Translations under genes and position numbers: made by a program
Notes under the pieces: generated by a model
What the model saw: the letters and a program-made list of their open reading frames with translations, nothing else
Databases searched by the model: none
What the model was told of the DNA's origin: nothing
Assembly: GCA_037042915.1 (NCBI GenBank)
Contig: CM073193.1
Coordinates: 682,001-746,000 of the forward strand
Source of the DNA: Auricularia sp. M13
Taxonomy: Eukaryota; Basidiomycota; Agaricomycetes; Auriculariales; Auriculariaceae
Length of the DNA stretch: 64,000 nt
Reading direction: 5' to 3'
Shown here: positions 1-64,000 of the stretch, piece by piece
Numbering within the stretch: the stretch's first letter is position 1
Layout of the letters: every line of letters starts with the position of its first letter

Positions 1-625
1 GGTCACGAGCACGGCTCGGCAGTCGCACGCGCATGCACGCCATCGCGCAGGACGACTCCCGCGCGCACAGAAAAGATCGAAAGAAAACGACAGGGTCTTT
101 GCCCGTCTCCTCCGCGCGTTATCCCGGCTCAGGATGACGAACGCGAGCGCGGCGAGCATTTCTGCGCAGGAGATCGTCGCCGCGCGACGATCATTCCCAG
201 CCAAGCAACGCGCAAGACGCACAGCGCGCCGTCCGACTCGAAATCGACGACTTGCCATGCACTCAGACGACGCTCTCGGCCGCCGCTATCATGCCCTGCG
301 CGTCGATATCGCCCATTTACGCTAGTACGTTTGCCAGCGGCGTCTGACCACTTCCGCTGACATTTGCTCGCAGCGTTTCAAATTCTCGTTATTCCCGCGC
401 TCGAAACCGCGCAGGACGACGGCAGGGCGTGCGGACACCGCTCACGCGCGTCAGAAACGGCCTCGGACGACCGGTCTGCTCGCGCGGTGCCCGGTCGCGA
501 GTCGCGAGCAAGGCTCGGCGGCCACAAACGACGCGGCGCTGCGGCGCGCGCGACAACTCTCGCGCGCAAAGAAAACCAATACAACGCCAAATCGGACTCA
601 CCGTGCCCGTCCGCCACACTGCCGC
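1..625. repeat. Nested subrepeats at the left of unit 1 (partial)
   Basis: This is the window-truncated version of the subrepeat block that is complete at 9,548-10,640. It begins inside the 492-bp member and continues from 356 into the next, partial member. The shared landmark is gctgacatttgctcgcagcg at the start of each member. No credible coding capacity: the open frames are arginine-rich readings of GC-rich repeat DNA. Confidence 0.75.
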
Positions 626-1529
626 CCAACTCGCGCAGAGGAACATCTGCCGGACGCGCGGTTAGCAAGTGCTCGCGGCAAGCTGCGAGTCCGGTGGTAC
701 GTACCGTTTTCGTGCTGTCCATCCCGATTTTGCTGACGTGCTCGCGGCGTCTGCAGAAAGGTCGAGTCAGCGAGGTGGACATGGATCCAGAGGAGAATTA
801 CATCGGGCATCGGGCGCGTGTACATAGACTGCTGTATAGACAACTTGAGCGTAATACAGTTGTGCATTCACCCCGCCTGTAGTGTGATGCGCGACGAGCA
901 AATCGGAAGTGAGCAAGTGGGAAGTGCCAGCGAGCGAGCGGGGGGAAGAGCACGACTGCGCAGGCCGTGGGAGATGGGCACTGGCGGCGAGGGGAACGTG
1001 TGGCGGCACTGAGATGGACAGGGCACTGGGGACGGGCAAAAAGGGACGGGGGAATGGGGGAATGAGGGGAATGTCTGAACGCGAGGGCAAGGGACTCTGC
1101 GGCGCGCGAACTCGAACTTCGACTGGACGCCCTTTGTATATGCCAGGCGATGACAGCGGTGCGTCATCGCGTGCGAGATGCAGATGAAGAGCCGCGTGCG
1201 CAAATCCAACCAGGTTGAAGTTGAAGTGCGCCAGGGGAGGGTGCTTCGCGGGAGGTTTGACAGCGCGAGATGTCAACTGCGAATGCGAATGCGCACCTGC
1301 ACCGTTTCCCCGTACCTCGCCGCCTCGCCTCACCCTCGCCTCATCGCAAATAAGCGCCCGCTGCACGCAAGCGCCGGTGAGCAGCACGAGAGGGCGAGTG
1401 TTGGGACTGGTGCAGAGCAGTGGTGTGCCTACTGTACGCATCTTCCCATCCAACCTCCCAAACTGCTGCGCGAAGCACGCGCTTCTCTGACAGACGCCTG
1501 CTGCCTGACAGCGGCGAACTTGGATCTCC
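626..1529. other. Unit 1 stretch without a recognisable gene, G-rich
   Basis: No reading frame here resembles a known protein, and splice-site-bounded exons are not evident. The notable content is a plus-strand G-rich tract around 1,005-1,085, with many runs of three to five G separated by short A/T spacers, which could fold into G-quadruplexes. Identical stretches occupy about 10,641-11,543 in unit 2 and 20,664-21,565 in unit 3. Confidence 0.5.
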
Positions 1530-3100
1530 AGCAGGGCGATCGGGGGTGGTTGGGAATGCGCGCGTTTCGCGACTTGCGCGGTTTGGACGCCGCCCCTCTC
1601 CTGCCAGTGCGTCGTTTCCGCGCGCTGTCTTCTTCAGCCTCGCGCTTGGCAGAGATACGGACGCTGTTAATGGATGACGGCATGAGGATGTGCGCAACCG
1701 GGCGATTGGAATTGGACTGTGGCAAGTTGAACGGGGACGAGTTAACCGCGTTCCTGCTGCCAGTTTAACTGCTCAACGCGAGGCGCTGCGCCGCAATTTC
1801 TTCCCATGCAACTATCCGAAGTCATTATACCCGATATCAAGATGCCGAGCGCTTGTGAGAGCGAGAGGGGAATGCCATTAGCAAGAGTACGGGGGCGGGG
1901 AGGAAACGCATACCCCCAGCATCTCCGCCGCCGCGCGAGCTCCTGCGCCCCAGAGCCCAGCCCAACCACAGATCCGCGCATCCAGGCACGCTGACTGACA
2001 GCTGACGTGCGACTTGACGTGCGTAAGCCAGGGAGGAATGCGCGGTGAATCGGGGGAGGTTGAGCTCTGTTGCTGCGCAAGTTCAACCTCGATCGCGCTG
2101 TTCCCTGTCGTTTCAGCTCCTGCTCCTGCACGTGCTCACGGTTGCGCTTCTCAGCTTCTCTGTAGAAATAGGGACTGCATGACGGCACGGAGTGTGGCCG
2201 AACACGGGGACTTGGATGTGGCATTGGAACTGGGGCTTGCGAACGTCGCTCTCGCGCGCCGCGATTGCGTCTCAACACTGCGTTCTAATTTCTCATCTAA
2301 TCTAGCAAGTTGGCTACATGCATTTCCTACATATAAGCGCTCGTATGCGAGTGGAATGCATGAGTGAGACGGTGGAGGGGTAGAGCGACGGAAATGCACA
2401 CCTCTAGCATCTCCGCCGCCACACGACCTCCTGCGCCCCAGACCGCAACGCCATGACCGATCCGCGCATCCAGGCACGTCATTCAGTGGGTGACGTGCGA
2501 AATGACAGCTTTAAGCCAGGAAGAGAAGTGCACGGGGTTGGAGGGCTTGCGTGCGCACATCCAGCTGCGCGGTGAACTTCTCGATTGCGCTGTTCCTTAC
2601 GGCCTCGCTCCTGACCCGCAATCCCTTGCGCGCGCTGCTGAGAAGAGTGTTGGATCTGCGGCGTGACGACATGGTTCAGTGTTGAGAACGGATAGGAAGC
2701 TGCATGTGCTCGCCAAGCTCACGAGGCTGCGTCGGACTCCGCTGAGGCAAGCCCAATTGCAAGTGGCGACATTCTGCAGACTGCCTGCAGATATCCAGCC
2801 CAAATGCTTGTTCATAACATAAATCATTGGCTCGATGACGATAGGCGCTCGTTGAACGGGCGTGAGCTGCGCGGGGAAACATGGAGAGTGCGGAGATCGT
2901 CATCCCCCGCTGAATCAAGGCCTTCCGGGCCACCCTTCGCCACACAGCCAAGAAATAGCGCATCCAGGCACGGCTTCTGACGTCGGACGTCTGACGTGAC
3001 AGCGAACATGGGAGTGCGCGTATAAGATCGGGGTGGTTGGGATTGCGCGGTTTTCGCGTATCGTCGATCCCGACGCCACAACTCAAGCGCGAGTCCTTCT
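1530..3100. repeat. Degenerate ~490-bp tandem repeat, unit 1
   Basis: The motif gcgcatccaggcacg occurs at 1,976, 2,464 and 2,958, spacings of 488 and 494 bp. The motif gctgttcc, in the context of gat[c/t]gcgctgttcc, recurs at about 2,096 and 2,590. Phrases like atcggggtggttggga recur near 1,540 and 3,030. The members are heavily diverged outside these motifs. The same array lies in unit 2 and unit 3. No coding function is apparent. Confidence 0.6.
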
Positions 3101-3930
3101 CCCGGGTTACTCCCTGGACTCACAATCTGAGTAAGCACGCGAAACATATCAGATGACGGCATCGACTTGGCGAGAGGCTGCCAGATGCTGTGCTTCTCCC
3201 GCACACCCAATCTCCAATCGCTTGCGTCTCGCTGCAGACGTGCACACAAACATTCTGCATTGCGGCGATCCTGCTTTTTCCCGGCCATTCAATGGTATCC
3301 CGTGTAGGGACGCACATCTGCGTAAACCGTCTAAATGCAGAGTTCCGCACATAGGAGTATCCGGAGGCTTTTAAGCTGCAATTCACGCTGTCAATAGACT
3401 TCGAATAGACTGCGATCTTCAACTTCGATTGGCGTGCCACGTGCGCAGTCTGGGGAACTGATTTTCAGGCCCACAGAAGTGACTTCTTTCGCGTGGGGTT
3501 ACGTAATCACGAGCCGCGGACAAAGCAGACGGATTTCTGCTCAACTTTCGGTCTTCATGCACCGATGGCCTTGGACGCTCACGCAATTTTTTGTGTTCAC
3601 CACAAGTACGTACACATAGTCGCGGTTCGACAGCGTCAAGTAATTGACGCGGGGTACTTGCCGTCATTGCGAGCACCAGCACTGACAGCTTGTCATTTTC
3701 GGAGGGTCTGGCTTCGCGGGCTGACAGCGGAGAAGCACCGTTCGCACCGGCTGAGAATCGAGTGCGCTGTCACCGGCGGAGGCTGCGAGCGGAGCCCTGA
3801 CGTTTCGATCGCGCGCGAAGTGTCGAGGCAGCGAAGCAGCGGAGTGTCCGACGATCCAACCACCGATGCTTGCGTTTCAGCAGTTTTTTCAAACTCCACA
3901 ACCCGCCTCTGTGCTCCCGCCCGCCAGTCT

Positions 3931-3937
3931 TATAAAA
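3931..3937 (+). promoter_or_regulatory. TATA box of the unidentified spliced locus, unit 1
   Basis: A TATAAAA element lies in GC-rich DNA, about 30 bp before a pyrimidine-rich candidate start region (cattctcgtcgtc) and about 55 bp before an ATG at 3,990. Spacing is right for a core promoter. The same element is at 13,949-13,955 and 23,964-23,970. Confidence 0.5.
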
Positions 3938-3989
3938 TGGCCGCGGAACCCGGCATTCTCGTCGTCTATCGCCCCTTCTCCACGCTCGC

Positions 3990-6540
3990 ATGCTGCCACG
4001 TCGTAGTCCCGCGGCCGGTTGCCTGCAACACGCTACGCCTCGCCTGCGTCCTTGGTTGCTGTGAGTCGTTTTTTTCTTCTCCCCACCGCCTTCGTCGCAT
4101 TCCGCGACCCAACCATCGGCATCATCACATCTTGTTCTTCCTCGTCGCATCTCGTCAAGCTCGACTTCATGGCTGTCGCGCTCGACTCTGTGTCTGATTG
4201 CGGGCAGTGTACTCTGGTCGCTGTTCGCCTCCCGTGCCCAAGGCCGCGCCTCCCTAGCCTTCGTTGAGTCTATAGTGATCTGACTCTGTCTTTACAGAAA
4301 TACCGTACCGGCGGTACCCCACGCTACCCCTTGGCTGCTCCATGCGCGCCAAACACATTCAGTTGGAGGTGAGCTGTCGGCATTCGTCGCCGCGTTTTGG
4401 ATACTTCCGCGAGGCTGACCATCATGCCGCAGATCATCCGCCCCTTGTTTTCCGCAGTCTAAGGACTCGCAACATGCGTACGTCTGACACTTTGTGTTCG
4501 TGTGACACGCTGCTGACATGCCTTTTCCGTCAGCGCACTCCTCGGAGACCCACTGGCCCACTCCGGCAAACTCCGCACCTTGACCTGCAACCACCATGTG
4601 GCCCGGCCGCTCGCGCGCAGATCGGCGGAGACGCCTCGTTTGCCAGAAAGGTAAACGATTTGTCCTTGCTGCTTTCATCGCAATGCTGACCGCTCCGTCG
4701 CAGTTGCTTGTCTGCACGACCACGTGCCGCCCCTGCATCGACGATCTCTGCGGCGTGCAGTATTGTAAGTTGGTGCTGCATGCCCTCGGTAGTGTCTAAC
4801 GCTTGTTTATTCAGGAAAAATCCGGCGCTCTGCTGCTGCAGACGACGGGTCGCCATTTCGCACGGCGGATGAACATGCGCGACGGACTCGGATTCGGCGG
4901 CGCGGGCTCCGTGAAGAACACCGTACTCGTGAGTTGTTGTTTAACCCATTTGGTAATGTCCAACGCTTGTCCATTCAGGTCGTTTGCGATTCCTTTGTCC
5001 GATCGTGCTCGGTGACGGCGGCGACCTCAGATACGACATACGCGGGCTCTCTGTCTCGTTGCCAGTGTGGGACATCTCGGTCAGTCCTATTTTCGTTTTC
5101 ATATTCCCACGCTCATGATTATCTACCTTTAGAACTCTTTTGTGTCAGGCCAGACGGCGGACGGCGAGCAGCAGGCGGCAGCCCTCGCAGTTTCGCTCAC
5201 GCTTGCCGTCGCTGGCGTCGATCCCCGGTAAGTCACACGTGAATGACTGTTTTTTTGCGCTGTACTCACATAACTCACGCAGATTCATGCTGCCTGTGAC
5301 CTTGGCGTGCTATCATCGGATTCTCGCGGCCTCGTCTCCGCCGCCGCGATCGTCGAGCTCTTCAAGCCCCAGCCCGCGTCCTGCCGTTGTCAGCCATTGC
5401 GTATGACGACGACGCCTGCGTACAGCGCCGGTGTTCCGCTTCTCAGCCGTCCACCGCGCGCCGCCGCCGTCGTCAACTGGGTCATCGCGCCGCGGACGAT
5501 GACGAATCCCGCATATTGCACAGGTGCCTCCACTTGTGAGTTTTCCGTCTTTCTAGTATGAATATTTTCTCACATGGCGTAGATAGTCGTCCTTGGCGCC
5601 GATCGCCCAGTCGCGCGAGGTTCGTGATCATTCCTCAGTTCTCTGATGAACACTAACACTATTTTTCTGCAGCACACCGCCGCTCTCTGCGTGTATCTTC
5701 TCGTTAAATGCTCGGGGAATGGCTCGTGTGGCGCGAGAGAAGTCTGTGACGCTCTCGGGGGGCGAGTTCTCGTCGATTTTTGTTCGAGACTGGAACAAAA
5801 TCCGCCGGCGACAGCTCATCTCTGGCCGCCCCTGTCGCTACTCGAGCGAGGGCCTGCGGGAGTCTACTCGAGCTGGAATCCAGGACCTCATGCTGCGCGC
5901 CGGACCCGTCATCGGCGCAACGGTTTCGACATCGCGCAGCGTCGCGTTCGACGGTCCGAGCGTCCCACGGCTCGCCACCTCGTCACGGAGCTCAGGGATG
6001 CTTACCCGTCTTTTATCGCATATCGCTGGACTGCCATCCTTCGTGGTCGTCGAGATCGACGCCGGTCTCTCTGCCCGAGGTCATCACCACCGGCGGCCAA
6101 CAATCTGCAGCAGCGGCACCGCACCATCGCCATCCGACAGGAGACACATCACCCATGTCGTCTCCATCGACTCGCCCCGTCTCCCTCAGCGCTTCTCGCT
6201 CAGCGTGCGGTTTTCGACGGCGTTCTGGATTAAGCGCCGGTCTCGGCCATCGCGTCAAGATTTCGAAAAACCGTGAGTGTTTCCAAACCCGAATGCTTTG
6301 CACGACACTAACTCCCTATGGAGGTAGTCGTCCTTGACGCCGCGTTCGACGACGACGGAATATTTTGGTTCATTTCCGCAACATTTTTCCAACTGTGAGT
6401 CGCCGCGTTCCCTGCCATCCTCTTCACCCGGCTGACCGTTTCGCAAGTCTGCGCTGACGCGCGTCCGACGGCGACGGAATATTTCGAGGCCATTTTTCGT
6501 AAGTTTTTGTTTTCTGCGCCCAACGTGTTCTGCCACTCAA
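3990..6540 (+). other. Intron-rich locus, product not recognised, unit 1
   Basis: I cannot name this gene. Below the TATA box is an ATG at 3,990 and then a series of good GT-AG introns: 4,061-4,297, 4,369-4,432, 4,478-4,533, 4,651-4,703, 4,765-4,814, 4,929-4,978, 5,080-5,132, 5,228-5,282, 5,536-5,582 and 5,620-5,672. All but the first are 47-64 nt, the usual basidiomycete size. The exons are short (about 20-120 nt) and translate to alternating plausible frames, for example a piece reading GALLLQTTGRHFARR at 4,825-4,869, but I could not join them into one uninterrupted protein. Single-base differences between the three copies change the frame in several exons. It may be a decayed gene, a gene with consensus errors, or a spliced non-coding transcript. 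Everything after about 5,700 is uncertain. Confidence 0.4.
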
Positions 6541-6685
6541 CGAGACCCCATCCAGCTAATTTTCGCCGCCGTAGCTATTTTCTCCGCATTTCTGTGTGAT
6601 TTCTCGTCTCGGCGCCTCGCCTGTCGCTCGCACATAACTGTACTCGTCCGCCGCATGTCACTAGATAGCATTGAAATGTGACAGG

Positions 6686-6723
6686 CCCGGGCGGTGGACA
6701 TACCCATATGTCCACCGCCCGGG
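6686..6723. repeat. Perfect 17-bp-arm hairpin, unit 1
   Basis: The left arm cccgggcggtggacata (6,686-6,702) and its exact reverse complement (6,707-6,723) are separated by the 4-base loop ccca. The flanks acagg on the left and cctgt on the right extend the stem by five more pairs past a single bulged T. It lies past the 3' end of exo84 homology and about 150 bp beyond the last intron-like signals of the plus-strand locus. Confidence 0.95.
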
Positions 6724-6929
6724 TCCTGTACCGCACCCAGAGGGGGAATCCCTGTCAGTTTGATTTTCTGGCAACCTGCGGACTTGCGTCGAATTTTGGT
6801 CGATAGCTCATGGGACTTTCGACGGTCTTTACCCCCGATTATCGCCTGCTCGGACGCCACGGAGAATGTCAACGGACGCCACGGGGAATGTCTATTGCCA
6901 CGGATGCTATGTACACGCTCGTTCTCGCC

Positions 6930-8906
6930 CGGGCCGACTTCATGCTCCTTCCACGCCGCCAAGAACCAATCCGCCGTATGCTTAATGCCGCAGAACACGA
7001 CGACGCACAGATCGGACACATAGTTGACGATGTCGCCCTCCATGGCGATGCTGCGCACGCGTTTGCGCGCGAGCTCTGCGCGCGCAGACAGGAATGTCGC
7101 CACAGCCGCCGAAGTCGATTTGAGCCGCGCCAGGAGCGCCGCCAGATGAACGATATGCGACTTGCGGTTCGTCGAGCTCGACAGGGTGTGCAGTAGCGCG
7201 CTCACGAGCGACTTGGTGAGCTGCGACAGTTTCGGTGCCAGCAGGGGTACGGTGGCGGACTTCTTCTCGCCTGCAATCGAGCGTCAGTAGAAGACTTGGC
7301 GCAACGAGTCCCAACGTTACCCTCTTCCACGAGCTTCACAGCCTCGTCCCATTCGCGCAGGGCGATGGCCACCGTCAGCTTATCGCAGAACGCATCGATC
7401 CACCGCGCGTCCTCCTCTGACTTGGTCTTCGAGTCGCCCGCGTCAGACAGCGCGGGCGGCGCCATGGACGCCAGCCAAGACGGCAGCGCCGGCATCGGTT
7501 CCGAGCCCATCGCCGCTGCCTTGGGCGCGCCTTGGCCCGTCCAGACGCTCTTGCGGCGCTCATTCTCGCCCTCGCGCTCGCGCCGCTTCTTGGCCGCAAG
7601 TTCCTCCGCGACCTGGCGGAACTGCAGCAGCAGCACCTTCTTCTGCGACGCCTTGCCCACGCGGTACACAAAGACCTCCTTGCCGTGGCGTATCTTGATC
7701 AAATTCGTCAAGTCTAGCAGCAGGAAGGAGTGAGCGACGGAAAGGCAGCAGCAGCAGCACACGCGTACGCACCGGCGGTGTCCTTGACGTCCACGACGAC
7801 GATCTCGCTCAGCGACCAGCACTTCTCCGCGACGAGCCGCCCGCGGTCGTTCTTCGACCCGCCGCGCGGTTTGCGTCTGCGCGCGACGAGCAGCGCGTCG
7901 TTCAGCAGGACGAGATGGACCGGGTACTCCGACTTGACGCGCTGTCAGGCGGGGGCGTTGCCAGGCAATAACGAGGGGCGGCAGCGCACCTTGTACGTGG
8001 CGCTGTTGAGCGCGACCATGTTGTCCTCCTCGATCTTGATGTGCCGCCCGGGCGTTATGGGCACGAACTTGGCTGAGCCCTCGATGAAGCCGTGCAGCGT
8101 CTGGATCTGCGACGCGTACAGCGTCTTGAGGTCGGCCACGGACGAGCGGAAGGTGCGCCGGCGGTCCGCGCTGCCGCCTGGCGTCGATACCGTCGTCTCT
8201 TCCATCTTGAGCAACTCCGGCATCGTCTTCCATTCGGACAGACATTCCTTGAGGTCGAGCATGTCGTTCTCCAGCGTGGAGATTTCCTTCGAAATGACCA
8301 TGAACTCGGCGTAACTGTTTGCTGCGTTAGCATCGCGGGCATGTGAATACGGAATGGAGCCCACTTCTTGAAGACATTGCGCTGGAGATCCGCAGCTGTG
8401 GAAGCCTTGTTGGCCAGCAACGTGGACTGCAGCGAGCGAAGTTCCGCTTCAGTTGAATTGCCCAGCTTGCCCTTGAGATCTGAAATGAAGTCAATACTGT
8501 TCGACGAAGTTATTATGCACGTACAAGCGTCTGGATCAAAGTTTTCAGCAGCCATAGCCTGCATATCCAGCTCCTCGCTCTTCTCCGCATCGCGCTCGCG
8601 GTCGCGTCGAATGGTGCCGCTGCTGCCGCCGAGGCCGAGGCCAGCAGGCAGCGCGGGCATGTCAGGCATGGGCTCTGCGGGCATGCGCGGGCCGTCCGCA
8701 TAGCGCATGGACATGCGTTTCTTGATCTTGTCGTCGAGGCGCGACTTGCGCGCATCGCGCTCGCGCAGCCCGACGCCGGGCGCGTTGTTCACGGGCGCAG
8801 AGATCTCGCGGCCCGCGGCGCCGGACTTGGACAGCTTCTGGCGCGTGGACGGCTTGCGCAGCGTGTTGGCGCCGTCGCTGACCTTGCGCGTGCGGAGCGA
8901 CTGCAT
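6930..8906 (-). pseudogene. exo84: Exocyst subunit Exo84, 3'-truncated, unit 1
   Basis: Exo84 is a subunit of the exocyst, which tethers secretory vesicles to the plasma membrane. The start codon is at 8,906 (MQSLRTRK). Exons on the minus strand: 8,525-8,906, 8,365-8,479, 7,990-8,314, 7,773-7,941, 7,321-7,713 and from 7,270 down. Splicing gives the family sequence across each junction, for example DPDA|YLKGKLG and NVFK|NYAEFMVISKEIS. The N-terminal part is a basic tail and the Vps51/Exo84-like helical region; the middle (TYK|RVKSEYPVHLVLLND onward) is the PH-like domain; then comes the C-terminal helical region up to IKHTADWFLAAWKEHEV. Homology ends near 6,930, about residue 575. Fungal relatives run on for roughly 100 more residues. 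The frame continues to a stop at 6,537 with unrelated sequence that shifts between copies. I infer a truncated, probably non-functional copy; an intact gene should exist elsewhere. Confidence 0.85.
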
Positions 8907-9547
8907 GGCGGCGGACAAGTTGGAATCGGTCCCGGCCGGCTCTCTTTCTTTTCCCCAGAGTCGACATCGCGCGCCACGACACGGCACGCTCTCCACGACG
9001 ACATCGTGCTCCCCGCGCCGACCTTGACTCTGAGCGCTGCTGCAAGCTGGGGCTGTGCATCGCTCCCTCGCTGCTTCTCGTGCTCGTCGCCCAAAGCGCG
9101 ACGTTGCTCACGACGTTGCACCGCGCGCGCACGGACCAGGCCTTGCGCGTCACCCGCCTGCAGTGCAGAGTGCGTTCCCCGAGCGCCCTCGTATCCAAGT
9201 CGAACTAACCTGCGCAATCAGCCCATCCCGCGCTCGCCGCCCTCGACAGCAACCACGCTCGCTGGCCGTCGACTTCGCACTCGGCCAAGATGCCGCGCGC
9301 CGTCTGAGCCATTACATGGCCAGCAGCCCGTCTCCAGCGCGGTCTACGCATATTCGTTCCAAGGATCGACGCCTGGCGACGATCATCCCAGCTACCCAAC
9401 GCAAGAGTCCCGTTCCACGCCGCGCTCCTTCGATTCCGCGGCTTTCTGCCCGCACATACAACGCTGGTGGCCGGCGCCATTTTATCCTGTGCTTTGCTAG
9501 GGCTCATCGACTCTGGTGCGTCCGCCAGCACCGTCTGACTGTCTTTC

Positions 9548-10640
9548 GCTGACATTTTGTTATAGCGTCTTTAATTTTCGTTCTTTTCGCACTCGACACC
9601 GCGGACAACGACGGCAGGGTCGTCGTCCGTCTTCTCCGCGCGCTACAGCCGCCCAGGACGACGAACGCGACCCCAGCGAGCATTTCAGCGCACGGGATCG
9701 TCGGCCCGCGACGATCATCCTAGCTAAGCAACGCGCAAGACGCATAGCTCGCCGTACGACTCGAAATCGACGACTCGCTATGCACTCAGACGACGCTCTC
9801 GGCCGGCGCTATCACGCCCTGCGCGTCGATAACGCCCATGTACGCTGGTACGTTTGCCAGCGGCGTCTGACCACTTCCGCTGACATTTGCTCGCAGCGTC
9901 TCAAATTCTCGTCATTTCCCCGGTCGAAACCGCGCCGGACGACGGCAGGGCGTGCGGACACCGCTCACGCGCGTCAGACACGGCCTCGGACGACCGGTCT
10001 GCTCGCGCGGTGCTCGGTCACGAGCACGGCTCGGCAGTCGCACGCGCATGCACGCCATCGCGCAGGACGACTCCCGCGCGCACAGAAAAGATCGAAAGAA
10101 AACGACAGGGTCTTTGCCCGTCTCCTCCGCGCGTTATCCCGGCTCAGGATGACGAACGCGAGCGCGGCGAGCATTTCTGCGCAGGAGATCGTCGCCGCGC
10201 GACGATCATTCCCAGCCAAGCAACGCGCAAGACGCACAGCGCGCCGTCCGACTCGAAATCGACGACTTGCCATGCACTCAGACGACGCTCTCGGCCGCCG
10301 CTATCATGCCCTGCGCGTCGATATCGCCCATTTACGCTAGTACGTTTGCCAGCGGCGTCTGACCACTTCCGCTGACATTTGCTCGCAGCGTTTCAAATTC
10401 TCGTTATTCCCGCGCTCGAAACCGCGCAGGACGACGGCAGGGCGTGCGGACACCGCTCACGCGCGTCAGAAACGGCCTCGGACGACCGGTCTGCTCGCGC
10501 GGTGCCCGGTCGCGAGTCGCGAGCAAGGCTCGGCGGCCACAAACGACGCGGCGCTGCGGCGCGCGCGACAACTCTCGCGCGCAAAGAAAACCAATACAAC
10601 GCCAAATCGGACTCACCGTGCCCGTCCGCCACACTGCCGC
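9548..10640. repeat. Nested subrepeats in unit 2: members of 331, 492 and ~270 bp
   Basis: The landmark gctgacattt starts at 9,548, 9,879 and 10,371, giving spacings of 331 and 492 bp. The landmark tgcactcagacgacgctctc recurs at 9,781 and 10,273, again 492 bp apart. The first member lacks about 160 bp present in the second, and the third fades out near 10,640. The same arrangement, with the same spacings, is in unit 3. The open frames across it are low-complexity Arg/Ser/Ala readings and are not supported as genes. Confidence 0.85.
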
Positions 10641-11543
10641 CCAACTCGCGCAGAGGAACATCTGCCGGACGCGCGGTTAGCAAGTGCTCGCGGCAAGCTG
10701 CGAGTCCGGTGGTACGTACCGTTTTCGTGCTGTCCATCCCGATTTTGCTGACGTGCTCGCGGCGTCTGCAGAAAGGTCGAGTCAGCGAGGTGGACATGGA
10801 TCCAGAGGAGAATTACATCGGGCATCGGGCGCGTGTACATAGACTGCTGTATAGACAACTTGAGCGTAATACAGTTGTGCATTCACCCCGCCTGTAGTGT
10901 GATGCGCGACGAGCAAATCGGAAGTGAGCAAGTGGGAAGTGCCAGCGAGCGAGCGGGGGAAGAGCACGACTGCGCAGGCCGTGGGAGATGGGCACTGGCG
11001 GCGAGGGGAACGTGTGGCGGCACTGAGATGGACAGGGCACTGGGGACGGGCAAAAAGGGACGGGGGAATGGGGGAATGAGGGGAATGTCTGAACGCGAGG
11101 GCAAGGGACTCTGCGGCGCGCGAACTCGAACTTCGACTGGACGCCCTTTGTATATGCCAGGCGATGACAGCGGTGCGTCATCGCGTGCGAGATGCAGATG
11201 AAGAGCCGCGTGCGCAAATCCAACCAGGTTGAAGTTGAAGTGCGCCAGGGGAGGGTGCTTCGCGGGAGGTTTGACAGCGCGAGATGTCAACTGCGAATGC
11301 GAATGCGCACCTGCACCGTTTCCCCGTACCTCGCCGCCTCGCCTCACCCTCGCCTCATCGCAAATAAGCGCCCGCTGCACGCAAGCGCCGGTGAGCAGCA
11401 CGAGAGGGCGAGTGTTGGGACTGGTGCAGAGCAGTGGTGTGCCTACTGTACGCATCTTCCCATCCAACCTCCCAAACTGCTGCGCGAAGCACGCGCTTCT
11501 CTGACAGACGCCTGCTGCCTGACAGCGGCGAACTTGGATCTCC

Positions 11544-13115
11544 AGCAGGGCGATCGGGGGTGGTTGGGAATGCGCGCGTTTCGCGACTTGCGCGGTTTGG
11601 ACGCCGCCCCTCTCCTGCCAGTGCGTCGTTTCCGCGCGCTGTCTTCTTCAGCCTCGCGCTTGGCAGAGATACGGACGCTGTTAATGGATGACGGCATGAG
11701 GATGTGCGCAACCGGGCGATTGGAATTGGACTGTGGCAAGTTGAACGGGGACGAGTTAACCGCGTTCCTGCTGCCAGTTTAACTGCTCAACGCGAGGCGC
11801 TGCGCCGCAATTTCTTCCCATGCAACTATCCGAAGTCATTATACCCGATATCAAGATGCCGAGCGCTTGTGAGAGCGAGAGGGGAATGCCATTAGCAAGA
11901 GTACGGGGGCGGGGAGGAAACGCATACCCCCAGCATCTCCGCCGCCGCGCGAGCTCCTGCGCCCCAGAGCCCAGCCCAACCACAGATCCGCGCATCCAGG
12001 CACGCTGACTGACAGCTGACGTGCGACTTGACGTGCGTAAGCCAGGGAGGAATGCGCGGTGAATCGGGGGAGGTTGAGCTCTGTTGCTGCGCAAGTTCAA
12101 CCTCGATCGCGCTGTTCCCTGTCGTTTCAGCTCCTGCTCCTGCACGTGCTCACGGTTGCGCTTCTCAGCTTCTCTGTAGAAATAGGGACTGCATGACGGC
12201 ACGGAGTGTGGCCGAACACGGGACTTGGATGTGGCATTGGAACTGGGGCTTGCGAACGTCGCTCTCGCGCGCCGCGATTGCGTCTCAACACTGCGTTCTA
12301 ATTTCTCATCTAATCTAGCAAGTTGGCTACATGCATTTCCTACATATAAGCGCTCGTATGCGAGTGGAATGCATGAGTGAGACGGTGGAGGGGTAGAGCG
12401 ACGGAAATGCACACCTCTAGCATCTCCGCCGCCACACGACCTCCTGCGCCCCCAGACCGCAACGCCATGACCGATCCGCGCATCCAGGCACGTCATTCAG
12501 TGGGTGACGTGCGAAATGACAGCTTTAAGCCAGGAAGAGAAGTGCACGGGGTTGGAGGGCTTGCGTGCGCACATCCAGCTGCGCGGTGAACTTCTCGATT
12601 GCGCTGTTCCTTACGGCCTCGCTCCTGACCCGCAATCCCTTGCGCGCGCTGCTGAGAAGAGTGTTGGATCTGCGGCGTGACGACATGGTTCAGTGTTGAG
12701 AACGGATAGGAAGCTGCATGTGCTCGCCAAGCTCACGAGGCTGCGTCGGACTCCGCTGAGGCAAGCCCAATTGCAAGTGGCGACATTCTGCAGACTGCCT
12801 GCAGATATCCAGCCCAAATGCTTGTTCATAACATAAATCATTGGCTCGATGACGATAGGCGCTCGTTGAACGGGCGTGAGCTGCGCGGGGGAAACATGGA
12901 GAGTGCGGAGATCGTCATCCCCCGCTGAATCAAGGCCTTCCGGGCCACCCTTCGCCACACAGCCAAGAAATAGCGCATCCAGGCACGGCTTCTGACGTCG
13001 GACGTCTGACGTGACAGCGAACATGGGAGTGCGCGTATAAGATCGGGGTGGTTGGGATTGCGCGGTTTTCGCGTATCGTCGATCCCGACGCCACAACTCA
13101 AGCGCGAGTCCTTCT
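11544..13115. repeat. Degenerate ~490-bp tandem repeat, unit 2
   Basis: Unit 2 copy of the 1,530-3,100 repeat, with the gatccgcgcatccaggcacg motifs in the same order. It differs from unit 1 by single-base changes such as an extra C before ccagaccgc near 12,450 and an extra G before aaacatgg near 12,893. Confidence 0.6.
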
Positions 13116-14007
13116 CCCGGGTTACTCCCTGGACTCACAATCTGAGTAAGCACGCGAAACATATCAGATGACGGCATCGACTTGGCGAGAGGCTGCCAGA
13201 TGCTGTGCTTCTCCCGCACACCCAATCTCCAATCGCTTGCGTCTCGCTGCAGACGTGCACACAAACATTCTGCATTGCGGCGATCCTGCTTTTTCCCGGC
13301 CATTCAATGGTATCCCGTGTAGGGACGCACATCTGCGTAAACCGTCTAAATGCAGAGTTCCGCACATAGGAGTATCCGGAGGCTTTTAAGCTGCAATTCA
13401 CGCTGTCAATAGACTTCGAATAGACTGCGATCTTCAACTTCGATTGGCGTGCCACGTGCGCAGTCTGGGGAACTGATTTTCAGGCCCACAGAAGTGACTT
13501 CTTTCGCGTGGGGTTACGTAATCACGAGCCGCGGACAAAGCAGACGGATTTCTGCTCAACTTTCGGTCTTCATGCACCGATGGCCTTGGACGCTCACGCA
13601 ATTTTTTGTGTTCACCACAAGTACGTACACATAGTCGCGGTTCGACAGCGTCAAGTAATTGACGCCGGGGTACTTGCCGTCATTGCGAGCACCAGCACTG
13701 ACAGCTTGTCATTTTCGGAGGGTCTGGCTTCGCGGGCTGACAGCGGAGAAGCACCGTTCGCACCGGCTGAGAATCGAGTGCGCTGTCACCGGCGGAGGCT
13801 GCGAGCGGAGCCCTGACGTTTCGATCGCGCGCGCGAAGTGTCGAGGCAGCGAAGCAGCGGAGTGTCCGACGATCCAACCACCGATGCTTGCGTTTCAGCA
13901 GTTTTTTCAAACTCCACAACCCGCCTCTGTGCTCCCGCCCGCCAGTCTTATAAAATGGCCGCGGAACCCGGCATTCTCGTCGTCTATCGCCCCCTTCTCC
14001 ACGCTCG

Positions 14008-16564
14008 CATGCTGCCACGTCGTAGTCCCGCGGCCGGTTGCCTGCAACACGCTACGCCTCGCCTGCGTCCTTGGTTGCTGTGAGTCGTTTTTTATTCTCC
14101 CCACCGCCTTCGTCGCATTCCGCGACCCAACCATCGGCATCATCACATCTTGTTCTTCCTCGTCGCATCTCGTCAAGCTCGACTTCATGGCTGTCGCGCT
14201 CGACTCTGTGTCTGATTGCGGGCAGTGTACTCTGGTCGCTGTTCGCCTCCCGTGCCCAAGGCCGCGCCTCCCTAGCCTTCGTTGAGTCTATAGTGATCTG
14301 ACTCTGTCTTTACAGAAATACCGTACCGGCGGTACCCCACGCTACCCCTTGGCTGCTCCATGCGCGCCAAACACATTCAGTTGGAGGTGAGCTGTCGGCA
14401 TTCGTCGCCGCGTTTTGGATACTTCCGCGAGGCTGACCATCATGCCGCAGATCATCCGCCCTTTGTTTTCCGCAGTCTAAGGACTCGCAACATGCGTACG
14501 TCTGACACTTTGTGTTCGTGTGACACGCTGCTGACATGCCTTTTCCGTCAGCGCACTCCTCGGAGACCCACTGGCCCACTCCGGCAAACTCCGCACCTTG
14601 ACCTGCAACCACCATGTGGCCCGGCCGCTCGCGCGCAGATCGGCGGAGACGCCTCGTTTGCCAGAAAGGTAAACGATTTGTCCTTGCTGCTTTCATCGCA
14701 ATGCTGACCGCTCCGTCGCAGTTGCTTGTCTGCACGACCACGTGCCGCCCCTGCATCGACGATCTCTGCGGCGTGCAGTATTGTAAGTTGGTGCTGCATG
14801 CCCTCGGTAGTGTCTAACGCTTGTTTATTCAGGAAAAATCCGGCGCTCTGCTGCTGCAGACGACGGGTCGCCATTTCGCACGGCGGATGAACATGCGCGA
14901 CGGACTCGGATTCGGCGGCGCGGCTCCGTGAAGAACACCGTACTCGTGAGTTGTTGTTTAACCCATTTGGTAATGTCCAACGCTTGTCCATTCAGGTCGT
15001 TTGCGATTCCTTTGTCCGATCGTGCTCGGTGACGGACGGCGACCTCAGATACGACATACGCGGGCTCTCTGTCTCGTTGCCAGTGTGGGACATCTCGGTC
15101 AGTCCTATTTTCGTTTTCATATTCCCACGCTCATGATTATCTACCTTTAGAACTCTTTTTGTGTCAGGCCAGACGGCGGACGGCGAGCAGCAGGCGGCAG
15201 CCCCCTCGCAGTTTCGCGCTCACGCTTGCCGTCGCTGGCGTCGATCCCCCGGTAAGTCACACGTGAATGACTGTTTTTTTGCGCTGTACTCACATAACTC
15301 ACGCAGATTCATGCTGCCTGTGACCTTGGCGTGCTATCATCGGATTCTCGCGGCCTCGTCTCCGCGCCGCCGCGATCGTCGAGCTCTTCAAGCCCCAGCC
15401 CGCGTCCTGCCGTTGTCAGCCATTGCGTATGACGACGACGCCTGCGTACAGCGCTCGGTGTTCCGCTTCTCAGCCGTCCACCGCGCCGCCGCCGCCGTCC
15501 AACTGGGTCATCGCGCCGCGGACGATGACGAATCCCGCATATTGCACAGGTGCCTCCACTTGTGAGTTTTCCGTCTTTCTAGTATGAATATTTTCTCACA
15601 TGGCGTAGATAGTCGTCCTTGGCGCCGATCGCCCAGTCGCGCGAGGTTCGTGATCATTCCTCAGTTCTCTGATGAACACTAACACTATTTTTCTGCAGCA
15701 CACCGCCGCTCTCTGCGTGTATCTTCTCGTTAAATGCTCGGGGAATGGCTCGTGTGGCGCGAGAGAAGTCTGTGACGCTCTCGGGGGGCGAGTTCTCGTC
15801 GATTTTTGTTCGAGACTGGAACAAAATCCGCCGGCGACAGCTCATCTCTGGCCGCCCCTGTCGCTACTCGAGCGAGGGCCTGCGGGAGTCTACTCGAGCT
15901 GGAATCCAGGACCTCATGCTGCGCGCGGACCCGTCATCGGCGCAACGGTTTCGACATCGCGCAGCGTCGCGTTCGACGGTCCGAGCGTCCCACGGCTCGC
16001 CACCTCGTCACGGAGCTCAGGGATGCTTACCCGTCTTTTATCGCATATCGCTGGACTGCCATCCTTCGTGGTCGTCGAGATCGACGCCGGTCTCTCTGCC
16101 CGAGGTCATCACCACCGCGGCCAACAATCTGCAGCAGCGGCACCGCACCATCGCCATCCGACAGGAGACACATCACCCATGTCGTCTCCATCGACTCGCC
16201 CCGTCTCCCTCAGCGCTTCTCGCTCAGCGTGCGGTTTTCGACGGCGTTCTGGATTAAGCGCCGGTCTCGGCCATCGCGTCAAGATTTCGAAAAACCGTGA
16301 GTGTTTCCAAACCCGAATGCTTTGCACGACACTAACTCCCTATGGAGGTAGTCGTCCTTGACGCCGCGTTCGACGACGACGGAATATTTTGGTTCATTTC
16401 CGCAACATTTTTCCAACTGTGAGTCGCCGCGTTCCCTGCCATCCTCTTCACCCGGCTGACCGTTTCGCAAGTCTGCGCGACGCCGCGTCCGACGGCGACG
16501 GAATATTTCGAGGCCATTTTTCGTAAGTTTTTGTTTTCTGCGCCCAACGTGTTCTGCCACTCAA
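14008..16564 (+). other. Intron-rich locus, product not recognised, unit 2
   Basis: Unit 2 copy of the locus at 3,990-6,540, with the same TATA box upstream (13,949-13,955) and the same intron series. It differs from unit 1 by small indels inside exons: gcgcggctcc instead of gcgcgggctcc near 14,920, an extra gac near 15,034, ccccctcgcag instead of ccctcgcag near 15,200. Frames therefore differ between copies. At about 15,038-15,097 this copy alone gives an open stretch containing DLRYDIRGLSVSLPVWD, which looks protein-like but matches nothing I know. Confidence 0.35.
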
Positions 16565-16710
16565 CGAGACCCCATCCAGCTAATTTTCGCCGCCGTAGCT
16601 ATTTTCTCCGCATTTCTGTGTGATTTCTCGTCTCGCGCGCCTCGCCTGTCGCTCGCACATAACTGTACTCGTCCGCCGCATGTCACTAGATAGCATTGAA
16701 ATGTGACAGG

Positions 16711-16748
16711 CCCGGGCGGTGGACATACCCATATGTCCACCGCCCGGG
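16711..16748. repeat. Perfect 17-bp-arm hairpin, unit 2
   Basis: Exact copy of the 6,686-6,723 hairpin, with the same arms, loop and flanking acagg/cctgt pairs. Confidence 0.95.
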
Positions 16749-16954
16749 TCCTGTACCGCACCCAGAGGGGGAATCCCTGTCAGTTTGATTTTCTGGCAAC
16801 CTGCGGACTTGCGTCGAATTTTGGTCGATAGCTCATGGGACTTTCGACGGTCTTTACCCCCGATTATCGCCTGCTCGGACGCCACGGAGAATGTCAACGG
16901 ACGCCACGGGGAATGTCTATTGCCACGGATGCTATGTACACGCTCGTTCTCGCC

Positions 16955-18931
16955 CGGGCCGACTTCATGCTCCTTCCACGCCGCCAAGAACCAATCCGCC
17001 GTATGCTTAATGCCGCAGAACACGACGACGCACAGATCGGACACATAGTTGACGATGTCGCCCTCCATGGCGATGCTGCGCACGCGTTTGCGCGCGAGCT
17101 CTGCGCGCGCAGACAGGAATGTCGCCACAGCCGCCGAAGTCGATTTGAGCCGCGCCAGGAGCGCCGCCAGATGAACGATATGCGACTTGCGGTTCGTCGA
17201 GCTCGACAGGGTGTGCAGTAGCGCGCTCACGAGCGACTTGGTGAGCTGCGACAGTTTCGGTGCCAGCAGGGGTACGGTGGCGGACTTCTTCTCGCCTGCA
17301 ATCGAGCGTCAGTAGAAGACTTGGCGCAACGAGTCCCAACGTTACCCTCTTCCACGAGCTTCACAGCCTCGTCCCATTCGCGCAGGGCGATGGCCACCGT
17401 CAGCTTATCGCAGAACGCATCGATCCACCGCGCGTCCTCCTCTGACTTGGTCTTCGAGTCGCCCGCGTCAGACAGCGCGGGCGGCGCCATGGACGCCAGC
17501 CAAGACGGCAGCGCCGGCATCGGTTCCGAGCCCATCGCCGCTGCCTTGGGCGCGCCTTGGCCCGTCCAGACGCTCTTGCGGCGCTCATTCTCGCCCTCGC
17601 GCTCGCGCCGCTTCTTGGCCGCAAGTTCCTCCGCGACCTGGCGGAACTGCAGCAGCAGCACCTTCTTCTGCGACGCCTTGCCCACGCGGTACACAAAGAC
17701 CTCCTTGCCGTGGCGTATCTTGATCAAATTCGTCAAGTCTAGCAGCAGGAAGGAGTGAGCGACGGAAAGGCAGCAGCAGCAGCACACGCGTACGCACCGG
17801 CGGTGTCCTTGACGTCCACGACGACGATCTCGCTCAGCGACCAGCACTTCTCCGCGACGAGCCGCCCGCGGTCGTTCTTCGACCCGCCGCGCGGTTTGCG
17901 TCTGCGCGCGACGAGCAGCGCGTCGTTCAGCAGGACGAGATGGACCGGGTACTCCGACTTGACGCGCTGTCAGGCGGGGGCGTTGCCAGGCAATAACGAG
18001 GGGCGGCAGCGCACCTTGTACGTGGCGCTGTTGAGCGCGACCATGTTGTCCTCCTCGATCTTGATGTGCCGCCCGGGCGTTATGGGCACGAACTTGGCTG
18101 AGCCCTCGATGAAGCCGTGCAGCGTCTGGATCTGCGACGCGTACAGCGTCTTGAGGTCGGCCACGGACGAGCGGAAGGTGCGCCGGCGGTCCGCGCTGCC
18201 GCCTGGCGTCGATACCGTCGTCTCTTCCATCTTGAGCAACTCCGGCATCGTCTTCCATTCGGACAGACATTCCTTGAGGTCGAGCATGTCGTTCTCCAGC
18301 GTGGAGATTTCCTTCGAAATGACCATGAACTCGGCGTAACTGTTTGCTGCGTTAGCATCGCGGGCATGTGAATACGGAATGGAGCCCACTTCTTGAAGAC
18401 ATTGCGCTGGAGATCCGCAGCTGTGGAAGCCTTGTTGGCCAGCAACGTGGACTGCAGCGAGCGAAGTTCCGCTTCAGTTGAATTGCCCAGCTTGCCCTTG
18501 AGATCTGAAATGAAGTCAATACTGTTCGACGAAGTTATTATGCACGTACAAGCGTCTGGATCAAAGTTTTCAGCAGCCATAGCCTGCATATCCAGCTCCT
18601 CGCTCTTCTCCGCATCGCGCTCGCGGTCGCGTCGAATGGTGCCGCTGCTGCCGCCGAGGCCGAGGCCAGCAGGCAGCGCGGGCATGTCAGGCATGGGCTC
18701 TGCGGGCATGCGCGGGCCGTCCGCATAGCGCATGGACATGCGTTTCTTGATCTTGTCGTCGAGGCGCGACTTGCGCGCATCGCGCTCGCGCAGCCCGACG
18801 CCGGGCGCGTTGTTCACGGGCGCAGAGATCTCGCGGCCCGCGGCGCCGGACTTGGACAGCTTCTGGCGCGTGGACGGCTTGCGCAGCGTGTTGGCGCCGT
18901 CGCTGACCTTGCGCGTGCGGAGCGACTGCAT
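16955..18931 (-). pseudogene. exo84: Exocyst subunit Exo84, 3'-truncated, unit 2
   Basis: Second copy of the truncated exo84. Exons: 18,550-18,931, 18,390-18,504, 18,015-18,339, 17,798-17,966, 17,346-17,738 and from 17,295 down to the end of homology near 16,955. All frames and splice sites match unit 1, and the same C-terminal region is missing. In the unrelated tail beyond 16,955 an indel moves the stop (16,580 here, against the equivalent of 6,537 in unit 1). As in unit 1, DNA upstream of the start codon is unit sequence rather than the unique upstream DNA found at copy 3. Confidence 0.85.
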
Positions 18932-19570
18932 GGCGGCGGACAAGTTGGAATCGGTCCCGGCCGGCTCTCTTTCTTTTCCCCAGAGTCGACATCGCGCGCC
19001 ACGACACGGCACGCTCTCCACGACGACATCGTGCTCCCCGCGCCGACCTTGACTCTGAGCGCTTGCAAGCTGGGGCTGTGCATCGCTCCCTCGCTGCTTC
19101 TCGTGCTCGTCGCCCAAAGCGCGACGTTGCTCACGACGTTGCACCGCGCGCGCACGGACCAGGCCTTGCGCGTCACCCGCCTGCAGTGCAGAGTGCGTTC
19201 CCCGAGCGCCCTCGTATCCAAGTCGAACTAACCTGCGCAATCAGCCCATCCCGCGCTCGCCGCCCTCGACAGCAACCACGCTCGCTGGCCGTCGACTTCG
19301 CACTCGGCCAAGATGCCGCGCGCCGTCTGAGCCATTACATGGCCAGCAGCCCGTCTCCAGCGCGGTCTACGCATATTCGTTCCAAGGATCGACGCCTGGC
19401 GACGATCATCCCAGCTACCCAACGCAAGAGTCCCGTTCCACGCCGCGCTCCTTCGATTCCGCGGCTTTCTGCCCGCACATACAACGCTGGTGGCCGGCGC
19501 CATTTTATCCTGTGCTTTGCTAGGGCTCATCGACTCTGGTGCGTCCGCCAGCACCGTCTGACTGTCTTTC

Positions 19571-20663
19571 GCTGACATTTTGTTATAGCGTCTTTAATTT
19601 TCGTTCTTTTCGCACTCGACACCGCGGACAACGACGGCAGGGTCGTCGTCCGTCTTCTCCGCGCGCTACAGCCGCCCAGGACGACGAACGCGACCCCAGC
19701 GAGCATTTCAGCGCACGGGATCGTCGGCCCGCGACGATCATCCTAGCTAAGCAACGCGCAAGACGCATAGCTCGCCGTACGACTCGAAATCGACGACTCG
19801 CTATGCACTCAGACGACGCTCTCGGCCGGCGCTATCACGCCCTGCGCGTCGATAACGCCCATGTACGCTGGTACGTTTGCCAGCGGCGTCTGACCACTTC
19901 CGCTGACATTTGCTCGCAGCGTCTCAAATTCTCGTCATTTCCCCGGTCGAAACCGCGCCGGACGACGGCAGGGCGTGCGGACACCGCTCACGCGCGTCAG
20001 ACACGGCCTCGGACGACCGGTCTGCTCGCGCGGTGCTCGGTCACGAGCACGGCTCGGCAGTCGCACGCGCATGCACGCCATCGCGCAGGACGACTCCCGC
20101 GCGCACAGAAAAGATCGAAAGAAAACGACAGGGTCTTTGCCCGTCTCCTCCGCGCGTTATCCCGGCTCAGGATGACGAACGCGAGCGCGGCGAGCATTTC
20201 TGCGCAGGAGATCGTCGCCGCGCGACGATCATTCCCAGCCAAGCAACGCGCAAGACGCACAGCGCGCCGTCCGACTCGAAATCGACGACTTGCCATGCAC
20301 TCAGACGACGCTCTCGGCCGCCGCTATCATGCCCTGCGCGTCGATATCGCCCATTTACGCTAGTACGTTTGCCAGCGGCGTCTGACCACTTCCGCTGACA
20401 TTTGCTCGCAGCGTTTCAAATTCTCGTTATTCCCGCGCTCGAAACCGCGCAGGACGACGGCAGGGCGTGCGGACACCGCTCACGCGCGTCAGAAACGGCC
20501 TCGGACGACCGGTCTGCTCGCGCGGTGCCCGGTCGCGAGTCGCGAGCAAGGCTCGGCGGCCACAAACGACGCGGCGCTGCGGCGCGCGCGACAACTCTCG
20601 CGCGCAAAGAAAACCAATACAACGCCAAATCGGACTCACCGTGCCCGTCCGCCACACTGCCGC
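19571..20663. repeat. Nested subrepeats in unit 3: members of 331, 492 and ~270 bp
   Basis: Copy of the 9,548-10,640 block. The landmark gctgacattt starts at 19,571, 19,902 and 20,394, so the 331 and 492 bp spacings are unchanged from unit 2. This shows the subrepeats existed before the 10-kb unit was multiplied. Confidence 0.85.
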
Positions 20664-21565
20664 CCAACTCGCGCAGAGGAACATCTGCCGGACGCGCGGT
20701 TAGCAAGTGCTCGCGGCAAGCTGCGAGTCCGGTGGTACGTACCGTTTTCGTGCTGTCCATCCCGATTTTGCTGACGTGCTCGCGGCGTCTGCAGAAAGGT
20801 CGAGTCAGCGAGGTGGACATGGATCCAGAGGAGAATTACATCGGGCATCGGGCGCGTGTACATAGACTGCTGTATAGACAACTTGAGCGTAATACAGTTG
20901 TGCATTCACCCCGCCTGTAGTGTGATGCGCGACGAGCAAATCGGAAGTGAGCAAGTGGGAAGTGCCAGCGAGCGAGCGGGGGAAGAGCACGACTGCGCAG
21001 GCCGTGGGAGATGGGCACTGGCGGCGAGGGGAACGTGTGGCGGCACTGAGATGGACAGGGCACTGGGGACGGGCAAAAAGGGACGGGGGAATGGGGGAAT
21101 GAGGGGAATGTCTGAACGCGAGGGCAAGGGACTCTGCGGCGCGCGAACTCGAACTTCGACTGGACGCCCTTTGTATATGCCAGGCGATGACAGCGGTGCG
21201 TCATCGCGTGCGAGATGCAGATGAAGAGCCGCGTGCGCAAATCCAACCAGGTTGAAGTTGAAGTGCGCCAGGGAGGGTGCTTCGCGGGAGGTTTGACAGC
21301 GCGAGATGTCAACTGCGAATGCGAATGCGCACCTGCACCGTTTCCCCGTACCTCGCCGCCTCGCCTCACCCTCGCCTCATCGCAAATAAGCGCCCGCTGC
21401 ACGCAAGCGCCGGTGAGCAGCACGAGAGGGCGAGTGTTGGGACTGGTGCAGAGCAGTGGTGTGCCTACTGTACGCATCTTCCCATCCAACCTCCCAAACT
21501 GCTGCGCGAAGCACGCGCTTCTCTGACAGACGCCTGCTGCCTGACAGCGGCGAACTTGGATCTCC

Positions 21566-23132
21566 AGCAGGGCGATCGGGGGTGGTTGGGAATGCGCGCG
21601 TTTCGCGACTTGCGCGGTTTGGACGCCGCCCCTCTCCTGCCAGTGCGTCGTTTCCGCGCGCTGTCTTCTTCAGCCTCGCGCTTGGCAGAGATACGGACGC
21701 TGTTAATGGATGACGGCATGAGGATGTGCGCAACCGGGCGATTGGAATTGGACTGTGGCAAGTTGAACGGGGACGAGTTAACCGCGTTCCTGCTGCCAGT
21801 TTAACTGCTCAACGCGAGGCGCTGCGCCGCAATTTCTTCCCATGCAACTATCCGAAGTCATTATACCCGATATCAAGATGCCGAGCGCTTGTGAGAGCGA
21901 GAGGGGAATGCCATTAGCAAGAGTACGGGGCGGGGAGGAAACGCATACCCCCAGCATCTCCGCCGCCGCGCGAGCTCCTGCGCCCAGAGCCCAGCCCAAC
22001 CACAGATCCGCGCATCCAGGCACGCTGACTGACAGCTGACGTGCGACTTGACGTGCGTAAGCCAGGGAGGAATGCGCGGTGAATCGGGGGAGGTTGAGCT
22101 CTGTTGCTGCGCAAGTTCAACCTCGATCGCGCTGTTCCCTGTCGTTTCAGCTCCTGCTCCTGCACGTGCTCACGGTTGCGCTTCTCAGCTTCTCTGTAGA
22201 AATAGGGACTGCATGACGGCACGGAGTGTGGCCGAACACGGGGACTTGGATGTGGCATTGGAACTGGGGCTTGCGAACGTCGCTCTCGCGCGCCGCGATT
22301 GCGTCTCAACACTGCGTTCTAATTTCTCATCTAATCTAGCAAGTTGGCTACATGCATTTCCTACATATAAGCGCTCGTATGCGAGTGGAATGCATGAGTG
22401 AGACGGTGGAGGGTAGAGCGACGGAAATGCACACCTCTAGCATCTCCGCCGCCACACGACCTCCTGCGCCCCAGACCGCAACGCCATGACCGATCCGCGC
22501 ATCCAGGCACGTCATTCAGTGGGTGACGTGCGAAATGACAGCTTTAAGCCAGGAAGAGAAGTGCACGGGGTTGGAGGGCTTGCGTGCGCACATCCAGCTG
22601 CGCGGTGAACTTCTCGATTGCGCTGTTCCTTACGGCCTCGCTCCTGACCCGCAATCCCTTTGCGCGCTGCTGAGAAGAGTGTTGGATCTGCGGCGTGACG
22701 ACATGGTTCAGTGTTGAGAACGGATAGGAAGCTGCATGTGCTCGCCAAGCTCACGAGGCTGCGTCGGACTCCGCTGAGGCAAGCCCAATTGCAAGTGGCG
22801 ACATTCTGCAGACTGCCTGCAGATATCCAGCCCAAATGCTTGTTCATAACATAAATCATTGGCTCGATGACGATAGGCGCTCGTTGAACGGGCGTGAGCT
22901 GCGCGGGGAAACATGGAGAGTGCGGAGATCGTCATCCCCCGCTGAATCAAGGCCTTCCGGGCCACCCTTCGCCACACAGCCAAGAAATAGCGCATCCAGG
23001 CACGGCTTCTGACGTCGGACGTCTGACGTGACAGCGAACATGGGAGTGCGCGTATAAGATCGGGGTGGTTGGGATTGCGCGGTTTTCGCGTATCGTCGAT
23101 CCCGACGCCACAACTCAAGCGCGAGTCCTTCT
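21566..23132. repeat. Degenerate ~490-bp tandem repeat, unit 3
   Basis: Unit 3 copy of the 1,530-3,100 repeat, near-identical, with small differences in G and C runs, for example acggggcggggag near 21,925 against gggggcggggag in units 1 and 2. Confidence 0.6.
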
Positions 23133-24022
23133 CCCGGGTTACTCCCTGGACTCACAATCTGAGTAAGCACGCGAAACATATCAGATGACGGCATCGACTT
23201 GGCGAGAGGCTGCCAGATGCTGTGCTTCTCCCGCACACCCAATCTCCAATCGCTTGCGTCTCGCTGCAGACGTGCACACAAACATTCTGCATTGCGGCGA
23301 TCCTGCTTTTTCCCGGCCATTCAATGGTATCCCGTGTAGGGACGCACATCTGCGTAAACCGTCTAAATGCAGAGTTCCGCACATAGGAGTATCCGGAGGC
23401 TTTTAAGCTGCAATTCACGCTGTCAATAGACTTGAATAGACTGCGATCTTCAACTTCGATTGGCGTGCCACGTGCGCAGTCTGGGGAACTGATTTTCAGG
23501 CCCACAGAAGTGACTTCTTTCGCGTGGGGTTACGTAATCACGAGCCGCGGACAAAGCAGACGGATTTCTGCTCAACTTTCGGTCTTCATGCACCGATGGC
23601 CTTGGACGCTCACGCAATTTTTTGTGTTCACCACAAGTACGTACACATAGTCGCGGTTCGACAGCGTCAAGTAATTGACGCGGGGTACTTGCCGTCATTG
23701 CGAGCACCAGCACTGACAGCTTGTCATTTTCGGAGGGTCTGGCTTCGCGGGCTGACAGCGGAGAAGCACCGTTCGCACCGGCTGAGAATCGAGTGCGCTG
23801 TCACCGGCGGAGGCTGCGAGCGGAGCCCTGACGTTTCGATCGCGCGCGCGAAGTGTCGAGGCAGCGAAGCAGCGGAGTGTCCGACGATCCAACCACCGAT
23901 GCTTGCGTTTCAGCAGTTTTTTCAAACTCCACAACCCGCCTCTGTGCTCCCGCCCGCCAGTCTTATAAAATGGCCGCGGAACCCGGCATTCTCGTCGTCT
24001 ATCGCCCCCTTCTCCACGCTCG

Positions 24023-26576
24023 CATGCTGCCACGTCGTAGTCCCGCGGCCGGTTGCCTGCAACACGCTACGCCTCGCCTGCGTCCTTGGTTGCTGTGAGT
24101 CGTTTTTTTCTTCTCCCCACCGCCTTCGTCGCATTCCGCGACCCAACCATCGGCATCATCACATCTTGTTCTTCCTCGTCGCATCTCGTCAAGCTCGACT
24201 TCATGGCTGTCGCGCTCGACTCTGTGTCTGATTGCGGGCAGTGTACTCTGGTCGCTGTTCGCCTCCCGTGCCCAAGGCCGCGCCTCCTAGCCTTCGTTGA
24301 GTCTATAGTGATCTGACTCTGTCTTTACAGAAATACCGTACCGGCGGTACCCCACGCTACCCCTTGGCTGCTCCATGCGCGCCAAACACATTCAGTTGGA
24401 GGTGAGCTGTCGGCATTCGTCGCCGCGTTTTGGATACTTCCGCGAGGCTGACCATCATGCCGCAGATCATCCGCCCTTTGTTTTCCGCAGTCTAAGGACT
24501 CGCAACATGCGTACGTCTGACACTTTGTGTTCGTGTGACACGCTGCTGACATGCCTTTTCCGTCAGCGCACTCCTCGGAGACCCACTGGCCCACTCCGGC
24601 AAACTCCGCACCTTGACCTGCAACCACCATGTGGCCCGGCCGCTCGCGCGCAGATCGGCGGAGACGCCTCGTTTGCCAGAAAGGTAAACGATTTGTCCTT
24701 GCTGCTTTCATCGCAATGCTGACCGCTCCGTCGCAGTTGCTTGTCTGCACGACCACGTGCCGCCCCTGCATCGACGATCTCTGCGGCGTGCAGTATTGTA
24801 AGTTGGTGCTGCATGCCCTCGGTAGTGTCTAACGCTTGTTTATTCAGGAAAAATCCGGCGCTCTGCTGCTGCAGACGACGGGTCGCCATTTCGCACGGCG
24901 GATGAACATGCGCGACGGACTCGGATTCGGCGGCGCGGCTCCGTGAAGAACACCGTACTCGTGAGTTGTTGTTTAACCCATTTGGTAATGTCCAACGCTT
25001 GTCCATTCAGGTCGTTTGCGATTCCTTTGTCCGATCGTGCTCGGTGACGGCGGCGACCTCAGATACGACATACGCGGGCTCTCTGTCTCGTTGCCAGTGT
25101 GGGACATCTCGGTCAGTCCTATTTTCGTTTTCATATTCCCACGCTCATGATTATCTACCTTTAGAACTCTTTTTGTGTCAGGCCAGACGGCGGACGGCGA
25201 GCAGCAGGCGGCAGCCCCCTCGCAGTTTCGCGCTCACGCTTGCCGTCGCTGGCGTCGATCCCCCGGTAAGTCACACGTGAATGACTGTTTTTTTGCGCTG
25301 TACTCACATAACTCACGCAGATTCATGCTGCCTGTGACCTTGGCGTGCTATCATCGGATTCTCGCGGCCTCGTCTCCGCGCCGCCGCGATCGTCGAGCTC
25401 TTCAAGCCCCAGCCCGCGTCCTGCCGTTGTCAGCCATTGCGTATGACGACGACGCCTGCGTACAGCGCTCGGTGTTCCGCTTCTCAGCCGTCCACCGCGC
25501 CGCCGCCGCCGTCCAACTGGGTCATCGCGCCGCGGACGATGACGAATCCCGCATATTGCACAGGTGCCTCCACTTGTGAGTTTTCCGTCTTTCTAGTATG
25601 AATATTTTCTCACATGGCGTAGATAGTCGTCCTTGGCGCCGATCGCCCAGTCGCTGAGGTTCGTGATCATTCCTCAGTTCTCTGATGAACACTAACACTA
25701 TTTTTCTGCAGCACACCGCCGCTCTCTGCGTGTATCTTCTCGTTAAATGCTCGGGGAATGGCTCGTGTGGCGCGAGAGAAGTCTGTGACGCTCTCGGGGG
25801 GCGAGTTCTCGTCGATTTTTGTTCGAGACTGGAACAAAATCCGCCGGCGACAGCTCATCTCTGGCCGCCCCTGTCGCTACTCGAGCGAGGGCCTGCGGGA
25901 GTCTACTCGAGCTGGAATCCAGGACCTCATGCTGCGCGCCGGACCCGTCATCGGCGCAACGGTTTCGACATCGCGCAGCGTCGCGTTCGACGGTCCGAGC
26001 GTCCCACGGCTCGCCACCTCGTCACGGAGCTCAGGGATGCTTACCCGTCTTTTATCATATCGCTGGACTGCCATCCTTCGTGGTCGTCGAGATCGACGCC
26101 GGTCTCTCTGCCCGAGGTCATCACCACCGGCGGCCAACAATCTGCAGCAGCGGCACCGCACCATCGCCATCCGACAGGAGACACATCACCCATGTCGTCT
26201 CCATCGACTCGCCCCGTCTCCCTCAGCGCTTCTCGCTCAGCGTGCGGTTTTCGACGGCGTTCTGGATTAAGCGCCGGTCTCGGCCATCGCGTCAAGATTT
26301 GAAAAACCGTGAGTGTTTCCAAACCCGAATGCTTTGCACGACACTAACTCCCTATGGAGGTAGTCGTCCTTGACGCCGCGTTCGACGACGACGGAATATT
26401 TTGGTTCATTTCCGCAACATTTTTCCAACTGTGAGTCGCCGCGTTCCCTGCCATCCTCTTCACCCGGCTGACCGTTTCGCAAGTCTGCGCGACGCCGCGT
26501 CCGACGGCGACGGAATATTTCGAGGCCATTTTTCGTAAGTTTTTGTTTTCTGCGCCCAACGTGTTCTGCCACTCAA
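24023..26576 (+). other. Intron-rich locus, product not recognised, unit 3
   Basis: Unit 3 copy, with the TATA box at 23,964-23,970 and the same introns. It shares most exon indels with unit 2 but agrees with unit 1 at gacggcggcgacc near 25,046. It has its own small losses, such as cgctgaggttcg near 25,654 (cgcgcgaggttcg in the others) and tttatcatatcgc near 26,050 (tttatcgcatatcgc in the others). Confidence 0.35.
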
Positions 26577-26722
26577 CGAGACCCCATCCAGCTAATTTTC
26601 GCCGCCGTAGCTATTTTCTCCGCATTTCTGTGTGATTTCTCGTCTCGCGCGCCTCGCCTGTCGCTCGCACATAACTGTACTCGTCCGCCGCATGTCACTA
26701 GATAGCATTGAAATGTGACAGG

Positions 26723-26760
26723 CCCGGGCGGTGGACATACCCATATGTCCACCGCCCGGG
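26723..26760. repeat. Perfect 17-bp-arm hairpin, unit 3
   Basis: Exact copy of the 6,686-6,723 hairpin. Both arms are unchanged in all three units. Confidence 0.95.
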
Positions 26761-26966
26761 TCCTGTACCGCACCCAGAGGGGGAATCCCTGTCAGTTTGA
26801 TTTTCTGGCAACCTGCGGACTTGCGTCGAATTTTGGTCGATAGCTCATGGGACTTTCGACGGTCTTTACCCCCGATTATCGCCTGCTCGGACGCCACGGA
26901 GAATGTCAACGGACGCCACGGGGAATGTCTATTGCCACGGATGCTATGTACACGCTCGTTCTCGCC

Positions 26967-28943
26967 CGGGCCGACTTCATGCTCCTTCCACGCCGCCAAG
27001 AACCAATCCGCCGTATGCTTAATGCCGCAGAACACGACGACGCACAGATCGGACACATAGTTGACGATGTCGCCCTCCATGGCGATGCTGCGCACGCGTT
27101 TGCGCGCGAGCTCTGCGCGCGCAGACAGGAATGTCGCCACAGCCGCCGAAGTCGATTTGAGCCGCGCCAGGAGCGCCGCCAGATGAACGATATGCGACTT
27201 GCGGTTCGTCGAGCTCGACAGGGTGTGCAGTAGCGCGCTCACGAGCGACTTGGTGAGCTGCGACAGTTTCGGTGCCAGCAGGGGTACGGTGGCGGACTTC
27301 TTCTCGCCTGCAATCGAGCGTCAGTAGAAGACTTGGCGCAACGAGTCCCAACGTTACCCTCTTCCACGAGCTTCACAGCCTCGTCCCATTCGCGCAGGGC
27401 GATGGCCACCGTCAGCTTATCGCAGAACGCATCGATCCACCGCGCGTCCTCCTCTGACTTGGTCTTCGAGTCGCCCGCGTCAGACAGCGCGGGCGGCGCC
27501 ATGGACGCCAGCCAAGACGGCAGCGCCGGCATCGGTTCCGAGCCCATCGCCGCTGCCTTGGGCGCGCCTTGGCCCGTCCAGACGCTCTTGCGGCGCTCAT
27601 TCTCGCCCTCGCGCTCGCGCCGCTTCTTGGCCGCAAGTTCCTCCGCGACCTGGCGGAACTGCAGCAGCAGCACCTTCTTCTGCGACGCCTTGCCCACGCG
27701 GTACACAAAGACCTCCTTGCCGTGGCGTATCTTGATCAAATTCGTCAAGTCTAGCAGCAGGAAGGAGTGAGCGACGGAAAGGCAGCAGCAGCAGCACACG
27801 CGTACGCACCGGCGGTGTCCTTGACGTCCACGACGACGATCTCGCTCAGCGACCAGCACTTCTCCGCGACGAGCCGCCCGCGGTCGTTCTTCGACCCGCC
27901 GCGCGGTTTGCGTCTGCGCGCGACGAGCAGCGCGTCGTTCAGCAGGACGAGATGGACCGGGTACTCCGACTTGACGCGCTGTCAGGCGGGGGCGTTGCCA
28001 GGCAATAACGAGGGGCGGCAGCGCACCTTGTACGTGGCGCTGTTGAGCGCGACCATGTTGTCCTCCTCGATCTTGATGTGCCGCCCGGGCGTTATGGGCA
28101 CGAACTTGGCTGAGCCCTCGATGAAGCCGTGCAGCGTCTGGATCTGCGACGCGTACAGCGTCTTGAGGTCGGCCACGGACGAGCGGAAGGTGCGCCGGCG
28201 GTCCGCGCTGCCGCCTGGCGTCGATACCGTCGTCTCTTCCATCTTGAGCAACTCCGGCATCGTCTTCCATTCGGACAGACATTCCTTGAGGTCGAGCATG
28301 TCGTTCTCCAGCGTGGAGATTTCCTTCGAAATGACCATGAACTCGGCGTAACTGTTTGCTGCGTTAGCATCGCGGGCATGTGAATACGGAATGGAGCCCA
28401 CTTCTTGAAGACATTGCGCTGGAGATCCGCAGCTGTGGAAGCCTTGTTGGCCAGCAACGTGGACTGCAGCGAGCGAAGTTCCGCTTCAGTTGAATTGCCC
28501 AGCTTGCCCTTGAGATCTGAAATGAAGTCAATACTGTTCGACGAAGTTATTATGCACGTACAAGCGTCTGGATCAAAGTTTTCAGCAGCCATAGCCTGCA
28601 TATCCAGCTCCTCGCTCTTCTCCGCATCGCGCTCGCGGTCGCGTCGAATGGTGCCGCTGCTGCCGCCGAGGCCGAGGCCAGCAGGCAGCGCGGGCATGTC
28701 AGGCATGGGCTCTGCGGGCATGCGCGGGCCGTCCGCATAGCGCATGGACATGCGTTTCTTGATCTTGTCGTCGAGGCGCGACTTGCGCGCATCGCGCTCG
28801 CGGAGGCCGACGCCGGGCGCGTTGTTCACGGGCGCAGAGATTTCGCGGCCCGCGGCGCCGGACTTGGACAACTTCTGGCGCGTCGACGGCTTGCGCAGCG
28901 TATTGGCGCCGTCGCTGGCCTTGCGCGTGCGGAGCGACTGCAT
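26967..28943 (-). pseudogene. exo84: Exocyst subunit Exo84, 3'-truncated, unit 3, with unique 5' flank
   Basis: Third copy. Exons: 28,562-28,943, 28,402-28,516, 28,027-28,351, 27,810-27,978, 27,358-27,750 and from 27,307 down to the end of homology near 26,967. It is identical to the others except in exon 1, where 28,801-28,943 carries several substitutions; for example residue 9 of the protein is Ala here and Val in units 1 and 2. Upstream of the ATG the sequence is unrelated to the 10-kb unit, so this copy most likely keeps the ancestral exo84 promoter while units 1 and 2 have a duplication junction there. The C-terminal truncation is shared. Confidence 0.85.
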
Positions 28944-29779
28944 GGTGGTGGCAGGAACAGGACTTAGCAGTGTTGCTCGGTCACAGCCGATTCGGATTCA
29001 CTTCTTCCTTTTCCTCTGCTCTGTACATGTCAGATGGACATATGACAGCGGTGAGCTTGGACATCCCGCCAGGCGAATGGGGGCGGTCAAGACTGCGCGA
29101 CTTGCGCGATTCGAGCCGAACGCCAGTTGCCGGACAATTAATCGCGCGAAACCTGAGATTCCGCGCTGAACCATAAACTACGGCGACTACGGCTACAGCT
29201 ACTACGACGATTGCTACGGTACCTATACCGTTTCACGAGCGTGGCGTAATCGCTGAACTCGGATGGTCGAAAACTCCAAACGTCACGCGTACATTGACAG
29301 CGTCTCCATCCTCTCGAGAGCCGGCAAGCCCCAGCGCCGCATCTACTCGCCCTCAGCCGGCTGCTCAGCCGTGATCCTATCGTCAGGGTCCCACCCCAAC
29401 ATCGCCCGCAGTATCTCCGTTCACGGACTCGGGTGAAGCGAGTGGAAGAAAGAAGCCTCAGACAGCCCGGTCGACTTAGGTTCGACTGGCATGACCGAGT
29501 TAGAGTCGACGGAGTCACATACTCAGCTGCATCCGGTCAACAACCACTGGCAATCGACAACGCTCGTGAACAGCTGGCACGATTATACTGTATTCGTTCA
29601 TCTGGCTACGCTGGCGCCTAGCGGGAGAAAGATTTGTTGCTTTCGTCACTCCGCGGACTTCCGCGGAGTCGCTACTGTATCACTGCTGTTCCTCTTTGTG
29701 GCTGCCCGAAGGTCGGTGCAGAGAAATATCTCTAATGCACATTCTTAAATGAGACGAGATGCTCGTGGTGTGCCCTCCT
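28944..29779. other. Unique DNA between the array and the next gene
   Basis: This begins exactly where the 10-kb unit stops and should contain the original exo84 promoter (minus-strand gene to its left). No TATA box is obvious. A short piece at about 29,045-29,115 (gacagcggtgagcttgga ... cttgcgcgattcgag) resembles the ~490-bp repeat element seen near 1,510-1,590 inside the unit. The remainder, to the stop codon of the AAA-ATPase-like gene at 29,780, shows no gene. Confidence 0.6.
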
Positions 29780-31720
29780 TCAGTCCAGCCGACGAGATTC
29801 GGATCCTGCGAGCTGGAGCGCCTCGGCACATTCGTCCTCGTCCGCGCTGGGGGAGACAAGTCTCCCTCCGACCACCTGGACGTCGCCTAGAGCAGCAATA
29901 ACACTGCGGGCAGGATATACGCAATCCTTAGCCCACCGCGCGGCAATGCGCTCCAACAAGACGTCGTCCGGACGGAGGTACACAAATGAACGGAGGAGGG
30001 CACGGACGTCCTCGCCTGGGAAGCCTATCGCGTTTTCGTACTCGGGGAGGTCACTGAGGTCCTCCGTGAATCGTTCGAAGACCGGTGAGTCGGCAAACGG
30101 AGGCTCTGAGCCAGCGTCACCGTTGATGGGCAGGCCCGTGATACAGCCGCGGAATACGTGGCCCATCTCAACGTCCACCAGAATGTGCGCGAGGACGTGC
30201 CAATAGATAGCTTTCTCTATTCTTGCAAAAAGCGTCGATTCGACGTTGAGAAATGGTGTGGTGTAATTATCGATGGCGAGGAAGATGTGGCAACCGATCG
30301 CTTTGGCGAACTTCTAAATGAGAAGCGAGGATCTCAATATTCGAAAAACGGTAAAGAATTGGAGAAGACGTACATTGATGATTTCGTATGGCTGTTTGAC
30401 TCCCTCGTGCGCGGTCATCGGTGGAGGTGTCTCGAAGAAGCCCGCGTAATGCTGACAAAACGCGGCGGCGGCCGCCATCATGAAATTTCTACACTCCTCG
30501 CGCATATCCTCGTCAGTCATGCTCTCTTCAAACTTCAGCCGGCTGAAATCCAGAGAGAGCACGACCAAGGGGTCGAGATGGGTGGTATGGATGAACCTGA
30601 TGGCCTCGGCACGATACACCGGAAATAAAGCGGGATCGCAGAAGTCGTCGAAGTATGCTGATATGGTAGAGAGGAAGGTACTCTTGCCGAATCCCGGCCC
30701 GCGTCTAATGATAGGGATCTTGCACCGCTGACTGCCACGATATCGCTGGAGGAACCATTCGGACTTGTCGAGGTAGTAGCATCCCGGGGTCGTGGCTATT
30801 GTCGAGAAGTCTGTTGTGTCCGGAAGTCGTATCTACCGAGGTGTTAACCATGGAGAATGCGTGACTTGAATGAACTCAAAACAAACCTGACGACTGCCTG
30901 TCACGCGGCAGACGGCGCCGTGATATTTTATTAGGCCTCGTTCGATCGCAAGGGGTGTATCTAGTCATGTGTGAGCAGTCATTATTGTAGGTTCTGAAGA
31001 CATACCGAGCGGTGGGTCCGTAGCCACCATAAGATGTATCGTTTCCGGCGGCAGATCCGTGTCTGAGAACAAGGCCTCTACACGTTGACGGCCGTCAAGG
31101 AGCTGATCCTCCTGCGGTTCGTACATAGCCAGTGCAGCAGCAGGCTCATGGCCAAAAGGAAGGTTGGCGCGCCAGCCCGAGCTACCGAGATTTCGCCCAC
31201 ACGGGCAGCTATGGTGCACCTCGTTGAGCAAGGCGATGATGTCGTCCAGTGTCGAGACGTCTTCATGTGGGCCTGTATAGCGCTCGCTGGGGATGATGAT
31301 AGCATAGCCGGACGCGTGTCCCACAACGCCGCAGAGAAGCTGGTCTGGGATCATCGTCTGAGACAAGATGGCCGCGGAAGTCCGAAATCCGCGCCTCTAG
31401 TCTCTCCGACGGTACATATTGGCCTATGGCCCGCAATTGCTCCGCGTCATACCAATTTATAATAGTATACGGACAGATTTCGCGAAGCCTGCTCGAGACC
31501 AAATCCTTAACCTGTCTGTCGAGGAGGTCAGGAAGCCACGGAATTGTGCTCGCTCGGTCATACGCGCGTGGTTGTGAATCCAGTGCATTCAGCAGAGCAA
31601 TGAGCACTGGCCCGCGGTGGTAACCGCTAGCGACTTTCACGAGATCGGGACCTGCACGATTTGAAGCTTCAAGGCTCTGGATGTTGTGCTGAGCGTTGAA
31701 CGCAAGTAGTTGGATATCAA
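29780..31720 (-). pseudogene. AAA-ATPase-like domain protein, probably broken
   Basis: Minus-strand gene of the AAA-ATPase-like family (Pfam AAA-ATPase_like), common in multicopy form in agaricomycetes and of unknown role. Exons: 31,006-~31,720, 30,887-30,960, 30,374-30,832 and 29,780-30,313. Splices are clean and keep frame: PPLG|DTPLAIERG, GSRQ|IRLPDTTDF, YEIIN|KFAKAIG. Walker A is GPGFGKST near 30,700 (reverse strand) followed by FLSTISAYFDDFC; the typical hydrophobic strand VVLSLDFSRLKFE follows, and IFLAIDNYTTPF in the last exon matches the family's ID-Y--PF motif. Two faults: in exon 1 the frame shifts by one base near 31,380 (FRG to LSQTMIPDQLL), and upstream of about 31,730 an in-frame TGA blocks extension with no in-frame ATG found. 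It is either a pseudogene or has a consensus error plus an unseen first exon. Confidence 0.7.
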
Positions 31721-32699
31721 AATCGACGATTGTATATCATATCTAATAAGCGTACTAACTACGAGAGCATTCAAAAAGAGGATAGAGCATTTCATGATGT
31801 CCGGTGCGCATTTTGGCTGGCTTCAAGGCGCAGGAAACCCGACACCGTGACAGGTAGTGGTGTAGTCCGATTGTAGCAGCAGCACAAACGCGCAAATCAA
31901 ATTGAGATCGCCCGCAAATGCGAAGGCGAATGTCATCAAACGTCGACCATCGAATGCGGATGTGGAGTGCGGTTTGGTTGAATCCAATTGTGGAAGACAC
32001 GCTTGAAGCTCCGACTGAACTCCTGCGCTCCGCTCTGCCGTCGCTGTGCTCCGTCGCGCTCCGTTACTGTATCTTCCGTTTCGCGTCGCCCTGCATGCGG
32101 TACAATGCGAGGGCCTCGGCTTAGCATTACTGCTTCACTTTTTTCTTGTCTTGCTCCGGTGTCGTGAACTGGCCGTCAGAAACTGGCAACGCACAATTCT
32201 GAATGGTCACAATTCGCGGATGACGGTCGCATTTGACTACGACGACGTACTTGGGCCAGGAAAACGCTTTCCTCCCCCTTTCCAGGACCTGCTCGTGGCC
32301 CCTCGACGACTGCAGGTTTTTGCGCATCCACGCGTCTACTCGCAAGGAGCAAGGCATAGAACTTCGAAAGCCAACTAGCGACGTCGCCCAGGACTCAGAA
32401 CCTCAGACGGATCGACTCCGAGAATCGAGTTTTACGCTGCCACCAGGGGCTCACTACCACGGTTCTGCCCGTCAAGATCTACATTTCGGTACAATTGAAG
32501 CTTGTCGCGCTGAGCACGCGCTCCTGAGCAAATGAGGGCTGCCAGCGCTTTACTCCCCGCCGTCAATGCCACTTGTACTCGCTCCTCTGAAGCTACCTAC
32601 CGCTGCCGCCGAGGGATATTTCTGAAGCTGGCCCGATCATATCCCTGTCCGCCTCCTGACAGCCACTCTCTTCCTCCCTCTCCCCCTCACCCACCCACG
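31721..32699. other. Intergenic stretch, no gene recognised
   Basis: I see no recognisable gene. A minus-strand frame at 32,127-32,357 (containing WMRKNLQSSRGHE) has a more natural composition than its neighbours and could be an exon lying upstream of the AAA-ATPase-like gene, but nothing links them. The right end should hold the promoter of the small membrane protein; it includes a pyrimidine-rich tract at about 32,640-32,695. Confidence 0.4.
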
Positions 32700-33256
32700 A
32701 TGCCGGCCCACACGCGCCTCTGGCGCTCGCAAGAGGGCATCGCGACGCTCTCGTACCCGCCCGAGCCGACGCTCCGCGCCGCCGCGGGCGTCATGGCGGG
32801 CGACGACGAGCTGAACGCGCCGCAGAACCCCGTGTCGAGCGAGCCGGTGTTCGACCAGCTCTTCATGTTCGTCGCCAGTGCGTCCCTAGGGATCTCGTTC
32901 CCTCTTGCCCTGCAGCGAGCGTGTTGATGCTGATGATGGGTGCAGTCGCCGTGATCGGCGTGTGCGTGCTCGTCCTGGCCGTCGTCGTTGCGCGGAAGCT
33001 CGTCATCGCGGCGAAGAAGGAGACGCGGCGCCTGACAATGGCGATCAAACGCGACGCCGAGAAGGACGCGGCGAATATCGACGGGACACTCGTGCATGCT
33101 GTCGTGGTAGCCCTGCCGTCGCCGGAGCAGGACGGCGACGATTCGGAGAAGTTCAGGCCGCTGTGCTCCGAGAAGACGCTTTCTATGCTCGCCAGTGGCA
33201 CTGATATGAAGGTGCGGAAGGACGGGGAGGAGGCCATGCACACGAAACCATTGTAA
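32700..33256 (+). CDS. Small single-pass membrane protein, unknown function
   Basis: Two exons, 32,700-32,877 and 32,946-33,256, joined by a 68-nt intron (gtgcgt...gtgcag), encode 162 residues. I do not recognise the family. The first ~52 residues are hydrophilic with no signal peptide; one strong membrane segment spans about residues 53-76 (FMFVAIAVIGVCVLVLAVVV), interrupted by the intron after Ala59. It is followed directly by a basic patch (ARKLVIAAKKETRR), so by the positive-inside rule the ~85-residue tail, rich in charged residues, should face the cytoplasm. The start is chosen as the first ATG after a pyrimidine-rich tract, with context ccacgATGcc. The clean intron and strong codon bias support a real gene. 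Confidence 0.7.
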
Positions 33257-33629
33257 CCGTGCGTACCAGCGCGTCAGACTCTTCATTCGGGGTGACTGAC
33301 GGGATCTCTTTCTGTAGATACTTCGGATATGTTGACTGACGCTTGAACTGATTTCATACGCCTAGAGATTATGCATAGACTGTATTCAAGTTGTACTTCT
33401 AGATTTGTAAACCTTTGCACACCATTGTTGTACAACCAATGTCCGGTCTCCTTTTCGAATTCCGGATGATTTCGACGTGCAAAAAGTGGCGCCCCACTCA
33501 ATTAAAAATGGAGATCCAATGACTCGGATATGGCAAGATTCTGTTCATGAACGCTGCAGGGAACGTTGAATGGCGAAGTTCGTTCTAGAACAACACGCAT
33601 TTCGAAGTCCGCCGTCCGCAACTGTCACC
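33257..33629. other. Intergenic, membrane-protein 3' end to U1-C start
   Basis: AT-richer than its surroundings. It presumably holds the 3' untranslated region of the small membrane protein and the promoter of the U1-C gene. No further features seen. Confidence 0.5.
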
Positions 33630-34481
33630 ATGCCCAAGCACTACTGCGATTACTGCGACGTTTTCCTTACCCACGACTCGACGTCTGGTATGTCAGCGAG
33701 CTCCATACGCTGTCCCGCGCTCATAATCTCTGATAAATAGTGCGGAAGGCCCACAACAGCGGCCGCAACCATCTCTCCAACGTCCGCGATTACTATGCAT
33801 GTGCGCTGCTCTGATACTGCTTTTATTGCATGCCTACTGATCAATTCTGTTCCCTGTAGCTCTCGGCCACGACAAAGCACAGAACATCATTGACCAAATC
33901 ACGTCCGCGTACGAGGGAGGCGGCCGCCCGCCGCCACCCGGCGCGTTTGGCGGCTTCGGCGGCCAGTTTGGTGGCCCTCCGCCGCCGCCGTTCGCTGGAG
34001 GGTTCGGAGGCCCGCCACCGCCGTTTGGTGCGTTATGCTGAATTTTTTGGCGTTTATATTGCGTTTTTGCTGAATATTTCTTGCACGCTTCAGCGCGAAT
34101 GCCGTTCCCGCCCGGTCCACCAGGCGGATTCCCGCCGCCACCGCCAGGCATGATGGGCGGCCCGCCGATGCCCCCGCCAGGCGGCATGCCGCCGCCGGGG
34201 CCCGGTCTTCCGCCGCCGTTGGGCACACGGCCTCCTGGGCCCCCGCCGCCCGGCCAGTTTGGCAGTGCGTTCTTCGCGTCTCAGACATTCGAGAAATCTA
34301 ATGGAACTGACGCCGGGCAGACTTCCCGCCCCCGCCAAATGGCATCAACGGACCCCCGCCGCCCAACTTCAACGGTCCGCCGCCGCCCATGAACAGCGGA
34401 CCGCCGCCCGCGCAAGGAGGCGGCGGCGTGCCTCCCGGCGGCATCCACCCCGACCGCCTCAGGATGATGGGCGGCCGCTGA
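33630..34481 (+). CDS. U1 small nuclear ribonucleoprotein C (U1-C)
   Basis: U1-C is the U1 snRNP protein that stabilises pairing of U1 RNA with the 5' splice site in the nucleus. Five exons, 33,630-33,687, 33,741-33,800, 33,860-34,027, 34,094-34,264 and 34,321-34,481, encode 205 residues. The N-terminus (MPKHYCDYCDVFLTHDS) carries the C2H2 U1-type zinc finger with Cys6, Cys9, His24 and His30, continuing into AHNSGRNHLSNVRDYYASLG, all family hallmarks. The rest is the low-complexity Pro/Gly/Met-rich tail, with long runs of Pro, ending GGIHPDRLRMMGGR. Length is in the usual range. The equivalents are yhc1 in yeast and SNRPC in animals. Splice phases check across all four introns. Single copy in this window and intact. 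Confidence 0.95.
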
Positions 34482-35031
34482 AAGAAAGTACTTGCAGTAC
34501 CATGCTCGGATGTCTATGCTGCTTGTTGTTCACCTTCAACCTATCATTTTCAGCTCTTTATGGGTATGCCCGCGGAACATTGCTTACTGTTTCTTCTAGT
34601 CAACACTCCGGCGGCCTTCGGCGCCGCAAGACATCCTCACAGTAGGTCTTCGTGCGTTCGTCTGCCTCGCGTGGTAGGCTGTCTTGCATCCTCATAAGTA
34701 GTGTCGTTTGAAGGAAGGTAATCACAGTTTGTTGGGCCCTTGGAACCGTTGAGATGCCTCAAGCTGAACTACTTGAAATCGGAATCCTGCACTCCGATAT
34801 GTATATCTTATTGTGTTACATTTGGGTCTGAGTCGTACGTGTGAACTGCGCATGAAAATGTAAATCCCGGAACAAATCCTTGAGGTGATAAGGTTGCAAA
34901 TCGGTCGGAGGTCCTGAAGTCCGTGTTCACTCACCTCGGCCCGGCGACAATCACGACGCGTCGACGTGCGCCGTCCACGTTTCGCACTCAGCGCGCGCTC
35001 TTCTCTTCCTCTTCCCACCTCCATCCAACCC
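34482..35031. other. Intergenic, U1-C 3' end to transporter start
   Basis: No gene recognised. The left half is likely the U1-C 3' untranslated region and the right half the transporter promoter, which ends in a pyrimidine-rich tract (ttctcttcctcttcccacctcc) just before the ATG, a common basidiomycete promoter feature. Confidence 0.5.
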
Positions 35032-38000
35032 ATGCCGAAGCCGAACAGGCTCGTCGCTGCGCTCGGCGGCGTGGGCCGCTTCGTGTGCTCTCCGAAGTTC
35101 GTGCCGGTGCTCAAGGGCACGCTCGCCTACACCCTCGCGCTCTCTGTGATCATGCTGCGCCGCTTTGACGACCTCTCGCCGTTCCCCATGGCCCTCTCGA
35201 GCATGATCATTATCACCATCGCCGGTGCGCCGTTATTCTGACCTGAGTAGCGCGGCGGCTCACGCGTTATGCACATCAAGGCAACACTGGAGGGCCTATT
35301 GGTATGCCCCATTCCACGGTGTCTGGCTGAAACCACTGATGATGAGTACGACAGGCGCGACGCTGCAGGCTACGTTCCTCGCTGCAGCCGGTATCGCCAT
35401 CGGTGGCTTAGGCTTCGTATGCCATCTCCCTCCTCCCGCACTGTGTCTCTCACTCAACCTCTATGGTTAACAGTTCATCCTCGCCCAACTGCACAACTCG
35501 CACGTCGCGCAGGGCTTCGTGTTCTTCTTCTTCGTCTACGGTGCGCGGGCGCCTATTTGCCACCCCGGGATATTATGCAAGACACGACCGCTGACTATGC
35601 CGGCTTACTCTTTAGGTACCGCGCTGATCAAGGCGCAGGGCGTCAAGTGGTTCGGATTCTCGTTGCTGGCGGTCCTCATGGCGTTCAGCGGCGTAAGGAC
35701 GCTTAGTTTCTGTGCATCCACGGCAGCTCAGTGGCTTTGTTGCAGATATACACCTCGTGCGCCCCTGGCCGTCATTTCTCACCTCGAAAGGGTGCTGACT
35801 GTAATGATGATGCAGGGTCTTGCTCAACGCTTACAGCGCAGCATATCTCCAAGCATACCTCGAGGCCTATGCGTACGTTCCGTCAACTCTGCCGGTCTAG
35901 ATGACGGCGAAATGACGAGAATCGCAGGTGGGGTATCGCCATCGCGCTGGGCGTCAACGTGCTCGTGTGGCCGCGCTCGTCCGAGAAGGAGCTGCGTCAG
36001 ATGCTCGTGCTCTCGCTCGACCACGTCGGCACGTTCGCGCACCTCCTCAGCAAGACGTACACGATGACGATCACCGAGGAGGAGAAGAAGGTCCGCGACC
36101 ACCTCGCGCAGTCGCTCCGAGTGCGTCCAGCCGTTTCGTTCCTGTGCTGTGGAGATTATTGATTATGTGGCACAGGCCGATTTTGGATTTTTGTCCCAGG
36201 TGCGGCGCAATGTCAAACCTTTGCTCGAGTCTTCTCCGTGGCTAAGGTACTTTACTGTTGTCAGAAACTTTCCGACACGGCCTGCGAGATCAATTTTTCG
36301 AAATATTCCATGCAGGATTACGCACGTGCGTACCATTCCCGACTGCTCAGTCACGATTTATAAAGCCCCATTGGATGATCAGATTTTATTGCCCGGACGC
36401 GCGTCCTGCAGGTGGTGAGGAACCCTTTCTCTGACCAGTGTCGTATTCACCACTCAACCTGTCGATCTACATAGTCCGCAATATCAGCCTATTCGAGCTT
36501 GGTCGCCGTCGAGGATAAGGATGTAGATCTCTTCAAGACTCACTTCTTGTCGAGCACGAAGGAGTCCTTCCTAGTCTTCCGCCGATGTGTGTGGCAAACG
36601 GCCTGGACGCTATTTCACACGCTGATAACCCCCTCGCAGCCGTTGACATTACGCTCCAAGAGATCAAGGCCGCGCTGCAATGCCAACCTCTCAGTGAAAT
36701 CAACATTCAACCTGGATATACGGACTACATGGACATCGAGGGACAGCGCTCCAGTAATAGTAGGGAGACGTTGGATGAGCCTGACACTGCGCCTCCCGAG
36801 GGCTTGAACACGCAAATATCTGCGGTCGAGAGGGATGTAGACTTGCAGCTTCAACTGGTGGCGCGCCGCCTGCAGACGGAGGTCGAAGGCGTCGACGACG
36901 ATTCGACCGCGCGCGACGGCGCCGTGCGGTCGAGCGCGCCGTCCAGCAGGCCTACAACCGGCCAACAGCCCAGTGCGTCCATACACTCCCACGGGCGCGG
37001 CATCGTTGACACAGTGTCTCGCTTGCAGCAGATGCGGCGCTGTCGGAGAAGCTGTCGCCTGCCAAGGAGACGAGCAACACGCCGCACAAGTGCGGCGTGG
37101 AGCGCATCGCGCACACTTTCGACAAGTTCGCGCTGGTGCAGCAGCACATCCTGTCCGAGATCCTCGCGACGGGCGTGTTGCACGGGCACGACCAGAAGCT
37201 GCGCATGCACCTCCCGCAGCCGTCCATGCACACTACCTGGGCCGGCGCGCCGAGCGGCGCTAGTACCCCGCTGAATGCGCAGAGGGAGCGCCTGCATGTC
37301 GACGAGGAGGTGTTCGGGCGGGACGAGACGGAGCGCACGCCCGAGGAGCTCGCGGAGGACGCCGAAACTGCGTCGAATCACCACTCTTTGCTCAGGGTGT
37401 ACTCGTTCATCTTTGCTATGCGGTACGTCTTGTTCCTCTGGGCTCCATTGTGATATCTGACGATACGCTTTGCAGGATTTATGTGCAACAGCTCGAACGG
37501 TATCATCGGGACGCGGTCCGGTTCCAGCCAGGGACGGGCAAGCATCCGCCACGCAGGATCCAGATCCACTTCTTCCAGTCGCTTCAGCATCCGCGACAGA
37601 AGGCCTGGGCTAACATGAACCTCACGCCGCCCGTCGCCAAATTCGCGGGATCTGATATCGAGGACAGCGCAGAGCCCGGCGACGACGGCGAGCTCAGCTT
37701 CCGAGAGGCTATGGCGCTACTGGACAATCGCACGTACACCCGCAAACCAAAGACTGCGTGGCAGCGCTTCAAGGCTTTTGAGGACTCTCTGCGCTCGCCT
37801 ACTAGCATTTTCGCTCTTAAGACTGCTGCGGGCGCTATGGTCTTTACGATGTTGTTGTTCGCGCCGACGACGAGGCAGTTCTTCATCAATTACGCCTTGA
37901 CTGGCGGTGTCCTCACACTCATTGTCAGCATATCGCCGACGTTAGGTTCGTCTCTGTCACACTGCCATTGAGGATTGAGATTCACAGACGTTTGTAACCA

Positions 38001-39567
38001 GGTCAATCTCTTACCACGTTCGTTCTGCAAATTGTACGCCCATCTCTACATTCTCATGAGTAGATAGACGTCTTACTTCGTGCAGTTGGGTTCTGGGCTT
38101 GGATCGCTGTGGGCTGTGGCTCTGCTGGAGGTAGGCCTCAGTGCTCTTCACCATTTAGCTATAATTCACCCTGAGCCAGATGTTCCGCGGAGTCGGTGGT
38201 TACACATTCAACCCATACGGCGTCATCGCTTTACTTTCCCTCAGCTCTCTTCCGTTATTCTATTTCATATATTACAACCCCAAATTCTTCGTCCTCGCGC
38301 TTTTGGCACTCAATAGCGCCGGAGTGCTCGTTGTCGGCGAGTGGATCAACGTCGAATACTATCATCGGCCGTTTGACACTCCCATTTTCCGCGCTGGTGA
38401 GCATCTCTTCACGATTGTTTTCGTGCTCCCGTCTCAACTCCTTCTTAGGCAAGGCATTCACCGCGCTGGGCATCGCGCTCGGTATCGCCGTGATATTCCA
38501 GGTGTTCATCTTGCGCAACCCGGCGAGGCGGACGTTGCGCAAGAATTTGGCAGCGTTGACCTTCTCCATGCTCAGCTATTACAGTGAGTCTTCGGATTGG
38601 CAGGGACCATAATTATCCCAAGCTCATTGGTGCCCTGCGTAGCTCTGTTCCAGGCATATGTTAAGGCCGTGGTGCCGGCCAGCCTGGACGACCATCGACC
38701 GCCCAAAGCAGCAATCCTTCGTGTCCAGAAGGAGCTCATACACCGTGAGCAGAAGATGCAGCAGCAGATCATCGAGCTCGGACCACTTCTCATGTACGGC
38801 CCGGCTCGTCATACCTGTGTGTTCGTCGACTGACCATCATCCCCCGGGCCAAAGGTTCGCACGGGCCGAGGTCGACTTTGCCACGCCGTTCCGCGCAGAC
38901 CTCGCAGTGAGGATCATCCGCTCTCATCAGGTCATTCTCGGTACGAGCTGGCATGGAAGCTCGCCCGTCTCAAGCTAAGTCTTTCGCCGCCAGATCGTCT
39001 GAGGGAGGCGCGCAACTCGGTGGGCAGCGAGACCGTCCCGGCGATCATCACGCGCGAATTCAGCTCGCGCCTCCTCCCTTATCGTAAACGGAGCGTGCGA
39101 CTCGCCAAGGCGTCGCTGTTCACGTGTGCGTCGTCGCTAGCGAGCAAGTCGCCGCTGCCCAGGGAAACGCCTGCGCGTATGTTTTTGCGGGGTATGTCGC
39201 TGAATATCGATCTCGTTCATGTTTGACTGCGGTTCTGATTCTCTCGTTGCCTAAACAGACAATCTGAGCGATTTCCTTCACGACGCGATGGTGATCAGCT
39301 CCCATATCTCGCGCACTGAACAAGGGAAAGAGACTATTCTCAATGGCGAATTGACGTAAGTCCATAATCTGGTAGTGATCTGTGTTTGCCCTGCTGATGA
39401 CCTTCAGACGATATTGGGCCTATGTGATGAGTGTTACGAGCACAAGTGAACAGTTAATTGTGAGCCCGTGTGTTTTCTATGGAGCGTTGAGTGCTGATTG
39501 AATCATTCAGGCTTTGGAGGACACTTGCCACGAAATGTTCGGCGACCTAGACTCGATGCTCACTTAG
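35032..39567 (+). CDS. ARAE_2/DUF2421 family membrane transporter, one apparent frameshift
   Basis: Large multi-exon gene of the fungal family with an N-terminal six-helix module (ARAE_2_N, putative ER transporter) and a C-terminal DUF2421 module, related to FUSC-type exporters and yeast Bre4. Exons at the 5' end: 35,032-35,224, 35,355-35,416, 35,474-35,540, 35,616-35,692, 35,816-35,872, 35,928-36,120, a 24-nt micro-exon 36,176-36,199 (ADFGFLSQ) and 36,265-36,325. Later exons include 37,029-37,432 and 37,476-37,945 and continue to the stop at 39,567. Motifs: RRFDDLSPFPMALSS, LGVNVLVWPRSSEKELR, and the second membrane block FRGVGGYTFNPYGVIAL. Near 36,585-36,592 the frame jumps: FLVFRRCV ends one frame and VANGLDAIS continues in another, consistent with an extra TG in tgtgtgtgg. 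The gene may thus be broken, or the base count wrong. Its 3' half is copied in blocks B and C. Confidence 0.75.
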
Positions 39568-39651
39568 ACCTCCCTAATCCCTACAAGTACAACTGTATCC
39601 TACGCAGTAGAATTTCCATCGGTGTGTAATATGACGGCGTGAACCAGCAGG

Positions 39652-40804
39652 CTACTCGGTCTCGGGCGAGATGACATTTGTTTCCTTGCCGTCGACCAGA
39701 ACTTCCTTCATGGTGATCGCGCTCAGGCTTCGAATATCCTCCCAGGACTCACCGGAAAAGAATGCGCTGTGGGGTGTGATGACCAACCTCCCGGTAAGCC
39801 ATTCTTCCTTGTTGCGATACGCCTGGATGAGCGGATGGACAACAGCATCTGCTTGTCTAATAGCACTGGTGTCCTCCTCCGGCAGGACGTCGAGTCCGGC
39901 GCCGGCCAGGTGGTTATCGCGCAGGACGGCCTCAAGACCGTCCAAGTCGATAATAGCGCCGCGGCCAGTGTTTACGATAACGCCACCAGGAGGCATAAGA
40001 CGCAGCAGGCGCTCGTTGACGAGATTGCGTGTCTGCTTGGTGAGCGGCGTGTGGATGGACAGCGTGTGGCTCTGGCGGAAGAGCGACTCGACGCTGGGCG
40101 CGCGGGCCACGCCCAGGGCGCGGTCGACGCCGTTCTTGAGATAGGGGTCGTAGAAGAGGACGCGCCATCCGAAGGCACGTGCGCGCAGCGCGACGGCGGT
40201 GCCGATGCGGCCGAGGCCGAGGATGCCGAACGTTCTCGGCGCGGGTGGCGGCGGCGGGTCCGCGAGAATGAGCTCAGCGGGGGGTGGGGGGCCCTGCGGG
40301 CGCTGGAGCAGCGGCGTGTGCAGGAACTGCCAGGGCGCAGGCGGGTTGCGGCGCTGTAGGTCGTGGTGCAGCAGGATGCCGCGTCTGAGCGCGAGCGCGA
40401 GTGCGACCGCGTGATCGGCGACTTCGGTCGTGCCATAATCTCGCGATCTCTGTCAGCGTTCGCGTTTATTGGCGATGGGGCGCCCGTTGCTCACCGGGGA
40501 TGTTGCAGACTTTGACGCCGCGTGCCGCGAGCTCGTCGCGGGCGAGACGGTCATATCCAACGCCCATCCGCACCACAACCTTTAATTTCGGAAAGAGCGT
40601 GATATCCTCTGGCTTGAGAAAGCGACGAAAGATGAAGAGGCCCTCGGTGCGCTGCCTGATATCCTCTGGGACCGTCGAAGTCGGCGCATCCAACCCGATG
40701 CGCGCAGAAACGTATGTGTACCCGGTGTTGGCAAAGACCGTGTCTTCGAGAACACTCTCCGTGTACATTCCCTCCAGCTCGAGCACAACTGGTGAGACAG
40801 ACAT
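39652..40804 (-). CDS. D-isomer-specific 2-hydroxyacid dehydrogenase (CtBP/SerA superfamily)
   Basis: NAD-dependent enzyme that reduces 2-oxoacids to D-2-hydroxyacids or, in CtBP-type members, acts as a corepressor; substrate unknown. Two exons, 40,495-40,804 and 39,652-40,439, give about 365 residues. The splice joins VCNIP|DYGTTEVADHAVALAL, the family's conserved junction between catalytic and nucleotide-binding domains. The acceptor used is the third AG of the candidate sequence, chosen because only it keeps frame. The Rossmann motif is GLGRIG; then NTGRGAIID with the catalytic Arg, LDVLPEED with the catalytic Glu and ITPHSAFFS with the catalytic His. The start MSVSPVVLELEG is at 40,804. 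This is the only one of three copies in the window with all catalytic residues. It converges tail to tail with the transporter, whose stop is 84 bp away. Confidence 0.88.
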
Positions 40805-41380
40805 GGTGGAAAGACGACAAGAGGTACGCAGCGGCTTTCCGGGCCGGAGAAGGTTAATTGGACCTTGAAATGACTGCCGTCGCTGGATTGCCCTTTTCCC
40901 CTCTGCGCCGTCTTTCTCGTATTTTATCCTATCTTATCCTCGTGCATATCGCCCTCTAAATCGCGATTTTTCTGTAACGAGAAGTCTTGCGCCCGCCTCG
41001 CCCACGATGTGTACACGCCACATGAGTAGAAAACGCGACTCGCACCTGCTACTCCAAACTTTTATAAGCGCTGTGGCTTTCCCGATATTGCATGCTTCGC
41101 CCCTCGCGTCCGTGCGCTACCGACTACGTCCAGCCTGCTCGTTGCGTGTTGACTCGATAGGATGCCTGCAATCCCGCACAACAGCAAATGTATTCTGCGC
41201 TCTGCCTGTTGCGACCTGCGTCGGTTACGGTCGCACATTGAAAGACCAGTATCTCTTCGTGAACACATGTCAGGAATTCTCTGTTTACGAGTTACGAACT
41301 ACGACGACGGGAAGAGTTTCGACAATGAGAGCAGCTGCATAGACAACGAAGAGCATAGAACTTGCGATGAACACCACGCG
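40805..41380. other. Intergenic: dehydrogenase promoter and receptor 3' flank, block A
   Basis: Both neighbours are on the minus strand, so this holds the dehydrogenase promoter on the left and the 3' untranslated region of the NACHT-ankyrin gene on the right. It is copied as 51,694-52,290 in block B and 61,329-61,923 in block C, with only scattered changes. No gene seen. Confidence 0.6.
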
Positions 41381-44300
41381 TCAATCCTGTGTAGTGCTCG
41401 TAAGCCTCAGTTCGTTCAGGATGAGGGACTCACAGTTGGCTTCTGCGACAACGTCGATGATCGCAGGGTTTCCTGAGGAGTCACCCGCCTTCAAAGCCTC
41501 CCAGCTCGAAAGCATTGCCACAAAGGCTTCGTGTCCCTTCTTCTGTGCGATATCCCGCGGTGTATCTCCATTGTTGTTGCGTACTGTGGGAGACGCCCCG
41601 TGCCGAAGAAGTAACCAACGGGCTACGTCAAAATGCCCTCGATAAGCTGCCAGATGCAACGCAGTGCGTCCCTCGAAATCCGAGTGCAGGATGTCACAGC
41701 CCTTGTCCGACAGAAGAGAACAGACACCGGAGTGTCCTCCGTCCGCAGCAAAGAGCGGAGCCGTCCACCCATCTTCATCAACTAAGGTGAGAGAGGCCCC
41801 ATGGTGAATGAGCAATTTGACAACTTCCGTGTGGCCATTCCAAGCTGCACAATGGAGCGGTGTGTGCAGATGTTTGTTCGGGGCGTCCACATAGGCGCCG
41901 CGTTGGATGAGAAGTCGTGCAACTTCGAGATGTCCCGAATTTGCGGCCAGGTGCAACGGAGTGCGTCCCTCGAAATCCGAGTGCAGGATGTCACTGCCCT
42001 TGTCCAACAGAAGGGAGCAGACATCGAAGTGCCCTCCGTCTGCAGCAAAGAGCAGAGCTGTCCATCCATCCTCATCAACTAAGGTGAGAGAGGCCCCGTG
42101 GTGAATGAGCAACTCGACAGCTTCCGTACGGCCTTTCCAAGCTGCGTGATGGAGCGGTGTGTGCAGAAGTTTGTTCGGGGCGTCCACAGTTGCGCCGCGT
42201 TGGAGGAGAAGCTGTGCAACTCCGAGATGCCCAGAATCCGCAGCCAGATGTAACGCAGTGCGTCCGTCCGAATCCGAGTGCTGGATGTCACAGCCCTTGT
42301 CCAGCAGGAGATAACAGACATCGGAGTGTCCTCCATCCGCAGCAAAGAGCAGAGCTGTCCGCCCATCTTCATTAACTAAGGCCCTGTGGTGAATGAGCAG
42401 CTCAGCAACTTCCGTGTGGCCCTTCCAAGCTGCACGATGGAGCGGTGTTTGCAGAAATCTGTTTGGGGCGTCCACAGTGGCGCCACGTTGGATGAGAAGC
42501 TGTGCAACTCCGAGGTGTCCCAAATCCGCGGCCACATGCAACACAGTGTTGCTGTCGGAATCCGAGTGCAGGACGTCACAGCCCTCGTCGAGCAGGAGAG
42601 AACAGACATCGGAGTGCCCTCCATCTGCAGCAAAGAGCAGAGCGGTCCACCCATCTTCATCAACTAGGGTGAGATGGGCCCCATGGCGAATGAGCAACTT
42701 GACAGCTTCCATGTGGCCTTTCCAAGCTGCACGATGGAGCGGCGTGCACAGAAGTTTGTTCGGGGCGTCCACAAGGGCACCGCGTTGGATGAGAGGACGT
42801 GCAATTCCGAGGTGTCCAGAATCCGCAGCCAGATGCAACGCAGTGCGTCCGTCCGAATTCGAGTGGAGGATGTCACAGCCCTTGTCCAACAGGACGGAAC
42901 AAACATCGAAGTGCCCATGGTCTGCAGCGTAGTGCAGTGGGGTATCCCCGTCTTCATCAGTCGACACGACAGCCTGGGGATGTTGCGCTAGAAGCAGCTC
43001 CACGACATCCATGTGACCATTTGCTGCCGCAAGATGAAGTGGGGTACGTCCGGTATTGTCAGGGTTTCCGCGACTGTTTTTTGGCACGTCTACGCCATGT
43101 GTCAGAAACCATGATACAAGGGGCAGCTTCCCCCACACGCAAGCTGCCTCAAAATCGGTGTAGTAGCCCTCAGCTCTGAATGCGAACAGTTTTTTGAGCG
43201 TGGCTGGAGCAGGTGTGAGGTACTCCGCCAGGACATCTTTGCCATTGCTGTCGATGAGCTCATTGACGTGGCACACCCATCTCAATTTGGCGTAGGCGGT
43301 GAGATCGAGGGGCAGGTTGTACTCCAAGACGGTCAGGCAAACGCGAAGCCAGGTCATGTGAGCTGTTCTGGTATCGAACCCGTAGGAACGAACGAGCGAA
43401 GGACGGGATCGACACGCTGCCGACTGAAGAAACTCCACAATGGAAAGGTGCATAAAGCGGACGACCTTTTTGCCGCTTTCGTCCTCCGTGATACGCATCA
43501 GGGCGGGTAGGCGAGACAGAACGAAATCCTCGTGCCCGGGGATGTCGTCCAAGACATGAGGTAAAAGGAGTCGCTGATGCGGCGGGTCCGTCCGAGGCAC
43601 GTCGTCAAGACAAGGAAACTCGAAGGCAACAAGCAGCTCGGCCACTTGACGAGGAGATAGGCTTTGCGCCGATACAGCCAGACATTGAAGAACGTGGGAC
43701 ACCGAATTGATGACGGTCTCTGAGGTGGAGAAGCCTTCAATGATCGTCCGATATGTATGATCAAGTGTTTGCGGAATTTCCTGCAGCATCTTCTCGACAT
43801 TGTGCGGGATAGCCTGGCGGAGACGGTCGAGATGAAGGGAAGCCCAGAGGAACCTACAGTAGGTAAGGTTCGCGGTCATAGTGGTCAATCACGTAGCTCA
43901 CATTCCCTCCGCTTTTGCTTCGAGGATGCGACCAACATTGTCCTTCCGTTCGACAGACCAATCGAATTCGGCGAGCCGTAGATTAATATACTGCCTAAGC
44001 AGTTCGTGGTGATGGGAACTGTCATTGAGATGTAGGCGATGCGCGGCATGCTCCTCCATGTACTGGACCAAGTCAGAGTTTTCCCGGCGGCTGGTAACGA
44101 TTATGCGAGCGCCTGTGCCTCTCAGAGCATTCAGAAGAGATTGCACTGCTTTCCATCGTTCAGCTAGTTTGGGGCACTCGTCTAGTGCGTCGATGGCAAG
44201 AATTCTTGGCGCAGCAGCGAGCATCGCTGTTGCTGCGTCACGAAGGACCTCTTCGGACGCCGTTTTCTCGTAGCCTTTTTTGCGAGCGCTAATAAGAGCA

Positions 44301-46183
44301 GGAGGATATCCACCCAAGCGCTGAGCCAGCTGACAGACCACTGCAGCCAGGAAGTCTCGAATCGTGGGCTGTCCATTGCGCATGTCAAAGTGGAAGAAAA
44401 CGCGTTGAACTGGCGGCACATGTTGAATTATCGCCGAGCTTTGAGCGCGATGAGGCCAGTCTCAGAGGGGGCAGCAGAATTACTCACAGAAGAACGCTCT
44501 TCCCACTGCCGGCTAAACAAGGATGAACGTGAATCACAAAACCTGCGGAAGGACGTACGATCCGATGAAATCCAATACAGGCCAGCCCTCGATCCCTTCT
44601 CAGCATTCTTCCATTCGGCAAATTTGTCGTCGAAGAACCAGTCAGGCGTGATCGTGGCCATGGCCTGAAGCTCGCGCTGCCTGCCGTCGATGTCCCGCCC
44701 GATAGCCAGCCACTTTTCGAAGTCATCACTGTCTGCATGTTGATTGTTCTGTGAGACGGGCAAGACTGCAGCAGCCACATAATCGGCGTACCATTGGCCT
44801 TCTGGAATGAATCGGCAAATTGGTGCACTAGCTTGCTGACACCATCGACCTTGTCGTGTCCACGCAAGATCTCTAAATTGTTCTCGCGAACACCAGCATT
44901 GGTCGAAAATCCCAACGCTAGCTGCAAGACCAATTAGATACGATGGCGGGCGGACGTCGAGAGAACGTACCTTGATGGTATCTTTGGACTCATCCAGCGC
45001 GCGCCTCTCGTTGGCGATGATACCATTGGCAGTGGCGACCGCGATGAAGCGTTTGAGCCACGGTGTTGCACGGAGAAGATATAGCCGTAGGAGCGCGCGC
45101 AGCAGCACCCTTCGGCAATCGATATCAACGACGCCTCCTCCGCTTTAGATAAAGGACATACCGCAGGAAGTCTTGGGCTTGTTTGTCCAGTGCATCGCCA
45201 GCGCCGATACGGGGACGCCAGTGCTGCAGCAACACGTCCCAAGATGACTGGATTGTCGTCTGCAGTTCCTTTACGCTGTCATTCGACGCATGGTAATTCT
45301 GCCGGTGGCCCTACGCGTTGAGCCGAGTCCGTTATATCTCGAGCGATCACGCGTACCTCAACATGATTACAGATCTGCAACAAGGTTTGCCCGACTGCCT
45401 TGACTGGTGCTTCTGTAGTGCCGTCCGCCGCGTTGACTACTCCAGCTAGCAGCAGCTTAATGCCGTCCCGTGCGGTATCCCAAGACGAGATCCGTTTCCT
45501 AATCGTGCACTGTCAGCTGCAGCACGACCACGCCCGCAGACTGAAGCAACCCACCCAAGCTCCGAGGTGTCTTCCTCCAAGCCTGGCGGCCGAGGAAACT
45601 TGATCTTGCCGTCGCCCTCGACAAGCAAGCTATGCCTATCCTTGATCTGATAATGTCGACGAGGTTTGACGGTGCAGTTGGATGCAGACGAAATGCTCGC
45701 TCACCTGGAGAATGGATTCAAACGCATTGATCGCGTCTTTGCAATCGCCTCGCATCTTGCTCAGCTGGTATCTCTTGGTGAACCACCACCCATTCTTCTC
45801 CGTATCTTCCATATCAGCCGCGCATCGTGTAAGCACCCTGTAGATAGCAAGGTAAGCGAGGGCTTCTCGCAGTAGCCTGCGACCGTAACGCTCACGTTGT
45901 CGCGATGTCGACTACTGGCTGCGCGAAGAGAGGAAGATCGGTCATGGCCTTGCGCGTGCAACTGGAGCACACGGCGCATTGTAGACCATCCGCTGCCTGG
46001 AACAACTGGTCATATTCCTCTGTGTGGCGTTTCATATTCTAAACGTTCCGTCAGTGCGCGCTGAAACCCGAGAGCGGCAAGACGTACTTTAGCAACTGCT
46101 CCAAACCGCCTCACTGCGTCCTGAAGCTTAACCACGTCCTCTGGCAGCCTAGCAGCCTGCGGACTCGCGGCGGCGCTCGACAT
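41381..46183 (-). CDS. NACHT-ankyrin STAND (NLR-like) receptor, 16 ankyrin repeats
   Basis: Twelve exons: 46,088-46,183, 45,896-46,038, 45,705-45,837, 45,555-45,646, 45,357-45,498, 45,162-45,298, 44,971-45,109, 44,792-44,921, 44,559-44,732, 44,488-44,512, 43,902-44,438 and 41,381-43,853. Spliced length is 4,221 nt, exactly 1,406 codons plus stop. Residues 1-390 form a helical N-terminal region of no family I can assign. The NACHT domain has Walker A DPGSGKSVLL at 395-404, split over a 25-nt micro-exon, Walker B ILAIDALDEC at 483-492, and ARIIVTSRR near 514. From about residue 850 to 1,370 are 16 ankyrin repeats arranged as repeating sets of three. A 36-residue tail ends the protein. STAND proteins oligomerise on ligand binding; in fungi many act in non-self recognition, which I infer here. 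The start is the first ATG of the frame that keeps all phases. Intact. Confidence 0.92.
41640..42965 (-). repeat. In-gene tandem repeat of a 3-ankyrin module (297/288 bp)
   Basis: The landmark actaaggtgagagaggcccc and its variants occur at 41,781, 42,078, 42,375 and 42,663, giving spacings of 297, 297 and 288 bp. Each module encodes three ankyrin repeats with distinct signatures: DGWTALLFAADGGH, DGRTALHLAADSGH and TPLHRAAWKGHTE. The 288-bp spacing reflects a small in-frame deletion (HHRALVNEDG in place of HHGASLTLVDEDG). Modules are far more alike than typical ankyrin repeats. Confidence 0.93.
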
Positions 46184-47274
46184 GGTGGGTGGGAAAGAGC
46201 GACGTACCAATCCCGTTGACAAGCCGGTTGCGGTGCAGTAGCGGGACACGCCTGCGGCGCATGCAGATAGGCGCCTTCGTGTTCTTCGGGTCTCCTTACC
46301 GCAGGGCGCCTTTAAACCGGCCAACGGACAGACGCACTCGCTGCCTTTTACAGTCGTATGCACAAGCTAGAGCAGTACTTTGCCAGCCCATTTTACACAA
46401 GCGTCGTGACGAGCGGTTCGCGTTCAATATGCTGAGCGCCGTGGCCCGCCACCGAGCCATCGGCAGCTCTCGGAAGCTGAAGGGTCAGTCTGGGAGCGCC
46501 AGAGGTCCACGAGCGTCTAGAGTTGCTTGACAGCTGGTCCCATGACCGCTCGAGCAGTTGAAACCCGGAAAGAGGACGAAATCACGTAGCCAGCATCAAG
46601 TAGTGCCATCCACTGGCAGAGTCATCCAAGGTTCATTATGAGACAGCCAGTGATTGTACAAGGCAGAAAGATTCGCGACCGGCGTTCCAGAGTCCGTCAT
46701 CGCGAGCTCGGAGTCACAAGTCCGTGGTCATGGGCGAAAAGAACACTGAAACAGAAGGCGAGCAGGTGCGCCGGGATTAATCGCAGACCGCAGTTGAGTA
46801 ACCCCAGCCTGAGTGTCGAGTTTAACGCTGACGGACGGCATGACCGTAGGTCGTCATGAAGTTTTCGGTGCAGTAAGAAGCCCGTGCAATCTGAATCAAT
46901 CGGTGCCACGCTCAGCTGTTACGATACAAGGAAGAAGATACTAACGATGATCGATGAGGCTTGAGCAATACGCAACGCAGACACCGGAGACGCTCACGCA
47001 CATCTATGATTAATTTATCCTAGAACCTCAGACGAACTGGACGTTGTGCGCGATGAGGAAGCTCGTCGGGCAGGCTCCAGGCGTCGAGCAACTAATCGGG
47101 GAACATGGCTGGCGCGACGACGGTGCGAAAGGAGTTCATGCACCGCTTGAGGCGGGGTGCGGTGCCGGCGTCGACGTTGAACAGCGCGAGCGGGACGCGC
47201 ACGGTCGACGGCCAGGTGCACATGGCCGTGACGAGCTTCGGGGAGGCCGCGAAGCCCTCGACGGCTTACGCCCT
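46184..47274. other. Upstream region of the block A receptor
   Basis: Contains the receptor promoter; the part from 46,184 to about 46,900 is well conserved with 56,140-56,700 in block B, for example agctctcggaagctgaaggg. On the minus strand 47,099-47,270 has an open piece ending FRTVVAPAMFPD and a stop; it reads like a protein end but I cannot assign it, and it is absent from block B. Confidence 0.5.
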
Positions 47275-48475
47275 TCACATCCCGTCCTCCAACCAGCGCA
47301 CGACCTCCCGCTGCCTCTCTTCCAACGCCAACACCTCCAGTCCCAGCGTACCGTACCGCCTGCCCTCCGACAGCGGGAGGTCCAAGCCCTCAACGCGTGC
47401 GTCGAGGATGATGCCGTGCTTGGAGTGGATGCGCACGCTGACGGCGCCCCACGCAAAGTCGCGCGCCATTGCGCGCGTGAACTCGGGGCGTCTGGCCGTA
47501 GATCCAGTCCCACGACTGCGCGGTCGCGATGCGTGAGTGAACCAGCGCGCGGATGGACGGGGAGAATACAGCACGACGCACCTTGAGCTCGGCCGCCATT
47601 TCGTTAATTTGTGGGTGGTGCTGGGATCTACAAGCTCTGGCTGCGCATGCGCTGGAAGTCAGACATAGACCATGGCGTGTAAGGAGCTCGGACTTCAGCA
47701 TTGAGCCCAAACCTGTCGTTGAAGCTCTGGGCCATAGCGCGGACGAAGTTGTCGTGCGTCGCGTTGGGCGTCCGCAAGTGCAATTTCGTCACGGGCGCGT
47801 ATAGGCGCGCGCACGGATTCGACGCCTTTCGTGACGAGAGACCTACAACAGCAACCGTCAGCATCCCGCACTGCATAGCGAGAAGGAATGAAGGAGAGCG
47901 CGCCTTTTCATTCTGCAGCACCTCGCCGAGCTCTTCAAGCGCGCTGGCAAGCAGCATCGTTCCGTGGTGGTACGCGCGCCGCCCCGCGATCTTGTATGCC
48001 GAGCCGGAGACCTTGCGTTCGCGCCCGTTGCCGTCAACGACGACGACGTCGTTGCACGCGTTCATGCGCACATTCAGCACGCCGAGCATGTCGCGCACGG
48101 TCGAACACCGCGCGCGGAAGGTGTATGCTGTAGTTGACGTTGCCTACGTCCTGGCAGCGCGTATAAATACGCGCCTGCTAGTTGCAAATGATACAAGCAG
48201 ACTTACAGCTTATAGGGTACACCGCCCCACCGCTGCCACGCCGCCGCGCCAGCCAAATACCGTGTGCGCGTTTTGCTGGGAGGTTCACCTCTTTCCATGG
48301 ATTCTGAACGGCGCAATCAGATCACGCGAAACGCGCTGGGCGGGGACGCACGGACTCCTTGGTTCCCGCCTATAATAACGCTGGGCGTGTTGCGGTACAA
48401 GAACAGCGTCCGAAGATCGGGTTCCGCGTTATTCAAGAGCCTATACGCAAGAAAATGGCGCAGCGGGAGGTTCAT
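47275..48475 (-). pseudogene. Lipoate-protein ligase-like gene, decayed, block A
   Basis: Remains of an LplA/Aim22-type lipoate-protein ligase, which attaches lipoate to mitochondrial 2-oxoacid dehydrogenases. From the ATG at 48,475: MNLPLRHFLAYRLLNN, SVIIGGNQ, then after an intron NPWKEVNL, then NYSIHLPR, the core VSGSAYKIAGRRAYHHGTML, VTKLHLRTPNATHDNFVRA, and the C-terminal SWDWIYGQTPEFTRAMARDFA to a stop at 47,275. Order matches the family. Lesions: the expected RRxSGGGxVYHD motif reads ARRRGSGGAVYPI before a damaged junction, and a deletion of about 28 nt after FDRAR (near 48,100) shifts frame relative to the block B copy. There is also an in-frame stop after the QRMRSQSL segment at 47,628. 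Confidence 0.8.
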
Positions 48476-48834
48476 TGAATACCAAACGTGAATGTAGAGG
48501 AGAAAAGCCGCAAATAGTAAGTATTAGCGGGCTGCAGGCTACAGAGCGAACGCACCAATCTTCCGTTGCAAGATTTGCATACGGTACCGTGCTCTTAGAC
48601 AAAATAATTTGAGATGGGCGCAAAAGGGAAGCGCTATGTATCCGCGTGCTCAATGCGCGTCGGACGCATGTCATCGAGGTCAGGGTCAAGATCTGCGAGC
48701 TTGTGAACCGCCAGTTGCCGCTATGCTTTTCTTTCCCGTCTCTGCACCCGCACACTCGGTTTGCAGCCAGCCTGTCGTGCGTTGCAGACCTCTGCTTCAA
48801 TTCAGACAGCGCCGCGTAAGGTCTCGCAAATAAT

Positions 48835-49860
48835 TAAACGCGTACAACCTGGCGGTCAACCCGCGAACCTCGTCGGCCATTCGCCCTTGGTACCGAGACG
48901 GACGGCGGCGTCGTGAACCCCGCGCAGCGCAGCGCTCCGGAGGGGATTGGGCCTACTGTCGGCCTGATGTCGCGGCCGGGCGTCATCCCCGACTCGCTGC
49001 CCCAGGATCTCATCAGAGTCGCGACGTACTCCCTCAATGTCATTTTCGAGGGTCGTGCGCATGAAATAACCCGTATGTCCAGAGGCGATATGCGGCGTTC
49101 CTGGCTGACAAGGACGCGCTCAAGGGTGTACGATTTGACAACCCAGGCTGAGCTTCTGGCAGTGGGGGAACGCGGTCATGCGGGCGCAACTGCTCGAGGT
49201 TGTTGAGCTGATTCGAGAGGTCGGCGCGACGGTGGTCAACGGCACCGGCTTGTGCAACTGGCAGACGATCGTGCGCCCGGACGGCTAGAACTGGTTCGCA
49301 CACTTCACTACACCTCTGCCGTCATCGACCGAACGACCGCAGGGACTACGCCTCCGCCAGCGGCTTCCCTGACGAATCGAAGTAAACATACATCATAGCG
49401 GACTCCTACAACCTCGCGGCGTACTTCGCCGAGGTCGACAAGACGCCCTGTCGTGGACATCGCACGGTCTGACATCGACAACGCCCGCACGGAGGGCGGC
49501 GTGCCTGGCGTGCAACTCGCATTCACCTCGGGCCAGAACGGGTTCCTCGCCTCGCTCGCCACGCGGGGCGTCCGTGACGCGACGTACTGGCAAGCGCTCG
49601 CGTTCTGCCAGCGCGCAATGCGCGAGAACGGCCTTGCTGCTGCCCTGAGAACCCAATGCGTCCCAGGCGATGTGTTGCTCGCGCCGTCGAACGCCGCGCA
49701 GGCGGGGTACCCCGTGGTGCCGATCCCCGCGGTGTGCACAAGGAGAGCGGCATGCCCTTCGGGATCGTGCTGATGGGCACGCCGAAGCGAGGGCGTGCTG
49801 GTGCGGTCAACAACAGAGTGCGCCCTTTTACCTGCGCGGGCCAGGTATTGTTGACATATC
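48835..49860 (+). pseudogene. Amidase (amidase signature family) remnant, block A
   Basis: Pieces of a fungal amidase in the right order but in several frames: NPAQRSAPEGIGPTVGLMSR and PGVIPDS (48,912-48,995; the TETDGG just before is in another frame), YAAFLADKDALKGVRF (about 49,090-49,135), WGNAVMRAQLLEVVELIRE, GLCNWQTIVRPDG followed by an in-frame TAG, LAFTSGQNGFLASLATRGV (49,510-49,567), CQRAMRENG and HKESGMPFGIVLMG (about 49,738-49,780). Functional members hydrolyse carboxamides with a Ser-cisSer-Lys triad; the N-terminal part with the Lys is not seen. Stops and frame changes make it non-functional. Its right end joins the transporter fragment of block B at about 49,860. Confidence 0.75.
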
Positions 49861-49861
49861 T

Positions 49862-50780
49862 CTGTAGATGCAGCCCGTTCCGAGAAACTATCGCCTGCCA
49901 AGGAGGCCGGTAACGCGCCTCATCAGTGCGGCGTAGAGGGCGCATTCGACGAGTTGGCATTGGTGCAGCAGCACATCCGGAGATCTACGCGGCATGGGCA
50001 CGACCAGAAGCTGCGCATGCACCTACCGCAGACGTCCATGCGTACGACATGCGCCGGCGCGCTGAGCGGTGCGATTACCCCGTTGGACGCAGCGGGAGCG
50101 CCTGCACGTCGACCACGACGAGGTGTTCGGGAACGACGAGACAGGGCACACGCCAAAAGAGCTTGCCGAGCACGCCGAAATTGCGTCGACTCGCTGCTCG
50201 TTTGTTTTCGCTATGGGGTGCGGAATATGCTTCTCGCATTTAGTTATGGTATCTGACCTTGCGCTTTGCAGAATTTACGTGCAACAATTGGGACGGTATC
50301 ATCGCGACGCGGTCCGGTTCCAGCCTGGGACCGTCGGCAAACATCCGCCGCGCAGAATATAGGTCCATTTCCTCCAGTCGCTTCAGCGCCCGCGACAGAC
50401 GGCTTGGGCTAACTTGAACGCCACACTGCCCGTTGCCAAATTTGCAGGGTCGGACGTCGAGGACAGCGCGGAGAACGGCGACGACGGCGAGCTCAGCTTC
50501 CGAGAGGCCATGGCGTTACTGGAGAATCGCACATATACCCGCAAGCCGAAGACTGCGTGGCAGCGCTTCAAGGCTTTCGAGGACTCCCTGCGCTCGTCGA
50601 CCAGCATCGTCGCTCTCAAAACGGCTGCGGGCGCTATGGCTTTTACTATGTTGTTATTCCCACCGCGGACGAAGCAATTCGTCATCAGTAACGCCTTCAT
50701 GTCCTCGCGTTCGCCGTCAGCATAGGACCGAAATTAGGTTCGTCTGATGCACACTGTTGTTGAGGATCTGTATTCATTGA
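49862..50780 (+). pseudogene. Transporter 3' fragment, block B
   Basis: Copy of the ARAE_2/DUF2421 transporter starting at the exon that begins at 37,029 in the full gene and ending in the intron after 37,945. Recognisable parts: EKLSPAKEAGN, AHTPKELAEHAE, IYVQQLGRYHRDAVRFQPGT, then FREAMALLENRTYTRKPKTA and FEDSLRSSTSI. Relative to the full gene, the Gln codon after KHPPRRI is a TAG stop, and several indels break frame. Both the first ~600 codons and the second membrane block are missing, so this is a passenger fragment of the duplication. Confidence 0.85.
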
Positions 50781-50854
50781 CACTTGTATAAAGGACAGTC
50801 TCTTGCCACATGCGTTTTTCGAATCGTATGTCCGTACTCTGTCAACATTCTGGA

Positions 50855-51693
50855 CAACAGCGTCCACTTGTTCGAAGGCACTCGTATCCTTCCCCAGCAG
50901 GACGTCGAGTCCAGCGCCGGCGATGTGGTCATCGCGTAGAACAGCCTCAAGATCATCAAGGCTGATAATGGCGCCGCGGCCAGTGTTTACGATGACGCCG
51001 CCTGGAGGCATGAGGCGGACCAGGCGCTCGTTGATGAGATTCTGCGGCTGGCGTGTGGATGGACACCGTATGGCTCTGGCGCAAGAGTGACTCGATTCTG
51101 GGCGCGCGGGCCAGGGCGGGCTCGACGCCGTTCTCGAGGTAGGGGTCGAAGAAGAGGATGCGCCATCCGAAGGCACGTGCGCGCAGCGCGACGGCGGTGC
51201 CGATGCGGCCGAGGCCTAGGATGCTGAACGTCTGCGGCGTGGGCGGCGGCGGCGGGTCCGCGAGAATGAGCTCGGCGGGCGGCGCCGCTGCAGGTCGTGG
51301 TGCAGCAGGATGCCGCGTCTGAGCGCGAGCGCGAGCGCTACCGCGTGATCGGCGACTTCGGTCGTGCCATAATCTCGCGATCTCTGTCAGCGTCCGCGTT
51401 CGTTGGAGATGCGGCGCCCGTTGCTCATCGGGGATGTTGCAGACTTGGACGCCGCGCGCCGCGAGACCCAACGCCCATCCGCACTACGACATTTAAATTC
51501 GGGAAGAGCGAGAGCTTGAGAAAAGTCCCTCTGTGTGCTGCCTGATATCCTCTGGGACGGTCGAAGTCGGCGCATCCAGCTCGATGCGCGCAGAAACGTA
51601 TGTGTACCCGGTGTAAGCGAAGACCGTCGTGTCTTCGAGGACGCTCTCCGTGTACATTCCGTCGAGCTCGAGCACAACCGGTGAGGCTGACAT
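50855..51693 (-). pseudogene. 2-hydroxyacid dehydrogenase copy, block B, broken
   Basis: Second dehydrogenase copy, start ATG at 51,693 (MSASPVVLELDG). Exon 1 has lost the segment equivalent to FLKPEDITLFPKLKVVVRMG and runs out of frame after about 60 codons. The Rossmann GLGRIG is present, but an 11-nt deletion after HTVSIHTP shifts frame before INERLVRLMPPGG. Homology to the intact gene ends near 50,855, before the catalytic His motif, where the reading continues into transporter-derived DNA (QVDAVVQNVDRVRTYDSKN). The same chimeric junction is in block C. Confidence 0.85.
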
Positions 51694-52290
51694 GGTGGAA
51701 GGACGACGAGAGCTATGTTGCGGCTTTTCGGGCCATAGAAGGCTAATAGGAGGTTGACTGCCGTCGCTGGATTGCTGTCACGGTTTTCCCCTCTGCACCT
51801 TCCTTTTCGTATCCTATACTGTCGTATCCTCGTGCATATATCCACCTCCGTCGCCCTCTACATCGCGATTTTTCTGTAACGAGAAGTCTTGCGCCCGGCT
51901 CGCCCACGATCTGTACGCGCCAGAAAATGCGACTCGCACCTGCTACTCCAAACTTTTATGAGCGCTGTGGCTTTCCCGATATTCCATGCTTCACCCCTCG
52001 GGACCGTGCGCTACTATATAGATTGTGTGGTGTCCGCCGCCGACTCACCTGCTCGTTGCGTGTTGACTCGATAGGATGCTTCCATTCCCGTGCGACAGCA
52101 AATGTATTTTGTGGTGGGCCTGATTCGAGCCGCGTCGGTTACAGTCGCACGTTGGATGATATCTCTTCGTGAACACATGTCAGGAATTCTCAGTTTACGA
52201 GTTACAAATTACGACGACAGGAAGAGTTTCGACAATGAGAGCATCTGCATAGACGACGAAGAGCATACAACTTGCGATGAACACCACGCG
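51694..52290. other. Intergenic: dehydrogenase promoter and receptor 3' flank, block B
   Basis: Copy of 40,805-41,380 with small changes. No gene seen. Confidence 0.6.
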
Positions 52291-55200
52291 TCAATCCTGT
52301 GTAATGCTCGTAAGCCTCAGTTCGTTCAGGATGAGGGACTCACAGTTGGCTTCTGCGACAACGTCGACGATCGCAGGGTTTCCTGAGGAGTCACCCGCCG
52401 TCACCGTCGAAGTCTCCCACTCCGAAAGCATAGTCACAAACGCGTCGTGTCCCTGCTTCTGTGCGATATCCCGCGGTGTATCGCCATTGTTGTTGCGTAC
52501 TGTGGGAGACGCCCCGTGTCGAAGAAGTAACCAATGGGCTACGTCAAAATGCCCTCGATAAGCTGCCAGATGCAACGCAGTGCGTCCCTCGAAATCCGAG
52601 TGCAGGATGTCACAGCCCTGGTCCGACAGAAGAGAACAGACACCGGAGTGTCCTCCGTCCGCAGCAAAGAGCGGAGCCGTCCACCCATCTTCATCAACTA
52701 AGGTGAGAGAGGCCCCATGGTGAATGAGCAATTTGACAACTTCCGTGTGGCCATTCCAAGCTGCAAGATGGAGCGGTGTTTGCAGGCGTTTATTTGGGGC
52801 ATCCACAGTGGCGCCGCGTTGGATGAGAAGCTGTGCAACTCCGAGGTGTCCAAACTTTGCGGCCGGGTGCAACGCAGTGTGGCCATCGGAATCCAAGTGC
52901 TGGATGTCACTGCCCTTGTCCAGCAGAAGAGAACAGACATCGGAGTGCCCATTATTTGCAGCGAAGTGAAGTACGGTAGCCCCGAATTCAGTGATTGACC
53001 TGACAGCCTGAGGATAGGGAGCTAGAAGCAGCTCCACGACATCCATGTGACCAAACAGTGCCGCAAGATGAAGAGGGTTTCCGCGGCTGTTGGTCACGTC
53101 TACGCCATGTGTGAGAAACCATGATACAAGGGGCAGCTGCCCCCACACGCAGGCTGCCTCAAAATTACTGAAGTAGCCCTCAGCTCTGAATGCGAACTGG
53201 TTTTTGAGCGCGGCTGGAGCAGGTGTGAGGTACTCCACCAGGACATCTTTGCCATTGCTGTCGATGAGCTCATTGACGTGACACACCCAGAGCAATTTCG
53301 CGTAGGCGGTGAGATCGAGGGGCAGGTTGTTCTCCAAGACGGTCAGGCAAACGCGAAGCCACGTCGTGTGGGCCGTGCTGGAATCGAATGCAATACACGG
53401 CAGGCGCGATCGACACACCTCTGACTGGAGGTAGTCGACGACGGAAAGGTGAATAAAGCGGACAACCTTTCTACCCTCTTCATCCTCTGTGATACGCAGG
53501 ACGTCAGGTAGATGGGATAGAATAGAATCCTCGAGCTCGTGAACAGCGGACGGGACGGTGCGCAGGATCAGTCGTTTGTACGGTGGGTTTGTCGGCGAGT
53601 TGCCCAGAGGCGAATACACGAATATGGCGACCAGCTCAGCGACTTCGCGAGGAGAAAGGCTGCGGCGCGACAGAGCCAAACACTGAAGAACGTGGGACAC
53701 GTGATTCATCATGGCCGGCGATTCGCTGAAACCCTCGATGATCGAGTGGTAGGTCTTATCGAGTCCCTGTGGCATTTCCAGGAGCATCTCCTGGAAAACC
53801 TGCCCCAGAGCGGGGCGTAGGCGCTTCAGATGAAGGTAAACCCAAAGAAACCTGATAAAAGTCAGGTTGACATTCATAGTGATCCATGAGCTACTCACAT
53901 TCCCTCCGCGGATTCGTTAAGAATGCTTGCAACATTGACCTTGTCTTCAGCCAGCCACGAGACTTTAGTGAGCTGTGCATCGATGTATCGCCCGATGAGT
54001 TCGCGGTGATGATCACAGTCATTGAGATGAAGGCGATATGCGGCATGCTCGTACATGTAGTTGACCAAGTCAGGGTTTCCCCGGCGGCTTGTAACGATTA
54101 TGCGAGCGCCAGTGTTGCTGAGATCGTCCAGGAGAGATTGCACTGCTTTCCATCGTTCATCCAGGTCGGGGCACTCGTCTAGTGCATCGATGGCAAGAAT
54201 CCTCGGCGCAGCAACGAGCATCGCTATCGCTGCCTCACGAAGGACCTCTTCAGACGCCCGTTTCTCGTAGCCTTCTTTGCGAGCGCCGATGAGAGCAGGG
54301 GGGTATCCACCCAAGCGAAGAGCCAGCTGGAAGACCACTGCAGCCAGGAAGTCTCGAAGCTTGGGCTGTGCATCGCCGCGGCGCCTGTCAAAGTGAAAGA
54401 AAACGCGCTCTTTCTCCGGCAGATTCTTAACGATTGCCGAGCTACGACACTTGTGATGAGATCAGAATTCACATGATACGGCATAGCAACTCACAGAAGG
54501 ACACTCTTTCCGCTGCCAGCTATGCATGCATGAACGTGAGTCGAAAGGACCCCGATAATGGCGGGAAACGCACGATTGGCGGAAATCCAGTACACGCCCC
54601 TCTCCGATCCCTCTGCATCTTTCCACGCGGTAAATTTCTTGTCGAAGAACCAGTCAGGTGAGAGTGTCTCTATCTCTTGAAGTTCGCGCTGCCTGTCCTC
54701 GATCCACCCCACAGCCAGCCACTCTTCGAACTTCTTGCTGTCTATACGTTTGTGAGTCCATCTGTACCGAGACGAGTAAGAAAAAGGCGTACCCGAAGCC
54801 TGCTGGAATAAGACAGTAACCTCCTGCACAACCTTCGGCACAATCCCGTGAACTACAGCATTGGTATCAAGCTTTAACGCTTGCTACGGGGAATACTGAA
54901 CACAGGAGCGTGACCACGAGAAGATAACGTACGTCGAATATATCTCTGGCTTCCTCCAGTGCGCGTTTCTCGTTGGCAATGATACCATTGGCAGTGGCGA
55001 CCGCGATGAAGCGTTTGAGCCACGGTGTTGCTCGGAGAAGATATAGCCGTAGGAGCGCGCGCAGCAGCACCCTTCGGCAATCGATATCAACGACGCCTCC
55101 TCCGCTTTAGATAAAGGACATACCGCAGGAAGTCTTGGGCTTGTTTGTCCAGTGCATCGCCAGCGCCGATACGGGGACGCCAATGCTTCAGCAGCACGTC

Positions 55201-56139
55201 CCAAGATGACTGGATTCTCGTCTGCAATTCCTTTACGCTGTCATTCGACGCATGGTAATTCTGCCGGTGGCCGTATGCGTTGAGCCGAGTCCGTTATATC
55301 TCGAGCGATCACGCGTACCTCAACATGATTACAGATCTGCAACAAGGTTTGCCCGACTGCCTTGACTGGTGCTTCTGTAGTGCCGTCCGCCGCGTTGACT
55401 ACTCCAGCTAGCAGCAGCTTAATGCCGTCCCGTGCGGTATCCCAAGACGAGATCCGTTTCCTAATCGTGCACTGTCAGCTGCAGCACGACCACGCCCGCA
55501 GACTGAAACGACCCACCCAAGCTCCGAGCTATCTTCATCCCTGCCTGCCGGACAAGGGAACCTGATGTCGCCATCTTTCTCTATGAGCAAGCAGCGCCCG
55601 CCCTCGATCTGCTAACGATGTAAATGTTATGGCCCGATAAAACGAAGACGAAAGGGCACCTGGAGAATAGAGGCAAACGCCTCGATGGCGTCTTTGCAGT
55701 CGCCTCGCATCTTGCTCAGCTGGTATCTCTTGGTAAACCTCGACCCATTCTTCTCCATATCTTCCATATCAGCCGCGCATTGCTTGACCACTCTGTAGAT
55801 CGCAAGGTAAGTGAGGGCTTGCTCGCAGTAGTCTGTGACAGTAACGCTCACGTTGTCGCGATGTCGACTACTGGCTGCGCGAAGAGAGGAAGATCGGTCA
55901 TGGCCTTGCGCGTGCAACTGGAGCACACGGCGCATTGTAGACCATCCGCTGACTGGAACAACTGGTCATATTCCTCTGTGTGGCGTTTCATATTCTAAAC
56001 GTTCCGTCAGTGCGCGCTGAAACCCGAGAGCGGCAAGACGTACTTTAGCAACTGCTTCAAACTGCTTTACTGCGTCCTGAAGCTTGACTACGTCCTCGGG
56101 CAGCGTTGCAGCCTGCGGACCCGAGGCAGCGTTCGACAT
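52291..56139 (-). CDS. NACHT-ankyrin STAND (NLR-like) receptor, 7 ankyrin repeats
   Basis: Paralogue of the 41,381-46,183 gene with the same 12-exon structure: 56,044-56,139, 55,852-55,994, 55,660-55,792, 55,517-55,608, 55,319-55,460, 55,124-55,260, 54,933-55,071, 54,793-54,883, 54,574-54,741, 54,495-54,519, 53,899-54,441 and 52,291-53,851. Spliced length is 3,270 nt, exactly 1,089 codons plus stop. Every exon length difference from its paralogue is a multiple of three. Walker A is NPGSGKSVLL at 380-389; Walker B is ILAIDALDEC; the arginine-containing ARIIVTSRR follows. It carries 7 ankyrin repeats instead of 16; the missing nine correspond to three 3-repeat modules. Exons 8 and 9 are strongly diverged and shorter by 13 and 2 codons, while exons 1-7 and the last ankyrins are nearly identical to the paralogue. 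No lesions seen. Confidence 0.92.
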
Positions 56140-57360
56140 GGTGGGTTGGGAAAGAGAGAAGTACGAATCCCGATGACATGCCGGTTGCGGTGCAGTAGCG
56201 GGAAACGCGGGAAACGCACGCAGATAGACGCCTTGCAGTTCTTCAAGTCTTCTTTACGCAGCCTTTGAACCGGCCAACGGACGGACGCGCGCGCTACCTT
56301 TTGCAGTAGTATCCACGAGCTAGAGCAGCGCTGTGCCCGCCCATTGTACACAAGCTTCGCGACGAGTTTCGCGATGAATGTGCAGAGTGCCGCCACCGAG
56401 CCACCGGTAGCTCTCGGAAGCTGAAGGGTCAGTCTGGGAGCGTCAGAGGTCCACGAGCGTCTGGAGTTGATTGGCAGCTAATCCAATGACCGCGCAAGCA
56501 GTTGAAACCCGGCAAGAGTACGAAATCATGCACTGTAGTAGCCAGCATGAAGTACAGTCATTCAGAGTCCTCCGAGGCTCATTATTAGACCGCCAGTTGA
56601 TTTGACGACATTCAGAGAATTGCAACTGGTTCAAGAGCCTGTCAATGCGAGTCCGGAGTCACAAGTTCGTGATCATGGGCGAAAAGAGGAACACGAGCAG
56701 GCGCGCCGGGATTCACCGTCTCGCCCCGGAGAGTCTGAATCTGATATTTTCACGCGAATAACGGCGCGTTCAGCGCGCGCGGCACTGAAGGTTACCTTTA
56801 TGCTAGCGCCAAATACGCTCATGTGTAGCGGAAATGGGCCCGTAAATGTCGAAGACGAGCCCGCGGAATGCGCGACGACGGATCCCTACTATTCGCCGCA
56901 TCCCAGCCCACGGCATCGCGCTCTCCGACGTGCTCCCCGCGTGCATTATACTGAACGGAAGCCTGTTCCTATGGGATGTGAAACGCGCGAAGCATATGGC
57001 ATCCCGAACTGTTCACGCCGAAGTCATTGTGCCCAGGCTGAGCGTCTCCGGTGTCTGCGTTGCGTATTGCTCACGCCTCATCGTTAGTATCTTCTTGCTT
57101 GTATCGTTACAATTGAGCGCGGCACCGCTTGATTCGAATCGCACGGGCCGAGTCTTTACTGTACCAGAAACTGCATGACGACCTGAGGCCTGAGGTCCCG
57201 CTGTCCGTCGACAACAAACTCGATCCCCAAGCTGGGGTTGCTGCGACTGTCTATTCGGGATCTGCAGCTGCTGCTCATCCACGGGCTATAGATGAAATAT
57301 GCCCTGCGAAATCCCGGGGAATATCCTGGCATTGAGCGTGCGAAGAATTCGGCATACGAT
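56140..57360. other. Upstream region of the block B receptor
   Basis: Promoter side of the second receptor, homologous to 46,184-46,900 for about 600 bp, then diverged. The segment 56,830-57,340 differs from block A and includes open but unrecognised pieces. No gene supported. Confidence 0.45.
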
Positions 57361-58577
57361 TTATTGACTGCTTACGCCCTCTATCTCGTCTCCGAACCAG
57401 CGCACGATCGCCCGCTGCCTCTCGTCAAAGCCGTAACTTATCGTACCGCCTGCCCTCCAGCGGCGGAAGGTCCAAGCCCTCGACGCGTGCGTCGAGGATG
57501 ATGCCGTGCTTGGAGTGGATGCGCACGCTGACGGCGCACCACGCAAAGTCGCGCGCAATTGCGCGCGTGAACTCGGGGCGTCAGGCCGTAGAGCCAGTCC
57601 CACGACTGCGCGGTCGCGATGCGTGAGCGAACTAGCGCGCGGATGGACGGGGAGAATACAGCACGACGCACCTTGAGCTTGATCGTGATTTCTTTGATTT
57701 GTGGCGGAGGGGTCCACCAGTTCTGGCTGAACGCGCGCCGAGAGTCAGACACGCGTAAGGAAAGCATGCGCGGACACGAACCTTTGCGTCGAGCCCGAAC
57801 TTGTTGTTGAAGCTGTGCGTTATGGCGCGTACGAAGTTCTCGTGCGTCGCGTCGGGTGTCCACAAGTGCAGCTTGGTCACGGGCGCGCGCACTGATTCGA
57901 GGCGTTTCGTGACAAGGCCTAGGTACCGATGCAAACCACCGTCAGGATAAGATAAAATATTCACACAGCGCAAGAAGGAGAGCGTGCCTGTTACTATGCA
58001 GCACCTCGCCAAGCTCGCCCAACGCGCTCGCCGGGACTCCCGTGGTGGTACGCGCGCTGCCCCGTGATGTTGTACGCCGAGCCGGAGACCATGAACTCGC
58101 GTCCGTCGCTGTCGACAATGACGAGGTCGTTGCGCGCGTTCATGCGCGCGTTGCGCACGCCGAGCAGGTCGCGCACGGCGCGCTCGACGACGCGGCCCGT
58201 GCGCGCGCGATCGAACGCTGTGCGCGGCAGGTGGATGCTGTAGTTCGAGTTCCCGCGTCCTGAAAAATACGTGTAAGAGCGCACCTGCCAGTTGCAGATG
58301 ATACAAGCAAGCCTGGAGCTCACGTGGTAGACTGTGCCGCCGCCGCCGCCGTGCAAGCCATATACCGCGTGCGCGTTGTGCCGCGAGGTCCACCTCCTTC
58401 CATGGGTTCTACGGGACGCTATCAGACCATGCAAAACGCGCTGGGCAGGGACGTACGGATTTGGTTCCCACCTATGATCACGCTGGGCGCGTTGCGGTAC
58501 AAGAACAGCGTCGGCTGGTCGGGCTCGGCGTTCTTCAAGAGCCTATACCCAAGGAAATGGCACAGCGGGAGGTTCAT
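57361..58577 (-). pseudogene. Lipoate-protein ligase-like gene, decayed, block B
   Basis: Second copy, from MNLPLCHFLGYRLLKN at 58,577, through SVIIGGNQ, NPWKEVDL, the GGGGTVYH motif with a clean intron to DAGNSNYSIHLPR, FDRARTGRVVERAVRDLLGV (the part deleted in block A), MVSGSAYNITGQRAYHHG, VTKLHLWTPDATHENFVRA and SWDWLYGL to a stop at 57,361. Lesions differ from block A: frame is lost between NPWKEVDL and the glycine-rich motif, a 5-nt net loss follows AYHHG, and the expected Lys of VSGSAYKI-AGRR, which contacts lipoyl-AMP in this family, reads Asn. Confidence 0.8.
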
Positions 58578-58934
58578 TTGATACCAAACGCGGTTTAAGG
58601 TCGAAAACAGAGAGTATTAGCTGGCTGGAGGCTACAGAGTGAACGCCCCAAATTTCCGTTGCAAGATTTGCATACGGTACCGTGCTCTTAGACACAATAC
58701 TTTGAGACGGGCGCAAAAGGGAAGCGCTATATATCCGCGTGCTCAATGAGCCTCGGACGCATGTCGTCGAGCTCAGGGTCAAGATCTGAGAGCCTAACCG
58801 CAAGTTGCCGCTATGCTTTTCTTTCCCGTCTCTGCACCTGCACACTCGGTTTGCAGCCAGCCTGTCGTGCGTTGCAGACCTCTGCTTCAATTCACACCGC
58901 GCCGCGTAAGGTCTCGCAAATAATTACACGCGTA

Positions 58935-59689
58935 CAACCTGGCGGTCGACCCGCGAACCTCGTCGGCCATTCGCCCTTGGTACCGAGACGGACGGCGGCG
59001 TCGTGAACCCCGCGCAGCGCAGCGCTCTGGAGGGGATTAGGCCTACTGTCGGCCTGATGTCGCGGCCGGGCGTCATCCCCGACTCGCTGCGCTGCCTCAG
59101 GATATCATCAGAGTCGCGACGTGCTCCCTCAATGGCAGTTTCGAGATCGACCAGAGGGACAATCACAGTCTTGCGCATGAAATAACCCGGATGTCCAGAG
59201 GCGATATGCGGCTTTCCTGGCTGACAAGGACGCGCTCAAGGGTGTACGATTTGACAACCCAGGTTGAGCTTCTGGCAGTGGGGGAATGCGGTCATGCGGG
59301 CGCAGCTGCTCGAGGTTGTCGATCTGTTTCGAGACGCCGGCGCGACAGTGGTAAACAGTACCGAGCTGCCAACTGGCAGACGATCGTGAGCCCAAACGGC
59401 TGGAATTGGTGTGCACACTTCACTGCACCTCTGCCGTCATCGACTGAACGCCCGCAGGGACTACGACTCCGCCCGCGGCTTCCCCGATAAATCCAAGTAC
59501 ATACAGCATAGCGGACTCCTACAACCGCGCGGCGTACTTCGCCGACAACACACCCATCCGCTCGCTCGAGGACATCCCACAGTCCAACATCGACAACGCC
59601 CGCACGGAGGGCGGCGTGCCTGGCGTGCAACTCGCATTCACCTCGGGCCAGGACGGGTTCCTCGCCTCGCTCGCCACGCGGGGCGTCCG
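58935..59689 (+). pseudogene. Amidase remnant, block B, cut by the block C junction
   Basis: Second amidase copy: NPAQRSALEGIRPTVGLMSR with PGVIPDSL, GDMRLSWLTRTR region in a shifted frame, WGNAVMRAQLLEVVDLFRD, PNGWNWCAHFTAPLPSS without the TAG present in block A, DDIPQSNIDNARTEGGVPGV-like segment near 59,570-59,630, and LAFTSGQDGFLASLATRGV. It stops abruptly at about 59,689 where the transporter fragment of block C begins, so the C-terminal HKESGMPFG part is missing. Confidence 0.75.
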
Positions 59690-60360
59690 TGCGATTACCC
59701 CGTTGAACGCAGCGGGAGCGCCTGCACGTCGACCACGACGAGGTGTTCGGGAACGACGAGACAGGGCACACGCCAAAAGAGCTTGCCGAGCACGCCGAAA
59801 TTGCGTCGACTCGCTCCTCGTTCGTTTGCGCTATGGGGTGCGGAATGTCTTGCCTTTAGTTGCGGTATCTAACATTGCGCTCTGCGGAATTTACGTGCAA
59901 CAATTCGAACGGTATCATCGCCGCGCGGTCCGGTTCCAGCCTGGGACCGTCGGCAAACATCCGCCGCGCAGAATATAGGTCCATTTCCTCCAGTCGCTTC
60001 AGCGCCCGCGACAGACGGCTTGGGGTAACCTGAACGCCACGTCACCCTTTGCTAATTTGCGACCTTGGACACCGAGGACAACAGCGACGACGACGACCTC
60101 GGCTTCAGAGAAGCGGCTATCGCGCTGCTGGAAAATCGGACGTACGCTTGGACGTCGAAAACTGCGTGGCTGCGCTTCAAGGACCTCGATCACGCCCTGC
60201 GCTCGCCCAGCACCATCTTCGTTCTCCAAACGGCTGTAGGCGCCTGTTATTCCCACCGCTGACGAAGCTGTTCTTCATCTATAGCGCCCTGATGTCCTCG
60301 CGCTCATCGTCAGCATGGGGCCGACATTAGGTTCGTCTGATGCGCACTGTTGTTGAGGAT
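59690..60360 (+). pseudogene. Transporter 3' fragment, block C
   Basis: Third transporter fragment, beginning inside the exon that starts at 37,029 (ITPLNAAGAP, equal to block B at about 50,073). It includes AHAKRACR/HTPKELAEHAE readings, IYVQQFERYHRRAVRFQPGT and the same KHPPRRI-TAG stop as block B, then a more diverged DNSDDDDLGFREAAIALLEN segment. It ends in the intron before the dehydrogenase, like block B. Confidence 0.8.
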
Positions 60361-60454
60361 CTCTATTCATCGATACTTATATACAGGACAGTCTCTTGCC
60401 ACATGCGCTTTTCGAATCGTATGTCCGTACTCTGTCAACATTCTGGACAACAGC

Positions 60455-61328
60455 GTCTACTTGTCCGAAGGCACTCGTATCCTTCCCCAGCAGGACGTCG
60501 AGTCCAGCGCCGGCGATGTGGTCATCGCGTAGAACGGCCTCAAGATCATCAAAGCTGATAATGGCGCCGCGGCCAGTGTTTACGATGACGCCGCCAGGAG
60601 GCATGAGGCGGACCAGGCGCTCGTTGATGCGATTCTGCGGCTGGCGTGTGGATGGACACCGTATGGCTCGGCGCAAGAGCGACTCGACTCTGGGCGCGCG
60701 GGCCAGGGCGGGCTCGACGCCGTTCTCGAGGTAGGGGTCGAGGAAGAGGATGCGCCATCCGAAGGCACGTGCGCGCAGCGCGACGGCGGTGCCGATGCGG
60801 CCGAGACCGAGGCTGCCGAACGTCTGCGGCGTGGGCGGCGGCGGCGGGTCCGCGAGAATGAGCTCGGCGGGCGGCGCCGCTGCAGGTCGTGGTGCAGCAG
60901 GATGCCGCGTCTGAGCGCGAGCGCGAGCGCTACCGCGTGATCGGCGACTTCGGTCGTGCCATAATCTCGCGATCTCTGTCAGCGTCCGCGTTCGTTGGAG
61001 ATGCGGCGCCCGTTGCTCATCGGGGATGTTGCAGACTTTGACGCCCCGCGCCGCGAGCTCGTCGCGGGCGAGACGGTCATACCCAACGCCCATCCGCACT
61101 ACGACCTTTAATTTCGGGAAGAGCGCGATGTCCTCTGGCTTGAGAAAGCGACGGAAGATGAAGAGGCCCTCGGTGCGCTGCCTGATATCCTCCGGGGCCG
61201 TCGAAGTCGGCGCATCCAGCCCAATGCGCGCAGAAACGTACGTGTATGCGGTTGGCAAAGACCGTGTCTTCGAGAACGCTCTCCGTGTACATTCCCTCAA
61301 GCTCGAGCACAACTGGTGAGACAGACAT
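60455..61328 (-). pseudogene. 2-hydroxyacid dehydrogenase copy, block C, broken
   Basis: Third dehydrogenase copy, start ATG at 61,328. Exon 1 has a 2-nt deletion at TVFAN|GYTYVSAR (gccaaccgcatacacg against gccaacaccgggtacacatacg in the intact gene), so the start is out of frame with the rest. GLGRIG and NTGRGAII remain. It shares the 11-nt deletion and the chimeric C-terminal junction of block B, and so lacks the catalytic His motif. An additional 1-nt loss just upstream (cgccgagcc against cgccagagcc) restores frame, giving RRAIRCPSTRQPQNRINERL. Confidence 0.85.
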
Positions 61329-61923
61329 GGTGGAAGCGACGACGAGAGGTATGTTGCGGCTTTTCGGGCCATAGAAGGCTAATAGGAGGTTGACTGCCGT
61401 CGCTGGATTGCCGTCACGGTTTTCCCCTCTGCACCTTCCTTTTCGTATCCTATACTGTCGTATCCTCGTGCATATATCTACCTCCGCCCTCTACATCGCG
61501 ATCTTTCTGTAACGAGAAGTCTTGCGCCCGCCTCGCCGCGATCTATACGCGCGACATGAGTCGAAAACGCGACTCGCATCTGCTACTCCAAACTTTTATG
61601 AGCGCTGTGGCTCTCCCAATATTCCATGCATCGCGCCTCGCGACCGTGCGCTACTGTCTCGGCTGTGTGGGGTTCGCCACTGACTACGTCCAGCCTGCTC
61701 GTTGCGTGTTGACTTGATAGGATGCTTCCAATCCCGACAACAGCAAATGTATTCTGCGCTCTGCCTGTTGCGACCTGCGTCGGTTACGGTCGCACATTGA
61801 AAGACCAGTATCTCTTCGTGACCACATGTCAGGAATTCTCAGTTTACGAGTTACGAACTACGACGACGGGAAGAGTTTCGACAATGAGAGCATCTGCATA
61901 GACAACGAAGAGCATAGAACTTG
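61329..61923. repeat. End of block C: copied intergenic DNA
   Basis: Copy of 40,805-41,380 up to cgaagagcatagaacttg at about 61,923. The next bases (gacggctctttcccgg) are unrelated to block A or B. The break falls roughly 20 bp before the point where the receptor's stop codon would lie, so block C carries no receptor sequence. Confidence 0.85.
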
Positions 61924-62258
61924 GACGGCTCTTTCCCGGACCACCATGTCCGTAAGCTATACCAAGCTAAGAGCATACCAAACGTCAAAAAGAGCAATGG
62001 AAATAAAAATCTATGCTCTGAACACTCAATTCCTTCGAATGTGGAAGAGTACTGAGTACTTTGAGACTCCTGCGACCCCTTACGCAAGGCGCGACGCGCG
62101 CGACGAAAATCATGCAGCAGTCTAGGACTGAACGATCCCAGCGTGTATTCAAGTCGACAGGCGTGCAGGCCAGCAGCACGGAGGTACAGATGGACGAAAT
62201 GGGCAGTAGTGAAGCAGCGCGCGCGAATGGGAGATGGGACATGCGTGAACGGATAAGG

Positions 62259-62801
62259 TCAAGAAAAACACGGATCGGGTCGCATCGCACGCGCATTCCA
62301 GGACCTGAAGTGCTTCAGAATCGAGCCACATGAGCCCGAAAGTCGAGAGTACGCACGATGGTAAGATCTAAAGATCAGAAGGGCTGGCGGAGGGGCCGGA
62401 TCCAGATCCGCCCTCGCGCCCAACACCGCCGAAATGAGAAAAACCATGATGAGGGCACCGGAAAGTGAGCGTGCAGCGACAAGTGGGACGAATCCCGTGA
62501 TCAGGACAATTATCCGCGGTGTGGATGGTGCGAGAGTTGTCGTCCGTCTGAGAAAATGTAAGAGGAGCAAAGAAAAACGCCGGGGACTCACATCGGTTAT
62601 GCACAGGATGCAAGCGCAGGAAACCTGCTCTTCCCACGTAGCGCCGCGGCACGCGGGGTTGAGGCAGAGGTGCAGCCTGGCCGGCCGGAACCAACTCCAC
62701 ATCGTACACTGACTGCATTTAGCTGAGCAGCGGCGACGATGCGAGATAGAAGGACGCACGCGGCAGCTAAACACGGTCCAAATGCGTGTCGGACGGCACA
62801 T
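62259..62801 (-). CDS. Candidate gene of unknown function below a TATA box
   Basis: An ATG at 62,801 (MCRPTRIWTVFSC) opens a 180-codon frame. It lies 63 bp downstream of a TATATAAG element. A possible intron begins gtgagtcccc near 62,595 and ends ttttctcag near 62,552; spliced, the product would end with a Cys/His-containing segment, CPDHGIRPTCRCTLTFRC. Unspliced, it would contain a hydrophobic segment (GALIMVFLISAVLGA). The family is unknown, and it may not be a gene. Confidence 0.2.
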   Translation of the reverse strand: MCRPTRIWTVFSCRVRPSISHRRRCSAKCSQCTMWSWFRPARLHLCLNPACRGATWEEQVSCACILCITDVSPRRFSLLLLHFLRRTTTLAPSTPRIIVLITGFVPLVAARSLSGALIMVFLISAVLGARADLDPAPPPALLIFRSYHRAYSRLSGSCGSILKHFRSWNARAMRPDPCFS

Positions 62802-62863
62802 TCGAGCAAGCGATGAGATGAGGGCAGCGAAGAGGATGTGGAAAGCTCGAGCAAGGAGAGGGC

Positions 62864-62871
62864 CTTATATA
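62864..62871 (-). promoter_or_regulatory. TATA box, minus strand
   Basis: Reads TATATAAG on the minus strand in otherwise mixed sequence, followed about 30 nt later by a pyrimidine-rich stretch and at 62,801 by an ATG. It is a good match for a core promoter, but the gene below it is uncertain. Confidence 0.4.
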
Positions 62872-64000
62872 CACCTCCCAAGCCATCCCAAAGCCAATCG
62901 CAGTAGTGCACGTCCTGCGTACGCAATGTCAGCGTCTCAGAGTACGCGTGTGGCATGGAGACCTCACGAGGGTCTCTGGAACTCAGTCCGCACCAGCACA
63001 AGGGTAAGGTAAATGAGGAAGGATGTCGAAACCGAGGGACGATGTAGATCTCCCCAACGACACGAGGCCCGAGACACAGCTGTCGAGGAGCCCATGCGGC
63101 CAGCCTGCGAGGCAGGACCGCTACCAGAAGTCAAGAAGGTGCGAAACATGTCAGTCCTCAATAGCAGCGCCGAAATCGAGTGCTGGAAAGACTTCGACGG
63201 CGTGTGGCATGCGCAATCGCGCTACGGGCACATCAGCGTGTTCAGCCAGGCTCAGATCGAATTGCCGCCAGCATAAGGCGGTGTCCGCGCGCCATTTGGA
63301 AGGCATCTGACGCGCAGGCCCAGCCAGCTCAGTAAGGGACGTCAATCGAGGGCATACCGAGCTGCTGCATTCCATCAGGCCCATCTCCCCCGCCGGGAAC
63401 GAGGTCACTACGGCGGGAATGCGCGCGTTCGATCTACCGCGGCCAGTATTGATGACATAGTGTCCCGCCGCGCTAGGAGGAGGAATAAAAGAATCCGAGA
63501 ACAGTCGAACACGCACCTTCGATTGTGCGCCCAAGACAGCCGTGAGGAAGCATACACACGACCTCTGGACTGCAAATCATGACAGGATCTGCATCGCCCC
63601 TCAGCACACTCGCGGACGGGTAGAAACACGTACAGTATTGGTCCAAACACTACTCCTTGACCGCATGTAAATGCTGTCAGACGTACCGGAACGAGCACGC
63701 TCTCCGTCGCAGAAAGTGCAACAGTCTCTTGGAAAGAAAGACGGTTAATATTCAGAGACGAGAGCTCTCTAAGTCACATGATGCCAGGAGCCCTGCGATG
63801 TAGATTAGCCCGTGAGCAGAGTACAAGCATACGAGCGCCCGAAGCGCTTCTGACCGGTAAACGGACCTGTCAGGTGTCGACCTGTCTGAACGCGCTTCCC
63901 CGCGCAGTCTCGACGTCGATTTTCAAGCGCCGACGCACCCCGGACAATGCGATAGAAGAGAACTCCAGGCGTAGGGCACGATGCTGTACGGAATGAACTA

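Follow-up and report, generated by a model that had tools for sequence, protein, structure and literature searches.

That ankyrin NLRs of Podospora anserina vary in repeat number and show positive selection was reported in 2014, and the process as such is thus already known. In that survey, the repeat number in the two PNP_UDP/NACHT/ANK genes Pa_2_8180 and Pa_3_8560 varies among isolates from 7 to >16 (Dyrka et al. 2014, PMC4986451), and the positively selected positions of Pa_3_8560 are, with one exception, situated on the concave face. The survey defines a highly internally conserved (HIC) repeat as one whose internal identity exceeds 85% across a minimum of 100 aa. The HNWD genes of the same species (het-d, het-e and het-r) are described as NACHT NLRs with length-variable, recombining and diversifying sensor repeats that are 80-100% identical to each other (PMC12222747). 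For NLR clusters of the Sordariales, unequal crossing-over together with conversion has been proposed in the cited survey (PMC12258605).

The two genes described here, A and B of Auricularia sp. M13, resemble the Podospora NACHT/ANK genes in having a NACHT-type ATPase followed by ankyrin repeats, in the length variation of these repeats and in the surface location of selected positions. They differ in the N-terminal domain and in that the repeat numbers listed for Podospora do not follow steps of three; moreover, the Podospora comparison is made among strains, and ours among copies within one genome. With the HNWD genes they share the length-variable, recombining and diversifying sensor next to a NACHT-type domain, whereas the HNWD proteins as described have a WD40 propeller of single repeats, a HET effector and a proven incompatibility function, and their repeats are more similar than the modules found here (PMC12222747). 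The preliminary description of the locus took Podospora HET-D/E as the model; the NACHT/ANK genes of that species are instead the closest precedent (PMC4986451). As in the Sordariales clusters, a few neighbouring NLRs are grouped together, but there the process was proposed from cluster statistics (PMC12258605), while in the present genome individual tracts can be seen, as can a recombinant gene; the lineage is probably also a different one. New here are the three-ankyrin block as the unit of change and the nested variation in gene number, and in the open-licence literature searched we recognised no paper that describes an NLR with a three-ankyrin module.

The window, i.e. the whole stretch of 64,000 nucleotides that was analyzed, corresponds to C1:682001-746000 in a 52.1-Mb genome of 14 contigs, and its features are listed in Table 1. 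Splicing at GT-AG sites gave an ATG-to-stop frame that was intact across the 12 exons in both A and B, which upholds the initial claim of two intact NLR-like receptors with all exons in frame. Spliced alignment with the first 585 residues of A proposed 11 introns in each of the paralogues A', C', C, E and F, with matching phases except for one intron in E; the alignments of D and D' were less clean, with 13 and 15 introns proposed. Introns this short and closely spaced would be in keeping with a basidiomycete. The P-loop domain was recognised by the Pfam model NPHP3_N (79.4 bits in A and 85.7 in B, cut-off 24.8), whereas the Pfam NACHT model stayed under its cut-off of 26.7 (A 23.7, B 21.7). 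The domain first described as NACHT is a NACHT/STAND-type P-loop ATPase that scores below the cut-off of the NACHT model itself. Both translations contain GSGKS and DALDEC, which we take to be motifs of STAND/NACHT-type ATPases. The ankyrin repeats gave Ank_2 matches with E 2e-156 in A and 1.2e-46 in B, and a PADLOC search gave a single weak match, STAND_TPR. Both proteins therefore carry two of the parts expected of a fungal NLR, a STAND/NACHT-type P-loop ATPase and a C-terminal superstructure-forming repeat (ANK, WD or TPR), the latter by Pfam and, in A, also by structure model. A and B are intact paralogues in a small tandem cluster, and probably STAND/NLR-type receptors of a filamentous fungus. 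The reading that we favour, and consider probable, is that these tandem receptors have an ankyrin sensor and an ATPase switch and that modules are recombined between the paralogues, with change on the binding face; that they respond to a ligand is what we infer.

Table 1. Features of the A/B locus, in window positions (reach: number of the 5000 permutations with a run as long)
Feature	Position	Strand	Remarks
Tandem unit with gene A	37030..49860	.	self-comparison, Pfam; bounds approximate
Tandem unit with gene B, ~10 kb	49866..59690	.	73-88% to neighbours in aligned stretches; bounds approximate
Gene A, NLR-like receptor	41381..46183	-	12 exons, 1406 aa; GT-AG splicing, Pfam, introns conserved in paralogues
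Parts of gene A			N-terminal region without family match, NACHT-type ATPase, 16 ankyrin repeats
Gene A nucleotide-binding domain	44087..44649	-	NPHP3_N match aa 366-521, E 4.5e-22; Walker A GSGKS; spans introns
Gene A ankyrin array	41474..43054	-	16 repeats = 1 + 4 modules of 3 + 3 terminal; TRF, motif, structure model
A module 1	42656..42952	-	297 bp
A module 2	42368..42655	-	288 bp, three codons shorter
A module 3	42071..42367	-	297 bp
A module 4	41774..42070	-	297 bp
Gene B, paralogue of A	52291..56139	-	12 exons, 1089 aa, 7 ankyrin repeats; GT-AG splicing, Pfam
Gene B nucleotide-binding domain	54084..54655	-	NPHP3_N match aa 354-508, E 5.1e-24; spans introns
Gene B ankyrin array	52390..53088	-	7 repeats = 1 + one module of 3 + 3 terminal
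B single module	52690..52986	-	297 bp
Conversion tract, 231-bp A/B-identical run	45315..45545	-	intron 4, exon 5, into intron 5; reach 0/5000
Second near-identical A/B stretch	45885..46100	-	intron 1/exon 2 region; two runs, 104 and 111 bp
145-bp A/B-identical run, array ends	41705..41849	-	reach 2/5000

Motif counting gave 16 repeats in A and, in B, six by pattern plus a motif-less first repeat. The excess of nine repeats equals three 99-aa modules, exactly as the preliminary description had stated, and the modules alone do not account for the total length difference of 317 aa. TRF detected one array (41649-42928, period 297, 4.3 copies, 83% matches). The tandem 297/288-bp module was thus recovered in size and arrangement, but the high identity ascribed to it was not, as the mean pairwise amino acid identity of modules within a gene is moderate, 75.3-77.9%, and the identity to the gene's own consensus is 84.8-87.0% (A, A' and C'). 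Compared with the 85% of the HIC definition, the pairwise value is too low and the consensus value lies about at the threshold. Among 53 units of 99 bp from A, B, A' and C', identity was 79.9% within the three repeat types and 52.1% between types, which shows that the three-ankyrin period is real; the first and the final repeat of every gene were excluded from these statistics, and C (near-identical to C') as well as D, D', E and F were used neither here nor in the selection analyses. An AlphaFold model of the last exon of A, made with an alignment of A and B only, predicted 16 helix pairs (pLDDT 80-97 for the most part), a cryptic helix pair ahead of the array (pLDDT 54-63) and residues 1-232, preceding the array, at pLDDT <50. 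The best solved structures for the array model in Foldseek were ankyrins and DARPins.

Close copies elsewhere in the genome change in the same steps. A' (L045, C1:5.010-5.020 Mb) is intact and in frame, with 1509 aa and 19 repeats, that is A plus one module, and C' (L046) is likewise intact and in frame, with 1496 aa and 19 repeats. C (L047) also has 19 repeats, counting three beyond its insertion; it is disrupted by two changes, a deletion of 1 bp and an insertion of 349 bp, and apart from these it matches C' at 99.2% over 4928 bp. The insertion lies within the ankyrin array of C (L047:1998-2346) and is not found in C'. Hence all repeat numbers (7, 16, 19, 19 and 19 in B, A, A', C' and C) equal 4+3n, with n = 1, 4, 5, 5 and 5, and an array consists of a first repeat, n three-ankyrin modules, with n differing between close copies (1, 4 or 5), and a three-repeat end. 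The equal number of modules in C and C' counts against a very fast turnover. A and A' differ by one module although their 3' flanks are 99.7% identical over 952 bp, which supports the modular gain and loss put forward initially more strongly than A and B do. The longest identical run of A and A' ahead of the arrays is 484 bp, and A' is without the nine-base deletion of A. The arrays themselves are not near-identical, with most A' units 85-95% identical to the best A unit. A palindromic insertion of ~790 bp with arms 95% complementary (L045:8261-9051) starts 23 bp past the A' stop and is absent at that place in A. Of the more distant paralogues, gene E (C1:4.55 Mb) has a two-ankyrin period of 198 bp in at least 3.9 copies (L040:2460-3240; the array runs past the sequence examined), and gene F is on C8.

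The surroundings of the two genes are repeated as well. The gene A unit includes ORFs for a 2-hydroxyacid dehydrogenase (E 2.3e-39) and a lipoyl-protein-ligase-like protein (E 2.9e-11), at window positions 39655-40452 and 47631-48143, and DNA similar to these stretches recurs further along the window. Positions 1-28945 hold ~2.9 tandem copies, 99.5-99.7% identical, of a ~10.02-kb unit with EXO84-like exocyst ORFs (Exo84_C E 5.1e-20, PH_EXO84 7.8e-10). An rDNA identity of this unit was rejected, as it gave no Rfam or tRNA match and has EXO84-like ORFs instead. Related DNA (67-84%) forms arrays of ~9.5-kb period at C1:7.80-7.85 Mb (at least about five copies) and C5:2.93-2.94 Mb (at least two), and is present also at C8:2.49 Mb. 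EXO84 is normally single-copy, and the repeated tandem amplification of an EXO84-like gene is odd.

Selection on the array was analyzed by counting and by codon models. In the counting test (NG86), repeat 1, the last repeat and the degenerate penultimate repeat were dropped and duplicate units merged, leaving 19/19, 14/15 and 14/15 units. At seven ankyrin surface positions dN was 0.36 vs. 0.095 elsewhere, a density matched by a fraction of 5e-5 of 20,000 random position sets. The dN/dS ratio was 0.67 at the surface vs. 0.36 elsewhere and <1 in every class, with dS also raised at the surface. For the codon model the repeat before the penultimate was dropped too, and 15 complete modules of A, B, A' and C' were fitted with a program of our own, using FastTree branch lengths under one scale. 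M2a was favoured over M1a with one tree (2dlnL 33.55, 14% of sites at dN/dS 3.9) and with three trees, one per repeat type (2dlnL 24.92, 18% of sites at dN/dS 3.2). Recombination inflates this test, as 82 of the 204 one-tree recombining null simulations (13/24, 37/100 and 32/80) exceeded 5.99; none reached 33.55, with the maximum of 31.97 near the observed value. Of the three-tree recombining nulls, 22 of 81 exceeded 5.99, and the largest value, 16.01, stayed short of 24.92. The one-tree nulls had fewer optimiser starts, and refitting the real data in this way gave the same values (33.62 and 24.92). With one tree, 10 of the 14 inferred sites fell in a surface set of 21 of the 99 positions (P 1.4e-5), and with three trees 11 of 17; we presume this set, taken from DARPin design, to represent the binding surface.

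The codon-by-codon dN/dS on aligned repeats that the preliminary description had suggested thus finds a class of sites at 3-4, mostly at ankyrin binding-surface positions, and amino acid change concentrates at the predicted binding face. Positive selection on the interaction surface, as in NLRs with HIC repeats, is in this way indicated by M2a over M1a with a recombination control, and the proposed diversifying selection stands on the codon model and not on counting alone, where the ratio stays below one. The counting result would also fit neutral tandem-repeat turnover in a growing gene family whose proteins do scaffold work rather than recognition, and so would the tandem duplication of a non-receptor gene, the EXO84-like unit, in the same region; recognition is moreover a function that we infer for A and B. 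Such turnover is nevertheless unlikely, considering a site class with dN/dS >3 that goes beyond both sets of recombining nulls and is clustered on the binding face, and frames that are intact in A, B, A' and C'.

Sequence exchange between the paralogues was evident from the distribution of identity. The alignment of A with B from exon 1 through intron 11 has 82.5% identity but includes identical runs of 231, 150, 111 and 104 bp; the run test was made by 5000 permutations of the A/B differences. The introns vary likewise, introns 1 and 6 being 100% identical and introns 3 and 10 about 61%, and protein constraint is therefore no explanation for the runs. A' is a mosaic. Its upstream part (L045:2001-3050) is 98-100% identical to B, while A is 79-84% identical in three windows that align over most of their length, and less before these. 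Downstream (L045:3601-5600) A' is 93-100% identical to A; in between (L045:3201-3600) its distance to A, B and C is about the same, and in L045:5601-6050 C is the nearer in two of three windows (92-93% vs. 86-90% for A). Judged by these identities, such a mosaic would be expected where a B-like gene has recombined unequally with an A-like one, together with smaller exchanges that involved C-like sequence. Single repeats have moved too: repeat 10 of A' is identical to repeat 13 of A, one module apart, repeats 9 and 15 of C' are identical, and the best unit matches between genes are often at unequal positions. Same-type identity is nearly equal within a gene (80.4%, 108 pairs) and between genes (79.7%, 339 pairs). 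Repeat units and whole gene halves are swapped among the paralogues by conversion and unequal crossing-over, and the concerted evolution that had been suggested is borne out by the units common to different genes and by the conversion tracts. That A and B are only 82.5% identical could suggest one ancient deletion or amplification, followed by separate evolution under purifying selection. We regard this as very improbable, since A and A' contradict it by their single-module difference next to a near-identical 3' flank (unless A' is an assembly error), and since the recently converted A/B stretches and the units best matched at unequal positions speak against it.

A' lies within the range of a second block on the same 9.4-Mb contig. 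Inverted copies of the segments 0.711-0.719, 0.812-0.815 and 0.950-0.953 Mb are present at 5.023-5.037, 4.889-4.902 and 4.754-4.757 Mb, with 91-99% identity. The block was sampled by probes over ~240 kb (C1:0.71-0.95 vs. 4.75-5.04 Mb) and is known at the probed places. Probes at 0.25 and 1.5 Mb gave only more distant matches, 75% on C2 and 80% at C1:8.07 Mb, respectively. A palindrome of the whole contig is thereby out, as a close mirror copy is lacking for 0.25 and 1.5 Mb but present, at 99%, for 0.95 Mb. The RNA polymerase subunit family occurs at three genomic places only, presumably the number expected for a haploid set, and a fully diploid assembly is for that reason unsupported. The 4.75-5.04 Mb block represents a second haplotype that was left unmerged or else a genuine inverted duplication, and we lean towards the haplotype because of the patchy identity and the presence or absence of B and of the insertions. 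That the assembly distorts the repeat counts and the block is an artefact, as the local inverted recurrence and the three RNA polymerase places might suggest, seems to us a far-fetched reading, since modules that mostly differ by 10-20% are unlikely to collapse, all counts fit 4+3n in open frames except in C, and a haplotype would make the comparison allelic and the case stronger.

The N-terminal region is conserved over six paralogues, at 40-82% identity to A. Attempts to name a domain yielded nothing usable. In a Pfam search up to E 10 the four matches of A were all below cut-off, the best E over the six paralogues was 0.013 (Spectrin), and a PDB profile search gave 0 matches. Searching the genome with the Goodbye model was uninformative, since it matched nowhere and the prokaryote controls were silent too. 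A region in front of the NACHT domain is shared with the basidiomycete BaMLKL, Goodbye and HeLo-like NLRs as described (PMC9815663), but Goodbye reached E 0.05, below significance, in one of the six paralogues, and the resemblance in helix pattern is an impression. From its conservation the region is a candidate new domain; the 2014 survey had annotations for only 13% of the N-termini of basidiomycete NLRs (PMC4986451).

In the favoured reading of A and B as receptors with recombining modules, the ankyrin solenoid would act as sensor and the NACHT-type ATPase as switch, with the N-terminal region as a presumed effector or adaptor. Binding of a ligand by the variable ankyrin face would open the ATPase switch, the N-terminal region would then signal, and a defence or incompatibility response would follow, a putative role in non-self recognition in which module recombination may give new specificities. 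Possibly, and we offer this tentatively as somewhat less than an even chance, the evolving unit is a higher-order module of three ankyrins (cap + n x 3 + cap), in which each repeat type has its own variable surface positions and in which modules and receptor halves are shuffled between tandem genes and two divergent haplotypes at one locus. If so, the two-ankyrin 198-bp module of gene E means that the unit size would be lineage-specific.

Fungal NLRs are models for the gain of new receptor specificities. Five closely related copies in one genome, with sensor lengths that change in threes, conversion tracts and a recombinant gene, make the claim of module shuffling testable, and A and B provide a natural case of a receptor rebuilt by recombination.
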